Shown here in pieces: positions 1 through 64,000 of a stretch of 64,000 bases of DNA (its first letter is position 1; the number at the start of each line of letters is the position of its first letter). The notes under the pieces are model-generated. The model had not been told where the DNA came from. It did not search any database and was given only the letters and a program-made list of their open reading frames with translations. Where the stretch lies: positions 28,253-92,252 of the forward strand of contig MKTU01000020.1 of NCBI GenBank assembly GCA_001898415.1, written 5' to 3'. The DNA is from Rhodanobacter sp. 67-28. GTDB taxonomy: Bacteria > Pseudomonadota > Gammaproteobacteria > Xanthomonadales > Rhodanobacteraceae. The translations under genes were made by a program, and so were the position numbers.

Positions 1-2
1 GT

Positions 3-1001
3 AACCAGCAAGCCTTCGGGCGCTTCCTTGGCGCCTGCCTGTGCTGTACGGAGGAGGCAGGACTGGTCGAGGCCATCCATGAGCTGGATCGCCAGGCCAT
101 CAAGGGTCTCGGCCCGGCCGCCGCCAACCTTCTCTACTTCCTGCATCCGACCTTGGCGGTGCCGTTCAACACGGCCATCGTCAACGGCTACAACGCGCTT
201 ACCGGCGCCAAGGTGAAGTTGGGTCGCTGGGAGGCGTACCTTGCGATGCGCCAAGGCATCCTCGCCCTGAACGTCGAATACCGGACACAGCTTTCCAACG
301 ACCTGGGGGCAATCGCAGGCTTCCTGTTCGACATCGGCAGCGGCCGGTACCCATTGCCGTCGGGGGCCAACACACCAGATGCGGTTTCGCAGTGGGAGGC
401 GGATCTGGCCCGCGTCCGCGAGGAAAGCGTCGCCAGCCGCAAGGCATTGGCGGCCGCCCGGGAAGAGGACCTGACCCACACCCAAGTGCAAGGCTGGCTA
501 CGGGACCTTGGAAGAGCTTTGGGCTATGCCGTGTGGATTGCCGCCAATGATCGAGGGCGGGCTCATGCCCAAGGCACGCTCGGCGAGGGTTGCCTGCCGT
601 GCCTTCCTGCCGCACTGGAAGCACACCGCGCAGCCGACGCGATCCGTCTGATCGACGTGCTCTGGCTTGACCCGATCAGTGACCAGGTAGTGGCGGCCTT
701 CGAGGTCGAGCACACCACCAGCATCTACTCCGGCATCGTACGGATGCTCGACCTGGCCTTGGGCGTGCCCGACCACTTCGGCGCCCGCTACTTTTTGGTG
801 GCACCCAAGACACGGGAGAATGATGTACGGGCCCAGTTCGCCCGCCCGGCATTCAGCCGGGTGAGCGAACTCGATTTGCGATTCCTTCCCTACAACGCGC
901 TGGAGGAGCATCGCGAGGCCATGGCACGCTTCGGCTTCGGGATGAAGGCGCTCGACGCCATCGCGCTACCCATGGTCCAGCACGTGGCTGCGTCTGGCTA
1001 G
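3..1001 (+). CDS. Restriction-endonuclease-like protein, 5' end outside window
   Basis: The reading frame is open from the left edge, so 332 residues of a longer protein are visible. A short TTG-initiated version from 153 would cut through the conserved-looking N-terminal block and is not preferred. Residues ~217-223 (IDVLWLD) and ~234-249 (a FEVEHTTSIYSG block) resemble the acidic/charged core of PD-(D/E)XK-type nucleases, and the EVEHTTSIYSG string is one I associate with predicted type II restriction enzymes. The fold assignment is inference; no methyltransferase partner is visible, though it could lie to the left. The next gene starts 44 bp downstream on the same strand. Confidence 0.5.
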   Translation, partial: NQQAFGRFLGACLCCTEEAGLVEAIHELDRQAIKGLGPAAANLLYFLHPTLAVPFNTAIVNGYNALTGAKVKLGRWEAYLAMRQGILALNVEYRTQLSNDLGAIAGFLFDIGSGRYPLPSGANTPDAVSQWEADLARVREESVASRKALAAAREEDLTHTQVQGWLRDLGRALGYAVWIAANDRGRAHAQGTLGEGCLPCLPAALEAHRAADAIRLIDVLWLDPISDQVVAAFEVEHTTSIYSGIVRMLDLALGVPDHFGARYFLVAPKTRENDVRAQFARPAFSRVSELDLRFLPYNALEEHREAMARFGFGMKALDAIALPMVQHVAASG

Positions 1002-1045
1002 ACAGCGTAGCACCGTACTGATGTTGAAAAAAAGGGAGCATTCAG

Positions 1046-2341
1046 GTGACCGATGACCCACTGCCGTGCGACGTCGACTGCACAAGCGCCCATGGTGATG
1101 TACTCAACCGACGATGTGCCTGTTCCGTGGTCGATGTAGGCCGTGTGCGCGACACATTACTGTCTCGCCTGCAAATCCCCCACGCGGTCGATCCCCACAA
1201 GCACGCACATCTTTTCTCGCCTTATGCGTTGTTCGTCGACCGTGCCGCCCTTACGGCCATGGGCGCAGTCGCGGCAGCCCTCTTCAAAGTTGCCAAGAAT
1301 CTCGATTACATCGCGCACGTCCTGCGCTGGGCGCCTCCCATAGGCCGGCATGACCCAAACTCGGCAGGGGGTGTTCTTGGACTGGATTTCCATTTGACAG
1401 TTGCAGGTCCGCGACTGATCGAAATCAACACGAACCCAGGGGGGCTGTTGCTCAACGCGCTGCTACTTGATGACGTCCGGTCCTGTGCGCCGGCTGCCTG
1501 GGCACCCTGGACGAGCAGAACGCTGGCGTGCGAGGCCGCCTTGACGGCTTGGCTGGAGGATGCGCGGCAACAGTGCGGGCGGATGCCAGCGCGCCTGGCT
1601 GTCGTGGACGTCGCGCCGCGCGAGCAGTTCTTGTTTCCTGAATTCGAACTCTATGCACAGGCGTTCCAGGAGCGTGGGGTGGATAGCGTGATCCGGGCCC
1701 CCGACGCTCTGTCATTTAGCCCGAAGGGCCTGCGGGACGCCCACGGGCAAATCGACGCCGTCTACAACCGCCTGACCGACTTTGCGCTAGCGGATCCGGC
1801 GAGTGCGCCATTACAGAATGCCTATCTCAAACGCGCTATCGCGCTGACCCCGCACCCCAGGGCGCATGCCCTGTTCGCGGACAAGCGCAATCTCATAGCG
1901 CTTGGCGACTCCTGGCTGCTGCGGGGGTGGGGGATCGATACAGCGTCGACCGAACGGCTGGTGCAAGTGATTCCGCCGACCGTCGAGGTAGTACCCGGGA
2001 ACCGGGAAGCCCTGTGGAGAAATCGTAACGGGTATTTCTTCAAGCCTGCATCTGGATTTGGTAGTCGCGGGAGCTACCGCGGCGACAAACTGACCCGGCG
2101 GGTCTGGGATAGCATGGCTTTGGCTCCTTACGTGGCACAGGCCATCGTACCGCCGGGTGCGCGCATCGTGCACGGCGACGTTTCGCTTAAAGCCGATGTG
2201 CGCTGTTTTGCGTCAGAGTCGGGTGTGCTTTTGTTCGCGGCCAGACTCTACCAGGGCCAGACCACGAACATGCGCACGCCAAGCGGCGGCTTTGCGGCCG
2301 TGTTGACCTCGCGTGCAGCACGGCCTGATCCACGGGGATAG
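1046..2341 (+). CDS. ATP-grasp-like protein of unknown substrate
   Basis: A 431-residue cytoplasmic protein starting at GTG 1046, chosen because AAAGGGAG sits at 1031-1038. Residues 124-133 (LIEINTNPGG) match the metal/ATP-binding 'EINxNPGG' strand of ATP-grasp enzymes. Residues 331-342 (FFKPASGFGSRG) look like a phosphate-binding glycine loop, and DVRCF near 386 could supply another acidic strand. The order, with the EINxNPG-like element before the KP..GxGS loop, suggests a permuted or unusual ATP-grasp arrangement. Such enzymes ligate a carboxylate to an amine or thiol through an acyl phosphate; the substrate cannot be read from the sequence. The last residues after GGFAAV look non-conserved. 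Confidence 0.5.
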   Translation: MTDDPLPCDVDCTSAHGDVLNRRCACSVVDVGRVRDTLLSRLQIPHAVDPHKHAHLFSPYALFVDRAALTAMGAVAAALFKVAKNLDYIAHVLRWAPPIGRHDPNSAGGVLGLDFHLTVAGPRLIEINTNPGGLLLNALLLDDVRSCAPAAWAPWTSRTLACEAALTAWLEDARQQCGRMPARLAVVDVAPREQFLFPEFELYAQAFQERGVDSVIRAPDALSFSPKGLRDAHGQIDAVYNRLTDFALADPASAPLQNAYLKRAIALTPHPRAHALFADKRNLIALGDSWLLRGWGIDTASTERLVQVIPPTVEVVPGNREALWRNRNGYFFKPASGFGSRGSYRGDKLTRRVWDSMALAPYVAQAIVPPGARIVHGDVSLKADVRCFASESGVLLFAARLYQGQTTNMRTPSGGFAAVLTSRAARPDPRG

Positions 2342-2403
2342 CGGTGCGGAACCGAGCCGGCGGTCGGCGGTCGGCGCCAAGATAGCGTCGATCGAGCAGC
2401 TCG

Positions 2404-2427
2404 TTCTTCTTCTTCTTCTTCTTCTTC
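2404..2427 (+). repeat. (TTC)8 trinucleotide repeat
   Basis: Eight perfect TTC units lie in the 178-bp gap between the ATP-grasp-like gene and the convergent DUF1269 gene. No believable gene covers them; the opposite strand would read poly-Glu in a spurious frame. The length could vary by slippage. Confidence 0.9.
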
Positions 2428-2519
2428 GACCGCCACTTGCACGTGGCGCCGGGCGCGGCCCGGTGGATGGATCGGCACCAGGATGCGCCAAGCGCACGTG
2501 CTCGGGGCGGACGGCGGGT

Positions 2520-3029
2520 TCAAGTGGTCTTCGGCGTAGCGTCGAGCGCGGCCTGCAGACGTTCTTCGATGTCCATCGGTAGCGACGTGCGCAATACACG
2601 GCCGCCGGAGCCTTCGAGCGCTTCAATGACCTTGTCGGTCGTGATCGAGCGCGCGAGTACGAACAGCGCCGAGCAGCACGAGTTAACCTCGTGGCCAAGC
2701 TCTAGGACGAATTCATCGTCAAGGCCGTAGTCGTCGAGGCTGCCTGAAAGCGCGCCGAGTCCGGCACCCGCGGCGCCAGCAATCGTGCCACCGAGCGGGC
2801 CGGCGAAGATCAGTCCGATCAGCATGCCCCAGAAAGCCCCCGTCCACGCGCCGGCAGCCGCGAGGTTGACCGACTGCTGCAGGAACAGCTTGCCCTTGTC
2901 GTTGCGCCGTACGATGACGGCGTCGTCGAGGTCGATCAGGTATTCGCGCTGCAGGTCCTGCAGCGTCGTCAGCACCTGCGCGGCGGCGTCGGGGCGGTGG
3001 TTGTAGATCACGGCGATCAGCGTCTTCAT
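2520..3029 (-). CDS. DUF1269-type membrane protein
   Basis: A 169-residue protein starting MKTLIAVIYNHR, with AAGGAGAC just upstream of the ATG. The N-terminal third is a soluble domain (residues 1-55). Residues ~57-100 are a glycine/alanine-rich hydrophobic hairpin (AGAWTGAFWGMLIGLIFAG followed by many G/A), and the C-terminal third is soluble again. This layout is typical of DUF1269 proteins, whose biochemical role is unknown but which are often linked to stress or low-oxygen loci. It is the last gene of the long minus-strand cluster, 32 bp after the DUF6629-like gene. Confidence 0.75.
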   Translation of the reverse strand: MKTLIAVIYNHRPDAAAQVLTTLQDLQREYLIDLDDAVIVRRNDKGKLFLQQSVNLAAAGAWTGAFWGMLIGLIFAGPLGGTIAGAAGAGLGALSGSLDDYGLDDEFVLELGHEVNSCCSALFVLARSITTDKVIEALEGSGGRVLRTSLPMDIEERLQAALDATPKTT

Positions 3030-3061
3030 GGCAAGTCTCCTTGTGGACCGGGGGATGAGTA

Positions 3062-3709
3062 TCAGGGTGTAACGGGTGCGGCAGCCCGCCGCGAGGCGAG
3101 CGCGATGTAGACCATCACGCTCAACACCGCGGCGAAGAAGCACCAGACCGAGATGAACCAGTGCGCGTACACCGCGTAGGCGAGGCCGGCCGACACCAAC
3201 GCGAGCACGCCGAACCAGCGGATTGCCGGGCGGCTCGACATGCCCAGCCCAAGCGTCGTCGAGGCGAGGTACAGCGTCAGCGATAGGGGCAGGAAGAAGT
3301 GCGGCGAGCGGTACTCCAAGTGGCCACCGATCGGGGCGACCTCGATAGGCGTTGCCACCATGCTCGCGAGCAGGAACAGCGCACTCACGAGCCCACCGAA
3401 ACCAAGCAAGGCGAGCACCTGGCGCCGCCATGGCACGGGCTCCAGCGCACGCACCGTCCAGGGTACGAACGCGGGCCATAGCAGGTGCGAAAAGACCGAA
3501 TAGATCTGCGTCGCCCAGGCACGCAGCGTGGGCGCCTCCCACGTATAACTCATCCAGATGAGGCCTTCGGTCGCCTGCTGCGCGGCGAACAGGAGCGGGA
3601 TCAGCGCGAACAGGCGCTCGCCCCGAGTGCGTGCGGCGCGCAGCGCGAGCACGCCAATGCCGGTGAGCGCGACACTCGCGGTGACGCTGGCGGTGGCGGA
3701 AAAGCACAT
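3062..3709 (-). CDS. DUF6629-like integral membrane protein
   Basis: A 215-residue, strongly hydrophobic protein beginning MCFSATASVTAS. The MCFS start, a GERLFALIPLLFAAQQATEG block near residues 30-50 and about six to seven membrane segments match the DUF6629 family, whose role is unknown. The ATG is preceded by GGAGATCC. It follows the broken cyclopropane synthase gene by 13 bp and precedes the DUF1269 gene by 32 bp, so it is very likely in the same transcript. Confidence 0.65.
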   Translation of the reverse strand: MCFSATASVTASVALTGIGVLALRAARTRGERLFALIPLLFAAQQATEGLIWMSYTWEAPTLRAWATQIYSVFSHLLWPAFVPWTVRALEPVPWRRQVLALLGFGGLVSALFLLASMVATPIEVAPIGGHLEYRSPHFFLPLSLTLYLASTTLGLGMSSRPAIRWFGVLALVSAGLAYAVYAHWFISVWCFFAAVLSVMVYIALASRRAAAPVTP

Positions 3710-3722
3710 GGAGGATCTCCGG

Positions 3723-4922
3723 TCAGCGGGGTGCGGCGTAGCCGCCCGGCACGCCGTCGCGGGAAAGGACGACCTGCCAGAGCTGCGCATGGCGGCTGCG
3801 GAACGCGGCCATGCTGGCGTGCAGGTAGTAGCGCCACATACGGCGGAAGCGTTCGTCATAGCGTGCGGGTAGCCGGTCCCACGCCTGCTCGATGTTCTCC
3901 TGCCAGGCCTGCAGCGTGCGGTCGTAGTCGGCGCCGAGGTTGTGCCAGTCCTCGAGCACGAACAGGCCCTCACTGGCGCCGGTGATCTGCGCCGCCGACG
4001 GCAGCATCGAATTGGGAAAGATGTAGCGCTCGATCCACGGATCGGTGCGGTCGGTCGAGCGGTTTGTACCGATCGTGTGCAGCAGCGTGAGGCCATTGGG
4101 CCGCAGGCAGCGATGCACGGTCTTGAAGTAGGCGCGGTAGTTGCGCACGCCGACGTGCTCGAACATCCCGACGGAAAACACCCGGTCGAACTCGCCACGC
4201 GCCTCGCGGTAGTCCTGCACACGGATGTCCACTGGAAACCCGGCGCAGCGCTCGCGCGCGAAGACCGCCTGCTCCTTGGAGACGGTCAGGCCCACGCCGC
4301 TCACGCCGTAGTGCTCGGCGAAGTGGCGCAGGGCCTCGCCCCAGCCGCAGCCGATGTCGAGCACACGCATGCCCGGCGCGAGTTGCAGCTTGCGCGCGAT
4401 CAGGTCGAGCTTGGCGACCTGCGCGGTGTCTAGTTCGTTCGCCTCGGGCCAGTAGGCGCAGCTGTAGACCAGGCGCGCGCCGAGCATGGCGCGGTAGAGA
4501 TCGTTGCCCAGGTCGTAGTGGCGCTCCCCGACCTCGAATGCGCGCCGACCGCTCTGGCGGTTGAACAGCCGCGCGCGCAAGGCATCCCAGCGGTCGGCCC
4601 AGCCGATGACGGCCTCCTCCAGCCCCGCGCGCAGCAGGCGCGTAAGCATCTCGTCCAGCGCCTCGCAGTCCCAGGCGCCTTCCATTTAGGTCTCGCCGAG
4701 CGCGAGTGCGCCCTGCCGCAAGAGACGGGGATGAATACCTGGATCGTGCACGCGCATGTCCCAAGGGCGCGGACCGTCGATGCGGACGTCGGCACGTAGA
4801 AGGACAGCAGCGACGGCAGCCTGGCCGGGAACCGGGCTGCGCGTCGGTGGGGCGGTATGGGGGGCGTCACCGGAGGGCGCGGCGCGGTGGGCGGCAGGGA
4901 GAGTGGTCTGGGACATGGTCAT
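3723..4922 (-). pseudogene. cfa: Cyclopropane fatty acid synthase, interrupted by an in-frame TAA
   Basis: Cfa methylates unsaturated phospholipid acyl chains using S-adenosylmethionine. Codons 1-78 (4922-4689) encode an N-terminal domain ending GALALGET. The next codon is TAA (4686-4688), then the same frame continues MEGAWDCEALDEML through 320 residues to 3723. Related enzymes read GESYMDGWWDC here, so the stop sits at the position of the conserved tyrosine: one base change (TAC or TAT to TAA). The rest looks intact: SAM motif VLDIGCGWG, YSCAYW, MFEHVG, LLHTIGT and GADYD. The E. coli Cys354 position is Ser (HASMAAF), a change reported as tolerable in the family. Internal initiation at ATG 4685 could still make a protein lacking its N-terminal domain. 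Upstream ATG 4922 overlaps the MFS stop. Confidence 0.75.
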
Positions 4923-6106
4923 CGTGCGTGGGTCGGGATGGGAAGGGGAAGACCAGCTGGCGAGCGCCGTCGCGCCAGCGCGAGAAGGGCGGCGGCGAGC
5001 AGGGCCACGAGAAGGGCCCCCAGGGCAGTATTCCCAGCGATGGTCGCGGCGAAGGCAACGCCACCTGCAAGACTGCCGAGCGTCTGTCCTGCGGTTGTGA
5101 CCGAAGCGCGCCAGCCAAGGCTCGTGGCTTGGGCGTCACCCGCTGCGCGGGAGATCCAGTAAGTGAGTGCCGGCTGCAACACGCCGGCGCCAGCCGCCAC
5201 CAGGACCACCCCGCCCGCACTCGGCCACGTTCCTCCAAGCCAAGCGAGCAATGCGAGGCCGGCGGCGGTGGCAACGAAGGCAGGCCCGACCCAGCCGAAT
5301 GCACGCAGCGGATCGTGGTGCGGACGGAACACGATCGATTGGCTGAGAAGCATCACAACCCCGCAGCCGGTGAACATGAAGCCGACCTCGCGGGCGGACA
5401 AGCCCTCCACCAGGCGCGCCCGCGTCGCGAGCCCTACCTCGTAGACGCTCATTGCCGCGGCCGCCAGTGCGGCCAGCGCGAGCAACACTGCGACGTCGCG
5501 ATGGCGCGGGCGCGCACTCAAGCCCGGCAAGACAATGGCTGTCGACGAGATCCCCGGCAGCTGTGCTGCGGCCGCCAGCACGAGTACCGCGACAGCGATT
5601 AGGACCGGCGCGGTCAGGTCTCCGTCGGTCGCTATCGCGCCACCCACGCCGGGACCGAACAGTCCGCCCACGAGCGCGGCGCGGCTCAGATTGGCCAGCC
5701 GCTGTGAACGGTCGCCTTCACTCGTGGCCGCATGCGAAGCCGCGGTCTGCAGTGCCGGTAGCGCGGCACTTGCGAAGACGCCCTGCAGGCCGCGCGCGAA
5801 CAGCAGCATCGTTGTTCCGGAAGGCCACAGGAGCATGGTCATCGCGACGGCCTGGCCAAGCAGACTGAGTCGCACGAGCTGGTGTGCCGGGAGACGGCGG
5901 CAGGCCCTTCCCCACATCGGCGCGGTTACGACCATGGCGGCGCTGTAGACCGCCATCAGCTCGGCCGTCATGCGTGCCGGCGACTGCGCCGTGGCCACAA
6001 CTGTGGGCAGGACCGGCAGCACCACAGCGTAGGCGAGCGCGACCGCTGCGCTGGCTGCCAAGGCTGGCAACGTGTTCACGATGCCGCCGGGTGCGCGCAC
6101 GGTCAT
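4919..6106 (-). CDS. MFS-family transporter
   Basis: A 395-residue membrane protein of about twelve hydrophobic segments, starting MTVRAPGG. The start at 6106 is chosen because its ATG overlaps the stop of the preceding hydrolase gene (ATGA). Its stop in turn overlaps the ATG of the cfa remnant. A loop after the second segment carries APMWGRACRRLP, a divergent form of the MFS motif A between segments 2 and 3. The substrate cannot be inferred. Position in the chain suggests export of a metabolite linked to the fermentation-type genes upstream, but that is a guess. Confidence 0.8.
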   Translation of the reverse strand: MTVRAPGGIVNTLPALAASAAVALAYAVVLPVLPTVVATAQSPARMTAELMAVYSAAMVVTAPMWGRACRRLPAHQLVRLSLLGQAVAMTMLLWPSGTTMLLFARGLQGVFASAALPALQTAASHAATSEGDRSQRLANLSRAALVGGLFGPGVGGAIATDGDLTAPVLIAVAVLVLAAAAQLPGISSTAIVLPGLSARPRHRDVAVLLALAALAAAAMSVYEVGLATRARLVEGLSAREVGFMFTGCGVVMLLSQSIVFRPHHDPLRAFGWVGPAFVATAAGLALLAWLGGTWPSAGGVVLVAAGAGVLQPALTYWISRAAGDAQATSLGWRASVTTAGQTLGSLAGGVAFAATIAGNTALGALLVALLAAALLALARRRSPAGLPLPIPTHAR

Positions 6107-6963
6107 GGCGCGATCGCCCCGGCGCGAACGCTGCGGGGCCATACCGCTTCGCAGAGCACGTTGACTTCCGTATGGCAGGCTCCCGGAGCGCGCAGCCAGG
6201 GATGATGGTCGGCGTCCAGCATTACATGGCGCCACTGCGGGAACCGCGCCGCGAGCTCGGTTACCCGCGCCGGCGGTGCCGTCAGGTCGCGTGTGCCGTG
6301 TACACACGTCACAGGCAGGCCGGGTGGTAGGGCCGCCGCCTCGACGCGCACGTCATGCCGGTAGAGCACCTCCCACAGCGAGGTGGTAGACGAAGCCATA
6401 TTGTGGAGCACAAGGTCGCGTGCGACCTCCGGCGGGACGTCGCGCACCAGATGCGGCAGCCAGTGGCCCGCCACTCGGCGGGTGACTAGGCACGCGAGTG
6501 CAGTCGCCAGCATGTTCGTGTAGACCCAGCCGCCGCGCTGGCTGGCGAACCATTCGACTGCACCGGCGCGTGAGCCGTAGTCGGGCAGGCCGAGCAGGCA
6601 CAGTGCCTGGACCCGGTCGGGGTGGCGGGCGGCCAAGGCGACCGCCAGTGCCGCGCCGAGCGAATGGCCGACGAGGACGCGGGGCACACCTGGTTGGAGG
6701 GTGCGCGCGAGCGCGTCGACGTGCCGCTCGACCGTATAGCGGCACCAGGGCCGGGGCGAGTGCCCGAAACCGTAGAGATCGACCAGTTCCGTCTGCGCAT
6801 GCCGGAACACCGGCGCCACCGGCGTCGAGGTCCAGTAGCGCGTGGTGCCACCGAGGCCCGGCAGGAAGGTCACCCGCAGTGGTCCCCGGCCGAGAGACTC
6901 CATATGCAGACGTTGGGGGCGCTGCGGATGTGCGGGGTCGGCGAAGCCTGGCAGCAGGGTCAT
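6103..6963 (-). CDS. Alpha/beta-fold hydrolase
   Basis: A 286-residue protein with the full alpha/beta hydrolase signature. An oxyanion region (FLPGLGGTTRYW) is followed by the nucleophile elbow VGHSLGAAL (Ser near 130), the acid in HGTRDLTAP and the histidine in DADHHPWL near the C-terminus. No signal peptide is seen, so it should act in the cytoplasm on an ester, lactone or similar bond; the substrate is unknown. Both ends are joined to neighbours by 4-bp overlaps (with the secreted protein at 6960-6963 and the MFS gene at 6103-6106), which points to translational coupling. Confidence 0.85.
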   Translation of the reverse strand: MTLLPGFADPAHPQRPQRLHMESLGRGPLRVTFLPGLGGTTRYWTSTPVAPVFRHAQTELVDLYGFGHSPRPWCRYTVERHVDALARTLQPGVPRVLVGHSLGAALAVALAARHPDRVQALCLLGLPDYGSRAGAVEWFASQRGGWVYTNMLATALACLVTRRVAGHWLPHLVRDVPPEVARDLVLHNMASSTTSLWEVLYRHDVRVEAAALPPGLPVTCVHGTRDLTAPPARVTELAARFPQWRHVMLDADHHPWLRAPGACHTEVNVLCEAVWPRSVRAGAIAP

Positions 6964-7442
6964 GGATCGTGCGCCAGCGTATAGGCAAAGCGGGCGACGA
7001 TCGACTTGGGTTCGCCAGGCACGCGCAAGACGGTGGTGAAGACATAGCGCCCCGGGCCCGGGAGCACGAACACGGCGCCGTAGCTCATCACACCGTTGAT
7101 CGGCATCGGCGCCAGCGTACGGCTCACGGTCCGCCCGGCGATCGGCACGCTCGCGGTGACCTGTGCATCGGCCACGCGCGCGCCATCGCGCCGACGCTCG
7201 GCAGCGACCAGCAGGTGGTGCTCGCGCGCATAGTCCCCGCGCGGCAGCCCGTGGGCGTCCCGCGGCCCTTCGCTGTGGCCGCCAACCGCCGGCGCGGCGA
7301 TCGCGACCGGCACCATGCCGAAGTAAAGTGTGTAGGCACCGACCTGCTGGACGGAGCCGCCGACGGGCACCGTTGCGGCGTGGGCAGGATCTGCAAGCAC
7401 CGACAGCAGTGCGGTCAGCAGCAAGGCAAGGACACGCTTCAT
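6960..7442 (-). CDS. Small secreted protein, YtkA/FixH-like beta-sandwich candidate
   Basis: A 160-residue protein with a clear signal peptide (MKRVLALLLTALLSVLADPAHA, cleavage after AHA). The mature part contains blocks such as HHLLVAAE, GARVADAQVTASV, LAPMPINGVMSYGAVF and GPGRYVF. These resemble the Ig-like fold of YtkA/FixH-type or copper-chaperone-like periplasmic proteins. No binding residues can be assigned with certainty, though His and Met are frequent. It lies between acetate kinase and the hydrolase with 4-bp overlaps on both sides. Confidence 0.6.
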   Translation of the reverse strand: MKRVLALLLTALLSVLADPAHAATVPVGGSVQQVGAYTLYFGMVPVAIAAPAVGGHSEGPRDAHGLPRGDYAREHHLLVAAERRRDGARVADAQVTASVPIAGRTVSRTLAPMPINGVMSYGAVFVLPGPGRYVFTTVLRVPGEPKSIVARFAYTLAHDP

Positions 7443-8599
7443 GGTGCAACCTCCGTGGTGTCATCTGGCAGGGGGGACGGGCCGTATGCAGGCACGGGGA
7501 ACGCCCATGCGCGCGTCGACTCGGCCAGTTCAAGCTCTTCATCCACATCCACGCGCCAGGCGCCCGGGCCCCGGCCAGCATCGAGGCGTGCCGCGCCCGT
7601 GCGATTGCGCTCCGGATCGAGCACGAGACCGAGCGGCAGCAGCCGGGCGGCGATGCGATCGCGCAACCGGGGTGCCCGGCTGCCGCTGCCGCCGCAGAAC
7701 ACGACGTGATCCATGCCGCCAATCGCGATCGCCATCGCCGCAATGGCCTGTGCGATGCGCACGGTGAACTGCTCCAGGGCGAGTACGGCGTCTGGCCGCG
7801 TGTCGTCGAGCAGCCGGCGCATGTCGCCGTACCCGGCGATGCCCGCGAGGCCGGCCTCGTGCAGCAGGCGCTGTTCCAGCAGCGCGGCATCGGCGCCGCC
7901 GCGCAGCAGGTGGAAGATGACGCCCGGATCGAGGTCGCCGCTGCGCGTGGGCATCGGCACGCCGCCTAGGGGGGTCATGCCCATCGTGGTGTCGATGCTG
8001 CGCCCATCTTCGATCGCGGCCACACTGCAGCCGCCGCCGAGGTGGGCAATGACCACACGGCCGCGCGAGGCGCCGGGCGCGAGCGCTTCGAGCCGACGCA
8101 GCGCTGAAGCAAACGCAAGGCCGTGGAAGCCATGGCGCCGGACGCCGGCGGCGTCCAGGTCGGCGGGCAGCGGCAGGCGCCGGCTCCATTGTGCGAGGTG
8201 GGCGTGGAATGCGGTATCGAAATCCGCACCGTGCCGCGCCTGCGGCCAGCACAGGCGCGCCGCGCGCGCCAGCGCCAACCCCCCGGGTTGGTGCAGGGGC
8301 GCGAGAGCTGCGAGTGCATCGAGGACTTCGAAGGTGGGCTCGTCGAGCGCCCGTCCGGCCTCGAACGGGCCCCCATGCACGATGCGGTGCACGACGACGT
8401 CCGGCGTTCGCGCATGCGTCGGCAGTGCGTCGAGGGCAGCCTCGAGGTCGCGACCCGCGTCGCCCGTGGCGGCCAGTTCGATCCGCGCGTCTTCGCCAAA
8501 TGCGGCGTCGGCAGCGGGCGCCTGCGCGTCGAACGCGAACGAGGCGGCCTTGAGCGTGACCGAGCCGAGATTGAAGGCAAGAAGGCGGCCCGTGTTCAC
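7439..8599 (-). CDS. ackA: Acetate kinase family protein
   Basis: A 386-residue enzyme that would make ATP and acetate from acetyl phosphate and ADP (or the reverse). Start is GTG 8599, which overlaps the UbiB-family stop (GTGA). Family motifs are present in divergent form: NLGSVTLK near the N-terminus (usual NAGSSSLK), RIVHGG, DTAFHAHL, RRHGFHGLA, HLGGGCSVAAI, and the signature block MGMTPLGGVPMPTRSGDLDPG. It shares the transcript with phosphoketolase, the classic supplier of acetyl phosphate. A propionate kinase role is possible, but the partner gene argues for acetyl phosphate. Confidence 0.85.
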   Translation of the reverse strand: MNTGRLLAFNLGSVTLKAASFAFDAQAPAADAAFGEDARIELAATGDAGRDLEAALDALPTHARTPDVVVHRIVHGGPFEAGRALDEPTFEVLDALAALAPLHQPGGLALARAARLCWPQARHGADFDTAFHAHLAQWSRRLPLPADLDAAGVRRHGFHGLAFASALRRLEALAPGASRGRVVIAHLGGGCSVAAIEDGRSIDTTMGMTPLGGVPMPTRSGDLDPGVIFHLLRGGADAALLEQRLLHEAGLAGIAGYGDMRRLLDDTRPDAVLALEQFTVRIAQAIAAMAIAIGGMDHVVFCGGSGSRAPRLRDRIAARLLPLGLVLDPERNRTGAARLDAGRGPGAWRVDVDEELELAESTRAWAFPVPAYGPSPLPDDTTEVAP

Positions 8600-10185
8600 A
8601 GGTGCCCCGAGCGGCTGATGGCAATGACCAGGCGCAGCGTGAGCAGGCCTGCCGCGGCGAACGCGATCGCAGACAGCCACGGCAGGTGGCCTGCGATGCG
8701 CGGACCGGCGTCGTGCAGGGCAAGCAGCGCGCCGCTCACGTACAAACCGAGGGTAACCATCGCGAGCGCAAGGCGATTGCCGGTGCGGGCGACGGCGGCT
8801 TGGGTGGCCGCCAGGCCCCGGTGATGCACGGTGAAGGCGGGGCGGCCGCCGTGCAGTTGCGCCTGCCGCAGGATATCGGCCACGAGCTCGGGCAACTGGC
8901 GCGCCGCGCGGGCCAAGCGCACGGCGATGGGACGTCCCGGCCGGCGCGCACGGTCGAGCAACTCGGCGATCTCGGGCGCCCTGCGCGTCAGCGCACCCAG
9001 CAGGTCGAGTTGCGGATCGAGCGTGCGCAGCGTGTTTTCCACCAGGAACAGCGTGCGCATCAGGACCAGAAGGTGCGCCGGCAGGCGGAAGCTTGTGCCG
9101 TGGCCAATGCGCGCCACGCGCCAGACGGCCTCGGCGACCGACCACTGCGCGAGCGGGCGGCTCGCGAGCTCGCCGAGGATCAGGTCGATCTCACGCTCGT
9201 GGATGCGGCGCTCGACATGGGCGGGGAAGAAGCCGAGGCCGATGGCGCCGTCCAGCACCCCCGGTGGATCGCCTGCCCCGATCGCCTCGAGCAGCCCGGC
9301 GAACGCGAGGCGCGAGCCGGCGTCGAGTACACCAATCGAGCCGAAATCGTGGAAGCACAGGCGTCCGTCGTCCATCACGAACAGGTTGCCCGGGTGTGGA
9401 TCGGCGTGGAACACCCCAGCGTCGAACAGTTGATACAGGTAGGTGCCGAGCAGCGCTTCGGCGAGCACGGGCGCCTGCGGGGTTCCGTAAGCGGATTCGA
9501 GGCGCTGGCCATGGCTCATTTCCTGCACCATCACGTCGCGAGCGACAAGCGGCTCGATGACGTGAGGGAGCGCGACGTCTGGCTGCCCGTCCAGCACCGG
9601 AGCCATGCGGCGCATGTTCTGCGCCTCGTGCCGCATGTCGATCTCGGCGTGCAGGAATGCTGACAGCTCGTCGACGAGTTCCACGGGCTGCTGGCGCCGT
9701 AGCGGCGGCCACAACGCCTGCGCGATCCGTACTGTGCGGCGCAACAGGCGCAAATCGGCGTGGACCTGCGCCTGAATTCCGGGTCGCGTGATCTTGACCA
9801 CCACGTCGCGCCCGTCCGGCAGGCGCGCGCGGTGGATCTGCGCGACCGAGGCGGCCGAGAGCGGCGTGCGGTCGAACGCGGCGAAGAGCGTATCGACCGG
9901 CTGCCCGAACGCGGCCTCGATGGCCCGTACCGCGGCTTCTGCGGAAAACGGTGGCACGTCGCTGTGCAGGCGGGAGAGCGCCTCCCGGTACGGCGCCGGC
10001 AACAGGTCCCACCGGAGGCTCAGGCCTTGGCCGAGCTTGACGAAGGTCGTACCCAAGCCCACCAGCGTGGCGCTGACGCGTCCTGGCAGCTGTTCGGGCG
10101 CGCGTCGCCGCAGGCGCAGGACATCGAACCCCAGGCGCAGCGCCGCCCCTGCGATCTGCAGACCTCGCGTGATCGTTCCAGTCAT
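8596..10185 (-). CDS. UbiB/ABC1 (AarF) family atypical kinase
   Basis: A 529-residue membrane-associated protein. Features in order are a KxGQ-type motif (TTFVKLGQGLSLR, residues ~45-58), the ATP-binding lysine in DVVVKITRPG, the catalytic-loop HADPHPGNLF and metal-binding HDFGSIG, and two C-terminal hydrophobic segments. UbiB proteins assist ubiquinone biosynthesis, probably by ATP-driven lipid extraction. Here the gene stands away from other ubi genes inside a phosphoketolase/acetate kinase cluster, so it may be a specialised paralogue rather than the housekeeping UbiB. It overlaps both neighbours by 4 bp. Confidence 0.85.
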   Translation of the reverse strand: MTGTITRGLQIAGAALRLGFDVLRLRRRAPEQLPGRVSATLVGLGTTFVKLGQGLSLRWDLLPAPYREALSRLHSDVPPFSAEAAVRAIEAAFGQPVDTLFAAFDRTPLSAASVAQIHRARLPDGRDVVVKITRPGIQAQVHADLRLLRRTVRIAQALWPPLRRQQPVELVDELSAFLHAEIDMRHEAQNMRRMAPVLDGQPDVALPHVIEPLVARDVMVQEMSHGQRLESAYGTPQAPVLAEALLGTYLYQLFDAGVFHADPHPGNLFVMDDGRLCFHDFGSIGVLDAGSRLAFAGLLEAIGAGDPPGVLDGAIGLGFFPAHVERRIHEREIDLILGELASRPLAQWSVAEAVWRVARIGHGTSFRLPAHLLVLMRTLFLVENTLRTLDPQLDLLGALTRRAPEIAELLDRARRPGRPIAVRLARAARQLPELVADILRQAQLHGGRPAFTVHHRGLAATQAAVARTGNRLALAMVTLGLYVSGALLALHDAGPRIAGHLPWLSAIAFAAAGLLTLRLVIAISRSGHL

Positions 10186-10478
10186 GAGCGTCCACCCCCA
10201 AACCAGAGCCACGCTCCCAGGACGGGTATCGCGGCGATGGCAATCCAGCACAAGCCGTACAGCCACTGCCACACGGCCGGCAACGCGCCGGACTTGCGAT
10301 CCAGGCGATGCCGTGCGGTCATGCCCACGGCATGCGCGAGCAACCCGGCGATCAGCATCGGAAGGAACACCGGGTGGATTGCGTCGGCAAGCCACGCTCC
10401 AGCCGCCAAGCCGGCGACTGCCGCGCCCGTAACCGAGAGCAGGTCGGCGTGTTTGCGCGCTCGCAGCGAATCGTTCAC
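10182..10478 (-). CDS. Small two- or three-segment membrane protein
   Basis: A 98-residue protein with a charged N-terminus (MNDSLRARKHAD) and hydrophobic stretches at about residues 15-50 and 68-92. I do not recognise a family. It overlaps phosphoketolase upstream and the UbiB-family gene downstream by 4 bp each, so it is almost certainly translated with them. A membrane partner or anchor for the UbiB-like kinase is one possibility. Confidence 0.65.
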   Translation of the reverse strand: MNDSLRARKHADLLSVTGAAVAGLAAGAWLADAIHPVFLPMLIAGLLAHAVGMTARHRLDRKSGALPAVWQWLYGLCWIAIAAIPVLGAWLWFGGGRS

Positions 10479-12937
10479 GACGCCGGCTCAGCCGTCCTCA
10501 AAAGCGTGGCTGGGTCGCCGTTGCCATCGATCGCAGCGAGTTCGGCCGTGGACAGGAAGTCTTCCCGCGCGGTGGCGAGCACGCTCGCCGCCACGTCGAC
10601 GACGTGCGCCCAGGTGCTGCGATTCGCGAACAGCAAGCCAGGCACATCCAGCGTCCCGCCGCGGTTGACGAACCCCAGCGCCGCGGTCGTGGCCGGGCCC
10701 GTGTCGAGCCGGCGCAGCGCGCCCAGGAAGGGCTCGGGGCGGGTGTGGGTGACGAAAACCCGCGGTCGTTTCACCGGGAACAGCGCATGGACCTCGCGGT
10801 CGGAGTGCACGTAGCGCGCCTCCTCCGGATCGCGTGGCCTGCGGAACCGGCCGGGCTCGCCGAGATAGAGGATCGCTGCCGACACACCGCGTTCGACCAG
10901 ATGCGTCTGCGCGCGACGCACTTCCTGCAACTGGTAAGCGCCGGTGGCGACCAGCAGGATCGCCGCCGTCGCCGGATCGCCGGCCAGGCACAGCGCACCG
11001 GCGGCTGCCAGCGCCTGTGCCTGGTCAGGCGTCAGTTCGTGGGGCACCGCCCGCTTGGGGACGACCAGGGTGGTGACGGTGCCGCGCTGCGCGTAGGCGT
11101 GTGCCAGGGCGGCCGCGGCGCCGTTGGCGTCGGGCGGGAACACCACGCGCGAGATGTCGGCCATCTCGCCAAGCAGCGCCTCGGCCATGGTGGGATCCTG
11201 GTGCGACTGCTCGTTCTTGGCGTTCTCCCAGGTGTGGGAGGTCAGCACCAGCGGAACGCCCAGCCATCCCGGTGGGCGTCCCGCATGCGCCAGATGGCGC
11301 GCGAAAATCAGCTCCTGCCGCACCGCGCCGAGCATCTTCGGCGCGAACGCCTCATAGGTGACCACGAGGTTCAGTCCACCCTTGTTGCCGAGCGCCGCAC
11401 ACACCACGGCTTCTTCGTTGAGCGCCGTGATCACCGCGCCGGTGGTGGATTCGGCGACGCCCGGTTCGGGCACCTGCACCCGGTGTTTCAACGCATCAAG
11501 CGTGCGGTCGAGCTTGTTGCTGCGCAGTTCGTCGGGATTGCCGACGCGCACGCGCAACGCCGGATTGGCCTCGGCGATCGCCACAAACTGCTCGTCCAGG
11601 GCGGTCATTGGCGAACTCGCACCGCCCGGAGCGCGATCCGCGATCTGCGGGATGCGAGGCGGCGCCACCTGGCGCGTGGCGAGCGCGTGGTCTCGTTCGC
11701 GCACCCGTTGCTGGGCCTGGTGGGTATTGAACGCAATGACCGCCAGGTCGAGTTCCGGTGGTGACACGAACAACGCTGCGGCGCCTTCGTTGAAGAGCAC
11801 GCGTGCCTGTGCATCGTGCGACGGATTGCCGGGTAGTGGCAGGTTGTGGGCGGCGTTGGTTCCGGCGCCCGGGAATCCGTAGCCCTTGATGGTTTCCGCG
11901 ATCCCGTAGGGAAGGCGGACCTCGTCTCCAAGCGAATTGCTTTCGGCCTGCAGCCGCGCCTCCATGGCGTGAATGCCCCAGGCAATGCTGGCTGGATCGC
12001 GACCATCCATCGAGAACGGATCGAAACCGTTCAGGCGCAGGTGCCGGTCGAGCCAGCGTTCGCCGCCCTGCTGGGTGATCTGGCTACGCTGCTCGATGCG
12101 CCGACCGTTGAGGATGATGATCGGGCTGACAAGTCCACTGTCTTCGGCGCGCCACCAGCGTGGCGCCCAGTCGCTGCCGCGCTGCTCCTCGAAGGCGCCA
12201 TCGCTGAGGAACGCGACCAGGCGCTCGCCCATGAGTGGCGCATGAACGTATTGCAGCTCGGCGAAGCCGAGGTAGCCGCCTTCCAGCACGCCACCGGCGG
12301 TGTGCGCGTTGACGTGCGAGCCGAGCGGCGAGGCTGGAGTGCCGTCGGGATTGAGGGTGTAGGCGTAGAAGTCGCTGACGAAGCGGCCCAGGCCGGCATC
12401 GGAGCGGTCGTAGCGTGACGCATGTGCATCCGTCATGTTGCCAACCAGCAGGTTGAGCGCATCGATCGCGGCGACGCAGTGCCCCTGGCCCATCATCCAC
12501 GCGCGGGTCACGCCGTCGAGCGCGTCCAGCAGCAGGTAGCCGACGTAGGCCGGCACCATGTTGAGCGACCCGCCGGTATGGCCTTCTGGCGTGCCCTTGA
12601 AGTCGGTCGCGTCCAGCGCGGCGCCATTGGTGTGCACGCGTTGGGCGTAGGTCATGTGCGCAACCAGCCACATGCCGGCGCTGGCAATGCGGTCGGCGGC
12701 GGCGAAACGCTGCCAGGCGGTGGCGGCGTCGGGCGTGCGGCCCCGGGCTGCAAGTTCGTCCACCATCTGGTGGACTCGGATCTGGGTCAGCGGATCGTGA
12801 CGGATTACGCCATAACCGGCAGCCCAATGCGCGAACGCGGGGTCTGTTTGCCGATGGGCTGCTGCCAGTTCCGAGATCCGCTGGCGTTCGGCCGCGGACA
12901 GCTGGTTGGCGGTGCAGCAGTTGAGATGCAGGTTCAT
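10475..12937 (-). CDS. xfp: Xylulose-5-P/fructose-6-P phosphoketolase
   Basis: An 820-residue thiamine-diphosphate enzyme that cleaves xylulose 5-phosphate (or fructose 6-phosphate) with phosphate to acetyl phosphate and glyceraldehyde 3-phosphate (or erythrose 4-phosphate). Length matches the family (about 790-820). Visible blocks include EGHTGGSLNMVPAYVGYL, MGQGHCVAAIDALN, EGGYLGFAELQYVHAP, SDGAFEEQRGSDW, AHNLPLPGNP and TSHTWENAKNEQSHQDP, all characteristic of phosphoketolase. The ATG at 12937 overlaps the PRPP-synthetase stop. With acetate kinase three genes downstream, it forms a pentose-phosphate to acetate route that yields one ATP per acetyl phosphate. Confidence 0.93.
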   Translation of the reverse strand: MNLHLNCCTANQLSAAERQRISELAAAHRQTDPAFAHWAAGYGVIRHDPLTQIRVHQMVDELAARGRTPDAATAWQRFAAADRIASAGMWLVAHMTYAQRVHTNGAALDATDFKGTPEGHTGGSLNMVPAYVGYLLLDALDGVTRAWMMGQGHCVAAIDALNLLVGNMTDAHASRYDRSDAGLGRFVSDFYAYTLNPDGTPASPLGSHVNAHTAGGVLEGGYLGFAELQYVHAPLMGERLVAFLSDGAFEEQRGSDWAPRWWRAEDSGLVSPIIILNGRRIEQRSQITQQGGERWLDRHLRLNGFDPFSMDGRDPASIAWGIHAMEARLQAESNSLGDEVRLPYGIAETIKGYGFPGAGTNAAHNLPLPGNPSHDAQARVLFNEGAAALFVSPPELDLAVIAFNTHQAQQRVRERDHALATRQVAPPRIPQIADRAPGGASSPMTALDEQFVAIAEANPALRVRVGNPDELRSNKLDRTLDALKHRVQVPEPGVAESTTGAVITALNEEAVVCAALGNKGGLNLVVTYEAFAPKMLGAVRQELIFARHLAHAGRPPGWLGVPLVLTSHTWENAKNEQSHQDPTMAEALLGEMADISRVVFPPDANGAAAALAHAYAQRGTVTTLVVPKRAVPHELTPDQAQALAAAGALCLAGDPATAAILLVATGAYQLQEVRRAQTHLVERGVSAAILYLGEPGRFRRPRDPEEARYVHSDREVHALFPVKRPRVFVTHTRPEPFLGALRRLDTGPATTAALGFVNRGGTLDVPGLLFANRSTWAHVVDVAASVLATAREDFLSTAELAAIDGNGDPATLLRTAEPAS

Positions 12938-13848
12938 GAGTCCTCCCGCGAATCGGTCGAAGATGACATCAGCGTCGACGCGGCCGCCGCGAGCGCGGCG
13001 CCGAGCGGGATTGCGTTCGACGGGTGGGCGATGGTGTCGGTACTGACGATGCGCGCCAGGCCCGCGGCTTGTAGTTGCGCATAGGCATCGCCTGCAAAGA
13101 CCGGATGGATGGCAACCAGCACCGGCGGCGGCAAGGCCAGGCGCTGCAGGTGCGCCAACGTTTCCAGGATGGTGCGCCCCGAGGAGACGATGTCGTCCAC
13201 CAGCACCGGCGTGCGTCCGGTCGCGGCAGCCGCATCCGGCAGGCTGACGCGCACCTCGTAGTCGCCATGCCGATGCTTGCTCAACACTTGCCAAGGCATT
13301 CCGGCCTGCGCGGCGATGCGGGCCACCCACTGCTCGCTTTCGCTGTCGGGACCGATCAGCATGGCGTCGGGGATTGCATTCGCGATCCAGCTCGCGACAG
13401 CAGGCGTGGCTGAAACGTGCGTCGCCGGGATGCTGTAGAGCGACTGCAACCGATGGAAGCGGTGCAGGTGTGGGTCGACGGTCACCAGCCAGTCGAAGCT
13501 CTCTTCGAGGAAGCGTGCAAACAGCGGTGCGCTGATCGCCTCGCCGCGGTGGAAACGCTTGTCCTGCCGCATGTAGGCCAGGTACGGGGCGATCAATCCG
13601 ACCGAGCGCGCGCCGAACTCGCGCGCCGACTGCGCCGCGAAGCGCAACGGCAGTGCCAGTGGATCGGGATCGCGCAGGCTGACCAGGATCGCGACATCCG
13701 CGCCCTCCAGTGAGTCATCGAGGGTGACCAGCGACTCTCCGTCCGGAAAGTGACGCCAGCCGACTGGGGCGAGACGCGCCTGCAATGCCGGCGCGATCGT
13801 GGCGGCCAGCGAAGCATCGGCCGGGAAGGACATCAGTACACGGTTCAT
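12934..13848 (-). CDS. Ribose-phosphate pyrophosphokinase-like protein
   Basis: A 304-residue PRPP-synthetase family protein. It carries FPDGESLV, PYLAYMRQDKRFHRGEAIS, a degenerate flagged loop/histidine block (TVDPHLHRFH) and the phosphoribosyl-pyrophosphate loop VLVDDIVSSGRTI. The family makes PRPP from ribose 5-phosphate and ATP. Its placement between AMP phosphorylase and phosphoketolase is unlike a housekeeping prs gene and suggests a specialised role, perhaps running in reverse or handling ribose 1,5-bisphosphate/PRPP made by nucleotide phosphorolysis. It overlaps both neighbours by 4 bp. Confidence 0.85.
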   Translation of the reverse strand: MNRVLMSFPADASLAATIAPALQARLAPVGWRHFPDGESLVTLDDSLEGADVAILVSLRDPDPLALPLRFAAQSAREFGARSVGLIAPYLAYMRQDKRFHRGEAISAPLFARFLEESFDWLVTVDPHLHRFHRLQSLYSIPATHVSATPAVASWIANAIPDAMLIGPDSESEQWVARIAAQAGMPWQVLSKHRHGDYEVRVSLPDAAAATGRTPVLVDDIVSSGRTILETLAHLQRLALPPPVLVAIHPVFAGDAYAQLQAAGLARIVSTDTIAHPSNAIPLGAALAAAASTLMSSSTDSREDS

Positions 13849-15359
13849 GTGGCCTCCATGGCGATGTCGAACGGCATGCTTCTCGCAGCGTGCTCCAGTG
13901 CATAGGCCAGCTCTCCGCGCGATTGCGCGTGTACCTTGAACAGCGCCTGCCCGCGCGCGACCACATCGCCGATGCGCAAAGCCGTTTCCAGGCCGGCGAC
14001 GGGCGAGGCGGGTGCACCTGCCAGCTTGGCAATGCGCGCCAGCCGGCGGTTGTCGATCGCGGCGATGCGTCCGCTCATGGTGGCTGCGACTTCGGCCGTG
14101 AATGGCGCTCGCGTTGGCTCGCGGAAGCCGCCCTGCGCTTCGCAGATCGCCATGAACTTCGACAGGGCCTGCCCGGATTGCAAGGCGGCGTGGGCGCGCA
14201 CCATGCCGGTTCCGGCGACACCATCAGGCGCCAGGTCAAGCAACGCGCCCGCCAGGACAATTGCGCGCTCGCGCAGGTCGGCCGGTGCATCCGCGTCGTT
14301 GCGCAACACCTTGAGCACATCGCGCGCTTCCAGCGCAGGGCCGATACCTACGCCCACTGGTTGGGTGCCGTCCGAACGATAGACGCCCAGATGCAGGCCA
14401 AGCGCCGCGGCGGTGCCGCCCAGGCGCACGGTAAGACTGTCGGCGGAGGCGTCGCTGCGCACCTTCGCAGTCGGCCCGACCGGCATGTCGATCAGCACGT
14501 GGGTGGAGCCCGCCGCGATCTTCTTCGACAGCACGCTCGCTACCAGCTGCCCGTCGCTGTCGAAGTCCATGGGACGTTCGACGCGGATCAGTATGTCGTC
14601 CGCCGGGCTCAGGCGCACGTTGCCGCCCCAGACGATGCAGCCACCCTCCTGCTCGACCACCCGGCGCATCGCCGGCAGGTCAAGTGCGACCGGTGCCATC
14701 ACCTCCATCGTGTCGGCGGTGCCGGCTGGCGAGGTGATCGCCCGCGAGGATGTCTTGGGAATGCGATAGCCGAGTGCGGCAACGATGGCAACGACGATGG
14801 GCGTGGTGCGGTTGCCGGGCAGGCCGCCGACACAGTGCTTGTCCAGAACGGGGCCCACGCCCCAGTCGAGCCGCTGGCCCACGGCCACCATCGCGCGGGT
14901 GAGCGAGGTCGTTTCATCTTGATCCAGGCGCTCGCCGGCACAAGCAGTAACGAACGCAGCGAGTTCCAAATCCGACAGGCGGCTGGCGACGGTGTCCTGC
15001 ATCAGGGCGAGGTATTGCGCATCGTCGAGGCGCGCACCGAACACCTTGGCGCGCAGCGCTCCCGCCGAGGCGGCGGGAACGGGATGCCGGAAGCTGGCCA
15101 GCGCACCAGCTTCCGGCGCCAAGGCCAGCCAGGCAGCCTCTGACAGCGCCACTTCGTCGACGGAGACGAAGTCGCCGACCACCACGTTCAGCGTCACGAT
15201 GAGGGAGCGCCCGCCCACCTGTATCTCCACCCGGGTCATGGCCGCGAAACCTTCCGAGCGGCATACCTCGCAGTCGCGGTGCATGTACACCACCGGTTGC
15301 TGGTAGGTGTCGATGCCGGCGCGGATGACGCGCAGGCGGGTATGTGTCAGTACGTCCAT
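13845..15359 (-). CDS. AMP phosphorylase / thymidine phosphorylase family enzyme
   Basis: A 504-residue protein, longer than E. coli DeoA (about 440) because of an N-terminal domain (residues 1-85), as in archaeal-type AMP phosphorylases. The phosphate-binding loop LDKHCVGGLPGNRTT corresponds to the 'KHSxGGxPGNK' variant of AMP phosphorylases rather than the DeoA form. Other family blocks are SSRAITSPAGTADTMEV, GGCIVWGGNVRLSPADD and the C-terminal domain with FTAEVAATMSG. AMP phosphorylases split nucleoside 5'-monophosphates with phosphate into base and ribose 1,5-bisphosphate. It starts 2 bp after the nuclease gene ends. Confidence 0.85.
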   Translation of the reverse strand: MDVLTHTRLRVIRAGIDTYQQPVVYMHRDCEVCRSEGFAAMTRVEIQVGGRSLIVTLNVVVGDFVSVDEVALSEAAWLALAPEAGALASFRHPVPAASAGALRAKVFGARLDDAQYLALMQDTVASRLSDLELAAFVTACAGERLDQDETTSLTRAMVAVGQRLDWGVGPVLDKHCVGGLPGNRTTPIVVAIVAALGYRIPKTSSRAITSPAGTADTMEVMAPVALDLPAMRRVVEQEGGCIVWGGNVRLSPADDILIRVERPMDFDSDGQLVASVLSKKIAAGSTHVLIDMPVGPTAKVRSDASADSLTVRLGGTAAALGLHLGVYRSDGTQPVGVGIGPALEARDVLKVLRNDADAPADLRERAIVLAGALLDLAPDGVAGTGMVRAHAALQSGQALSKFMAICEAQGGFREPTRAPFTAEVAATMSGRIAAIDNRRLARIAKLAGAPASPVAGLETALRIGDVVARGQALFKVHAQSRGELAYALEHAARSMPFDIAMEAT

Positions 15360-15361
15360 GA

Positions 15362-16747
15362 TCAGCGCGCTGCCTCCAGCAGCACCTGCTCCAGATGCTC
15401 GGGCGCGCGCGCACGCCAGCCCAGTTCGCGCTGGATCCGGGCACGCAACGCGTCGGCGGCGTCCGGCTCGCCGTGAGTGACGTAGACGACGCCCGGTGCC
15501 GACGGCGCGGTGCGCATCCAGGCCAGCAGTTCATCGGCATCGGCATGGCCGGAGAAGCCCTGCAGCTGCACGACCTCGGCACGGATGAGCACCTCGCGGC
15601 CGAACATGCGCAATGTGCGCGCGCCCGCGGACAGCGCTGCCCCTCGGGTGCCGCCCGCCTGATAGCCGGCCAGCAGGATGGCATTGCGGTCGTCAGGTCC
15701 AAAGGCTTCGATGTGGTGCAGCACTCGCCCACCGGTGACCATGCCGCTGGCGGAGATAATGATCATCGGCCCGCGCCGGCGGTTGAGCGCCTTGGACTCC
15801 TCGACGCTGTTGACGAAGGTCGCCAGCTCGTACATGCGCCGGCATTCCTCGTCCGACACGTGGTGCTCGCCGTGATGGTCGTGGTAGAGCCGCGTGGCGT
15901 CTACTGCCATCGGGCTGTTTAGGAAGACCGGCACCGCCGGAATCTCGCCCCGCTCCCGCAGCCGAGCCAGATGCAGCATCAACCCCTGGGCACGGCCGAC
16001 GGCGAACGCCGGGATCACGATCACGCCGCCGCGGGAGGCCACGCGGCGCACGATGGGCGCGAGCTCGGCCTCCTGGTCGATGGGGACATGCGCCCGATTG
16101 CCGTAGGTGGATTCGCAGACCAGCACGTCGCAGGCGGGAAGCGGCGAGGGCGGGTTCATCAGCGACTCGTGTTGCCGTCCGAGGTCGCCGCTGAAGTGCA
16201 GGCGCCGGCCATGCACGTCCAGGCTGACATGAGCAGCGCCCAGGATGTGGCCGGCGGGGTGGAAGCGGGCGCGGATGCCGGGCACCACCTCGATGTCTTG
16301 CTCGTAATCGTGCCCCTGCAGCTGCCGCAGGCTCAGCTTGGCGTCACGCTCGGTGTAAAGCGCGAGCGGCTCCTTGTGCTTGGAATAACCCTTGCGCGCC
16401 GCGTACTTCGCCTCTTCCTCCAGCAGGTGCCCACTGTCCGGGAGCAGCAGTCCGCACAGGGCGGCACTGCCTTCGGTGCAGTGAATCTGACCGCGGAATC
16501 CCTGCTTGACCAGTACCGGCAGATAGCCCGAATGATCGAGGTGCGCATGGGTAAGCACGACCGCGTCGATGGAGGCCGGCTCGACCGGGAAAGGCGCCCA
16601 GTTGCGTTCGCGCAGTTGCTTGTAGCCTTGGAACAGCCCGCAGTCGACGAGCACGCGGTGCCCGCCGGCTTCGATCAGGTAACGGGAGCCGGTCACGGTG
16701 CCGGCGGCGCCGAGAAACTGCAGGGTGGATGGCGTTGAGTCGTTCAT
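15362..16747 (-). CDS. Beta-CASP metallo-beta-lactamase nuclease (CPSF73/RNase-like)
   Basis: A 461-residue MBL-fold protein. Metal-binding motifs are THAHLDHSGYLP (HxHxDH, ~62-73), PAGHILGAAH (~167-176) and FSGDLG. The beta-CASP region contains CESTYGNR, ISASGMVTGGRVLHH and FSGHADADELLAW. This is the architecture of RNA-processing exo/endonucleases (RNase J/CPSF73-like) in the bacterial YsH1-type group. It would act on RNA in the cytoplasm. Being immediately followed by an AMP phosphorylase hints that its products feed nucleotide phosphorolysis. Start ATG 16747 lies 26 bp after the P-type ATPase. Confidence 0.88.
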   Translation of the reverse strand: MNDSTPSTLQFLGAAGTVTGSRYLIEAGGHRVLVDCGLFQGYKQLRERNWAPFPVEPASIDAVVLTHAHLDHSGYLPVLVKQGFRGQIHCTEGSAALCGLLLPDSGHLLEEEAKYAARKGYSKHKEPLALYTERDAKLSLRQLQGHDYEQDIEVVPGIRARFHPAGHILGAAHVSLDVHGRRLHFSGDLGRQHESLMNPPSPLPACDVLVCESTYGNRAHVPIDQEAELAPIVRRVASRGGVIVIPAFAVGRAQGLMLHLARLRERGEIPAVPVFLNSPMAVDATRLYHDHHGEHHVSDEECRRMYELATFVNSVEESKALNRRRGPMIIISASGMVTGGRVLHHIEAFGPDDRNAILLAGYQAGGTRGAALSAGARTLRMFGREVLIRAEVVQLQGFSGHADADELLAWMRTAPSAPGVVYVTHGEPDAADALRARIQRELGWRARAPEHLEQVLLEAAR

Positions 16748-16773
16748 GGGTACTCCAGTGAGAGGCAAGCGGC

Positions 16774-19260
16774 TCAGGCCGCAGCCTCGAGGGAACGAGA
16801 AGGTGCCGCTTCGGTGCGCGGCGCCAGCCGTACCCGCCGCAGCATTAGCGCGTTGACGGCGACGATGACCGAGCTGCCCGACATCGACAGCGCCGCGATC
16901 TCCGGCGACAGCGTGAACGGATAGAGCACGCCAGCGGCGAGCGGAAAAGCGACGACGTTGTAACCGACCGCCCACGCCAGGTTCTGGTGCATCTTGCGCA
17001 GCGTGGCGCGGGCGACGGTGATCGCGCGCACGACGTCGTACGGATCACTGCGCATCAGCACGATGTCAGCGCTCTCGATGGCCACGTCCGTCCCGGCACC
17101 GATCGCGAAGCCGACGTCGGCCTGGGTCAACGCGGGCGCGTCGTTGACGCCGTCGCCGACCATGCCGACCTTCTGCCCCTGGGCCTGCAGCTTTTTCACT
17201 TCGTCTGCCTTGCCACCGGGCAGGACGTCTGCCAGTACGATGTCGATGCCGAGATCGCGCGCCACGCGTTCGGCGGTCGGGCGGTTGTCGCCGGTGATCA
17301 TCGCGACCTTGACGTTGCGCCGGTGCAGTTCCTCGATGGTGGCCCGCGAGGTCTCGCGGATCGCATCGGCGATCGCGAACAGGCCTGCCAGCGACGAATC
17401 GACGCCGACGAAGATGACGGTGCGACCGGCGCCGGCCAGGCTCTGGGCGTCGGTGTCCAGTGCGGACAGGTCGATGCCGTGCTCGTCCATCAGCAGGCGG
17501 TTGCCAAGCAGCACCCTCCGGCCGCCCACGACGCCGGTCGCGCCCTGGCCGTCGATGTTGGTGAAAGCCGCGGCGCGCTCGGCGACGGTGCCCGCGCGCT
17601 TGAGGATCGCCTGCGCCAGCGGATGCTCCGAATGCGCCTCGACCGCGGCGGCGCTGGCCAGCAACTGTTCGGCCGTCCAGCCTGGCGCCAGGGCCATGTC
17701 GACGACCTCGGGAGCACCCACGGTCAGCGTGCCGGTCTTGTCGAAGATCACGACGTCGAGCCGCGCGCTCTGCTCGATGGCCTCGGCGTGCTTGAACAGG
17801 ATGCCGTGGCGCGCACCCAGGCCCGTGCCGATCATGATCGCCATCGGCGTGGCGAGGCCGAGCGCATCGGGGCAGGCGATCACGAAGACGGTGATGGTCA
17901 GGGTGAGGGCAAACAGCAGCGTCTGCCCGATCCACCAGAACCAGACCGCGAAGGTCGCCAGGCCGATGACGATCGCCGCAAGCACCAGCCACTGCGAGGC
18001 GCGGTCGGCGAGCAATTGCGCAGGCGCCTTGGAGTTCTGCGCGTCCTGCACCAGCTTGATGATCTGCGCAAGCGCGGTGTCACTGCCGATCTTGGTCGCG
18101 GTATAGGTGAACGCCCCGCTCTTGTTGATCGAGCCGCCGACCACCGCTGCGCCCGGATCCTTGCGCACTGGCATCGACTCGCCCGTTAGCATCGACTCGT
18201 CAACCTGCGAGCTGCCATCAAGCACGGTGCCGTCGACCGGGATTTTCGCGCCGGGTCGGACAACGACCACGTCGCCGACCACGACCTCCGCGGTCGAGAG
18301 CTCGACATCCTGCCCGTTGCGGCGCACCACCGCGCGCGGCGGCGAGAGCTTGAACAGCGCCTTCATCGCATCCGAGGCACCGGCGCGGGCCCGCATTTCC
18401 AGCCAGTGGCCCAACAGGACGAAGGTGAGCAGAACCGCGGATGCCTCGAAGAAGTTCGGGCCGTCGAAGAAGAACGTCGATGCGATGCTGAAGCCGTAGC
18501 CGGTACCGACGCTGAGCAGCACCAGCACCGCCATGTCCAGCACGCCGCGCCGCAGAGAACGGAGCGCCGCACTGAAGAACGGCCAGCCGGGATACAGTAC
18601 CGCGCCGGTTGCTAGCAGCAACAGCCAGATGTTCGCGCGCAGGCCGAAGGGCACCGGTGGTGACGCCGTCAGACCCATCGGCGACCATACGAACACCGGG
18701 ATCGCGAAGGCGAGCGCGACTAGGAAACGGCGGCGCATGTCGCGCGCCGCCGCGTGCAGGTCGCCGCCGTGGTGCATGCCTTCGTGCGGATCGCCACCGG
18801 CTTGCCCGACATGGGAGTCGGCGTCGTGCATCGGGGGCGGGTGGGACGCGTGCACGGCGCCAGTTGCGGACCCGTCCACCGGTCGCGTCGACCCCGCCTC
18901 ATGTGCAGGGTGATCATGGTGAGGGGTAGTCCCGGTCCCGACCTGCGTTGCGCGATCCGCACGTTTCGCACCCGCGCCGATCGCGGCGGACGGGTGCGGA
19001 CCCTCATGCTTCGTTCCAGCGGGCATGCCGGCGTCGCAGTGGAAGCCGCACGCACGGACCGCGGCGGCGATCTCGCCGGGTGCTAGGCGCGCGGGGTCGT
19101 AATCGACCGCGAGCCGTGCGGTGGCGAACTGCGCGACGACCGCGTGCACGCCGGGCAGCGCCTGCACCGCTCGTTCGAGTGTACGCGCGCAGCCGGTAGA
19201 CACCATGTCGCCGATGGGCCAAGTGTGGCGACGGAGTTGGGTTTGGTTGACGTGGAGCAT
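16774..19260 (-). CDS. Heavy-metal (copper-type) P1B ATPase
   Basis: An 828-residue ATP-driven metal exporter of the inner membrane. Layout: an N-terminal heavy-metal-associated domain (residues 1-70) whose usual GMTCxxC is reduced to [13 protein letters not shown] with a single Cys; a His-rich linker (~88-165, with [17 protein letters not shown] and HEGMHHGGD); then eight membrane segments. The membrane motif is [12 protein letters not shown] (CPD rather than CPC or CPH). DKTGTLT is the phosphorylation site, HSEHPLAQA the HP motif, and [10 protein letters not shown] the hinge. Copper is the likeliest ion, but the CPD motif and single-Cys domain leave Cu(I)/Cu(II)/other open. A 196-bp gap precedes it. 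Confidence 0.88.
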
Positions 19261-19456
19261 CGAAGGTCCTTGGCGACGGCATCAGCGCCGGTCACCGCTT
19301 GCGTGGTGTGGAGCATGAGGTGGCAGGGACAAAGACATGGGCGTCATGGTGCGGCGCCAAGTCCGCGGGTAGTAACCACCGCAGGGCGCCCGGACATGGA
19401 CACGGTGGGCCTGTGGCAGTGCATAACGGGTTCCAATGAGTGGTATCGGGGAATAC

Positions 19457-20128
19457 TCACGTGCGGGGGACGTGGCCGCGCGGGCCTGTCGTGCCGGTGC
19501 GCCGCCGCGGAATGAACGCCGGCACCTCACGCATGTACGAGGTATAGGCCTCACCGAAGCGAGCGAGGCTGTCGCGCTCTTCCCGACGCGCAAGTCGCGC
19601 GTACGCCCACAGGAAAACCGGGTACAGCACAAGCGTGATGAGCGTCGGCCATTGCATCAGGAAGCCGGTCAAGACCAACGCGAACGCGACATACTGCGGA
19701 TGTCGCATCCGCGCGTAGATTCCCTCGCGTGCAACCCGCCCATCGCGCTGGGCGCGATATAGCACGGGCCAAGCGGTTGACAGCAGCCAGAAGCCTCCGC
19801 CGATCAACACAAAGCTCGCGATGTGGAACGGGCCAAAGTGTGGGTTTGCACGCCAGCCGAACAGCATCTCGAACAGGTGGCCGGCGTCGTGGCTGAGCCA
19901 GTTCACCTGCGGGTACTTCGCCGCGAGCCAGCCGGACAGAAGATACAGCGTGAGCGGGAAGCCGTACATCTCGGCGAACAGTGCCACGATGAAGGCTGTA
20001 AACATGCTGAAGGCACGCCAGTCCCACCGCGTGAGCGGCTTATAGAAACTCCAGGCAAAGAAGGTAAAAAACGCTACATTGATCAGGGCGAGCAACCAGA
20101 GGCCGTAGCCGTACGCGGTGCCGTGCAT
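19457..20128 (-). CDS. Isoprenylcysteine carboxyl methyltransferase-like membrane protein
   Basis: A 223-residue polytopic membrane protein. The C-terminal half has the ICMT/PEMT pattern: GIYARMRHPQYVAF followed by a hydrophobic hairpin and RLARREERDSLARFGEAYTSYMREVPAFIP. This matches the RHPxY and EE-x-x-L..F-G-x-x-Y-x-x-Y signatures of S-adenosylmethionine-dependent membrane methyltransferases. Bacterial members near metal genes have unknown substrates. Start ATG 20128 is chosen because it is one base from the stop of the DUF2933 gene. A start farther upstream would overlap that gene heavily. Confidence 0.8.
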   Translation of the reverse strand: MHGTAYGYGLWLLALINVAFFTFFAWSFYKPLTRWDWRAFSMFTAFIVALFAEMYGFPLTLYLLSGWLAAKYPQVNWLSHDAGHLFEMLFGWRANPHFGPFHIASFVLIGGGFWLLSTAWPVLYRAQRDGRVAREGIYARMRHPQYVAFALVLTGFLMQWPTLITLVLYPVFLWAYARLARREERDSLARFGEAYTSYMREVPAFIPRRRTGTTGPRGHVPRT

Positions 20129-20129
20129 G

Positions 20130-20459
20130 TCAGTGCCCCCCCGTTTGCGGGCCCGAGCGACGTGCCGGTGTGGTATGGCCCACCGCACCGTTCTCCGATC
20201 CTTCGGCGTCGGTATCTCGGCTGGGGGATGCTTCGGTATTCCCGCGGCGGGTGCTCCTGCCATGGGAACCGTGGCCGACATGCATGCCCATGTGCAGGAG
20301 GGGGCACAGCAGCAGAAAGCCCAGTGGCAACCAGCTCAGCGCCCCGGAGAGGTGGGCGCGGTGTTCGACGACCAGATAGAACGCTGCCAGTGCAAGAAAT
20401 GACCAGAATATCCACCGTCTGGCCGAGGTTGATGCGGAACGCTCGTGAGTGGCAGGCAT
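20130..20459 (-). CDS. DUF2933-type small membrane protein
   Basis: A 109-residue protein starting MPATHERSAS, preceded by CGGAGGA. One or two hydrophobic segments (residues ~15-50) are followed by CPLLHMGMHVGHGSHG, a His/Met-rich motif typical of DUF2933 proteins that sit beside metal transporters. The tail is hydrophilic. Function is unknown; metal handling at the membrane is plausible. It is the first gene of the minus-strand cluster, 95 bases downstream of the start point predicted from the FNR-type promoter at 20561-20602. Confidence 0.75.
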   Translation of the reverse strand: MPATHERSASTSARRWIFWSFLALAAFYLVVEHRAHLSGALSWLPLGFLLLCPLLHMGMHVGHGSHGRSTRRGNTEASPSRDTDAEGSENGAVGHTTPARRSGPQTGGH

Positions 20460-20560
20460 GTCATGTCCTCCGAATATGGCGACCGGGTGGGTCCCCATTG
20501 CGCCGCTCTGCAACAGGGGCTGGAAGCCATCGCTGGAATGTGCGGCGGGCTACGGCTGCG

Positions 20561-20602
20561 ATGCTAGGTCTTTGCCGCTAGACCTAACTTGATCGACGTC
20601 AA
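20561..20602 (-). promoter_or_regulatory. Class II FNR/Anr-type promoter
   Basis: On the minus strand the box TTGACGTCGATCAA (20602-20589) matches the FNR/Anr consensus TTGAT-N4-ATCAA at 9 of 10 positions. It is followed by exactly 22 bases and then TAGCAT (20566-20561) as a -10. That places the box centre at -41.5 from a start near 20554, the geometry of a class II FNR-activated promoter. The first downstream gene is the DUF2933 gene at 20459. Confidence 0.65.
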
Positions 20603-20766
20603 ATGGAACGACGGTTGCCTGGTCCGAACGAGTGCATGTGCTCAAGCAGGCAGCGGCGTACGCAAACTCTGGGTCAACAGCGCATGGATCGGGTTGCTAA
20701 TGTCCAAACGTTGCATGCAGGTAGGCGATCACGTCCTTAGATGTCGAAGTCCGTCAAACTAGTGGC

Positions 20767-20790
20767 GGCATCGGCATCGGCATCGGCATC
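20767..20790. repeat. GGCATC hexamer, four tandem copies
   Basis: Four perfect GGCATC units are followed by a partial GGC. They lie outside any supported gene. Confidence 0.9.
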
Positions 20791-20840
20791 GGCGAGTTGG
20801 CAATAAGGTGCAGTTCACCTTCCGCCAGGCTGATAACACG

Positions 20841-20854
20841 GTGATGTCGATCAC
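20841..20854. promoter_or_regulatory. GTGAT-N4-ATCAC inverted repeat, possible Crp/Fnr-family site
   Basis: Perfect 5-bp half sites separated by four bases resemble Crp/Fnr-family operators. No promoter with suitable spacing is obvious, so the assignment is weak. Confidence 0.25.
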
Positions 20855-20900
20855 TGTGCAGCGGTAACTGAGATGCGTGCCCTGCACGGGCAGGGGCACG

Positions 20901-21299
20901 CTAAGCTTGTCGCAGAAAATCCAGTGTCGGGCAGTGTCCCCCGCGTGGCGCGTGTGTGCAGTCGTCGGCGAGCTGCATGAGTTCCGTTTCCAGCCGCTGC
21001 AGATCCTCCAACTTGCGGCGCACGTCGATGAGCCTGTGTTCAGTCAGTTGACGCGTCTGCTCACAGGCTCGTTTGCCCTTGAGTTGGAGAAGCCCGGCAA
21101 TCTCTTCGAGCGTGAAGCCCATGCTCTTGGCGCGGCGGATGAATTGCAGTCGCGCTACGTCCGGCGGTCCGTAACGGCGCACGCTGCCAAGCGGGCGCGC
21201 GGGCTCCTGCAGCAAACCGATACGCTGGTAATAGCGCACGGTCTCGATGTGCACATCGGCGGTCAAGGCCAGTCGGCCGATGGTGAGGGTTGCAGGCAT
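20901..21299 (-). CDS. merR: Mercury-responsive regulator MerR
   Basis: A 132-residue MerR-family protein with an N-terminal winged helix (TIGRLALTADVHIETVRYYQRIGLL), a dimerisation helix and the three mercury-binding cysteines at 79, 114 and 123, in the spacing known for Tn501/Tn21 MerR. It represses merT without Hg(II) and twists the promoter to activate it when Hg(II) is bound. It is transcribed away from merT; the shared 40-bp region contains the operator. Confidence 0.95.
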   Translation of the reverse strand: MPATLTIGRLALTADVHIETVRYYQRIGLLQEPARPLGSVRRYGPPDVARLQFIRRAKSMGFTLEEIAGLLQLKGKRACEQTRQLTEHRLIDVRRKLEDLQRLETELMQLADDCTHAPRGGHCPTLDFLRQA

Positions 21300-21301
21300 G
21301 C

Positions 21302-21333
21302 TTGACTCCGTAGTCAGGTACGGGAGTTAGTAT
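21302..21333 (+). promoter_or_regulatory. merT promoter and MerR operator
   Basis: TTGACT (21302-21307) and TAGTAT (21328-21333) are separated by 20 bases, the overlong spacer characteristic of MerR-controlled promoters. Inside the spacer CCGTA (21308-21312) and TACGG (21319-21323) form the operator dyad. The predicted start point falls at or next to the merT ATG (21340). Confidence 0.85.
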
Positions 21334-21339
21334 GCGCGC

Positions 21340-21744
21340 ATGAAGACGATATCCACCAAACCCGTGTTCCCTGCCGTGGTTGCGGAAAACACTCAAGGCC
21401 GCAAAAAAACCGGTTCTGGCGCTCTGCTGGCCGGTGGCATCACCGCGCTTTTAGCGTCGACGTGCTGCCTCGGCCCACTGGCGCTGGTCGCCCTGGGGTT
21501 CAGTGGCGCCTGGATCGGTAACCTGACCATGCTTGAGCCGTACCGTCCGTACTTTATTGGCGCAGCGCTGATCGCGATGGTCTTCGCCTGGCGTCGCATC
21601 TACCGGCCCGCCACGGCCTGCGCTCCCGGTGACGTCTGCGCCATGCCGCAAGTCAAGACGGCCTACAAAGTATTGTTCTGGATCGTCGCAGCCTTGGTAT
21701 TACTGGCGCTGACCTTCCCCTATCTCGCCCCGCTGTTTTACTGA
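21340..21744 (+). CDS. merT: Mercuric transport protein MerT
   Basis: A 134-residue inner-membrane protein with three hydrophobic segments. The first carries the vicinal pair Cys42-Cys43 (LASTCCLGPL) that takes Hg(II) from periplasmic MerP. The loop after segment two has a second pair (ACAPGDVC). The body (LVALGFSGAWIGNLTMLEPYRP) is nearly family consensus. The N-terminus is about 20 residues longer than common MerT. ATG 21340 lies at the predicted transcript start, so translation would be leaderless or begin downstream, for example at GTG 21376. Confidence 0.93.
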   Translation: MKTISTKPVFPAVVAENTQGRKKTGSGALLAGGITALLASTCCLGPLALVALGFSGAWIGNLTMLEPYRPYFIGAALIAMVFAWRRIYRPATACAPGDVCAMPQVKTAYKVLFWIVAALVLLALTFPYLAPLFY

Positions 21745-21763
21745 CTCATCGGAGGATCCACCC

Positions 21764-22042
21764 ATGAAGAACCTCGCCGCTCTCATCGTCCTTGCCACCG
21801 CCATTTCCGCACCTGCCTGGGGGGCTACGAAGACCGCCACCCTGTCGGTGTCAGGCATGACGTGTGCCACGTGTCCCATCACCGTCAAGAAAGCGCTGTC
21901 CAAGGTCCCCGGTGTCGAGAAGACCACGATCCTGTTCGACAAGAAGGAAGCCGTCGTGACCTTCGATGACGCCAAGACCAACACCCAGGTACTCGTCAGT
22001 GCCACGACGGATGCGGGCTACCCCTCCACCGTTAAGAACTGA
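21764..22042 (+). CDS. merP: Periplasmic mercury-binding protein MerP
   Basis: A 92-residue protein with a cleavable signal peptide (MKNLAALIVLATAISAPAWGA) and one HMA domain with GMTCATCPITVKKAL (Cys34, Cys37). MerP collects Hg(II) in the periplasm and hands it to the MerT cysteine pair. It starts 19 bp after merT, with a GGAGG-type ribosome site (ATCGGAGGATCC) upstream. Confidence 0.95.
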   Translation: MKNLAALIVLATAISAPAWGATKTATLSVSGMTCATCPITVKKALSKVPGVEKTTILFDKKEAVVTFDDAKTNTQVLVSATTDAGYPSTVKN

Positions 22043-22061
22043 AGCGTCCAAGGCCATTCCC

Positions 22062-22490
22062 ATGTCCCTTCCTAATCCTCTGACGCGCACGGCCGACAAG
22101 GCCGGGGTGATCGGTGCCATCGTCACGGCGATGGGCTGCGCGGCGTGCTTTCCCGCTCTCGCCAGCCTGGGTGCCGCCATCGGGCTGGGCTTTTTGAGCC
22201 AGTACGAGGGTGTGTTCATCCATTACCTGCTGCCGCTGTTCGCCGTCATCGCCCTGCTGGCTAACGTGTTCGGCGGACTACGTCATCGGCAATGGCTGCG
22301 GATGGTCCTTGGCATGGTCGGTCCCGTCTTGGTGCTGGCGGCTGCCTTGCTCATGAGCAGCATGGGGTTGCCCACGGCGTGGTTGCTTTATCCCGGTCTG
22401 GTGTTGATGGTCGCGGTATCGATCTGGGATCTGGTATCCCCGCCGGGAAAAGGTCGCAACGGAGCAAACCGAGACCCTACTTGTTGTTGA
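22062..22490 (+). CDS. merC: Mercury transporter MerC
   Basis: A 142-residue membrane protein with four hydrophobic segments. Segment one holds MGCAACFPALASLG (Cys26, Cys29), the MerC mercury-binding pair, followed by IGLGFLSQYEG. A vicinal Cys-Cys ends the protein (RDPTCC, 141-142). MerC is an alternative Hg(II) importer that can work with or replace MerT. The start at ATG 22062 lies 19 bp after merP. Confidence 0.88.
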   Translation: MSLPNPLTRTADKAGVIGAIVTAMGCAACFPALASLGAAIGLGFLSQYEGVFIHYLLPLFAVIALLANVFGGLRHRQWLRMVLGMVGPVLVLAAALLMSSMGLPTAWLLYPGLVLMVAVSIWDLVSPPGKGRNGANRDPTCC

Positions 22491-22583
22491 GTGGCGGCCA
22501 TGGCCTTCGGCTGACCGGGTCTTGGATCGAGCCTGCGAATAGCCAACGGCTAGGCCCCTCGGCATCGCATCGGGAGATGAAAC

Positions 22584-22685
22584 ATGAAGGCGTGGCTGAT
22601 GGCCAAGAAAACCGACCTTATCACGGCAGCGATCGTCATGGGCATTGTGCTTCTGTTGATCGTCGTGGTGCCCTATTGCTGCTGA
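22584..22685 (+). CDS. 33-residue membrane peptide with C-terminal Cys-Cys
   Basis: A short open frame with a ribosome site (GGGAG, 22572-22576) and start ATG 22584. It encodes a basic N-terminus (MKAWLMAKKTD), one membrane span (~12-30) and the ending VPYCC. The vicinal cysteines recall the Hg-binding ends of MerC and MerA in the same operon. It fills the 303-bp gap between merC and merA on the operon strand. I know no named Mer peptide of this size (MerE and MerF are longer), so the role is a proposal. Confidence 0.5.
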   Translation: MKAWLMAKKTDLITAAIVMGIVLLLIVVVPYCC

Positions 22686-24515
<1,830 letters not shown>

Positions 24516-24639
24516 AAACGAGGCGTCCATCGGACGTCGAAATCTCGATCATTGGCGTTGGGAAATAAGATTGAATTGAAATGGCCGTCACGCGTTATCA
24601 GCAACGATCCGCTTACCGTTAATCAACTGGATAGGCGCC

Positions 24640-25986
24640 ATGGCCAAACCATACGATCTTGTGGTGATTGGGGCCGGAACAGCGGCCATGGTGGCTGCGA
24701 TGCGGATACGTGCAGCTGGTTGGCGCGTTGCGGTTGTCGATTGCCGTCCCTTCGGTGGCACCTGCGCCTTGCGTGGCTGTGATCCCAAAAAGATGCTCAT
24801 TGGCGGTGTGGATGCTACCGACCATGTCCGTCGGATGCAGGGCAAGGGCGTGGCCGGAAACGTCACGATCGATTGGCCCGATTTGATGGCGTTCAAACGC
24901 AGCTTCACCGATCCCGTGCCGGCGAACCATGAACGTCGATATCGCGAAAAAGGGATCGATACCTATCATGGGCAAGCGCGGTTCACGGGGCCCAATACCA
25001 TCGAGATTGATGGGGACATCCTCAATGCCAAACACGTAGTGATTGCCTCCGGTGCGGAGCCCGTCAAATTGCATATCCCGGGCGAGGAGCATCTGGTCAC
25101 CAACGAAGACTTCATGGCGTTGCTGGCGCTGCCACGACGCATCGTGCTCGTCGGTGGCGGCTACATCGCTGCCGAGTTCTCGCACATCGCGGCTCGCGCC
25201 GGTGCGCAGGTGACCATTCTTCAGCATGGCGCGCGCCTATTGAACGGCTTTGACCCCGACCTCGTCGCGTGGCTCATGCAGGCGTTCGATACCATCGGCG
25301 TGAATGTGCGGCTGGAGACCACGGTCACCGCGGTCGAAAAAACAGCCACCGGCTACCGTGTGCGTTCAACCTCCCATGGTGCGACAACAACGACCGATGC
25401 CGATCTCGTCGTACACGCCGCCGGGCGCGCGCCTGCACTGGAGTCGCTTGACCTCGAAGCGGCAGGGATCGCCAACGATCACGGCCGCCTGATGCTCAAC
25501 GAGTACCTGCAGAGCGTGTCCAATCCTGCCGTTTTCGCGGCGGGAGACGCCGCCCAGGTAGGACCGCCGTTGACACCCGTATCGAGCCACGACGCCCACG
25601 TGGTGGCGGCCAATCTTCTCAAAGGCAATCATCGGCAACCCGATTATCGAGGCGTGCCGAGCGTCGTCTTCACGATCCCGCCCATGGCGACCGTGGGGCT
25701 GAGCGAAGCCAAAGCCCGTGAGCAAGGGCTGAAGTTCAAGATGAAATCGCAAAAGGCCTCGGACTGGTTCACCGCGCGCCAAGCGGCCGAGCCCGTGTAC
25801 GGATTCAAGGTGTTGGTGGACGAGGCTAGTGATCGCATTTTGGGTGCCCATCTCGTGGGTCCGCATGCCGAGGAAGTCATCAATCTCTTCGCACTCGCGA
25901 TCCGCCACGATCTCACCGCGGCGGACCTGAAAAACACGATATTCGCCTATCCAACCGGCGCCTCCGACATTGGTTACATGGTCTGA
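24640..25986 (+). CDS. Class I flavin disulfide oxidoreductase (glutathione-reductase-like), catalytic His replaced
   Basis: A 448-residue NAD(P)H/FAD enzyme: FAD loop VIGAGTAAMVAA, redox pair GGTCALRGCDPKK (Cys42, Cys47), second nucleotide loop VLVGGGYIAAEF, and the FAD-contacting VFAAGDAAQ. The C-terminal base motif that reads HPT in glutathione reductase, dihydrolipoamide dehydrogenase and MerA-like relatives reads YPTGASDI here (Tyr in place of His). It lacks MerA's HMA domain and terminal cysteines. Sitting 124 bp after merA on the same strand, it may support thiol balance or metal reduction; the electron acceptor is unknown. Confidence 0.8.
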   Translation: MAKPYDLVVIGAGTAAMVAAMRIRAAGWRVAVVDCRPFGGTCALRGCDPKKMLIGGVDATDHVRRMQGKGVAGNVTIDWPDLMAFKRSFTDPVPANHERRYREKGIDTYHGQARFTGPNTIEIDGDILNAKHVVIASGAEPVKLHIPGEEHLVTNEDFMALLALPRRIVLVGGGYIAAEFSHIAARAGAQVTILQHGARLLNGFDPDLVAWLMQAFDTIGVNVRLETTVTAVEKTATGYRVRSTSHGATTTTDADLVVHAAGRAPALESLDLEAAGIANDHGRLMLNEYLQSVSNPAVFAAGDAAQVGPPLTPVSSHDAHVVAANLLKGNHRQPDYRGVPSVVFTIPPMATVGLSEAKAREQGLKFKMKSQKASDWFTARQAAEPVYGFKVLVDEASDRILGAHLVGPHAEEVINLFALAIRHDLTAADLKNTIFAYPTGASDIGYMV

Positions 25987-26017
25987 GCGCTCGACTAATG
26001 CCGAAACGTACTAGCTA

Positions 26018-26137
26018 GGGAAACTCTGATTTTGCCCTGCGGTCGAAGCCTGACCGGAGGATGGATGGTACGCGATGACGCCCAAGCAGATGAGCCTGTC
26101 GATGCAGCATGACGCCGGTTTCGAGCGGCACTCATAC
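26018..26137 (+). mobile_element. Possible 5' remnant of an IS5-family element
   Basis: The string GGGAAACTCTGATTTTGCCC (from ~26019) resembles the terminal repeats of IS5-type elements. It is followed by a short frame from ATG 26075 starting MTPKQMSLSMQHDAGFERHS, which resembles the N-terminus of IS5-family transposases (QLSL...GFERYRKPTRR type). Similarity stops near 26135, just before the FTR1 stop at 26148. Only this fragment is present. Confidence 0.4.
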
Positions 26138-26147
26138 CGTATCGCCT

Positions 26148-28133
26148 TCACTCTGCATCGGGGAGAACTTCTTTGGCCGTGGTGGCTGACGCGGATGGCT
26201 GGCGGCCACGACGGATATTGAACACGAATCCAACCGCCAGCAACGCCAGAATCGTCAACTGGGCCAGCAGGGATTGCCAAGTCGGATAGATACCCAGCAG
26301 TTCGATATGCGGCACCGGCGCGACGCTCACCGCCACCCAACCGGCCTCCTGCAAGGCGGCGACGCCCTTGCCGGTCAACACGACGGCAAGCACGGCGATC
26401 AGCGCCGAACTGGCGGAGAAGAACGTGCCGATCGGCAGCCGACGACTGGTGCGCAGCAGCACCCAGGCAATCAGTCCCAGCACGGCGGCACCGGCGGCGA
26501 TGCCGCCGAGCAGCCACACTTCTTGGCCGTCGTTCCACAGCGCGGCGTAGAACAGGATGCTCTCGAACACCTCGCGATACACCGAGATGAACGCCAGCCC
26601 GAACAGGAACCACGCCGAACGCCGGTTGAGCGCAGCCGCCATCTTTTCCTTCAGGTACGCCTGCCAGCGACCGCCGATGCTCTTCTGGTGCATCCACAGA
26701 CCCACCCCGAGCAGCACGAACGCCGCAAACAGCGACGACAGCCCCTCGGTCAATTCACGGCCGGCACCGCTGATGGAGATGGCATAGCTGGCGATCGCCC
26801 AGGTAATCCCGCCGGCGACGAGCGCAAGCATCCAGCCCGCGTGCACGTAGCGCAGCGCTTCGGGGCGTGCGGCCTTGCGCAGGAAGGCGAGCAGCGCGAC
26901 CACGACCAGCAGGGCTTCCAGACCCTCCCGCACCAGGATCGTGAAGGCGCCTAGGAAGATGGCGGCAGCATCGCCCGCGGCATCGGTGGTGACTTCCTGG
27001 GCGCGTACCAACAGACCGTCGACAGCATCGGCCTGCTTCACCACAGATGCCACGGAAGCACTGCTCGACAGTGCGGTGCGATAGGCGCCCATCGCCGTCT
27101 CGAGCTGGGCGCGCAGCGCGCCGTCACGTGCATTGAGTTGCGGTTCGACCGGTTCCACCCCATCGAGGTAGGCGGACAGCGCCAGTTGGGTGGCCTGCGT
27201 CTTCGCGCCGGCACGGTAAGCTGCCAGGCTCGCCGCTAGTCGCGCCCGTGCCAGGGGGATGCCAGCCAAGGTCTGCTGCTGGATGACGTCAGGGTGAGCC
27301 CGCAGATAGCCCACGATCGTCCGGGCACGCTCCGCACCGAGGGTGGGCGTCAGCTGCGCGACACGCGCACGCGACAACTCCTTCAGGTCGGCGATCTGCG
27401 TCCGCGCGGCGGTGTCGTGTTGCCAGGTATCGGCACCGGTTGTGGCCTCGTTGGTATATGCCAGCGAACCCACGTAGTACGCCAGCGCCCAACGATCATC
27501 GGAAGAGAGTTGCCGCGCGTAGCTCGCCATCGGTGTGCCTTCCACCCCTTGGCTGATCGCCTCGTACAACGACAGCGCGCTGCGCTGATCTGCCCGCGCC
27601 TGATCGGTGAAGTTCACCGGCCGGGGCGACAGCTGCAGGCCGGCGGGGCCATCGCCGTGTCCGGTAGCGCCATGACAGGCAGCGCATTGGTTTTGATAGA
27701 GCGTGGCCCCGCGCGCCAGATCGGGAGCGCGTTCCGGTGCGGTCGGCACCGGATACGCTTGCAGCAACGCATCGGCCAGCGCATGCGCCTGCATTGCCAC
27801 CTGAGCGGGTGCGGCCTTGGCATCGATCGAGGCCACCAAGGTGTCGGCTTGCGCCAAGAGTACAGGTGTGGCCGCGGTCGGTTGCAAGGCGCTGATGCGT
27901 GATCGGGCTGTCGCCGTGAATTCCCGCATCTCGGCGTACTCGGATGCGCTGATGACAGCGCCATCCTTTACCGCACCGGCATAATCGGTGGCCAGGTAGT
28001 CAAGCATCTGCCAGGTCTGCGGGACGGTGGAAGAGATGTCCTCGGCGTGTGCCGGCAACACCGCTATACCCGACAACAGGAGGGCGGCCACGGCGACGTG
28101 GTGCAAGATATTGCGAATGCGTGTCGTTATCAT
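26148..28133 (-). CDS. FTR1-family metal permease with N-terminal cytochrome c domain
   Basis: A 661-residue fusion. A signal peptide (MITTRIRNILHHVAVAALLLSG..AHA) is followed by a periplasmic part with a c-type heme site CAACH (~147-151), an alpha-helical stretch, then seven membrane segments carrying the two FTR1 motifs REGLEAL (~401) and REVFES (~522). FTR1 proteins import oxidised Fe(III); the fused cytochrome could supply the oxidation step. FTR1-like PbrT proteins move lead, and the neighbouring CDF exporter and Zn/Cd/Pb-type MerR keep that option open. Another start at ATG 28154 adds seven residues; 28133 gives the cleaner signal peptide. Confidence 0.85.
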   Translation of the reverse strand: MITTRIRNILHHVAVAALLLSGIAVLPAHAEDISSTVPQTWQMLDYLATDYAGAVKDGAVISASEYAEMREFTATARSRISALQPTAATPVLLAQADTLVASIDAKAAPAQVAMQAHALADALLQAYPVPTAPERAPDLARGATLYQNQCAACHGATGHGDGPAGLQLSPRPVNFTDQARADQRSALSLYEAISQGVEGTPMASYARQLSSDDRWALAYYVGSLAYTNEATTGADTWQHDTAARTQIADLKELSRARVAQLTPTLGAERARTIVGYLRAHPDVIQQQTLAGIPLARARLAASLAAYRAGAKTQATQLALSAYLDGVEPVEPQLNARDGALRAQLETAMGAYRTALSSSASVASVVKQADAVDGLLVRAQEVTTDAAGDAAAIFLGAFTILVREGLEALLVVVALLAFLRKAARPEALRYVHAGWMLALVAGGITWAIASYAISISGAGRELTEGLSSLFAAFVLLGVGLWMHQKSIGGRWQAYLKEKMAAALNRRSAWFLFGLAFISVYREVFESILFYAALWNDGQEVWLLGGIAAGAAVLGLIAWVLLRTSRRLPIGTFFSASSALIAVLAVVLTGKGVAALQEAGWVAVSVAPVPHIELLGIYPTWQSLLAQLTILALLAVGFVFNIRRGRQPSASATTAKEVLPDAE

Positions 28134-28176
28134 TGTTGGAGTATAGCCAGACATGGATGCGGGGGCAGCATGGCGC

Positions 28177-28806
28177 TCAGAGGACGTGCGTGGGGCGCGA
28201 GCGAAACTGCGGCCAGGCGGATATCAGGACATCGACACCCGTTCGCGCAAAAAGCAGGGCCAGCAACGCGCCAAAGGCCAGATCGAGCCATGTCCAGCTG
28301 CTTGAAGCCATGAGTGCCGTGGTCAGCAAAACGCCGGCATTGCCGATGACGTCATTGCGCGAGCACAGCCAGACCGAGCGCATGTTGATGTCGTGCGAAC
28401 GAAATCGGGTCAGCAACGCGAGGCAGGTGAGATTGGCGATGAGTGCGTCAGCGGCAGCGATCGCCATCACACCCGTCAAGGGCTCGGCGCCCGTCACCAG
28501 CTTGCGGCCAACCTCGGCGATCACGATCCCTGCAAACAGCAACTGGATGCCGCCTTTCACCAAGGCGGACCCCGCCCGCCACTGCAGGGCCTGTCCCACC
28601 GCCCAGAGGCTGAGCGCGTACACCAGCGCATCGCCGAGACTGTCCAGGGAATCCCCCTGCAGCGCGGTCGAATCAGCCCACAGCCCCGCGCCGAATTCGC
28701 CCACGAAGATCGCCACATTGATGAATAGGACCGTCCACAACACGCGCCGCTGGGCCACAGAGCGAGCCAGCGCCTGACCGGTGGATTCACAGTCGCAACA
28801 TGCCAT
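28177..28806 (-). CDS. Short CDF-like cation transporter
   Basis: A 209-residue, six-segment membrane protein with a Cys-rich N-terminus (MACCDCE). It aligns with the membrane part of cation diffusion facilitators but lacks their C-terminal cytoplasmic domain. The metal site differs: segment two reads GDSLDSLGDA (D55xxxD59, FieF-like) and segment five reads SRNDVIGN (DxxxN) rather than the usual HxxxD. ATG 28806 is preferred to GTG 28809. The operator at 28836-28866 drives this gene, so it should be induced by the divergent MerR-family regulator. FTR1 follows 43 bp downstream. Confidence 0.7.
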   Translation of the reverse strand: MACCDCESTGQALARSVAQRRVLWTVLFINVAIFVGEFGAGLWADSTALQGDSLDSLGDALVYALSLWAVGQALQWRAGSALVKGGIQLLFAGIVIAEVGRKLVTGAEPLTGVMAIAAADALIANLTCLALLTRFRSHDINMRSVWLCSRNDVIGNAGVLLTTALMASSSWTWLDLAFGALLALLFARTGVDVLISAWPQFRSRPTHVL

Positions 28807-28835
28807 CACTTGAACTCTTACGCGGTGTGCGGCGT

Positions 28836-28866
28836 AGACTAAAGTCCGTAGCTACTACGGAGTCAA
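28836..28866 (-). promoter_or_regulatory. MerR-family promoter for the CDF/FTR1 genes
   Basis: Read on the minus strand, TTGACT (28866-28861) and TAGTCT (28841-28836) are 19 bases apart. The spacer holds the palindrome CCGTAG-N3-CTACGG (28846-28860 in plus coordinates). This is the standard overlong-spacer promoter of ZntR/CadR/PbrR/MerR regulators, pointing toward the CDF gene. Confidence 0.85.
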
Positions 28867-28871
28867 TCACC

Positions 28872-29258
28872 GTGCGTATCAGCGATCTGGCGAAAGCCAC
28901 CGGCTGTCATCTGGAAACCGTGCGCTACTACGAGCGCATCGGCTTGCTGCCGCCGCCGGACCGGTCGATCGCGGGCTACCGTGACTATCGCGATAGCGAC
29001 GTTGAGCGCTTGCGTTTCATTGTGCGCAACCGCGCACTGGGTTTTAGTCTCGAAGAAATTCGTAGCCTGCTCATGCTCGCATCCCGCACGGAACTGTCGT
29101 GCACGCAGGTCGATGGCGTGGCACGAGCGCATCTGGCGCAAGTGGAGGCCAAGCAGCGCGAACTGGCGGCGCTGGCCGCCGAGCTGCGGGGCATGATCGA
29201 AACGTGCCATCACGATACGCGAGCGACCTGCAGCATCCTGCAATCGCTGGCGGGATAA
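28872..29258 (+). CDS. MerR-family regulator, Zn/Cd/Pb type
   Basis: A 128-residue regulator starting at GTG 28872, with ACGGAG about nine bases upstream. Helix-turn-helix: RISDLAKATGCHLETVRYYERIGLL. Metal ligands are Cys77, Cys112 and Cys120 with HH at 113-114 (TCHHDTRATC), the arrangement of ZntR, CadR and PbrR rather than MerR. It is divergent from the CDF gene, and the operator between them lies immediately upstream of its own start. Which of Zn, Cd or Pb it senses cannot be settled from sequence alone. Confidence 0.85.
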   Translation: MRISDLAKATGCHLETVRYYERIGLLPPPDRSIAGYRDYRDSDVERLRFIVRNRALGFSLEEIRSLLMLASRTELSCTQVDGVARAHLAQVEAKQRELAALAAELRGMIETCHHDTRATCSILQSLAG

Positions 29259-29509
29259 ATAATGAGGGTGTCCTCCATTAGCCATCGTCAGGGGTCAGCG
29301 TCAGAAGTGGCTGTATCCGTTGCCGGATGGCCAGGAGCAAAGCGCGCATGCTCTCCAGCTCAGCCCCCCGTCTACCGCCAACTCGGCGTTGGTTTCGTCG
29401 ATGCTCGTTGCCGATAAGGCTCCCCGTTGATCAGGGTAGGCAAACATCGCCGAAACGGCGATAACCCAAGCCTGATCGCCGCAGACAATCTCCCACACCG
29501 GTAACTTGC

Positions 29510-32500
29510 ATGCCGTCGGCTACCAGTTCTCACCGTCTGAATATCCTCACACCTGAAGAAATTGAAGACCTGTATGGATTGCCTCAATTTACCGATGACG
29601 ATCGGAATCTTTACTTCGACCTGAGCCCGCCGGAACGGTCCGCCGTCGACGCGCGCACCACCTCTGTTGGCGTGTATTTGGCGTTGGAGCTGGGCTACTT
29701 CAAGGCCAAGCGGCAGTTCTTCACCTTCGATCAGGATGCCGTGGTCGACGATCTGCGCTATCTGCTCGGCCAATATTTTCCGGGCCAGACCATCGAGTCG
29801 ATCAAGGCACCATCCAGACCCACGCGTGGCGCCATCCAGCAAGCCGTTCTCGACCTGTTTAGTTACCGCGTGTGCGACAGCATTGCCAAAACGGAACTGG
29901 AGCAAAAAGCCCAGCGAATCGCGGCGCTGTCGACCCAGCCGCTGTACATCCTGCGCGAGTCATTGCAGTACCTGAGTAACGAACGGATCGTAGCGCTGCA
30001 ATACACGACGATGCAGGACATGGTGGGACGGGTGGTCACGCACGAACGCCATCGCGTCACCGGCCTGCTCGAACAGGCGATGACCCCGGCGGTCGAACAA
30101 GGTCTCGACGACTTGCTACGGGCCGACGAGCAGATGTACCGCATCAGTGCGCTCAAGCGCGAACCGAAGGACTTCAGCTACAAGGAGCTCAAGCGCGAGG
30201 TCGAACGGCGCCAATTCTTCCTGCCGTTGCATGAGTTCGCCCAGAGCTTTCTCGTCGCGGCGGGCTTGTCCAACGAGAGCGGGAAGTACTATGCGTCGTT
30301 GGTCAAGTTCTACACGGTCTACAAGTTGCAGCGCATGCCCAAGGGTACGACACGCCTGTACCTGCTCTGCTTTGCCTTCCATCGCTTCCGACAGATCAAC
30401 GATAACCTCATCGAGGCGTTCATCCATCTGGTCGATCAGTACGAGAAGCAGTCCAAGCAGGCTGCCGAGGTAGCGATGCAGCAGGCGTTGGTGGACGCCA
30501 GCGAACACCTGCAGGCGGCGGGCGAGGTGCTTCGTTTGTTTATCGACAAGTCCATCGCCGTCGACAGCCCGTTTGCCACTGTCCAGAAGAAGGCCTTTGC
30601 GCTGTTGGAGCCGGGGCGTTTTGCGGCGGTGGCCGACTACCTGCGCAACGTCGCCTTCGACAAGGCTGCCTTCCAGTGGGCCTACTACGCCACGCTGTCG
30701 CACCGATTCAAGCGCAATCTTCGACATCTGTTCTGCGAGTTGGAGTTTGCCGGTCGAGTGGAGGATGCGCCACTGTTGGACGCGGTATCCTTCCTGCAGG
30801 AGCTGCTGCGTGCCGGCAAGTCGCCACGACAGACCCAACCCGCACTGTTTCCCACCGCGATGATTCCGAAGGGTCTGCAACGCCACCTCTTTGCCAAGAC
30901 TGACGGAGCAGACGATGCGAAGGAAGAGGGCAAGCGGTTGGAAGTCGATCGCTACGAGTTCCTCGTCTATCGACTACTACGGAACGCGCTAGAGGCGGGG
31001 GATTTGTTCGTCAAGGGCAGCAATGAATTTCGCCGTTTCGAAGATGACCTGATCAGCGACACGCGCTGGGAACAGCGCGAGACTGTCCTGCAGGAGATCG
31101 GCGCACCACTTCTTCTGGCCCCTATCGAGGACACGCTGAGGGCGTTTCGTGAAGCGTTGGAAACCCGATTTGCTCAAGTCAACCAGCGCATCACCGACAG
31201 CGCCAACAAACACATCAAGGTTACCGGCCGTGCCGAGAAGCGGCGATGGAAACTGATCTACCCGATAGCGGAGGAACCCGTCGGTGCCTCATTCTACAGC
31301 CAGGTGCCCGGCACCGGCATTGCCGATCTGCTGAGATTTGTTGCGGGAGCGACGGGCTTCTTGGGCGCCTTTACCCATGTGCTCGATCGTTACGTCAAGC
31401 ATGCCCCCGACACCCGCGAGATCCTCGCCTGCGTGGTCGCGCTGGGCACGAACATGGGCTTGTGGAAAATGGCGGAAGTCTCAGGCCTGAGCTTTTCGTC
31501 GCTGCAGGGCACCGCGCGCAACTACCTTCGGCTTGAAACGCTGCGAGCAGCCAACGATGCCATCACGAACGCGATCGCGACCTTGCCGGCGTTCCATCTG
31601 TATGACATCCGCGACGAGATGCACTCCAGCAGCGACGGGCAGCGCATTGAAACCCAGATCGACACGATCAATGCCCGATACTCACCGAAGTATTTCGGGT
31701 TGCAGAAGGGCGTGAGCGCGTATACGTTGGTGGCCAATCACGTACCGATCAGCGCCCGCATTATCGGCACGCACGAACACGAAAGTCACTACGTGTTCGA
31801 TCTGTTGTACAACAACACCTCCGACATCAAGCCGGAGCGACATTCAACTGATACACACGGTACCAACCAGGTCAATTTCTGGATCTTGCGCACCTTCGAA
31901 TACGGCTTTGCACCGCGCTATCGCGATCTGCACAAGAAGATGCAGACTCTGGTCGCCTTCGAGAATCCGAGCCACTATGCCGACATGTTGATCAAGCCGG
32001 CACGCAAGGTCTATGACGAACTGATCGTGAAGGAATGGCCGAACATCCAACGCATCATGGCCTCACTGGCGCAGAAGGATGTGACTCAGGCCACCATCGT
32101 CCGCAAGCTGAGCAGCTACGCCCGCCAAAACCAGACCAAGAAAGCCCTGTGGGAACTCGACAACATCTGCCGTACGCTGTACATCCTCGATTTCATCGAC
32201 GACGTGGATTTGCGGCAAAGCGTGCAAAAAGCGCTGAACCGAGGGGAGGCGTATCACCGGTTCCGCAAAGCGGTGGCTTACGTCAACGGCGGCAAGTTCC
32301 GCGTTCACACCGAAGCCGAACAGCAGATCTGGAACGAGTGCTCGCGCCTGATCGCCAACGCGATCATCTTTTACAACACGGCGCTGCTGTCCAAGGTGTA
32401 TATACAGAAGGTGGCGGCTGGCGACCAAGAGGCCATCGCCATCTTGCGGGGAATTTCCCCAGTAGCTTGGCAGCACATCAACCTGTTTGGCACCTTCGAA

Positions 32501-32611
32501 TTCGACGAAACAACCGACATGGTTGATATCGATGCGCTTGCCGCCAGATTCGCTGATCCGGACTACTGGAGCAAAGCGTTGAGGGAGGTGCAAGAAGTGC
32601 CCCTCGGCTAA
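29510..32611 (+). CDS. tnpA: Tn3-family transposase
   Basis: A 1033-residue DDE transposase of full family length (about 950-1050). The N-terminal DUF4158-type domain begins LNILTPEEIEDLYGLP. The catalytic acids are probably in HSSSDGQRIE (~708), STDTHGTNQVNF (~781) and ALWELDNICRTLYILDFIDD (~882). The C-terminus contains the usual tnpA ending with EATAILRGISPVAWQHINLFG-type sequence. No resolvase or recombinase lies next to it and no convincing 38-bp inverted repeat was found at either side, so the element boundaries are unknown. Its right flank is markedly AT-rich (32645-32695). Confidence 0.92.
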   Translation: MPSATSSHRLNILTPEEIEDLYGLPQFTDDDRNLYFDLSPPERSAVDARTTSVGVYLALELGYFKAKRQFFTFDQDAVVDDLRYLLGQYFPGQTIESIKAPSRPTRGAIQQAVLDLFSYRVCDSIAKTELEQKAQRIAALSTQPLYILRESLQYLSNERIVALQYTTMQDMVGRVVTHERHRVTGLLEQAMTPAVEQGLDDLLRADEQMYRISALKREPKDFSYKELKREVERRQFFLPLHEFAQSFLVAAGLSNESGKYYASLVKFYTVYKLQRMPKGTTRLYLLCFAFHRFRQINDNLIEAFIHLVDQYEKQSKQAAEVAMQQALVDASEHLQAAGEVLRLFIDKSIAVDSPFATVQKKAFALLEPGRFAAVADYLRNVAFDKAAFQWAYYATLSHRFKRNLRHLFCELEFAGRVEDAPLLDAVSFLQELLRAGKSPRQTQPALFPTAMIPKGLQRHLFAKTDGADDAKEEGKRLEVDRYEFLVYRLLRNALEAGDLFVKGSNEFRRFEDDLISDTRWEQRETVLQEIGAPLLLAPIEDTLRAFREALETRFAQVNQRITDSANKHIKVTGRAEKRRWKLIYPIAEEPVGASFYSQVPGTGIADLLRFVAGATGFLGAFTHVLDRYVKHAPDTREILACVVALGTNMGLWKMAEVSGLSFSSLQGTARNYLRLETLRAANDAITNAIATLPAFHLYDIRDEMHSSSDGQRIETQIDTINARYSPKYFGLQKGVSAYTLVANHVPISARIIGTHEHESHYVFDLLYNNTSDIKPERHSTDTHGTNQVNFWILRTFEYGFAPRYRDLHKKMQTLVAFENPSHYADMLIKPARKVYDELIVKEWPNIQRIMASLAQKDVTQATIVRKLSSYARQNQTKKALWELDNICRTLYILDFIDDVDLRQSVQKALNRGEAYHRFRKAVAYVNGGKFRVHTEAEQQIWNECSRLIANAIIFYNTALLSKVYIQKVAAGDQEAIAILRGISPVAWQHINLFGTFEFDETTDMVDIDALAARFADPDYWSKALREVQEVPLG

Positions 32612-32644
32612 TTTTACATTTTTGGGGGTTGGGCAAAATTAGCC
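32606..32644. repeat. 10-bp inverted repeat across the tnpA stop
   Basis: GGCTAATTTT (32606-32615) and AAAATTAGCC (32635-32644) are perfect complements around a 19-base loop; the first arm contains the tnpA stop codon. It could be a terminator stem or part of an element end. Confidence 0.55.
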
Positions 32645-32874
32645 ATGATGTATTCTATATTTTACATAATATACATTATGCGAAATTAAAGATAGAAGGC
32701 GACAGCCTCCACGGCAATCGTCCGCCAGCGGCGCATCGACCCTCTCCGCCACTGCCTCGCCAGGTGCCAATCAGCTTCTTCCGCCTTCAAAGGACATCGT
32801 TCTTGCTTGGTCGAGGTGTTCGACCTGGGTCATGCGCAGTTGTGCGCGTACTCCGTTGTCGGCGATGTTCTCGC

Positions 32875-33237
<363 letters not shown>

Positions 33238-33293
33238 TCACGCCTGGGATGGAATGCTCGCCACTCCCTCCCCCGCCAGAACCGGAGCGCCCC

Positions 33294-33770
33294 GTGGATG
33301 CCATCCAACTGCTGAAAGCCGATCACAAGAAGGTCAAGGAACTGCTCGCCGAGCTTGCGAAAACGACCACCCGCGCCGCGAAGACACGCAGCGAGCTGCT
33401 CGCACAAATCCGCGTCGACCTGGAGGTCCATACCACGATCGAGGAAGAGATCTTCTATCCCGCCTTCAGGAAGGCCGGTACGAAGGACGATGCAAAGATG
33501 TACTTCGAGGCGCTGGAGGAGCATCGCGCCGCCGGCGATCTGGTGCTCCCAGACCTGCTCGACACCGACGTCGGCAGCGAGCAGTTCTCCGGCCGCGCCA
33601 AGGTGTTGCGCGAACTGGTCGAACACCACGTCAAGGAGGAAGAGGAGGAGATGTTCAAGGAGGCGAAGAAGCTGCTTTCGGCCGCCGAGCTCAAGGCACT
33701 GGGCGCACGCATGGAACAGCGCAAGGTCGAACTGGCCAAGCAAGTCGGTGGCTCGCGCGGCAAGGCTTGA
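33294..33770 (+). CDS. Hemerythrin/HHE-domain protein
   Basis: A 158-residue helical-bundle protein with candidate di-iron ligands in DHKKVKEL (residues ~10-17), HTTIEEEIFYP, EALEEHR and VEHHVKEEEEEMF. HHE domains bind O2, NO or iron and are found in bacterial stress responses. GTG 33294 is chosen because GGAG lies at 33284-33287 and homology begins at once (VDAIQLLKADHKK). An upstream ATG would add a proline-rich extension. Confidence 0.85.
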   Translation: MDAIQLLKADHKKVKELLAELAKTTTRAAKTRSELLAQIRVDLEVHTTIEEEIFYPAFRKAGTKDDAKMYFEALEEHRAAGDLVLPDLLDTDVGSEQFSGRAKVLRELVEHHVKEEEEEMFKEAKKLLSAAELKALGARMEQRKVELAKQVGGSRGKA

Positions 33771-33870
33771 ACCGCGAACGCAACGGGGAAAGACGGACAC
33801 CCCGGACGGCGATCCCAAACCGCCGTCGGCGGCCTACAATGCGACTTTGACGGGCGCCAGGGTCACGGAA

Positions 33871-34257
33871 ATGGAAGCGGAAATGGAAGACTGCAAGCGC
33901 GTGCTGGTGGTCGAAGACGACCCCGTGGTGGCCATGGTGATGGAAGACACGCTGCGGGCGATGGGCCTGGAGGTGCTGGTCGACCTCAATCTGGTCGACG
34001 CGCTCAACGACGTCGAGGCCACCCGGCTCGATGCGGCGATGATCGACGTGGGCTTGCGCGGCGAGAATGCGTGGCCGGTGATGGCCGCCTTGCAGAAGCG
34101 CAACGTCCCGTTTGCAGTGATGTCCGGTGGCGACCTCAGCGGGTTGGCGCAGGAGTTTCCGCGGGTTCGCATGGTGAACAAGCCGGTGTCGGTGGATACG
34201 CTGCAGCAGATCGTGCGCGAGCTGCTGGCTTCGCCGCCCGCTTCGGCGGGCGGTTGA
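33871..34257 (+). CDS. Stand-alone response-regulator receiver protein
   Basis: A 128-residue CheY-like domain: acidic pair VVEDDP, phosphoacceptor Asp in AAMIDVGLRG, Ser in AVMSGGD and Lys in VNKPVS. No output domain is present. ATG 33871 is used; ATG 33883 is also possible. It converges on the hybrid histidine kinase gene (34272-37079) with only a 14-bp gap, and is a natural candidate partner for it. Confidence 0.85.
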   Translation: MEAEMEDCKRVLVVEDDPVVAMVMEDTLRAMGLEVLVDLNLVDALNDVEATRLDAAMIDVGLRGENAWPVMAALQKRNVPFAVMSGGDLSGLAQEFPRVRMVNKPVSVDTLQQIVRELLASPPASAGG

Positions 34258-34271
34258 GCAACCCGACCGGC

Positions 34272-37079
34272 TCAGTTCGCGTCGTCGCCGTCCGCGACAT
34301 CGCCCAGCATCCGCTGCAACCGCTCGGTCAGCGCGCTCACCGTGAACGGCTTGGTGATCAGCTCCATGCCGGCGGCGAATCCCTTGCTTGACGCCGTGTC
34401 GGCGGCATAGCCGGTCATCAGCAGCACTTTCAGTTCGGGCTGGCGCGCGCGCAGCGTGTCGGCCAGCGAGCGGCCGCTCATGCCCGGCAGGCTGATGTCG
34501 GAGATCAGCATGTGCAAGTGGCCGTGCGATTCCAACGCGGCGAGGGCGGCATCGGCGTCCGGCGCCTCCAGCACCGCGTAGCCCAGGTGGTGCAGTACCT
34601 CTACCACCACCTGGCGCACCACCTGTTCGTCTTCCACCACCAGCACCACTTCGCCGTTCGACGGGCGCGGGGTGGCCTCGGCCTGATCGTGCCCTGGGCG
34701 CGCCAGCTCGACATGGCGCGGCAGATAGAGCTTGATCGAGGTGCCCTCTCCCGCCGCGCTGCGGATGTCGCAATAGCCGTTCGACTGCCGTGCGAAACCA
34801 TAGACCATCGACAGGCCCAGGCCGGTGCCCCGCCCGGTCGGCTTGGTGGTGAAGAACGGCTCGAAGGCATGCTCCAGCACCTCCGGGGCCATGCCGGTGC
34901 CGTTGTCGACGACCTCGATGCAGATGTATTGCCCGCTGTCCGCCTCCAGCCAGTTGCCGCTCTCGATCGAGCCCGCGTCCAGGTTGCTCGAACGGATCAG
35001 CAGGTCGCCGCCGTCGGGCATCGCGTCGCGCGCGTTGATGGTCAGGTTCAGCAAGGCGCTTTCCAGCTGGTTCGGATCGCACAGGGTCAACCACAAGTCG
35101 TCCGCCAGCTCGAAGCGCAGCGTCACCGCCTCGCCGAGCGTGCGCTGCAGCAGTTCTTCCATCGACGCGATCAACGGGTTGGCCGCCACCGGACGCGGGT
35201 CCAGCGGCTGGCGGCGAGAGAAGGCCAGCAGGCGATGCGTCGTCGCCGCAGCGCGATTGGCCGAGTTGAGCGCGCCCTGGACGAAACGCTGCAACGTGGC
35301 GGCGTCGCCCGAGCTGGCGTGCAGCTGGATCAGATCCAGTGAACCGATGATGCCTTGCAGCAGGTTGTTGAAGTCGTGGGCCAGGCCGCCGGTGAGCTGG
35401 CCGACGGCTTCCATCTTCTGCGCCTGGCGCAGTTGCGCTTCGATCCGGATCTTTTCGCTGAGGTCGCGGATGAATACGTTGGTACGCGATTCGCCGTGCA
35501 AGGACAGGCTGCTGACGCTCAGTTCCACCGGGATCGTTTCGCCCACGCGGTTGACCATCTCGCTCTGCCGTGTCGCCCCGCGCCTGGCGCCCCGCGCCGG
35601 GCTGGGTTCGAGGTCGGCCAACAGTCGCTCGGGATGACCGGGCGGACCCACCAGGGTCGCCAGCGGCTTGCCGCGGGCCTCCGCGCGCGACCAGCCGAAC
35701 ATTGCCTCGGCCTGCGGGTTCCAGCGCACGATGCGGCCGGCGCCATCGAGCTGGGCAAAACCGTCCAGCGCGGAGTCGATGATGCCGCGTGCCAGTTGGT
35801 CGCTCTCGGCCAGCGCCGTCTCGGCCTGCCGGCGCCGCGAGATGTCGCGGGTGATCTTGGCGTAGCCGACCAGCACGCCATCGTCGTATATCGGGTCGAT
35901 CACCACGCTGGCCCAGAAGCGGCTGCCGTCCTTGCGCACCCGCCATCCCTCGGCCACGTAATGGCCTTCCCGCCTGGCCGTTTCCAGCGCCGTCTGTGGC
36001 GTGCCGCGACTGCGTTCTTCCGGCGGATAGAAGCACGAGAAATGCTGGCCGATGATCTCCTCGGCGCGGTAGCCCTTGATGCGTTCCGCGCCGGTGTTCC
36101 AGTTGGTGATGATGCCGCGCGGGTCCAGCATGAAGATCGCGTAGTCGGTCACGTTGGACACCAGCAGCTGGAAATACCGTTCGCTGCGGCTCACGCCCGC
36201 CATGCCGGCTTCCGCGACGCGGGTGCGCTCGGCCATCCGTCGCTTCAGGTGGCTGTTCAGATCCTTGCTGGCCTGCCCTGCCTCACGCGGATCGGGGATG
36301 TCCACCAGCATGTTCACCGCGCCGGTCAGCACGCCCCCGTCGAACAACGGCGTGGAATAGGCGGCGAACGCGATCCGCCGGCCATCGGCCCGTTGTGCCA
36401 AGGCGATGTCGCCATGAATCGCCCGCGCTTCGCGCACCGCCCGCGCCATCGCGCACTGCTCGTGCGGCAGCGGCGCGCCATCGGCCTGGAACAGTCGCGC
36501 AAACAGACACCATTTCTCGCCCGGCATCGGGCGCCGCCCGGCCAGCTCCACGGCCGCTTCATTGAAGAAGGTGATGGCGCCTCCGGCATCGGTGCCATGC
36601 ACGGCGATCGGCAAGGCCTGCAGCAACTGCTGCGAGAGGCGACCGCGCTCCGCCGTGGCGCGCTGGCGCGAGTTCTGTTCCTTGACGTCGATGGTGATGC
36701 AGCGCGAGTGCACGAACTGGCCGCGCTCGAAGCGTCCACTGGAGCTGATCTGCACCTGGCGCACCCGGCCGTCACCGCCGATCAGCCGCGCCGGCCGCTT
36801 GTCCACCGATTCGCCGGCGCGCACCCGCGCGAGCAGCGCGCACAGGTTGTCGTCGTCGGCATCGAAATCGGCCAGGTTGTGGCCCACATACTCGTCGCGG
36901 CGATAGCCCAGCAGGTCCAGCTCGGCCTGGTTGGCACGCAGGATCGTGCCGTCGGCCGCGACCAGCCGCATGCCCACCGCGGCATGTTCGAAAAAATCCT
37001 CCGCGTCGCTCATCCCCTTCCTGTCGCCGCCGTGCCCGGCCGCATGGGGTGGTGAGGTGGAATCTGCCATGCAACGCAT
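34272..37079 (-). CDS. Multi-PAS hybrid sensor histidine kinase
   Basis: A protein of 935 residues from ATG 37079, or 913 from ATG 37013 (AGGAAGG upstream). Order of parts: PAS domains at ~25-130, ~165-270, ~310-415 (ERYFQLLVSNVTDYAIFMLD) and ~430-545; the H-box AVGQLTGGLAHDFNNLLQGI (~568-587); ATP-binding N and G boxes (LLNLTINARDAMPDGG, FFTTKPTGRGTGLGLSMVYG); and a C-terminal receiver with VVEDEQ, ISDISLPGMSG and ITKPF. No membrane segment is evident, so it probably senses an internal cue, perhaps redox or oxygen through PAS cofactors. Confidence 0.92.
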   Translation of the reverse strand: MRCMADSTSPPHAAGHGGDRKGMSDAEDFFEHAAVGMRLVAADGTILRANQAELDLLGYRRDEYVGHNLADFDADDDNLCALLARVRAGESVDKRPARLIGGDGRVRQVQISSSGRFERGQFVHSRCITIDVKEQNSRQRATAERGRLSQQLLQALPIAVHGTDAGGAITFFNEAAVELAGRRPMPGEKWCLFARLFQADGAPLPHEQCAMARAVREARAIHGDIALAQRADGRRIAFAAYSTPLFDGGVLTGAVNMLVDIPDPREAGQASKDLNSHLKRRMAERTRVAEAGMAGVSRSERYFQLLVSNVTDYAIFMLDPRGIITNWNTGAERIKGYRAEEIIGQHFSCFYPPEERSRGTPQTALETARREGHYVAEGWRVRKDGSRFWASVVIDPIYDDGVLVGYAKITRDISRRRQAETALAESDQLARGIIDSALDGFAQLDGAGRIVRWNPQAEAMFGWSRAEARGKPLATLVGPPGHPERLLADLEPSPARGARRGATRQSEMVNRVGETIPVELSVSSLSLHGESRTNVFIRDLSEKIRIEAQLRQAQKMEAVGQLTGGLAHDFNNLLQGIIGSLDLIQLHASSGDAATLQRFVQGALNSANRAAATTHRLLAFSRRQPLDPRPVAANPLIASMEELLQRTLGEAVTLRFELADDLWLTLCDPNQLESALLNLTINARDAMPDGGDLLIRSSNLDAGSIESGNWLEADSGQYICIEVVDNGTGMAPEVLEHAFEPFFTTKPTGRGTGLGLSMVYGFARQSNGYCDIRSAAGEGTSIKLYLPRHVELARPGHDQAEATPRPSNGEVVLVVEDEQVVRQVVVEVLHHLGYAVLEAPDADAALAALESHGHLHMLISDISLPGMSGRSLADTLRARQPELKVLLMTGYAADTASSKGFAAGMELITKPFTVSALTERLQRMLGDVADGDDAN

Positions 37080-37358
37080 CCCGTCCCGATTCGAAAGCAG
37101 CCTGTCCCGTCAGGAAGAAACCCCGCGTGCGACGGCATGGTTCACGACCGTCTCACGGCGCCATCCCCAGTCTGTGGCGCGATCACTATGCGCCGCCCCC
37201 GCGGGCGTTGCCAGCCACGCCAGTCAAGCCGACCGCCCGCACAGCCCACGCCAATGTCAGAACAACGCACCATCGTCACCACGCACCGGCACGCATCCGT
37301 GCTCGCCACGCGCCTGGCTGGCAACCGCAACCGCGTATCGGGCATGGCGAGCTGAGTC

Positions 37359-38318
37359 ATGGCCTCCGCTTCGCACAAGGTGGTCTACGTCGCGCTGGGC
37401 GGCAACCTGATGATCGCGATCGCCAAGTTCGTGGCGGCCGGGCTGTCCGGCAGCTCGGCAATGCTGAGCGAGGGCGTGCACTCGCTGGTGGACACGGTGA
37501 ACGAAGTGCTGCTGCTGTACGGCTTGCATCGCGCCGGCAAGCCGCCGGATCGCAGCCATCCGTTCGGCTATGGCCGCGAGCTGTATTTCTGGAGTTTCAT
37601 CGTGGCGCTGCTGGTGCTGGCGGCAGGCGCAGGCGTGTCGTTCTACGAAGGCGTGATGCACATCCGCGAACCGGAGGCGATCAAGCGGCCGTGGATCAAC
37701 TACGCGGTGCTTGGCGTGTCGTTCCTGTTCGAAGGCACTTCGTGGCTGGTGGCGCTGCGCGAGTTCCGCGCGCGCAAGGGCAAGCTGGGCTACTTCGAGG
37801 CGTTCCGGCTGAGCAAGGACCCCAGCACCTTCACCGTCCTGCTGGAAGACAGCGCGGCCCTGCTTGGCCTGCTGATCGCGCTGGCCGGCGTGGTGGGTGC
37901 GCAGGCCTTCGACGAGCCTGCACTCGATGGCGTCGCCTCGCTCGGTATCGCCGGTGTGCTGGCCTCGTTTGCCCTGCTGCTGGCGCGCGAGACCAAGGGC
38001 CTGCTGATCGGCGAACCGGCGCACCCGAGGGTGAGCGGTTCGATCCTGGCGATCGCCGCCGCGGACCCCGGCGTGCATGCCGCCAACGGCGTGCTGACCG
38101 TGCAGATGGGACCGAACCAGGTGGTGGCCACGCTGAGCGCCGAGTTCGAGGATGCACTGACCACGCCGCAGATCGAGGCGTGCATCAACCGCATCGAGGC
38201 GCAGGCCAAGACGATCCATCCCGAACTGCTGTCGCTGTTCATCAAACCGCAGACAGCCGAAACCTGGCGTGAGCGGCGCCGGTACGTCGGGGCGGCGGGC
38301 GACCAGGTGACCTCGTGA
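37359..38318 (+). CDS. CDF-family cation efflux protein
   Basis: A 319-residue cation/proton antiporter of the inner membrane. Canonical metal-site residues are present: SEGVHSLVDT in segment two (His41, Asp45) and LLEDSAALLG in segment five. The loop RSHPFGYGRELYFW is a CDF signature. A C-terminal cytoplasmic domain (~215-300) is present, unlike the short CDF at 28177. Zn, Fe, Mn or Cd are possible. Its 3' end overlaps the convergent Cys-rich gene by 77 bp. Confidence 0.9.
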   Translation: MASASHKVVYVALGGNLMIAIAKFVAAGLSGSSAMLSEGVHSLVDTVNEVLLLYGLHRAGKPPDRSHPFGYGRELYFWSFIVALLVLAAGAGVSFYEGVMHIREPEAIKRPWINYAVLGVSFLFEGTSWLVALREFRARKGKLGYFEAFRLSKDPSTFTVLLEDSAALLGLLIALAGVVGAQAFDEPALDGVASLGIAGVLASFALLLARETKGLLIGEPAHPRVSGSILAIAAADPGVHAANGVLTVQMGPNQVVATLSAEFEDALTTPQIEACINRIEAQAKTIHPELLSLFIKPQTAETWRERRRYVGAAGDQVTS

Positions 38319-38709
38319 GCTGCCGCACGCGACTGCCCGAAGCGGCGGGCGAACGGGCGCTGCACGCGGCCGGCCGGGAGGATGAAGTCACCGTGGTCAC
38401 CGCGCGGCTCGAACCCAGCTGATCCGCGGCGGGAGGCCGTGAGCGCCGCGCGGCGCCCAGTTCGACCACGTTGACCAGATTGCCCGCCTCGTCCCACAGC
38501 GCCTGGTCGTCCTGCCAGACCAGCCAGCTCAGCTCGCACGCGGCGCAGCCGCAATCGCCGTGGCACTCGCCGCAACGTTCGGTGCAGGTGCAAGCGGCCC
38601 GCCGGCGCACGTCGACCGCGCCATTCAATCGCAGGTAGCCATCCGGCGGCCAGCGACGGATGCCCTCGCGCGTCGGCAGCTCCGGTGGCGGGGATGGGGC
38701 GGCGTTCAC
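38242..38709 (-). CDS. Cysteine-rich hypothetical protein
   Basis: A 155-residue protein beginning at GTG 38709, whose start overlaps the preceding stop (GTGA). Residues ~24-32 read WPPDGYLRLNG. A dense cysteine block follows at ~42-59 (CTCTERCGECHGDCGCAAC: seven Cys, one His), then ELSWLVWQDDQALWDEAGN. The cysteine pattern suggests a metal or Fe-S/zinc-ribbon site. The last ~60 residues are low-complexity and overlap the opposite-strand CDF gene, so the true end could be shorter in other strains. I do not recognise a named family. Confidence 0.5.
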   Translation of the reverse strand: MNAAPSPPPELPTREGIRRWPPDGYLRLNGAVDVRRRAACTCTERCGECHGDCGCAACELSWLVWQDDQALWDEAGNLVNVVELGAARRSRPPAADQLGSSRAVTTVTSSSRPAACSARSPAASGSRVRQLTRSPGRPPPRRTGAAHARFRLSAV

Positions 38710-38909
38710 CTGCACGGCCTTGCCGCCGACGACCGGTCGCGCCCGGGGGGCGGCTGCGACGGCGGCAGCTCGGGTTCGTTCGGCGTGGGCTGCGGTTCCG
38801 TGGGATCGGGGAACGGCGGCGGCGCGGGATCGGGCGGCTGGTATTCGGGATCGCCGGCGGATGATGGCGGGACGCTGGACAGCATGATCGGCAGGGAGTG
38901 CGATGGCAT
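38706..38909 (-). CDS. Small proline-rich protein
   Basis: A 67-residue protein, MPSHSLPIMLSSVPPSS followed by a proline/glutamate-rich run (DPAPPPFPDPTEPQPTPNEP), with GGGGAGA upstream of the ATG. No signal peptide or membrane helix. Four-base overlap with the Cys-rich gene indicates the two are translated together. Similar tiny Pro-rich proteins are common in this group of bacteria, with no assigned role. Confidence 0.5.
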   Translation of the reverse strand: MPSHSLPIMLSSVPPSSAGDPEYQPPDPAPPPFPDPTEPQPTPNEPELPPSQPPPGRDRSSAARPCR

Positions 38910-39180
38910 GAGCGGTCTCCCCGGGACGTGGCTCGATCCTCGCCGTTTCCGCGCCGATTTCCCGTGAGATTCGCGCGACGCGATCGTGAGCAAGTTTCGC
39001 CGAAGAAGTGACGCTTGCTGTTGACTCGCCAGGAGCGATCCCACCCCAGCCCTCCCCTGCGCGCAAGGGTACGAGCGCTGCATCAAGGGCCTTCGCCGGG
39101 GCGCCATCGCTGGAAGCTCGAGGGCATGGCCCGGCCGCATGCCCACGCGATGTCGACACCGCGCCGTGCAGGCTGGGTGC

Positions 39181-40335
39181 ATGGCCGATATCTTCACCGT
39201 GTGGTGGCAGTTGTGGCAGCAGCATGTCGCGGTGCGGCTGGGCGTGACCGTGGTGGCCGGTTTGTTGCTGGCGCTGGTGCTGCGTGTCGCGATCCACGCC
39301 GTGCTGCGGCGGCTCGCGGGCGATCGCCCGGTGATCGCCGACCTGATGCAGCGCGCCCACGCGCCGCTGCAGTGGCTGCTGCCCTTGCTCTCGCTTTTGC
39401 TGGTGCTGCGCTATGGCCCCGCACTGGACTCGGCACCGATGGCACTGGTCGAGCATCTGTTGCTGATCGGTTTGCTGGCTGCCGGCACCTGGCTGGTGGT
39501 GCGTTGCGTCGGCGCGTTCGAGGGCGCCGCGGTGCGGCGCTATCCGATGGATGCCGCGGACAACCTGCAGGCTCGTCGGGTGGTCACCCAGGTGCGCGTG
39601 CTGGCGCGCACTGCCGACGTGGTGGTGATCGTGCTGGGCACGGCGATCATCCTGCTCACCATTCCCGGCGTGCGCCAGCTCGGCGCCAGCCTGCTCGCCT
39701 CCGCCGGCGTGGCCGGGCTGGCGATAGGACTGGCGGCGCGGCCGGTGCTGAGCAACCTTATCGCCGGCCTGCAGATTGCGCTGACCCAGCCCATCCGTCT
39801 CGACGACGTGGTGATCATCGAAGGCGAATGGGGCCGCATCGAGGAGATCGCCGGAAGTTACGTGGTGGTGCGCATCTGGGACGAGCGCCGGCTGGTGGTG
39901 CCGCTCAACTGGTTCATCGAGCATCCATTCCAGAACTGGACGCGCCGCAGTTCGCAGCTGATCGGCACGGTGTTCCTGATGCTGGATTTCCGCACGCCAC
40001 TGGCGCCGCTGCGCGAGGAGTTCAAGCGCCTGTGCGAGGCCTCGGAGCAGTGGGATCGTCGCGTATGCGTGCTGCAGGTCACCGACGCCACCGAGCAGAC
40101 GATGCAACTGCGCATGCTGGTGAGCTCCACCGATTCGGGCCGCAACTTCGACCTGCGTTGCCAGGTGCGCGAGGGACTGATCGCCTTCGTTCAGGCGCAC
40201 TACCCGCACGCGCTGCCACGCTGGCGCTGCGAACTGGATCGTGGCCAAGAATCCGCCGCGCCGATGCCGCCGGCGCCGGCACCGCAGCGCGCGCCGTCGG
40301 CCGAAGACGGCGGCCCCGAGCGTCGCGCCAGCTGA
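39181..40335 (+). CDS. MscS-family mechanosensitive ion channel
   Basis: A 384-residue membrane protein with about four hydrophobic segments followed by the MscS pore and beta domain: GASLLASAGVAGLAIGLAARPVLSNLIAGLQIALTQP then IRLDDVVIIEGEWGRIEEI and the family block VPLNWFIEHPFQNWTR. MscS-type channels open under membrane tension to release solutes. The tail after ~360 is Pro/Ala-rich. ATG 39181 is used because upstream sequence is not channel-like. Confidence 0.9.
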   Translation: MADIFTVWWQLWQQHVAVRLGVTVVAGLLLALVLRVAIHAVLRRLAGDRPVIADLMQRAHAPLQWLLPLLSLLLVLRYGPALDSAPMALVEHLLLIGLLAAGTWLVVRCVGAFEGAAVRRYPMDAADNLQARRVVTQVRVLARTADVVVIVLGTAIILLTIPGVRQLGASLLASAGVAGLAIGLAARPVLSNLIAGLQIALTQPIRLDDVVIIEGEWGRIEEIAGSYVVVRIWDERRLVVPLNWFIEHPFQNWTRRSSQLIGTVFLMLDFRTPLAPLREEFKRLCEASEQWDRRVCVLQVTDATEQTMQLRMLVSSTDSGRNFDLRCQVREGLIAFVQAHYPHALPRWRCELDRGQESAAPMPPAPAPQRAPSAEDGGPERRAS

Positions 40336-40425
40336 ACGGCAGCCGACGTTCTGCGACGTCTTTCACGGCGTGCGGACCAGGCCGATGCCAAGGTCACGAC
40401 GACGCCGACGACGGGAGTCACGCGC

Positions 40426-40794
40426 ATGTTTCCCAAACGGGTGCTGCTGGTGGAGGACGACCCCGATACCCGCGAGATCACCGCACTGCTGCTGCAGCAC
40501 GCAGGCTACACGGTGATCGTGGCGCACGACATCGCCAGCGGCGTGGCGGAGTCGGAAGCACGGCAGGATTTCGGCGTGATCGTGACGGACATGTATCTGG
40601 GCCGCGGCCAGACCGGCATCTCGCTGATTCGCAGCCTGCGGGACAGCGGCTCGCGCACCCCGATCGTGCTCACCTCCGCGCACGAGGAAGCATCCATCGC
40701 CGCCCGCGACATGAAGGTGCTGTTCCTGCCCAAGCCGTACGGCCGGCAGGCCCTGCTGTCGGTGGTGGCCATGGCGCGCGTGTGTGGCGTCTGA
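40426..40794 (+). CDS. Stand-alone response-regulator receiver protein
   Basis: A 122-residue CheY-like protein: VLLVEDDPDTREI, phosphoacceptor region VIVTDMYLGRGQTG, VLTSAHEE and FLPKPYG. No output domain. It lies 90 bp after the mechanosensitive channel gene on the same strand, with no kinase adjacent; the PAS hybrid kinase 3 kb away is a possible donor. Confidence 0.88.
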   Translation: MFPKRVLLVEDDPDTREITALLLQHAGYTVIVAHDIASGVAESEARQDFGVIVTDMYLGRGQTGISLIRSLRDSGSRTPIVLTSAHEEASIAARDMKVLFLPKPYGRQALLSVVAMARVCGV

Positions 40795-41065
40795 ACGATG
40801 CTGCCGCCTCATCGCTGCGGCACGACAGTGTCACGCCCGCTTGCCGCACCGCGCGGTCTGCCGGGAGCTCGCCCGTGGCCCGGGAGATTGCGTCTGTCCC
40901 ATCGGAGTCGACCCGCGCACGGCGGCAGCGCCCGGTATCGGCACGCACGCCGAGCGGAGCAAGTGAATGGTCGCCGCCGACAGCCCCGGTTGCTCCCACC
41001 TGGCGTGCTCGTGGCAGTGCCAGCACCTGCACGCTGGCTTCGGCATGGTTTTGAACCGAGGTAGT

Positions 41066-41998
41066 TCAGCTTGCCTTGTGGCGGGAGGCGCGCTTCTTCG
41101 CTGACGCTTTTCTCGTCGCGGACTTCTTCCTGGCCGTGGTCGTGGTGGTTCGCTTGTCCCCTTTCCCGCCCGCCGCCGACTTCTTCGCCGGCGTGCGCTT
41201 GTTGCTGGCCAGGCTCTGCTGCAGCAGCGACATGAAGTCGACCACGTTGGTGGTGGCGTTCTCCGGCATCGTCTCCTCGTCTTCCGGTTCGGTGGTCACC
41301 ACGCCTTTCGACTTCATCCGCTTCTCGATCACCTTGCGCAGGCGATCACGGAACTCGTCGCGGTATTCGGCCGGATTCCACTCGTCGCTCATCGACTCGA
41401 TCAGCTGCTCGGCCATCTGCAGCTCCTTGGCCGAGATGCGGTAATCCGACGCTTTCCCTGCGGGAATCTTGTAATCCTCCGCGTCGACCAGCTCCTGTGG
41501 GTAGCGCATCAGCATCAGCATCAGCGCATCCCCCCGCGGCACCACTGCGGAGAGGTATTCGCGCGTGCGGATCACCACCCGCGCGATGCCGATGCGGCCG
41601 GTGCGCTTGAGCACCTCGCGCAGCAGCACGTAACCCTTCTCCGCCTTCTTGCCTGGCACCAGGTAGTACGGCTTCTCGAAGTATTCCGGGCCGATCGAGT
41701 CGGCCTCGACGAAGGCTTTCACGTCGACCGCCTCGCGCCCCTCGGCGGCGGCCGACTTGATGTCCTCCGGCTCCAGCACGACGTAGTTGCCCTTGGCGTA
41801 TTCGAACGCCTTGACGATCTCCTTCCAAGGCACCTCCTCCCCGGTCTCGGCGTTCACGCGCTCGTACCGGACCGGCGTGTTGCTGCGGCTGTCCAGCATG
41901 CGGAAATGCAGGTCCACGCTGCGCTCGCCGGTCATCAGCGACACCGGCACGTTGAGCAGGCCGAACGACAGGGTTCCGCTCCAGATGGGTCGTGCCAT
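41066..41998 (-). CDS. ku: DNA end-binding protein Ku (NHEJ)
   Basis: A 310-residue bacterial Ku that forms a homodimeric ring on broken DNA ends and recruits LigD. The start MARPIWSGTLSFGLLNVPV is the family consensus. The core Ku bridge (RYERVNAETGEEVPW, PYYLVPGKKAEKGYVLLREVL) and a lysine-rich C-terminal tail (~265-310, many K/R/T/S) are all present; the tail helps DNA threading and ligase stimulation. The gene is divergent from ligD across a 457-bp gap. Confidence 0.96.
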   Translation of the reverse strand: MARPIWSGTLSFGLLNVPVSLMTGERSVDLHFRMLDSRSNTPVRYERVNAETGEEVPWKEIVKAFEYAKGNYVVLEPEDIKSAAAEGREAVDVKAFVEADSIGPEYFEKPYYLVPGKKAEKGYVLLREVLKRTGRIGIARVVIRTREYLSAVVPRGDALMLMLMRYPQELVDAEDYKIPAGKASDYRISAKELQMAEQLIESMSDEWNPAEYRDEFRDRLRKVIEKRMKSKGVVTTEPEDEETMPENATTNVVDFMSLLQQSLASNKRTPAKKSAAGGKGDKRTTTTTARKKSATRKASAKKRASRHKAS

Positions 41999-42455
41999 GG
42001 CTTCAGACTCCGGCGGCGAGCAGGTCGACAGACTATTCCGGTTTGCGCGTGCAGGGGCTGTCAAACGTGCCGTGCGAATCACGCACACGCTTCACCTGCG
42101 GCGCACGCCGGGCGCACTACGGTGCGTCGCGTCGCCACCGCGGAGCCATCCGATGCCTGTCGCCGAACGCAGCAAGGCTGCCCGAACCGCCGTCGAACGC
42201 CGGCGTCCGATCCGGGCTGCCACCGGACAGGCCGAACGACGCAAGCCTGCCAGCGGTCCGGTGTGGACCTCGCCGAATTCGGCGGACCAGTCGGCGCAGA
42301 AGGTCGGCGAGTTCGGCGCATCCAGCGCGATGGGCCGCCCGGTGCAGCCGGAGCAATTGGCGCCGTCCCATGTCTTCCTCGCGGCGCCGTCGTGCGCCAG
42401 CTGCCTTTCCGGCGCGGTGCTGCCGGTGACGAGCGGCCCGACCGGCTGAGCGATC
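41999..42455. other. ku-ligD divergent intergenic region
   Basis: 457 bp between two divergent repair genes. A plus-strand frame (42153-42449, MPVAERSKAART...) could be read but is Arg/Ala/Pro-biased and matches nothing I know. On the minus strand TTGACA occurs near 42057-42062, with no well-spaced -10. I see no certain gene. Confidence 0.4.
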
Positions 42456-45002
42456 ATGGGCAACCTGCGCGACTATCAACGCAAGCGCGATTTCTCGAAA
42501 ACGCGCGAACCGGCCGACAACGCGGCGGGACGCCGGGGCAGTCGCGCGATCTTCGTGGTGCAACTGCATCATGCCAGCCGCAGGCACTTCGATTTCCGCC
42601 TGCAACTGGGCGACGTACTGAAGAGCTGGGCGGTGCCGAAAGGGCCCAGCTACGACCCGCAGGTGAAACGCCTGGCGGTCGAGGTGGAGGATCATCCGGT
42701 GTCCTATGCCGGCTTCGAGGGCGACATCGAACACGGCTACGGCAAGGGCCACGTCGACCAGTTCGACATCGGCGTGTGGACCACCGAAGGCGACGCCGAA
42801 GTGCAGTTGCAAAAGGGCCACCTGCGCTTCGAGCTGTTCGGCAAGCGGCTCAAGGGCGGCTGGCACCTGGTGCGCAGCGGCCGCAAGGAACGCCAGCCGG
42901 CGTGGTTCCTGATCAAGGCCAAGGACGCGTTCGCCGGCGACGTGGAAGCGGACGACCTGCTCGACGCGAAGATGATCCGCAGCACCCGCGCGGCCGCGAC
43001 AACACCGGCGACCAGGGCGGTGGCAAAGAAGTCCACCGCACGCAAGAAAGCCGTGCCGAAGGGAAGAAGGGTGCCGCGCTTGCGCCTCGCCAAGGCAGCC
43101 GCCGCGCTGGACGGGGCGCGCCCGGCGCCACCCGGCACCGAGTTCTTCAAACCGGAACTGGCACGCCTGCGCGAGTCGCCGCCGCCAGGCGAGCAGTGGC
43201 TGCATGAGGTGAAGTGGGACGGCTACCGCATCCTCGCCGCGATCGCCGACGGCGAGGTGAAGCTGTGGTCGCGCAACGCGCTGGCCTGGAACGGGCGGCT
43301 GCCAGAGATCGTGCAGGCGCTCGAATCGCTGGGATTGCATTCGGCCCGGCTCGATGGCGAGCTGATCGCGCTCGATGCCCGCGGACACAGCGATTTCAAC
43401 GGCCTGCAGGCCACCCTGTCCGGCGAAGCACAATTGCCGCTGGTCTACATGCTGTTCGACCTGCCCTACCTCGAAGGCAGCGACCTGACCCGGGTACCAC
43501 TGCTGCAACGCAAGGCGCTGCTGCAACGGCTGCTGGCCCACGCGCCGAAACACCTCGCCTTCAGCAGCCATGCGGTCGGCGACGGTGAAGGCGCGTTCCG
43601 GACGGCGACCGAGCAGCAGCTGGAAGGCATCATCTCCAAGCGCGTCGATTCGATCTACCGAGCAGGACGCGGCGACGACTGGCTGAAGATCAAGCGGCTG
43701 GAAAGCGACGAGTTCGCGGTGGTCGGCTACACGCCGCCCAAGGGCAGTCGCAGCGGTTTCGGTTCGCTGCTGCTGGCCCGACCCGATCCGGAGGTGTCGA
43801 ACGGCTGGATCTATGTCGGACGCGTCGGCACCGGCTTCTCCGACGAACAGTTGCGGCAATTGAGCAGGACCATCACCGACAAGAGCAGCAAGAAACCGAC
43901 GGTGAAACTTGCCGCGATCGATCCGCTGCTGCGCGGTGCACACTGGGTCGAACCGAAGGCCGTGGCCGAGGTGTACTACCGCGGCATCGGCAACAAGAAC
44001 CTGCTGCGCCAACCGAGCCTGAAGACCATGCGTACCGACAAGTCCGCCGCAGACCTGCGCGACAGCGATCGCGCCCCATCCACGCGCTCCGCCAGCAACC
44101 GGCGACGGCGCGGCGGCGGGATGTCCGCCGCCGACATCACCATCACCCATCCCGACCGCGTGGTGTATCCCGACGACGGCATCACCAAGCAGGAAGTGGC
44201 CGACTACTACACCCGCGTGATGGACTGGTTCCTGCCTGGCGTGGTGGACCGTCCCACCTCGGTCATCCGTTGCCCGGAAGGTACCGGGAAGGCCTGCTTC
44301 TTCCAGAAGCACATGATCGCCGGCCTCAAGCACGTAGGCAGCGCCAGGCTCAAGGAGGAATCCGGCGGGCAGGCCAGCTACATCTATCCGCGCGATGCCA
44401 ACTCGGTGATCGAGCTGGTTCAGTTCGGCGTGCTGGAGTTCCACCCCTGGGGCGCGACCGTCAGGCAGCCGGACCTGGCCGACCGCGTGGTGTTCGACCT
44501 CGACCCCGGCGAGGACGTGGCCTGGGACCGCGTGGTGGCGGCAGCGCGGCTGGTGCGCAAGCTGCTGTCGCAGATGGGGCTGGAATCATTTTTGCGTACC
44601 ACCGGCGGCAAGGGCCTGCACGTGGTGCTGCCGTTGAATCCGGGCTGCCCGTGGCCGCAGGTGAAGGGTTTCGCCCAGGCGTTTGCCAGCTCCTTGGCGC
44701 AGGCCCATCCGCTGGAGTTCATCGCCACCGCCAGCAAGGCACGCCGCGGCGGCCTGATCTATGTGGACTACCTGCGCAACAGCCGCGGCGCCACCAGTGT
44801 GGCGTCCTACTCGTTGCGCGCACGACCCGGCGCGCCGGTGGCGATGCCGTTGCGCTGGACAGAACTGGGCAAGCTGAAAAGCGGCCACGACTTCGACATC
44901 CATTCCGCGCCCCAGCGCCTCGCGCGGCTGCGCAGCGACCCGTGGGCCGGCATCGGCGAGCTGCGCCAGGACCTCGACGACGTGATGGAAAAACTCGGCT
45001 GA
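42456..45002 (+). CDS. ligD: Multifunctional DNA ligase D (NHEJ)
   Basis: An 848-residue enzyme with all three LigD modules. N-terminal 3'-phosphoesterase (~30-170; FVVQLHHASRRHFDFRLQ, SWAVPKGPS); a basic linker; the ATP-dependent ligase (catalytic Lys near 254 in HEVKWDGYRIL; LDGELIALD, EGIISKRVDS, DDWLKIK); and a C-terminal primase-polymerase (~550-848; HPDRVVYPDDGITKQEVA, catalytic FDLDPGE, RTTGGKGLHVVLPL). The order phosphoesterase-ligase-polymerase is the Pseudomonas-type arrangement. It trims, fills and seals ends held by Ku. Confidence 0.96.
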   Translation: MGNLRDYQRKRDFSKTREPADNAAGRRGSRAIFVVQLHHASRRHFDFRLQLGDVLKSWAVPKGPSYDPQVKRLAVEVEDHPVSYAGFEGDIEHGYGKGHVDQFDIGVWTTEGDAEVQLQKGHLRFELFGKRLKGGWHLVRSGRKERQPAWFLIKAKDAFAGDVEADDLLDAKMIRSTRAAATTPATRAVAKKSTARKKAVPKGRRVPRLRLAKAAAALDGARPAPPGTEFFKPELARLRESPPPGEQWLHEVKWDGYRILAAIADGEVKLWSRNALAWNGRLPEIVQALESLGLHSARLDGELIALDARGHSDFNGLQATLSGEAQLPLVYMLFDLPYLEGSDLTRVPLLQRKALLQRLLAHAPKHLAFSSHAVGDGEGAFRTATEQQLEGIISKRVDSIYRAGRGDDWLKIKRLESDEFAVVGYTPPKGSRSGFGSLLLARPDPEVSNGWIYVGRVGTGFSDEQLRQLSRTITDKSSKKPTVKLAAIDPLLRGAHWVEPKAVAEVYYRGIGNKNLLRQPSLKTMRTDKSAADLRDSDRAPSTRSASNRRRRGGGMSAADITITHPDRVVYPDDGITKQEVADYYTRVMDWFLPGVVDRPTSVIRCPEGTGKACFFQKHMIAGLKHVGSARLKEESGGQASYIYPRDANSVIELVQFGVLEFHPWGATVRQPDLADRVVFDLDPGEDVAWDRVVAAARLVRKLLSQMGLESFLRTTGGKGLHVVLPLNPGCPWPQVKGFAQAFASSLAQAHPLEFIATASKARRGGLIYVDYLRNSRGATSVASYSLRARPGAPVAMPLRWTELGKLKSGHDFDIHSAPQRLARLRSDPWAGIGELRQDLDDVMEKLG

Positions 45003-45096
45003 GGATCGCCCGCGCTTTTCGCGCGATGCTCTTCGTCGCATGATGCAAAAGGCATCGCGCACGGAGTGCGCTCCCACGGATTCGCGACGGAACCAT

Positions 45097-45121
45097 GCAG
45101 GGCGGGCCGTGCCCGCCCTGC
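45097..45121. terminator. Strong hairpin between convergent ligD and pfpI-like genes
   Basis: GCAGGGCGGGC (45097-45107) and GCCCGCCCTGC (45111-45121) form a perfect 11-bp stem around CGT. It lies between two convergent genes, so it may stop transcription from both sides; no long T-run follows. Confidence 0.6.
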
Positions 45122-45153
45122 GTCGGCGTTGGACCAGGTCGACGTCGACGGCG

Positions 45154-45702
45154 TTACGCGGTAGCGCCAAGCGCGTCGATGATCGCGTCGGCAAAGGCGG
45201 GGATGTCGCCCGGGCGGCGGCTGGTGATCAGCTGGCCGTCACGCACCACCTCGCTGTCCTGCCAGTGCGCGCCGGCGTTCTCCAGATCGGTGCGCAGCGA
45301 CGGCCACGAGGTGACCTGGCGATTCTTGACCAGGCCGGCTTCGATCAGCGTCCACGGAGCATGGCAGATCGCCGCCACCGGCTTGCCTGCGTCGTCGAAC
45401 GCCTTGACCAGCGTGATCACCGCGGGCACCCGCCGCAGCTTGTCCGGGTTCATCACGCCGCCAGGCAGGACCAGCGCGTCGTAATGCTCGACCTTGGCCT
45501 CGTCCAGGGGCACGTCCACCGGCACGGCCCTGCCCCAGTTGCCATCGCTCCAGCCCTTGATCTCCCCGGCGTGGCCGGGGGCGATCACGTCGGTCTGCGC
45601 GCCGGCCTGTTCCAGCAGGCGTTTGGGTTCGGTCAGTTCGGACTGTTCGAAGCCGTCGGTGGCGAGGATGGCGATGCGGCGGCCGGTGAGGTTGAAGGAC
45701 AT
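45154..45702 (-). CDS. PfpI/DJ-1 family protein (glutamine amidotransferase-like)
   Basis: A 182-residue protein of the DJ-1/PfpI superfamily, the YhbO/PfpI-type deglycase/stress proteins. The nucleophile elbow is AAICHAPWTLIEAG (Cys near 105), with the acid in FEQSELTEP (Glu ~20) and ALVLPGGVMNPD as the oxyanion part. Members protect against glyoxal-type and oxidative damage. The gene converges with ligD across the hairpin at 45097-45121. Confidence 0.92.
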   Translation of the reverse strand: MSFNLTGRRIAILATDGFEQSELTEPKRLLEQAGAQTDVIAPGHAGEIKGWSDGNWGRAVPVDVPLDEAKVEHYDALVLPGGVMNPDKLRRVPAVITLVKAFDDAGKPVAAICHAPWTLIEAGLVKNRQVTSWPSLRTDLENAGAHWQDSEVVRDGQLITSRRPGDIPAFADAIIDALGATA

Positions 45703-45769
45703 GGGGCACTCCAGGATCGGAAAGCCGCAGCATCGCCGCTGCCACATGCAGGCAGCGTGCGAGGGTCGG

Positions 45770-45807
45770 CAGGGATTCACCCAAAAACCGGCAATTCGCC
45801 GCCTAAG
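45770..45807 (+). repeat. Candidate Tn3-type terminal inverted repeat
   Basis: Starting at GGGATTCACCCAAAAACCGG and ending GCCGCCTAAG, this ~38-bp segment has the length and the CTAAG inner end typical of Tn3-family repeats. It sits 37 bp beyond the stop of the minus-strand tnpA, where an element end is expected. No inverted partner was recognised to the right. Confidence 0.35.
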
Positions 45808-45843
45808 TCATTGCCATGACTGAGATCTTGTTGTGGGTTACAG

Positions 45844-48800
45844 CTAGCGCTGTACCGCCCCTTCTTGGTCACGCGTGGCGGCCACGGCCTCCTCGGCTGC
45901 ACGAAGAATCCGGCGTGCAAAGTCAACGGGCGTGACTTCCCTGCTGGTGTCCACGGTGTAGTCTCCAAAACGGTTGATATGCGAGGTTCGATATGGCGAC
46001 AGGCCCGCTAGTACTTCGGGACTGATCTCCACGCCCTCATCCCGGAGCTCGGCCAGAACCCGAGACATTTGCTCGACGTTATGGAGGATCACCAGGTTGG
46101 CTACCAAGTGGTTGTATCCGACGATCTTTTGCTGCTCGTGCAGCACGTTCTCGGCGATGATCCCCTGCCCACCGAAGAACGCCCATTTGGTGAAGTTGTT
46201 GAACTCCTCGCTCTTATTGGTCGCCGCTTGGATGGTCTTACGCACATCCACATCGTCAATGTAGCGCAATAGGAACAGAGTGCGGATGACACGGCCCAGT
46301 TCCTTGAAGGCGAAGTACAGTTTGTTCTTGCGGCTGTAGTTCCCCAATCGGCGCAGAATTGTAGAGGCAGAAATTTTGCCGGTCTTGATCGATACGGCCA
46401 CGCGCAGCATGTCGTGCAGATGGGTTTCGATCAGGTTCCAATTGACGTTTCCGTCGCCGAAGAGCGCTTGAATGTTCGGGTAAGACCCCTGCGGATCCGG
46501 CTTGGACAGCGCAAGGTCCTTAATATTGCGAATGCGAGGCATGAGCTCGATACCCAGCAGATGGGCAAGGCCAAACACAGGGAAATTCTGGGCTTGGGTA
46601 TCGCCATGTACCGTGTCTGGCCGGATGTCGGACCGATTCTCGATCAAGCCATCGAGGATGTAGATGGCCTCGTAGGCACCGCAAGGTATGAAGCGGCTGA
46701 AAAGCGCGATGTACTTGTCCGATACATGGTAGTAACCGATGCCACCGTAGCCGCCGTAACGGATGTGGTATTCGGAGAGCAAGTTCTGCTCGTAGACGCT
46801 CCATTTCGTGCCGTCGGCCGAGGCGGATTTGCCGCTACCCCAATAACCTGGCAACTCGAATTTGTTGTAGAGGTTGATGGTATCGACCGTGGCACGATCA
46901 AGGGTTTCTTCCGTTACGTACTTGAGGTTCAGCCAAGACGTTTGCCGTCGACTGAAGCCGCGAACCGATCGCGCCGTCTGAGTGGGTCCGAGGTTGCAAC
47001 CGTAGCAGAACAGCGTGGTTACAACACGATGATGCAGATCCCGCACTCGCGCCTGCGTGCCAGCGAGCGGTTTGAAATGTCTGGTCAGGTCTACCCAGCT
47101 CGTCGCATCGACCAGCACGTCGACGATGCTCGTTTCGGGCAATCGCTCGGTAATGAGGCCATCGACCAGGGCGATAGCCTTGGATAGTTCCGTGCGCGGC
47201 AGTTTCCTGAGGATCAAGCGGCCATCAACGATATCGGCATGCACGTTCTCGGGAAAACGTGCATCGACCTCACTGCACTTCGTTCGCAGTTGCTCGCGTA
47301 GCGCCTGAACAAAGGTGGCGGGTTCGGTGGCAATACCCGATACCTCGGCATAGCTGGCCAGTTCCTCCTGAAAGGTATTCTCGTCCACCAGCTCTTCGCG
47401 ATAGTCGTCGTAGCGCTCGCCACCGGGAATAAACAGGTCGCCTGACTTTAGCTCGTCCTTGACCTGGAAAAGTACGGCCAACTCGAAGTAGCGCCGCTGC
47501 ATCCATCCCGCTCGATCTACGCCCCAATCCTTCGGAAACACGTGTCGCCGCCAGTTGGCTGACATCCAACCAAAGTCCTGATCCAGGCTCAGTTCGAGCG
47601 GCGCCACTTCCACCACGTCCTTGCGTTGATGGCGCAATGTCGCCAGCGCCTTGATCAGGCGCTCCATGGCCGGATCGTGGGACGAAGTGCGCAAATCCAT
47701 CACTTCCAGGCAGTTGAGCAGCAAAGCGCGTTGCTGGGCATACGGTTTGGCTAGGAACGGCAGGAAGTTCTTGCCGGCGTAGGCCATGTGTTCATCGCAT
47801 TCGGCGAGTGTCCTACCTAGATCCGGCCCGATCGCATCGCCAATCGCGTCGATACGTTGGCGGTCTGTTCCATCAATTTGATAGGCCTGAAGGATCTCTT
47901 TCAATTGCGCCACCAGGTAGTCGGTGCGTTTCAGATGTTCGACTTGGTAGGCCATGAGATGCTTCTGGGCTGTGTTCTCCAGGTTCTGTATCAATCGAAT
48001 GAAGAGATCTGCTGCGTCATCCAGCGCCTTGCCGTGGCGGGAACGAATGAACACAGCGGCCAAGGCATAGCGCTTGGCGGGCTTGAGTTCGGCCAATTCG
48101 CCAGCATCCAGCGCTCGTGCCATGGCGCGGAAGTATTTCAGCTTGGGCACCGGTACATCGAGCGCAGGAATCATTGCGGCGAGCTTCTGCAGCCGGTCAA
48201 TGTGCTGCAGATAAAAGCGCACTTCCTTGTTCCCCGGCCGCTTGGGTTCGCGCTTCAAGGCCTGCCATCCGCTATGGGTGTCTCCTGGCGTGACGACGAA
48301 CAACTCGTCGATCTTCTTGCGCACCGCTGGCGTCAGCAGGGCACTGATGCGCTCGAAATGGCCTTCGTGAACGCTCTCACGGGCGGCGATGGCGATGTCA
48401 TCCAGCGTGCGAAAGGCGGGTAACTCGTACCGGTGGTGGTAGAGCTCCTCGACCATGACGTTAATGATGTCCGGCAGCATGTGCTTAGTCTGTGCTGCCT
48501 GCTGGGCCACCGTCCGCAGCCACTGTCGTCCTGGTTCTCCCAATGGGCGCACGTTCAAGTAGTGCCGGATCTGGGCGACGTGCTCGCGCTTCATACGCGA
48601 GGCGTCGTAGGCCTCCAGATCACTCCCGCTGAACGCGCGGCGGTAACCCATGCACTTCGCAACATGGCGCACGATTCGCTCGGGGATGTCACTTAATGGG
48701 CCAAACTGTCCCCGGCGTGGGAGTGTCTTCAAGTGAAGCATCACGGCCAGGCGAATGGTCGGTTGCTTGCTCACGCCCTGGACAAAGGTCTGTTCCTCCG

Positions 48801-48885
48801 TTGAAGGCGTGAAGTGCAGGTCCAGTTCGCGTGCGGTGGGATCCTGTTTCAGTCGCGGATACGCGGTCTCATGGGGCGCGGTCAT
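45844..48885 (-). CDS. tnpA: Tn3-family transposase
   Basis: A 1013-residue transposase, unrelated in detail to the one at 29510. The probable catalytic acids lie in DVLVDATSWVDL (~593), DTVHGDTQAQNF (~758) and FKELGRVIRTLFLLRYIDD (~860). The block PVFGLAHLLGIELMPRIRNIKDL is a hallmark of Tn3-family TnpA. Full length, no frameshift. It is followed upstream (in transcription order preceded) by a tyrosine recombinase gene on the same strand, 30 bp away, the usual transposase/resolution pair. Confidence 0.93.
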   Translation of the reverse strand: MTAPHETAYPRLKQDPTARELDLHFTPSTEEQTFVQGVSKQPTIRLAVMLHLKTLPRRGQFGPLSDIPERIVRHVAKCMGYRRAFSGSDLEAYDASRMKREHVAQIRHYLNVRPLGEPGRQWLRTVAQQAAQTKHMLPDIINVMVEELYHHRYELPAFRTLDDIAIAARESVHEGHFERISALLTPAVRKKIDELFVVTPGDTHSGWQALKREPKRPGNKEVRFYLQHIDRLQKLAAMIPALDVPVPKLKYFRAMARALDAGELAELKPAKRYALAAVFIRSRHGKALDDAADLFIRLIQNLENTAQKHLMAYQVEHLKRTDYLVAQLKEILQAYQIDGTDRQRIDAIGDAIGPDLGRTLAECDEHMAYAGKNFLPFLAKPYAQQRALLLNCLEVMDLRTSSHDPAMERLIKALATLRHQRKDVVEVAPLELSLDQDFGWMSANWRRHVFPKDWGVDRAGWMQRRYFELAVLFQVKDELKSGDLFIPGGERYDDYREELVDENTFQEELASYAEVSGIATEPATFVQALREQLRTKCSEVDARFPENVHADIVDGRLILRKLPRTELSKAIALVDGLITERLPETSIVDVLVDATSWVDLTRHFKPLAGTQARVRDLHHRVVTTLFCYGCNLGPTQTARSVRGFSRRQTSWLNLKYVTEETLDRATVDTINLYNKFELPGYWGSGKSASADGTKWSVYEQNLLSEYHIRYGGYGGIGYYHVSDKYIALFSRFIPCGAYEAIYILDGLIENRSDIRPDTVHGDTQAQNFPVFGLAHLLGIELMPRIRNIKDLALSKPDPQGSYPNIQALFGDGNVNWNLIETHLHDMLRVAVSIKTGKISASTILRRLGNYSRKNKLYFAFKELGRVIRTLFLLRYIDDVDVRKTIQAATNKSEEFNNFTKWAFFGGQGIIAENVLHEQQKIVGYNHLVANLVILHNVEQMSRVLAELRDEGVEISPEVLAGLSPYRTSHINRFGDYTVDTSREVTPVDFARRILRAAEEAVAATRDQEGAVQR

Positions 48886-48915
48886 GCGTGTTGCATCTCC
48901 GTTGTCGAACGAAGG

Positions 48916-50259
48916 TCAGTCCCAATGACGCTTACCGGCCTCGTCGTGAAGGGACGCATCGAGCTGTAGATCATGGTTATCCGCGATGCGGTACAGATCC
49001 TCGATCAACGATGAGGCGACTTCGTCGAGGTCGAGATCATCGTGGGCTTCTACACTCAACCGGTAGCGAGTGCGTTCGGGATTGATCGCGACCCCTTGAT
49101 GCGGAGATAGACAGATGGTTTCGATAATCCTTTGTGCATTGCGTACGCTGCGGCCTTTGCGTCTTGGCGTTAGACGCAACACAAGAACCAAGGGCACGAC
49201 CACTGGTGCATCCACAGGCGGCGGCAATGGGACCAATGGCGCTGCCAAGACCGGCGCATTAGCCAGTGCCGCTTCGATGCGTTGCTGACCGAATGCATCA
49301 GGGGCGTCGATGTAGCGCATCGCCGAGTGCACGTCCTTCCAGCCGACGTATTCCATGAGCGCCCGGACATCCCAGCCGTTTGCACTGGCCCATCCAGCGA
49401 ACCCGCGGCGTAACGAATGGCCGCTGTAGGTGTCGGCGTTGACCACGCCGGCCTTGGTCAACACCTGCCGTAGCATCGGAATCACGCTGCTCGGATGCAG
49501 TGGCGCCTGTCCAAGGTGGCCCCACCGATCCACAGCCCGGAACACGGGCCCCTCGGTCAGCTGCGCAGCGGCGATCCATTCGCACGTTGCGGTGACGGCA
49601 CACCATCGGCTCAGGGCTGGAACGCGGTAGGTTGTGCCGGCCAGCTGGCGATCACCTTTGGTCCGAGGAAGGAAACACGTCATCCCCTGGCCTGGGACCA
49701 GCGTGAGGTGTTCGACCCGCAGGTGCACCAATTCGTCGGTGCGGAAGCCGCGCCAGAAGCCCAGCAATAGCAGGGCTTGGTCGCGGCGCAGGCGCAGTGC
49801 GTCGGCCGTATCGCCGTGGTTCAAGGCCACCTGAATCGCTCCCTCAAGCCAATGGCAGACGCGGGCAAGCTCGGTCAGCTGCAATGGCGTGGCACGCTTT
49901 TCCTGGGCCGGATGCAGGGCCTGGATACCCCTCAGGGTTCGCTTCACGAGCGTGGCCTGGGTCGGGTCGGCAAAGCCTTGCTCCTTGTGCCATTGGGCCA
50001 AGGCGGCCAGGCGCTGCTTCAAGGTGTTGAGCGAGAGCGTGCCGGCAAAGGCCGCCAAGTACCTCGCCACTTGCACCGCGCTGGCAGGTAGCAACCCACC
50101 CCAGGCTTCCTCGTAATGGCGCAGCGCGGACGCGTAGCTGCGCCGCGTGTTCTCTCGTTGGGCAGCCTCCAGGTAGTCCTCGACGGGGCGCCCGGGTAGC
50201 GAGTCGGTGCCAATCACTGGAGGTCGCTCCGCAGCATGGTGCGAGTCTGCCACGAACAC
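48916..50259 (-). CDS. Tyrosine recombinase with C-terminal extension (TnpI-like)
   Basis: A 447-residue integrase-family protein. The N-terminal SAM-like domain (~28-115) precedes the catalytic domain: Arg in GFWRGFRTDELVHL (~170), HSLRRGF (~282), GWKDVHSAM (~306) and the nucleophile Tyr in MRYID (~314). About 100 further residues (350-447) form an extra domain not needed for recombinase activity. Next to a Tn3-family transposase, it most likely resolves cointegrates as TnpI does in Tn4430, in place of a serine resolvase. Confidence 0.88.
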   Translation of the reverse strand: MFVADSHHAAERPPVIGTDSLPGRPVEDYLEAAQRENTRRSYASALRHYEEAWGGLLPASAVQVARYLAAFAGTLSLNTLKQRLAALAQWHKEQGFADPTQATLVKRTLRGIQALHPAQEKRATPLQLTELARVCHWLEGAIQVALNHGDTADALRLRRDQALLLLGFWRGFRTDELVHLRVEHLTLVPGQGMTCFLPRTKGDRQLAGTTYRVPALSRWCAVTATCEWIAAAQLTEGPVFRAVDRWGHLGQAPLHPSSVIPMLRQVLTKAGVVNADTYSGHSLRRGFAGWASANGWDVRALMEYVGWKDVHSAMRYIDAPDAFGQQRIEAALANAPVLAAPLVPLPPPVDAPVVVPLVLVLRLTPRRKGRSVRNAQRIIETICLSPHQGVAINPERTRYRLSVEAHDDLDLDEVASSLIEDLYRIADNHDLQLDASLHDEAGKRHWD

Positions 50260-50428
50260 CCTCCCGGATGCTGCACGGCTGGCGGGTCGACAGGGTCGCT
50301 ATGCCCGGGTCGAACCGAGTCGGGCGCGCAAGCAGCTGGCCGCGCACGACGAACGGGCTCTCGTCACCGTGGACATTACCGTGTCGATCGTGCGGCGTGT
50401 TCTGCTCGCGGGGGCGCCCCTCACATGC

Positions 50429-51496
50429 CTAATGGTTGTGCCGGTGGTGCAGGTCCGGATAGTGCGGATGGCTGTGGACCAGCGGCTCGTGTTGGTGCGG
50501 GTGGCTGTGTGGCTCCTTTCCATCCCAGGAAAAATCATGCTCGTGCTGGTGGTGGATGTCATGCCGGTGGCGATGGTCGTGGCAGATGGCCTCATGCACA
50601 TGCTCATGCTCATGCCTTTCACTGATATGGAGCCATACGCCGAGCGCCATCAGGCCGCCGGCTAACCAGAAGCGAATACCCGGCAGCTCAGGGAACATCA
50701 CCAAGGCGAGGACCGCCCCGACGAACGGTGCGGTCGAAAAATAGGCGCCGGTCCGGGCCGTGCCCAGGTGCCGCAGTGCTAGCACGAAAAGCACCAGGCT
50801 GAGCCCGTACCCGATGAACCCTACGGCGCCCGTGGCAAGCAATGGGAGCCAATGCGGGAAGCGGTAGCCGGACAGGAGCGCCAGCCCAATGTTGATCGTT
50901 CCCGCCACGCCGCCCTTGATGGCGGCAATCTGCATCGGATCTCCACCGGCAACTGGTCGGGTCAGGTTGTTGTCGATCGCCCAGCACAGGCAAGCGCCGG
51001 CGATCGCCAAGGCGCCCCATGGCAGCCCAACGGGGCCGCCGGCGGACCCAGATAGCAACACGCTTCCGATCACGATGGCCAGCATGCCCAACGCCACACG
51101 CCGATCCACGTTTTCCCGGAAGACCACCCACGCCAGGATGGCGGTCAGCACGCTCTCGAGGTTGAGCAGCAGTGAGGCAGTAGAGGCTGGGGTGTGGGCA
51201 AGGCCCAGCATCAGCAGGGCCGGCCCCAGCACGCCACCAAACAGCACGGCACCCGCCAACCAGGGGGCGTCCCGGCGGACCAGCGGGGCTTCGCCCGTGG
51301 GGCGCGCGATCAGGCGACGGATCACCAGCCACGCACCCAGCCCAACGCCGGAGCCAGCGTAGAGCAGCCCAGCCAGAAGTAGCGGTGGCATGGTGCCGAG
51401 CAAGGCCTTGGCCAGCGGCGTGCTGATGCCAAACAGAGCGGCGGCCGCCAGCCCTTGGACCACCCCGGGCAAAGAACCAGAAACGCGCAATGGCAT
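50429..51496 (-). CDS. EamA/DMT-family transporter with His-rich tail
   Basis: A 355-residue protein: ten predicted membrane segments in two EamA repeats (~1-290), then a cytoplasmic tail of about 65 residues containing roughly 24 histidines (HEHEHVHEAICHDH, HDIHHQHEHD, HSHPHQHEP). His tails on DMT-type and related exporters bind Ni, Co, Zn or Cu, so a metal-efflux role is likely although most EamA proteins move organic metabolites. It lies 169 bp from the recombinase on the same strand and may be a passenger gene of that element. Confidence 0.8.
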   Translation of the reverse strand: MPLRVSGSLPGVVQGLAAAALFGISTPLAKALLGTMPPLLLAGLLYAGSGVGLGAWLVIRRLIARPTGEAPLVRRDAPWLAGAVLFGGVLGPALLMLGLAHTPASTASLLLNLESVLTAILAWVVFRENVDRRVALGMLAIVIGSVLLSGSAGGPVGLPWGALAIAGACLCWAIDNNLTRPVAGGDPMQIAAIKGGVAGTINIGLALLSGYRFPHWLPLLATGAVGFIGYGLSLVLFVLALRHLGTARTGAYFSTAPFVGAVLALVMFPELPGIRFWLAGGLMALGVWLHISERHEHEHVHEAICHDHRHRHDIHHQHEHDFSWDGKEPHSHPHQHEPLVHSHPHYPDLHHRHNH

Positions 51497-51648
51497 CCAT
51501 CCTCGATCGATAAATGGCGAAACCTAATCATAGGCCTCCGCGTGTCGGTTTGCGGTCGACAGCGCGCCGGCGGAATCGTGATCAGCGCGCCGACCTTGAT
51601 CGGTGTTACCTATGAACTGAAGTCGCCAAAGCTAATCGTCTCGGGAAC

Positions 51649-51933
51649 TCAAGCCTCTTCTGGCCAAGTTAGTCGAGTGGAGTGGCGGAGGGGACCGAAG
51701 CGACCACCTTCAATCGTCGGATCCACCTCCTCCGGAGACTTCAGCATCGCCCCGGGCCCGAACGGATGTTGTAACAACGCCATGGTCGAAATGTCCTCAA
51801 TGGTCGGGAAGTGTCGCGCGATAGACACAGCGTTCCTCCGGACTTCAAGCGGCAAACTGCGATCCAGGGCCAGCTCAATCAGGAAGCCACCCGCCCACAT
51901 CAGTGCTCTGGTCCTTTCGTTGGGCATGGTCAT
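51649..51933 (-). CDS. BPSL0761-type small protein
   Basis: A 94-residue soluble protein beginning MTMPNERTRALMWAGGFLIELALD, the recognisable start of the BPSL0761 family of small proteins found on integrative islands. The middle (LPLEVRRNAVSIARHFPTIEDI) is also family-like. Function is unknown. It lies among island-type genes and precedes nothing obviously co-transcribed. Confidence 0.6.
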   Translation of the reverse strand: MTMPNERTRALMWAGGFLIELALDRSLPLEVRRNAVSIARHFPTIEDISTMALLQHPFGPGAMLKSPEEVDPTIEGGRFGPLRHSTRLTWPEEA

Positions 51934-51981
51934 GGTCGATCCTCATGGAAGCGGGGTAACACGGCTTGCCCTAGCTACCGC

Positions 51982-52776
51982 TCAATGGAGGGTCCGGTGG
52001 CGAGTGATGGCTGTCGACAACGCCGCCAAAGAAGGAGGCAGTGTCAGGTACTCGTCGTCCAGCCGTGTGACTTCGTGCGCGAAGATGGTCGCCAGCGTGC
52101 TCATGGGAAGATCGGCCGGTCGTGCCATGCCGCGGATCGTCCAGCGTTCCACCGTCGCACGCTGCGCGAAGCTGGTCACCGCACAGGCGAACACATTCCC
52201 CAGCCGCGTCGCCTCCGTCCCACCTTGCTGGTGGGTGGTCGCCAGCGAGCGCATCGCCAAGTGCGTCACATACATCACCTGGTTCACGCTGTGCCGCGTC
52301 AGGGCTTGGCGCAAACCGTCCGTCGCTAGGCTCGCCCATGCCGGGTTGTAACCCGACTTGGCCAAGATCCATTGCGCATGCTGGATTGCTTCGGCCAGTG
52401 CCAGATCTTCCCAAAGGGCCAGCAAGGTCTGCATGGCGTCTTCAGTGGGCTCGATGTCCTTGAAAAGTGCCTTTACGACGTCGTGCTGACGCGAGCAGTC
52501 CCGTGGCGCCCAGCGGATCCGCCATGCCACGCTGTCGAAGCTGTAGCGCGTCCAATCACGTGCCAACAACCAGTCGTCAGCATGGGATGGCGACAGCTCT
52601 GGCTCGATGACCCCCAAGGCTTGCAAGGCGAGGAGAACGCGCTGCGAATAGTGGTCGTGCGGCGCCAGCGGCAGCCGCAGCGCATCCAGGGGGAGCAGCC
52701 GCGTCAGTGAAACGTCGGCGGCCACGCGCACGGCCGCCGAGAAATAGAGGTTGGCGGTCAAGTCACTCGAATTCAC
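51982..52776 (-). CDS. Hypothetical protein, island-associated
   Basis: A 264-residue soluble protein from GTG 52776, chosen for AGAAGG about seven bases upstream; ATG 52812 would add twelve residues with no ribosome site. It contains helical-looking stretches and no motif I can name; the region WALLARDWTRYSFDSVAWRIRW is rich in Trp/Arg. No membrane segment. It lies 85 bp from the divergent XRE regulator, which could control it. Confidence 0.55.
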   Translation of the reverse strand: MNSSDLTANLYFSAAVRVAADVSLTRLLPLDALRLPLAPHDHYSQRVLLALQALGVIEPELSPSHADDWLLARDWTRYSFDSVAWRIRWAPRDCSRQHDVVKALFKDIEPTEDAMQTLLALWEDLALAEAIQHAQWILAKSGYNPAWASLATDGLRQALTRHSVNQVMYVTHLAMRSLATTHQQGGTEATRLGNVFACAVTSFAQRATVERWTIRGMARPADLPMSTLATIFAHEVTRLDDEYLTLPPSLAALSTAITRHRTLH

Positions 52777-52900
52777 TTCACACCTTCTGCAGGTTGAGAT
52801 GCGGCTGTCCATGCCATCGGGATGCGAGGCGGCGATATTAAGGAACTCTTAGTATGCAGGCAAACCGTCGCCGCCGAAGCTGCTGTGGGTCGCAGCAGGA

Positions 52901-53233
52901 ATGGGTCGACGGGTGGCACGCGGAGGCAAAAAAGAAGCGGTCATCGCAGCGCGCCTGCGAGCGGCCAGATTGGAAGCGGGCCTGTCTCAGCGTGAGCTGG
53001 GCGTGCAGGCTGGCATGGATCCGTCGGTAGCCTCGCCGCGAATCAACCAGTACGAGCGCGGCAAGCACACCCCTGATACCGGCACGCTGCATCGACTGGG
53101 CCAGGTGCTGGGCGTCCCTGTTCCCTACTTCTTGGCCGACGACGATGATCTGGCCATGCTGATCGTCGCGTACCACCGCATGTCGGCGGCACCACGCCGA
53201 CGCCTGCTCGCGTTGGCGTCACGCTCGGAATAG
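52901..53233 (+). CDS. XRE-family transcriptional regulator
   Basis: A 110-residue protein with a Cro/C1-type helix-turn-helix at ~18-75 (ARLRAARLEAGLSQRELGVQAGMDPSVASPRINQYERGKHTPDTGTL), no separate effector domain, and a short acidic stretch (ADDDD). It is transcribed divergently from the hypothetical gene at 51982-52776, a common layout for island repressors. Target unknown. Confidence 0.85.
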   Translation: MGRRVARGGKKEAVIAARLRAARLEAGLSQRELGVQAGMDPSVASPRINQYERGKHTPDTGTLHRLGQVLGVPVPYFLADDDDLAMLIVAYHRMSAAPRRRLLALASRSE

Positions 53234-53290
53234 ACCAGACCGCACTACAGTGCACGGTAGATCCAAGCGCGTTGCTGGCCCGGCTCCGTT

Positions 53291-54739
53291 TCAGAGCCAC
53301 CCCAGCAGATGGATGGCGATGCCCGCCGCGCAACAGACGCCCAGCGTCGTCATCATCCCGAACTTGAGCCGGAACAGCATGATCGCGGCTACCGCCGACA
53401 GCAGCAGCGACCAGCGGTCGAGACTCGACCAGTCCGGAATCTGCAGGGTCAGCGCATGGATGTGCCGGGCTTCGACCCGGGCGAACAGCGTGTGCAGACC
53501 GAACCAGACAGCAAGGTTGAGGATCACGCCGACCACGGCAGCCGTGATAGTGGTCAGGACGGCGCTGAGCGCCTTGTTGTTGCGCAGGGCCTCCATGTAG
53601 GGCGCGCCCACGAAGATGATCAGGAACGATGGGGCGAAGGTCACCCACTTCGCCAGCAGTCCGCCCAAGGTGCCGGCGACGACCGGCGACAGCATGCCAG
53701 GGTGGCGATAGGCCGCCATGAACCCGACGAACTGCACCACGCTGATCAGTGGGCCGGGCGTGGTTTCCGCCATGCCCAGTCCGGCGAGCATTTCGCCGGG
53801 GGCGAGCCAGTGGTAGTGCTCGACCGCTTGCTGGGCCATGTACGCGAGGATCGCGTACGCGCCGCCGAACGTCACCGTCGACATCTTGGTGAAGAAGAAC
53901 GCAATCTTGGTGAAGGCGTTGTCCGGGCCGGCGGTCAAGGCGAGGACGACGAGCGGCGTCAGCCAGACAATCAGGCACACCGCCAGGACCTTGAGTATCC
54001 GGCGATGATCCGGCCTGACGTGCGGCGGAATCTCCTGCGCGAACGCGGCGTCGATCGCCGGCAGCGGCCCGTCCTCCACTGCGCCTGCTCCGCCGTGACC
54101 CGCACCGCCCTGCAGTCCTGGCACGCCCATCGCATTGCCGAGCCAACCGATCACGCCGGCGGCAAGAATGATCAGCGGGAATGGCGCCTCAAGAAAGAAG
54201 ATCGCGATGAACGACAGCGTGGCCACCGCCACGAGCGCCCGGCTTTTGAGTGCGCGGCGTCCAACCCGAAACACCGCTTCCAGCACCACCGCCAGTACCG
54301 CGGCCTTCAGGCCGAAGAACAGCGCCTGGACGATGCCAACATTGCCGTAGCTCGCGTAGATCCAGCTCAGTACCCCCAGCGCCAACAACCCAGGCACCAC
54401 GAACAGGATGCCGGCGACCAGGCCGCCCCGGATCCGGTGCAGCAACCAGCCGACGTAGACCGCGAGCTTGTGCGCTTCGGGTCCCGGCAGGAGGGTGCAG
54501 TAATTGAGCGCATGCAGGAACCGCGTCTCGCTGATCCAGCGCTTCTCCTCGACCAGGATGCGATGCATCACCGCGATCTGGCCGGCCGGGCCACCGAAAC
54601 TCAGCGCGGCCACGCGGACCCAGACCCAGAACGCCTCGCGAAACGATACTCCGTGGCGGAGGTAAGGAGGCACCGAGGTGGCGACAGCTTCTGTCCCAGG
54701 CTGCCCGGTGATTTTCGTGGGGTGCTTTGGTGGGGTCAT
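53291..54739 (-). CDS. chrA: Chromate efflux transporter ChrA
   Basis: A 482-residue long-chain CHR-family protein with two homologous halves (~35-200 and ~250-440). The first has FWVWVRVAALSFGGPAGQIAVMHR, the second KIAFFFTKMSTVTFGGAYAILAYMAQQ; both carry the FGG motif characteristic of chromate antiporters. A PGP motif also appears (LLPGPEAHKLAVYVGW, TTPGPLISVVQFVGF). It exports chromate from the cytoplasm. ATG 54739 is used (MTPPKHP). On the same strand as chrB and the DUF1259 gene. Confidence 0.95.
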   Translation of the reverse strand: MTPPKHPTKITGQPGTEAVATSVPPYLRHGVSFREAFWVWVRVAALSFGGPAGQIAVMHRILVEEKRWISETRFLHALNYCTLLPGPEAHKLAVYVGWLLHRIRGGLVAGILFVVPGLLALGVLSWIYASYGNVGIVQALFFGLKAAVLAVVLEAVFRVGRRALKSRALVAVATLSFIAIFFLEAPFPLIILAAGVIGWLGNAMGVPGLQGGAGHGGAGAVEDGPLPAIDAAFAQEIPPHVRPDHRRILKVLAVCLIVWLTPLVVLALTAGPDNAFTKIAFFFTKMSTVTFGGAYAILAYMAQQAVEHYHWLAPGEMLAGLGMAETTPGPLISVVQFVGFMAAYRHPGMLSPVVAGTLGGLLAKWVTFAPSFLIIFVGAPYMEALRNNKALSAVLTTITAAVVGVILNLAVWFGLHTLFARVEARHIHALTLQIPDWSSLDRWSLLLSAVAAIMLFRLKFGMMTTLGVCCAAGIAIHLLGWL

Positions 54740-54767
54740 TCGCGCAAGTCTCAGCGAAGTTTTGCCG

Positions 54768-54980
54768 TCACGACGTTCGCCAACGGAGCGCACACGTATA
54801 CGGGTCGGTGATGGAAGCTTCCCGCCGCGGTTGAGTCGCGCCCGGCTGCAGCCGCGCCTTGACGCCGATGTGGCCGACGGTGGAGTCGTGTTGCGCCAGC
54901 GACGCGATTTTCAAATCGGGGTTGAAGGCATAGCTCGCCTTGAGCACATAGAGGCCCTGGATAAAATGCCCTTGTGGCAA
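54768..54980 (-). CDS. Short open frame, possible remnant of an outer-membrane protein
   Basis: Seventy codons between the DUF1259 gene and chrA on the same strand. The first 45 residues (IQGLYVLKASYAFNPDLKIASLAQHDSTVGHIG) have the alternating pattern of a beta-barrel strand, like the C-terminal part of a DUF5916-type or related outer-membrane protein. The tail is unlike anything. It is probably a decayed 3' end rather than a working gene. Confidence 0.3.
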   Translation of the reverse strand: MPQGHFIQGLYVLKASYAFNPDLKIASLAQHDSTVGHIGVKARLQPGATQPRREASITDPYTCALRWRTS

Positions 54981-55003
54981 GAGGCTAAAGTCGGTTTCGT
55001 TGC

Positions 55004-55936
55004 TCAGCTTGATTGCTTCGCGTTGGCAGCCTGGGCGTCAAGTGCCGCACGGAACCCGCGCGCGAGGTCAGCGGCCTTGCCCTTGCCCAAGAAGTGAGTG
55101 AAGTAGTAGTTCGGGCTCTCGCCCATCATGTGGTTGTGCAGGGCCACGATGTGGATGCCGGCCTTGCGCAGCGCTTGCAGCACCGGGCGCACTTCATCGG
55201 CGCGCATGATGAAATCGCCGTCGATGGAGGCCAGGTTGTCGCTGCCGCTGAACGCGGCCCAGGTCGTCAGGCCCATGGAGGCACCGAGGGGATGGCCACG
55301 CATCCGGCCCTCGCGGGCGATGGTGACCTTGGCCACACCGTCGGTGACCGGTGCGGGGCGCCCGATGATCGTGGCTATCGACGCCGCGCTCAGCTTGCCA
55401 GGGGACGGCGTGGCACCGCCAAACCCGTCCGCCGGCTGGGCGTGCGCAGCGCGCACGGCTTTTATCGCATCCCACACCGCTCTGACGCCGGCAGCCAACT
55501 GCGTCGGCGAGCCCTCGCCACCGAGGTGCATGAAGTACACCTTCGGCTGATCGTAGAAGAAGTGGTTGTGCAGCCCGGTGACGCTCAGACCATGCGCGAA
55601 CGCGGCGTCCATGGCGGCATCGACCTCATCCTGGAAGACGACGGTGTCCCCCATGACCATGGCCTGATCACCCATCGTGGTGAAGGACGCCCAGGAGCCG
55701 AGGCCGGCGGCCGGCGACAGGCGCATGCCGTCGACGGTGACTGGCACATCCGAGCGACTCCAGCCGATCTTGATGGCGCCATCGGGCTGGGCCTTAGCGT
55801 CGGCGCCGGCAGCCTTGCCGATCACGGCAGGATCCAAAGTCGCGGCGACGGAGGGCAAGGCCGCAGTGGCCAAGCTGAGCGCGACCAGCGCGAGACAAAG
55901 CGGGCGCAGGCAGACACGGAAACTACGAACGTTCAT
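55004..55936 (-). CDS. DUF1259 (LppY/LpqO-like) secreted protein
   Basis: A 310-residue protein with a signal peptide (ending SVAA) and two DUF1259 repeats, each ending in a His-Asn-His motif: VTGLHNHFFYD (~122-132) and IVALHNHMMGE (~264-274). Such a duplicated cupin-like histidine pattern suggests metal or anion binding in the periplasm. The gene is joined to chrB by a 4-bp overlap, so it belongs to the chromate operon; its role there is not established. Confidence 0.85.
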   Translation of the reverse strand: MNVRSFRVCLRPLCLALVALSLATAALPSVAATLDPAVIGKAAGADAKAQPDGAIKIGWSRSDVPVTVDGMRLSPAAGLGSWASFTTMGDQAMVMGDTVVFQDEVDAAMDAAFAHGLSVTGLHNHFFYDQPKVYFMHLGGEGSPTQLAAGVRAVWDAIKAVRAAHAQPADGFGGATPSPGKLSAASIATIIGRPAPVTDGVAKVTIAREGRMRGHPLGASMGLTTWAAFSGSDNLASIDGDFIMRADEVRPVLQALRKAGIHIVALHNHMMGESPNYYFTHFLGKGKAADLARGFRAALDAQAANAKQSS

Positions 55937-56901
55937 GGCGATTCTCCCGGTGGGTCGAGGTACGCGGCGTACAAACAGTCGAGCACGGTGGTCATGTCCT
56001 GCAGCAGGCCATCGTCGTCATCACCACGACGCGCCCGCGCACCGGCCATCACGCTGGCAAAGCCGGCGGCATCGGCGACCGGCACACCACCAATGTCGAG
56101 GTAGTGGATCAACCGCCCCAGGCGGATCAGGCCGGCATTGCGATCCAGGTCAAAACTGGTCGCGAGGACTTCGAAACTCACCCGCGCGCCGACATGGGTG
56201 AACGTGGCACCGTCGAAGTCGAAACCCAGGGCATCCGTCGGACAATCCGCAGGCTTGTCCAACCAGAGAAAGCGGGCTTGCGGATCGATGAAACGCCGGA
56301 TCAGCCAGGCCGAAGCCACCCGGTCGATCCACAGGTGCTTGCGGGTGGCCCAGAGGCGACCGCGGTGTTCGGCATTTCTGCGGGCAATCAAGCCATGCGC
56401 GGCGTGGGGCTCATCCTGCGCGAACTGGCCATTGAGCGTCTGCTCGGCATCGCGCAAGGCGCTTTCGGCGTCGTCCCGCGCAGTCCCGGGGAAGAAATCG
56501 ATGGCAACGATGCCCTCCAATCCCCGGCGAGCCGCCGCCAGCCGTCGGCGTGCTTCACTCTCTGTCAGGCCGGGCAGCTCGGCAATCACCGCGACCAGCT
56601 GTTCCAGCCATTCGGCGTAGAGCGTCGATCGGTCAAACACCGCTCGCAACTGTGCTTCCTGTGTGGCATCCGTCGCATGGAACGGCACGATCTGCGCGGT
56701 ACCACCGGTATCTATGACCCCCCCTGCCTGGGCCTGGAACAGATCCTGAGCCGATGCGTTGTCCGGCAGGACGTACACCCCATCACGCAGCGCTTCGGCG
56801 CCGGCCCCCTTGAGTGCCCGCCACAGGCGCATACGCGGTGTCTGACTGCGCCCGGGCAGTGAGACCACCAGCATCAGCCAAGTCGTAGGATTCGTAGTCA
56901 T
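55933..56901 (-). CDS. chrB: Chromate resistance regulator ChrB
   Basis: A 322-residue ChrB protein: N-terminal winged-helix part (TTWLMLVVSLPGRSQTPRMRLWRALKGAGAEAL) and the ChrB C-terminal domain (RGRLWATRKHLWIDRVASAWLIRRFIDPQARFLWL, GARVSFEVLATSFDLD, and the DIGGVPV block). ChrB senses chromate and controls chrA expression; the C-terminal domain may also bind or act on metal. Its ATG touches a palindrome at 56902-56921, a likely operator. Confidence 0.94.
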   Translation of the reverse strand: MTTNPTTWLMLVVSLPGRSQTPRMRLWRALKGAGAEALRDGVYVLPDNASAQDLFQAQAGGVIDTGGTAQIVPFHATDATQEAQLRAVFDRSTLYAEWLEQLVAVIAELPGLTESEARRRLAAARRGLEGIVAIDFFPGTARDDAESALRDAEQTLNGQFAQDEPHAAHGLIARRNAEHRGRLWATRKHLWIDRVASAWLIRRFIDPQARFLWLDKPADCPTDALGFDFDGATFTHVGARVSFEVLATSFDLDRNAGLIRLGRLIHYLDIGGVPVADAAGFASVMAGARARRGDDDDGLLQDMTTVLDCLYAAYLDPPGESP

Positions 56902-56921
56902 TATGTAGCGTATGCTACATA
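56902..56921. promoter_or_regulatory. Palindromic operator at the chrB start
   Basis: TATGTAGC-GTAT-GCTACATA is a perfect 8-bp inverted repeat directly abutting the chrB ATG. On the minus strand it covers a possible -10 (TAGCAT) located 17 bases after TTGTAG. A site for ChrB autoregulation is likely, and the divergent MFS gene starts 38 bp to the right. Confidence 0.7.
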
Positions 56922-56958
56922 GCAGTAATAAACTCTACAAGAGCACTGAGCGCACCCG

Positions 56959-58179
56959 ATGAATCTGGTGGCCACATCCTCGCAGCGGACATTCGATCCG
57001 TTGCCTTGCCTGTTTGCCGCCCGCGCGTTGCGCGATTTCGGCGACAGTTTCGTGGCGATCCTGTTGCCGGCCTATCTGCTGGCATTGGGCTTCACGCCAC
57101 TGGCGGTCGGTGTGCTCGCCACCGCATCGTTGCTCGGCTCGGCCTGCCTGACCCTAGGGGCCGGATGGCTGGGCGCGCGCTGTGGACACCGTCGGCTTTT
57201 GCTGCTCGCCGCCGGATTGATGGTCGCCAGCGGGCTGGCGTTCGCCGCCTTCCGTGATTACGCCGTGCTGCTAGTGGTCGCTTTCGTCGGCACGATCAAT
57301 CCGTCCGCTGGCAACGTCAGCGTGTTCGTACCGCTGGAACACGCCGCACTGGCACGCGAAGCCGGCGATCAGAATCGCACCCGGATGTTCGCGCGCTACA
57401 GCTTGGCCGGCGCACTCGCCGCCGCCTTGGGCTCCCTGATCGCCGGCGCCCCTGAACTGACAGCACCGCTCGGCGTGAACCGCTTGACCGCGATGCGGGC
57501 GATGTTCGTGCTGTATGCGTTGTTGGGCGTGGTAGGACGATACCTCTACACACGTCTCCCCCGGCATGCCGTCGACGGCAAGGTCGCCCGGACGAGCACA
57601 CTCGGTCCTTCGCGCGGCATCGTCATGAGACTCGCGGCCCTGTTCAGCCTGGATGCGTTCGCTGGCGGATTCGTCGTGCAGTCGCTGCTCGCCCTGTGGT
57701 TGTTCCAGCGGTTCCATCTCTCGTTGACGGCAGCCGGCGCGTTCTTCTTCGGGACGGGGTTGCTGGCCGCGCTGTCGTACCCGGTGGCTGCGCAACTGTC
57801 GCGACGCGTCGGCCTGGTCAACACGATGGTGTTCACGCACATCCCCTCCAGCATCGCACTGATGCTCGCGGCGTTCGCCCCGTCGTTGACGTCGGCGTTG
57901 GCATGGCTATTGGTACGCGCCGCGCTGTCACAGATGGACGTGCCGACGCGCTCGTCCTACGTGATGGCCGTGGTAACCGAACCGGAGCGCAGCGCCGCCG
58001 CCAGCGTCACGTCGGTGCCGCGCAGCCTGGCTTCCTCCGCGAGCCCTGCGTTGGCGGGCGCACTGTTCGCCGCATCCTCTTTCGCGTGGCCGCTGGTGAT
58101 CTGTGGCTCGCTCAAGATCCTGTACGACCTGCTGCTCCTAGCGCAGTTCCGACACCTCAGGCCACCGGAAGAACAGTGA
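56959..58179 (+). CDS. MFS-family transporter divergent from chrB
   Basis: A 406-residue protein with twelve predicted segments. The first loop carries GWLGARCGHRRLLLL (MFS motif A) and segment five region has GALAAALGSLIAG. MFS genes next to chrB recur in chromate clusters, where their substrate is unknown; sulfate, chromate or a stress product are conceivable. It shares the 57-bp control region containing the palindrome with chrB, so co-regulation by ChrB is plausible. Confidence 0.85.
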   Translation: MNLVATSSQRTFDPLPCLFAARALRDFGDSFVAILLPAYLLALGFTPLAVGVLATASLLGSACLTLGAGWLGARCGHRRLLLLAAGLMVASGLAFAAFRDYAVLLVVAFVGTINPSAGNVSVFVPLEHAALAREAGDQNRTRMFARYSLAGALAAALGSLIAGAPELTAPLGVNRLTAMRAMFVLYALLGVVGRYLYTRLPRHAVDGKVARTSTLGPSRGIVMRLAALFSLDAFAGGFVVQSLLALWLFQRFHLSLTAAGAFFFGTGLLAALSYPVAAQLSRRVGLVNTMVFTHIPSSIALMLAAFAPSLTSALAWLLVRAALSQMDVPTRSSYVMAVVTEPERSAAASVTSVPRSLASSASPALAGALFAASSFAWPLVICGSLKILYDLLLLAQFRHLRPPEEQ

Positions 58180-58229
58180 CGTCACGACGGCGCGCGTAGG
58201 ATGCGTGCTTTGGACACGAATGCCGACAC

Positions 58230-59261
58230 ATGAAACTCAGGGCAGGTCGCATCTTCAATCGAGGTCCGATGGCCCTGGTTGCCGTCATGGCACTGTTCGT
58301 GGCCACGCCCGCGTGCAGCGGCGCGAGCGATCCGGCCAGTCGGCTGCCGTTGACCACACTCGCGGATGTGCCGTTGCCCGGCAGAGCGACACGCTGGGAC
58401 TACGCCAGTCTCGACGCGCGGAACCATCATCTTTTCCTCGCACACCTCGGCGACAGCGCCGTTGTCGTGTTCGACACCGCCAAGCGCAAGGTGATGGCGA
58501 CCGTTCCCGATGTCAGCCACGTCCACGGCGTGCTTTACGTGCCCCAACTGGATCGGGTGTACGCCTCGGCAACCGGTACCAATGAAGTGATCGCGATCGA
58601 CGCCAGGACCTTCAAGATCATCGCACGCACTCACGCTGGGGATTATCCGGACGGCATGGCCTATGCGCCCGACGTGCACAAGCTGTATGTCTCCGACGAG
58701 CACGGCGAGACTGACACCGTGATCGACGTGCGATCGAACAGCCGAGTGGCCACGATCCCGTTGGGCGGCGAGGTGGGCAACGCCCAGTACGACCCAACGA
58801 GCAAGCATATCTTTGCCAACGTGCAGACCCGCGGGCAGCTGATGGAAATCGACCCGGGCACCGACAAGGTGATCAGCCGGATCGACCTGCTTGGTGCCAA
58901 GGGCAATCATGGCCTCTACATCGATGCCGCCTCCCGGTTGGCTTTCATCGCCTGCGAGGACAACGCCACGCTGCTGGTGTTGGACCTGCACACGCACCAT
59001 GTACTGGCGTCCTTCGCCGTGGGCGGCGGACCCGACGTGCTCGCGTTCGACCCTTCGCTGGGCTGGCTTTACGTGGCCAGCGAATCCGGCGTGGTGTCAC
59101 TGTTCGAGGTGAAGGGACAGAACGTGCGCGAGCTCGGTCGCGCGATGCTGGGGCCCAACGCGCACGTAGTAGCGGTAGACCCGGACATGCACCGTGCCTA
59201 TTTTCCGCTGAAGGACGTTCAGGGCCATCCGGTACTGCGCATCATGCAGCCTCGCTCCTGA
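58230..59261 (+). CDS. YncE/cytochrome-D1-like beta-propeller protein
   Basis: A 343-residue exported protein. The N-terminus has a signal segment (MALVAVMALFVATPAC), and LFVATPACSG could be a lipobox with Cys as the lipidated residue. The mature part shows seven-bladed propeller repeats: VVVFDTAKRKVMATV, VIAIDARTFKIIART, DTVIDVRSNSRVATI, MEIDPGTDKVISRI, LLVLDLHTHHVLASF. YncE-like proteins bind DNA or act as secreted scaffolds; no catalytic residues are evident. It lies 50 bp after the MFS gene. Confidence 0.8.
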   Translation: MKLRAGRIFNRGPMALVAVMALFVATPACSGASDPASRLPLTTLADVPLPGRATRWDYASLDARNHHLFLAHLGDSAVVVFDTAKRKVMATVPDVSHVHGVLYVPQLDRVYASATGTNEVIAIDARTFKIIARTHAGDYPDGMAYAPDVHKLYVSDEHGETDTVIDVRSNSRVATIPLGGEVGNAQYDPTSKHIFANVQTRGQLMEIDPGTDKVISRIDLLGAKGNHGLYIDAASRLAFIACEDNATLLVLDLHTHHVLASFAVGGGPDVLAFDPSLGWLYVASESGVVSLFEVKGQNVRELGRAMLGPNAHVVAVDPDMHRAYFPLKDVQGHPVLRIMQPRS

Positions 59262-59287
59262 CCCAGCCCGGCAAGAGGTTGCGCCGC

Positions 59288-60622
59288 TCAGCCGGTCTGC
59301 TCTCCGAAGCTATCGTCCGTTGGCGCGGGCAGCCGCGAAGCCATGATCTTGTCGATGCGACGCCCATCGGTATCGACGATCTCGAAGCGCCAGCCCTCGT
59401 ACTCGAAAGACTCGCCCACTTGGGGGAGGTGCTGGAATTGGAACAGCGCAAAGCCTGCGATCGTGTGGTAGCCGTCCTCCGCAACCCGTCGGCGCAGATC
59501 GAGCCGCTCGAAGACCTCGATCGCGGACGTCATGCCGTCGATGAGAACGCTGCCGTCCTCACGCTCGACGATGTCGGGCGCCTCGTCTTCGGCGTCCGGC
59601 AAGTGGCCGGCAATGGCCTCCAGCAGGTCGGTCTGGGTGACGATGCCCTCCAGTACGCCGTATTCGTTCAGCACCATGGCCATGCGCACCGGCGTGGTGT
59701 GGAAGCGTTCGAGCAACCTGAAGATTGGCGTGCCTTCCGGGATCACCAGTGGCTGGCGGATGGTCGCCAGCGGGTCGGGCCGCTGACCGTCAAGCACTTG
59801 GTGCAGTAGATCGTGCTTCACGATCATGCCCAACGGCTCGTCGATGCCGTCACGTCCGACCAGGATCTGGTCATGGGGGCACGCACGGACGGCGGCAAGG
59901 ATCTCGTCCGGCGGATCGCCCGCATCGACCCAGTCGATTTCGGTTCGCGGCGTCATGATGTCGCCGACCGGGCGGTCGCCCAAGTTGAACACGCGCTCGA
60001 CCACTTCCTGCTGCGCCCGCTGCAGCAGACCCGCTTCTCGGCTGGCGGAGATCAACAACTTCAGCTCTTCGGCCGAGTGCAGCGATTCCTCACCCGTCCC
60101 CGGCTTCAGTCCGAACAACCGCAACACGAGGTTGCCCAAGCCGTTGAGCAGCAGGATCGCCGGCTTGAACGCGAACAGGAACAATCCCAGCGGGTGCACG
60201 ACCCAGAGCGCCGTGTTTTCGCTGCGTTGCAGGGCCAGGCTCTTGGGCGCCAGCTCGCCCAGCACGATATGCAGGGCGGTGATCAGGCTGAAGGCGATCG
60301 CCACGGCGATGGCATGCGAGCTGGCCACCGCGAACGAGCCCGCCCACCCGGCGAGCAAGGGCTCAACCAGGTGTGAAAGCGCCGGCTCGCCGATCCAGCC
60401 CAGCGCCAGCGACGACAGCGTGATGCCGAGCTGCGTGGCCGCCAGGCTCGCGTCTAGGTGGTCGACCGTACGCAGCAGCGCCTTTGCGTTCATGCGCCCG
60501 CTGGCGACCAGTTCGGCCACCCGGCTGCGCCGCACGGCGACGAGCGAGAACTCCGCGGCCACGAAGAATCCGTTGGCCGCCACCAGCACCAATACCGCGA
60601 ACACACCGATCAGATCAGACAC
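59288..60622 (-). CDS. CorC/HlyC-type membrane protein with CBS domains
   Basis: A 444-residue protein with the CNNM/DUF21 membrane domain (~1-190; AANGFFVAAEFSLVAVRRSR, HIVLGELAPKSLALQ), paired CBS domains (~205-340; VGDIMTPRTEIDWVD, MAMVLNEYGVLEGIVTQTDLL) and a C-terminal transporter-associated domain (~355-435). The family is tied to Mg/Co homeostasis and tolerance of divalent metals. It points toward the YncE-like gene, with the Czc pump upstream. Confidence 0.92.
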   Translation of the reverse strand: MSDLIGVFAVLVLVAANGFFVAAEFSLVAVRRSRVAELVASGRMNAKALLRTVDHLDASLAATQLGITLSSLALGWIGEPALSHLVEPLLAGWAGSFAVASSHAIAVAIAFSLITALHIVLGELAPKSLALQRSENTALWVVHPLGLFLFAFKPAILLLNGLGNLVLRLFGLKPGTGEESLHSAEELKLLISASREAGLLQRAQQEVVERVFNLGDRPVGDIMTPRTEIDWVDAGDPPDEILAAVRACPHDQILVGRDGIDEPLGMIVKHDLLHQVLDGQRPDPLATIRQPLVIPEGTPIFRLLERFHTTPVRMAMVLNEYGVLEGIVTQTDLLEAIAGHLPDAEDEAPDIVEREDGSVLIDGMTSAIEVFERLDLRRRVAEDGYHTIAGFALFQFQHLPQVGESFEYEGWRFEIVDTDGRRIDKIMASRLPAPTDDSFGEQTG

Positions 60623-60732
60623 TGTTTGGTTCCATGGATGCGCGAGTTTGCAGTGGGGTGGCGGCCTTCGGATCGTCGTACCTGAGTCGTGACATCGGTC
60701 CTGACGGCTGGCCGATGCCGCGTCTCAGCGTC

Positions 60733-64000
<3,268 letters not shown>

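Follow-up and report, generated by a model that had tools for sequence, protein, structure and literature searches.

Gene Cluster and Upstream Region

The window, that is the whole stretch of 64,000 nucleotides analyzed in this study (G000:C20:28253–92252, where G000 is the genome of Rhodanobacter sp. 67-28), contains a run of minus-strand genes whose first member encodes a small DUF2933 protein. The genes of this run and the features found ahead of it are as follows.

8596–10395, minus strand: ABC1-kinase-like gene (PF03109), possibly the end of the transcript
10475–13330, minus strand: phosphoketolase-like (PF03894, E 2.6e-39; PF09364), longest open reading frame, true start probably further in
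12934–13848, minus strand: ribose-phosphate diphosphokinase-like, or PRPP-synthase-like (NF005537 over cut-off)
13845–15359, minus strand: thymidine/AMP-phosphorylase-like (NF003338 and TIGR02645 over cut-off; AMP phosphorylase model TIGR03327 under cut-off)
15362–16975, minus strand: beta-CASP metallo-beta-lactamase nuclease-like (PF10996, PF07521), longest open reading frame
16774–19260, minus strand: heavy-metal P-type ATPase (TIGR01525 and TIGR01511 over cut-off), with CPD in TM6, YN(X)4P and MSGSS
19457–20281, minus strand: ICMT-family methyltransferase-like (PF04140, E 3e-6), longest open reading frame, true start probably further in
20130–20459, minus strand: DUF2933 small protein, first gene (PF11666, E 6e-16), with ATG at 20459 and GGAGG
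20554, minus strand: predicted transcription start, placed by the -41.5 geometry
20561–20566, minus strand: candidate -10 element TAGCAT (TAACAT in the sister genome G019), from direct reading and spacing statistics
20565–20586, no strand assigned: perfect inverted repeat TAGGTCT-N8-AGACCTA, read between the box and the -10 element, possible second operator
20589–20602, minus strand: FNR-type box TTGACGTCGATCAA from direct reading, the sole TTGAYNNNNRTCAA in the window and one of the 12 genomic TTGACNNNNATCAA sites

The start codons of the ICMT, beta-CASP and phosphoketolase genes are longest-reading-frame guesses. The phosphoketolase-like protein scored far under the cut-offs of the NCBIfam phosphoketolase models. 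In the ATPase, CPD replaced CPC in TM6, a single cysteine was found at the HMA metal site and the N-terminal part included a histidine-rich stretch. The combination of CPD, YN(X)4P and MSGSS was described, in the part of the report consulted, as the signature of a small rhizobial ATPase subtype of three proteins (PMC5552934). In a locus-wide motif scan that was not tied to the cluster gene, CPD occurred in 34 of 95 related loci; another 22 had CPC or CPH alone, and the other 39 had none of the three.

Upstream of the promoter region lies a mer segment with merR, merT, merC and a merA-like reductase gene. Beyond it, a Tn3-type transposase gene at 29510–32611 of the window adjoins the mer and metal-efflux genes.

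Geometry of the Predicted Promoter

The minus strand from 20602 to 20589 reads TTGACGTCGATCAA (TTGAC-GTCG-ATCAA), which matched the FNR consensus TTGATNNNNATCAA at 9 of 10 positions. Exactly 22 bases downstream, the hexamer TAGCAT at 20566–20561 matched TATAAT at four of six positions, among them the second (A) and the sixth (T). The first-pass annotation had described a box with one mismatch in ten to the consensus, 22 bases before TAGCAT on the minus strand and directed at the first gene of the cluster. The coordinates and the spacing were exact, the mismatch count was confirmed, and both the direction of the box and its place ahead of the DUF2933 gene hold. The 22-base spacing puts the center of the box at -41.5, provided that transcription starts near 20554. 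The leader to the likely start codon of the DUF2933 gene, which is preceded by GGAGG, would then be about 95 bases long. No sigma-70 type -35/-10 pair was found in 20100–21400 with spacers of 16–18 bases, a weak result since only 0.3 pairs were expected by chance.

The arrangement is similar to that of the class II FNR promoters of Escherichia coli, such as those of narG, dmsA and nirB, in which a 14-base box is centered at -41.5; according to the portion of that study consulted, 19 of the 23 directly FNR-activated promoters whose start is known carry sites at -41.5 ± 4 (PMC3688515). Different from the E. coli promoters, the one studied here belongs to another genus, precedes other genes, is one base off the consensus and has a dyad before its -10 element. 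A closer likeness was found in the cld promoter of Ideonella dechloratans, which, as excerpted, also combines TTGAC-N4-ATCAA, 9 of 10 consensus positions, class II geometry and a weak -10 element (PMC7349173). In a reporter assay, its box TTGACTTAAATCAA, which carries the same kind of single mismatch, was reported to act as a class II FNR promoter (PMC7349173). That promoter sits on a composite transposon (PMC7349173), comparable to the mosaic history of the Rhodanobacter cluster, and drives a chlorite dismutase gene. Among the literature matches listed, judged by their titles and the starts of their abstracts, no description of this promoter or cluster in Rhodanobacter was found.

Frequency and Spacing of FNR-Type Boxes

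The pattern TTGAYNNNNRTCAA (TTGAY-N4-RTCAA) occurred once in the window, where 0.06 occurrences were expected; at least one was found in 6 of 100 shuffles. A loose pattern with two mismatches allowed gave 18 sites in the window vs. 8.4 expected and is thus little proof for any single site. The scan of the genome for further boxes, proposed with the first-pass annotation, identified 12 TTGACNNNNATCAA sites on both strands of the 4.08 Mb genome and none for the same pattern read backwards. With one mismatch to the full consensus, the genome contained 73 sites compared with 14 for the control. When a box was required to be followed by TANNNT, with spacings of 21 and 22 bases pooled, this genome contained 5 such sites vs. 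0 for the backwards control. The corresponding counts for 45 genomes of the genus, this one included, were 175 and 2, and 6 of the 45 genomes had no such site.

The spacing itself was compared among 227 distinct oriented boxes pooled from related loci. Hexamers matching at least four of the six -10 positions were found 22 bases after the box in 30 cases, 21 bases after it in 16 and 35 bases after it in 10, while each of the remaining spacings from 8 to 37 had 0 to 7. After similar copies were thinned and the promoter under study was dropped, 203 non-redundant boxes were left, of which 24 had such a hexamer at 22 and 13 at 21. The background of this set, for spacings of 5–19 and 25–38, had a mean of 2.1 and a maximum of 9 (at 35). 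A spacing of 21–22 bases between box and -10 element is the preferred one in these bacteria, as predicted for class II sites, so that the class II spacing proposed earlier for this locus is both present and statistically favored in related genomes. In the pooled loci, -10-like hexamers also formed a second, minor peak at a distance of 35 bases from the FNR-type box.

Related Clusters and Recurrence of the Box

Of the 45 genomes of the genus, 17 contained the phosphorylase gene at E 1e-60, as did 76 of the 369 genomes sampled from the class. Its best named match, at 100%, was in a Rhodanobacter metagenome-assembled genome. A DUF2933 relative was detected in 7 of 60 relatives at E 0.001. In those of the 95 loci with a callable run of same-strand genes leading to the phosphorylase gene, 26 boxes lay no more than 350 bases from the start of a called gene, compared with 2 for the pattern with halves swapped and 0 for the reversed pattern. 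Three of the 26 are the promoter under study and its G019 copies, and some loci are apparently the same contig from two collections (L071/L089 and L073/L091). The phosphorylase gene itself was the first gene called behind the box in 10 loci.

A DUF2933 gene lay ahead of the phosphorylase gene in 38 loci. A box within 400 bases was counted in three of them, namely L085, which is this genome, and L071 and L089, so that two genomes carry it. By this count and by a relaxed scan of the 400 bases upstream, the idea that the box is a conserved promoter of all DUF2933-headed clusters was ruled out. Given the counts of 26, 2 and 0 on the one hand and 3 of 38 on the other, FNR-type control of this gene set seems to recur, whereas the exact promoter does not.

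Enzymes of the same kinds are controlled in Bradyrhizobium diazoefficiens by FixK2, an activator of the FNR family that is not known to detect oxygen through an Fe-S cluster. The FixK2 regulon, as described in the parts of the reports consulted, includes a phosphorylase, a PRPP synthase, an MBL hydrolase and a phosphoketolase (PMC9104804, PMC6515984). Deletion of fixK2 lowered expression of bll3117 (phosphorylase) 6.6-fold, of bll3115 (MBL hydrolase) 30.6-fold and of bll2518 (phosphoketolase) 10.0-fold, and FixK2 boxes were given for bll2518 and for bll3117, the head of the predicted operon bll3117-bll3116-bll3115 (PMC9104804). The gene between the two, bll3116, encodes a ribose-phosphate pyrophosphokinase (PMC6515984). 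Different from the Rhodanobacter cluster, the genes under FixK2 form two operons (bll3117-bll3116-bll3115 and bll2518-bll2517), their boxes are less perfect and, in the excerpts consulted, a copper ATPase is part of neither (PMC9104804, PMC6515984).

FNR-Like Regulators and Other Boxes of the Genome

Three Crp/Fnr-type genes (PF00325) were identified in the genome. One (L003) encodes Crp, above the NCBIfam cut-off, and the other two are FNR-like, with scores against the NCBIfam Fnr model of 188 bits (L001) and 205 bits (L002) and a cut-off of 228. When aligned with a solved FNR, L002 possesses C-X2-C-X5-C and a later cysteine, which are all four of the expected ligands. Its gene adjoins hemN, a usual position for FNR/Anr genes. 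Close relatives of L002 were found in all five genomes searched, four of the genus with identities of 87–91% and one of another genus of the family with 62%. L001 (G000:C17, about 127.6 kb) can also be aligned with FNR, but the third N-terminal cysteine of C-X2-C-X5-C is missing from it. The DNA-reading helix contains ETVSR in both L001 and L002 and REMVGR in Crp. The regulator expected for class II membership, one with four cysteines and an ETxSR helix, is thus encoded (L002).

Of the 12 TTGACNNNNATCAA sites, 7 were between genes and 5 inside genes called with a crude gene caller. Three of the latter were well inside called genes (C21, C27, and C49), another was within an opposite-strand reading frame ahead of norB and the remaining one lay right at the beginning of a second beta-CASP reading frame. 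Thus, the sequence of a box alone is no guarantee of function. TTGAYNNNNRTCAA boxes preceded norB (PF22085, PF00115) and genes for a cytochrome c protein, a cytochrome b561, NadA, HemN and a beta-CASP protein. A USP-like gene, named by eye, beside L001 had its own box 27 bases ahead. At spacings of 21–23, the -10 element of the cytochrome c gene matched at 5 of 6 positions, and those of norB, hemN and the USP-like gene at 3 of 6. Moreover, two boxes with class II spacing (G000:C20:9859 and G000:C53:29599; -10 elements at 22 and 21 bases) preceded a gene for a 140-residue protein of no family and OEP and CusB-like genes. At one of the two, a CusA/CzcA gene (over cut-off) and a CusF-like gene were found further downstream; the CusB and CusF matches were under the cut-offs of their models.

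We consider it likely that the site ahead of the DUF2933 gene is a class II FNR-type promoter, a prediction supported by the exact box and spacing, their rarity, the spacing preference in related genomes, the presence of FNR-like regulators and the same regulon theme in Bradyrhizobium. The link to oxygen sensing proposed in the first-pass annotation stands insofar as FNR-like regulators are encoded and the cluster enzymes belong to an FNR-family regulon in Bradyrhizobium; oxygen is perhaps not the sole signal. The box may instead be read mainly by L001, perhaps in response to NO or another signal, and the promoter would then report denitrification rather than oxygen itself. This reading is possible but, on balance, improbable. 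It agrees with the missing cysteine of L001 and with the position of its gene near norB and the cytochrome c gene, both with boxes ahead, and Anr and Dnr binding sites were described as overlapping in Pseudomonas in the part of the report consulted (PMC12403760). Since the ETVSR helices of the two proteins are identical, the box cannot distinguish between them. The complete cysteine set of L002 and its place beside hemN, however, argue for L002.

Inverted Repeat Between Box and -10 Element

The inverted repeat occupies most of the space between the box and the -10 element and overlaps the latter. Its arms are perfect over seven bases; those of G019 extend to nine and reach into the -10 element. 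Among random 28-mers with the local composition, arms of seven bases or more arose at a rate of 0.006 and arms of nine or more at 0.0002. Since the repeat was spotted first and tested afterwards, these probabilities are not a clean test. The repeat is a new detail and is possibly a second operator. If so, control could be dual, with FNR activating and a putative repressor on 20565–20586 blocking the -10 element in the absence of a second signal, which might be a metal. Such control would fit the presence of a metal pump among the genes driven and of two MerR-type genes in the vicinity. We nevertheless regard it as unlikely, given that no second exact copy of the repeat was found in the genome, that sites with two mismatches numbered 5 (its own included) vs. 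3 for the control, and that among related loci its six-base core was confined to copies of this promoter (7 of 173 loci).

A recurrent operator was dropped as an explanation of the repeat, as neither the genome nor the related loci have a second exact copy. Integron-like core sites were dropped by eye, the order of the arms being wrong compared with the consensus. In metal-responsive promoters of the MerR/CueR type, a dyad lies inside a 19-base spacer between the -35 and -10 elements. Here, the dyad was seen and no -35 element was recognizable by eye, and the promoter scan covered spacers of 16–18 bases only.

History of the Predicted Promoter Region

From merR to about 20637, a stretch of about 690 bases, G000 and G019 share the same sequence; beyond that they differ at about one base in ten. 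The identical mer-side segment thus stops about 34 bases upstream of the box. The apparent boundary therefore separates the box from the mer segment and leaves it with the cluster, and the neighborhood was probably rearranged recently. On the merR side (20637–21330 of the window) the two genomes agree fully, and divergence sets in abruptly where this segment ends. In their best tblastn segments, the phosphorylase, nuclease and PRPP-synthase proteins of the two genomes were 100% identical and the DUF2933 proteins 83% identical, which together with the abrupt divergence points to a mosaic history. A palindrome that appeared Crp-like by eye, GTGATGTCGATCAC at 20841–20854, was also found in the mer-side segment, about 240 bases upstream of the box.

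G019 keeps 40 of the 42 bases of the promoter and 86 of the 98 bases of the leader; such conservation is modest proof of a promoter. It is very improbable that the box is an inactive chance match or relic and the cluster is read from elsewhere, such as the upstream mer region: most DUF2933-headed relatives lack the box and the identical mer-side segment ends close to it, but box, spacing, direction and place are jointly rare, and G019 retains the box together with a -10 element, TAACAT, that equally matches TATAAT at four of six positions. An origin of the box in a transposon was considered since the mer operon and the Tn3-type transposase gene adjoin. It was rejected, as the box lies on the cluster side of the boundary and as, of the 62 inverted pairs in 19400–34400, the 25 longest included no terminal repeats bracketing the box. 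Terminal inverted repeats of the Tn3-type transposase were likewise not seen in these 25 pairs.

Proposed Regulation and Its Implications

The predicted class II FNR-type promoter suggests the following account of binding, start point, oxygen response, transcript length and physiology. At low oxygen, an FNR-type activator would switch on a class II promoter of the sigma-70 type. The activator dimer would bind 20589–20602, centered at -41.5, where it would replace the -35 element and contact RNA polymerase. The transcript would begin near 20554 on the minus strand and run from the DUF2933 gene through the ICMT, ATPase, beta-CASP, phosphorylase-like and PRPP-synthase-like genes to the phosphoketolase gene. 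The metal of the CPD-type ATPase is probably copper, and a likely use of the cluster would be copper export once oxygen respiration stops. A likely second use under the same condition would be to feed the ribose of nucleotides into phosphoketolase.

In an extension of this account, the locus would be a two-input promoter on mosaic, probably horizontally acquired DNA, with the FNR box at -41.5 and a putative repressor on the dyad over the spacer and -10 element. We think this quite unlikely. If true, it would tie copper export and nucleotide-to-phosphoketolase salvage together in a single response to anoxia. FNR-type boxes are also carried by the Cus-type copper-efflux genes of this genome.

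As a class II FNR-type promoter, the site is sound yet ordinary, and the type is well known. For a gene set found in many proteobacteria, consisting of a phosphorylase, a PRPP synthase, a beta-CASP nuclease, a phosphoketolase and a CPD-type ATPase, it would provide an entry point at low oxygen that can be tested. When oxygen falls, copper is expected to be mostly Cu(I). Taken together with the FNR-type boxes before the Cus-type genes, the predicted promoter suggests that this Rhodanobacter may raise copper export as oxygen falls.
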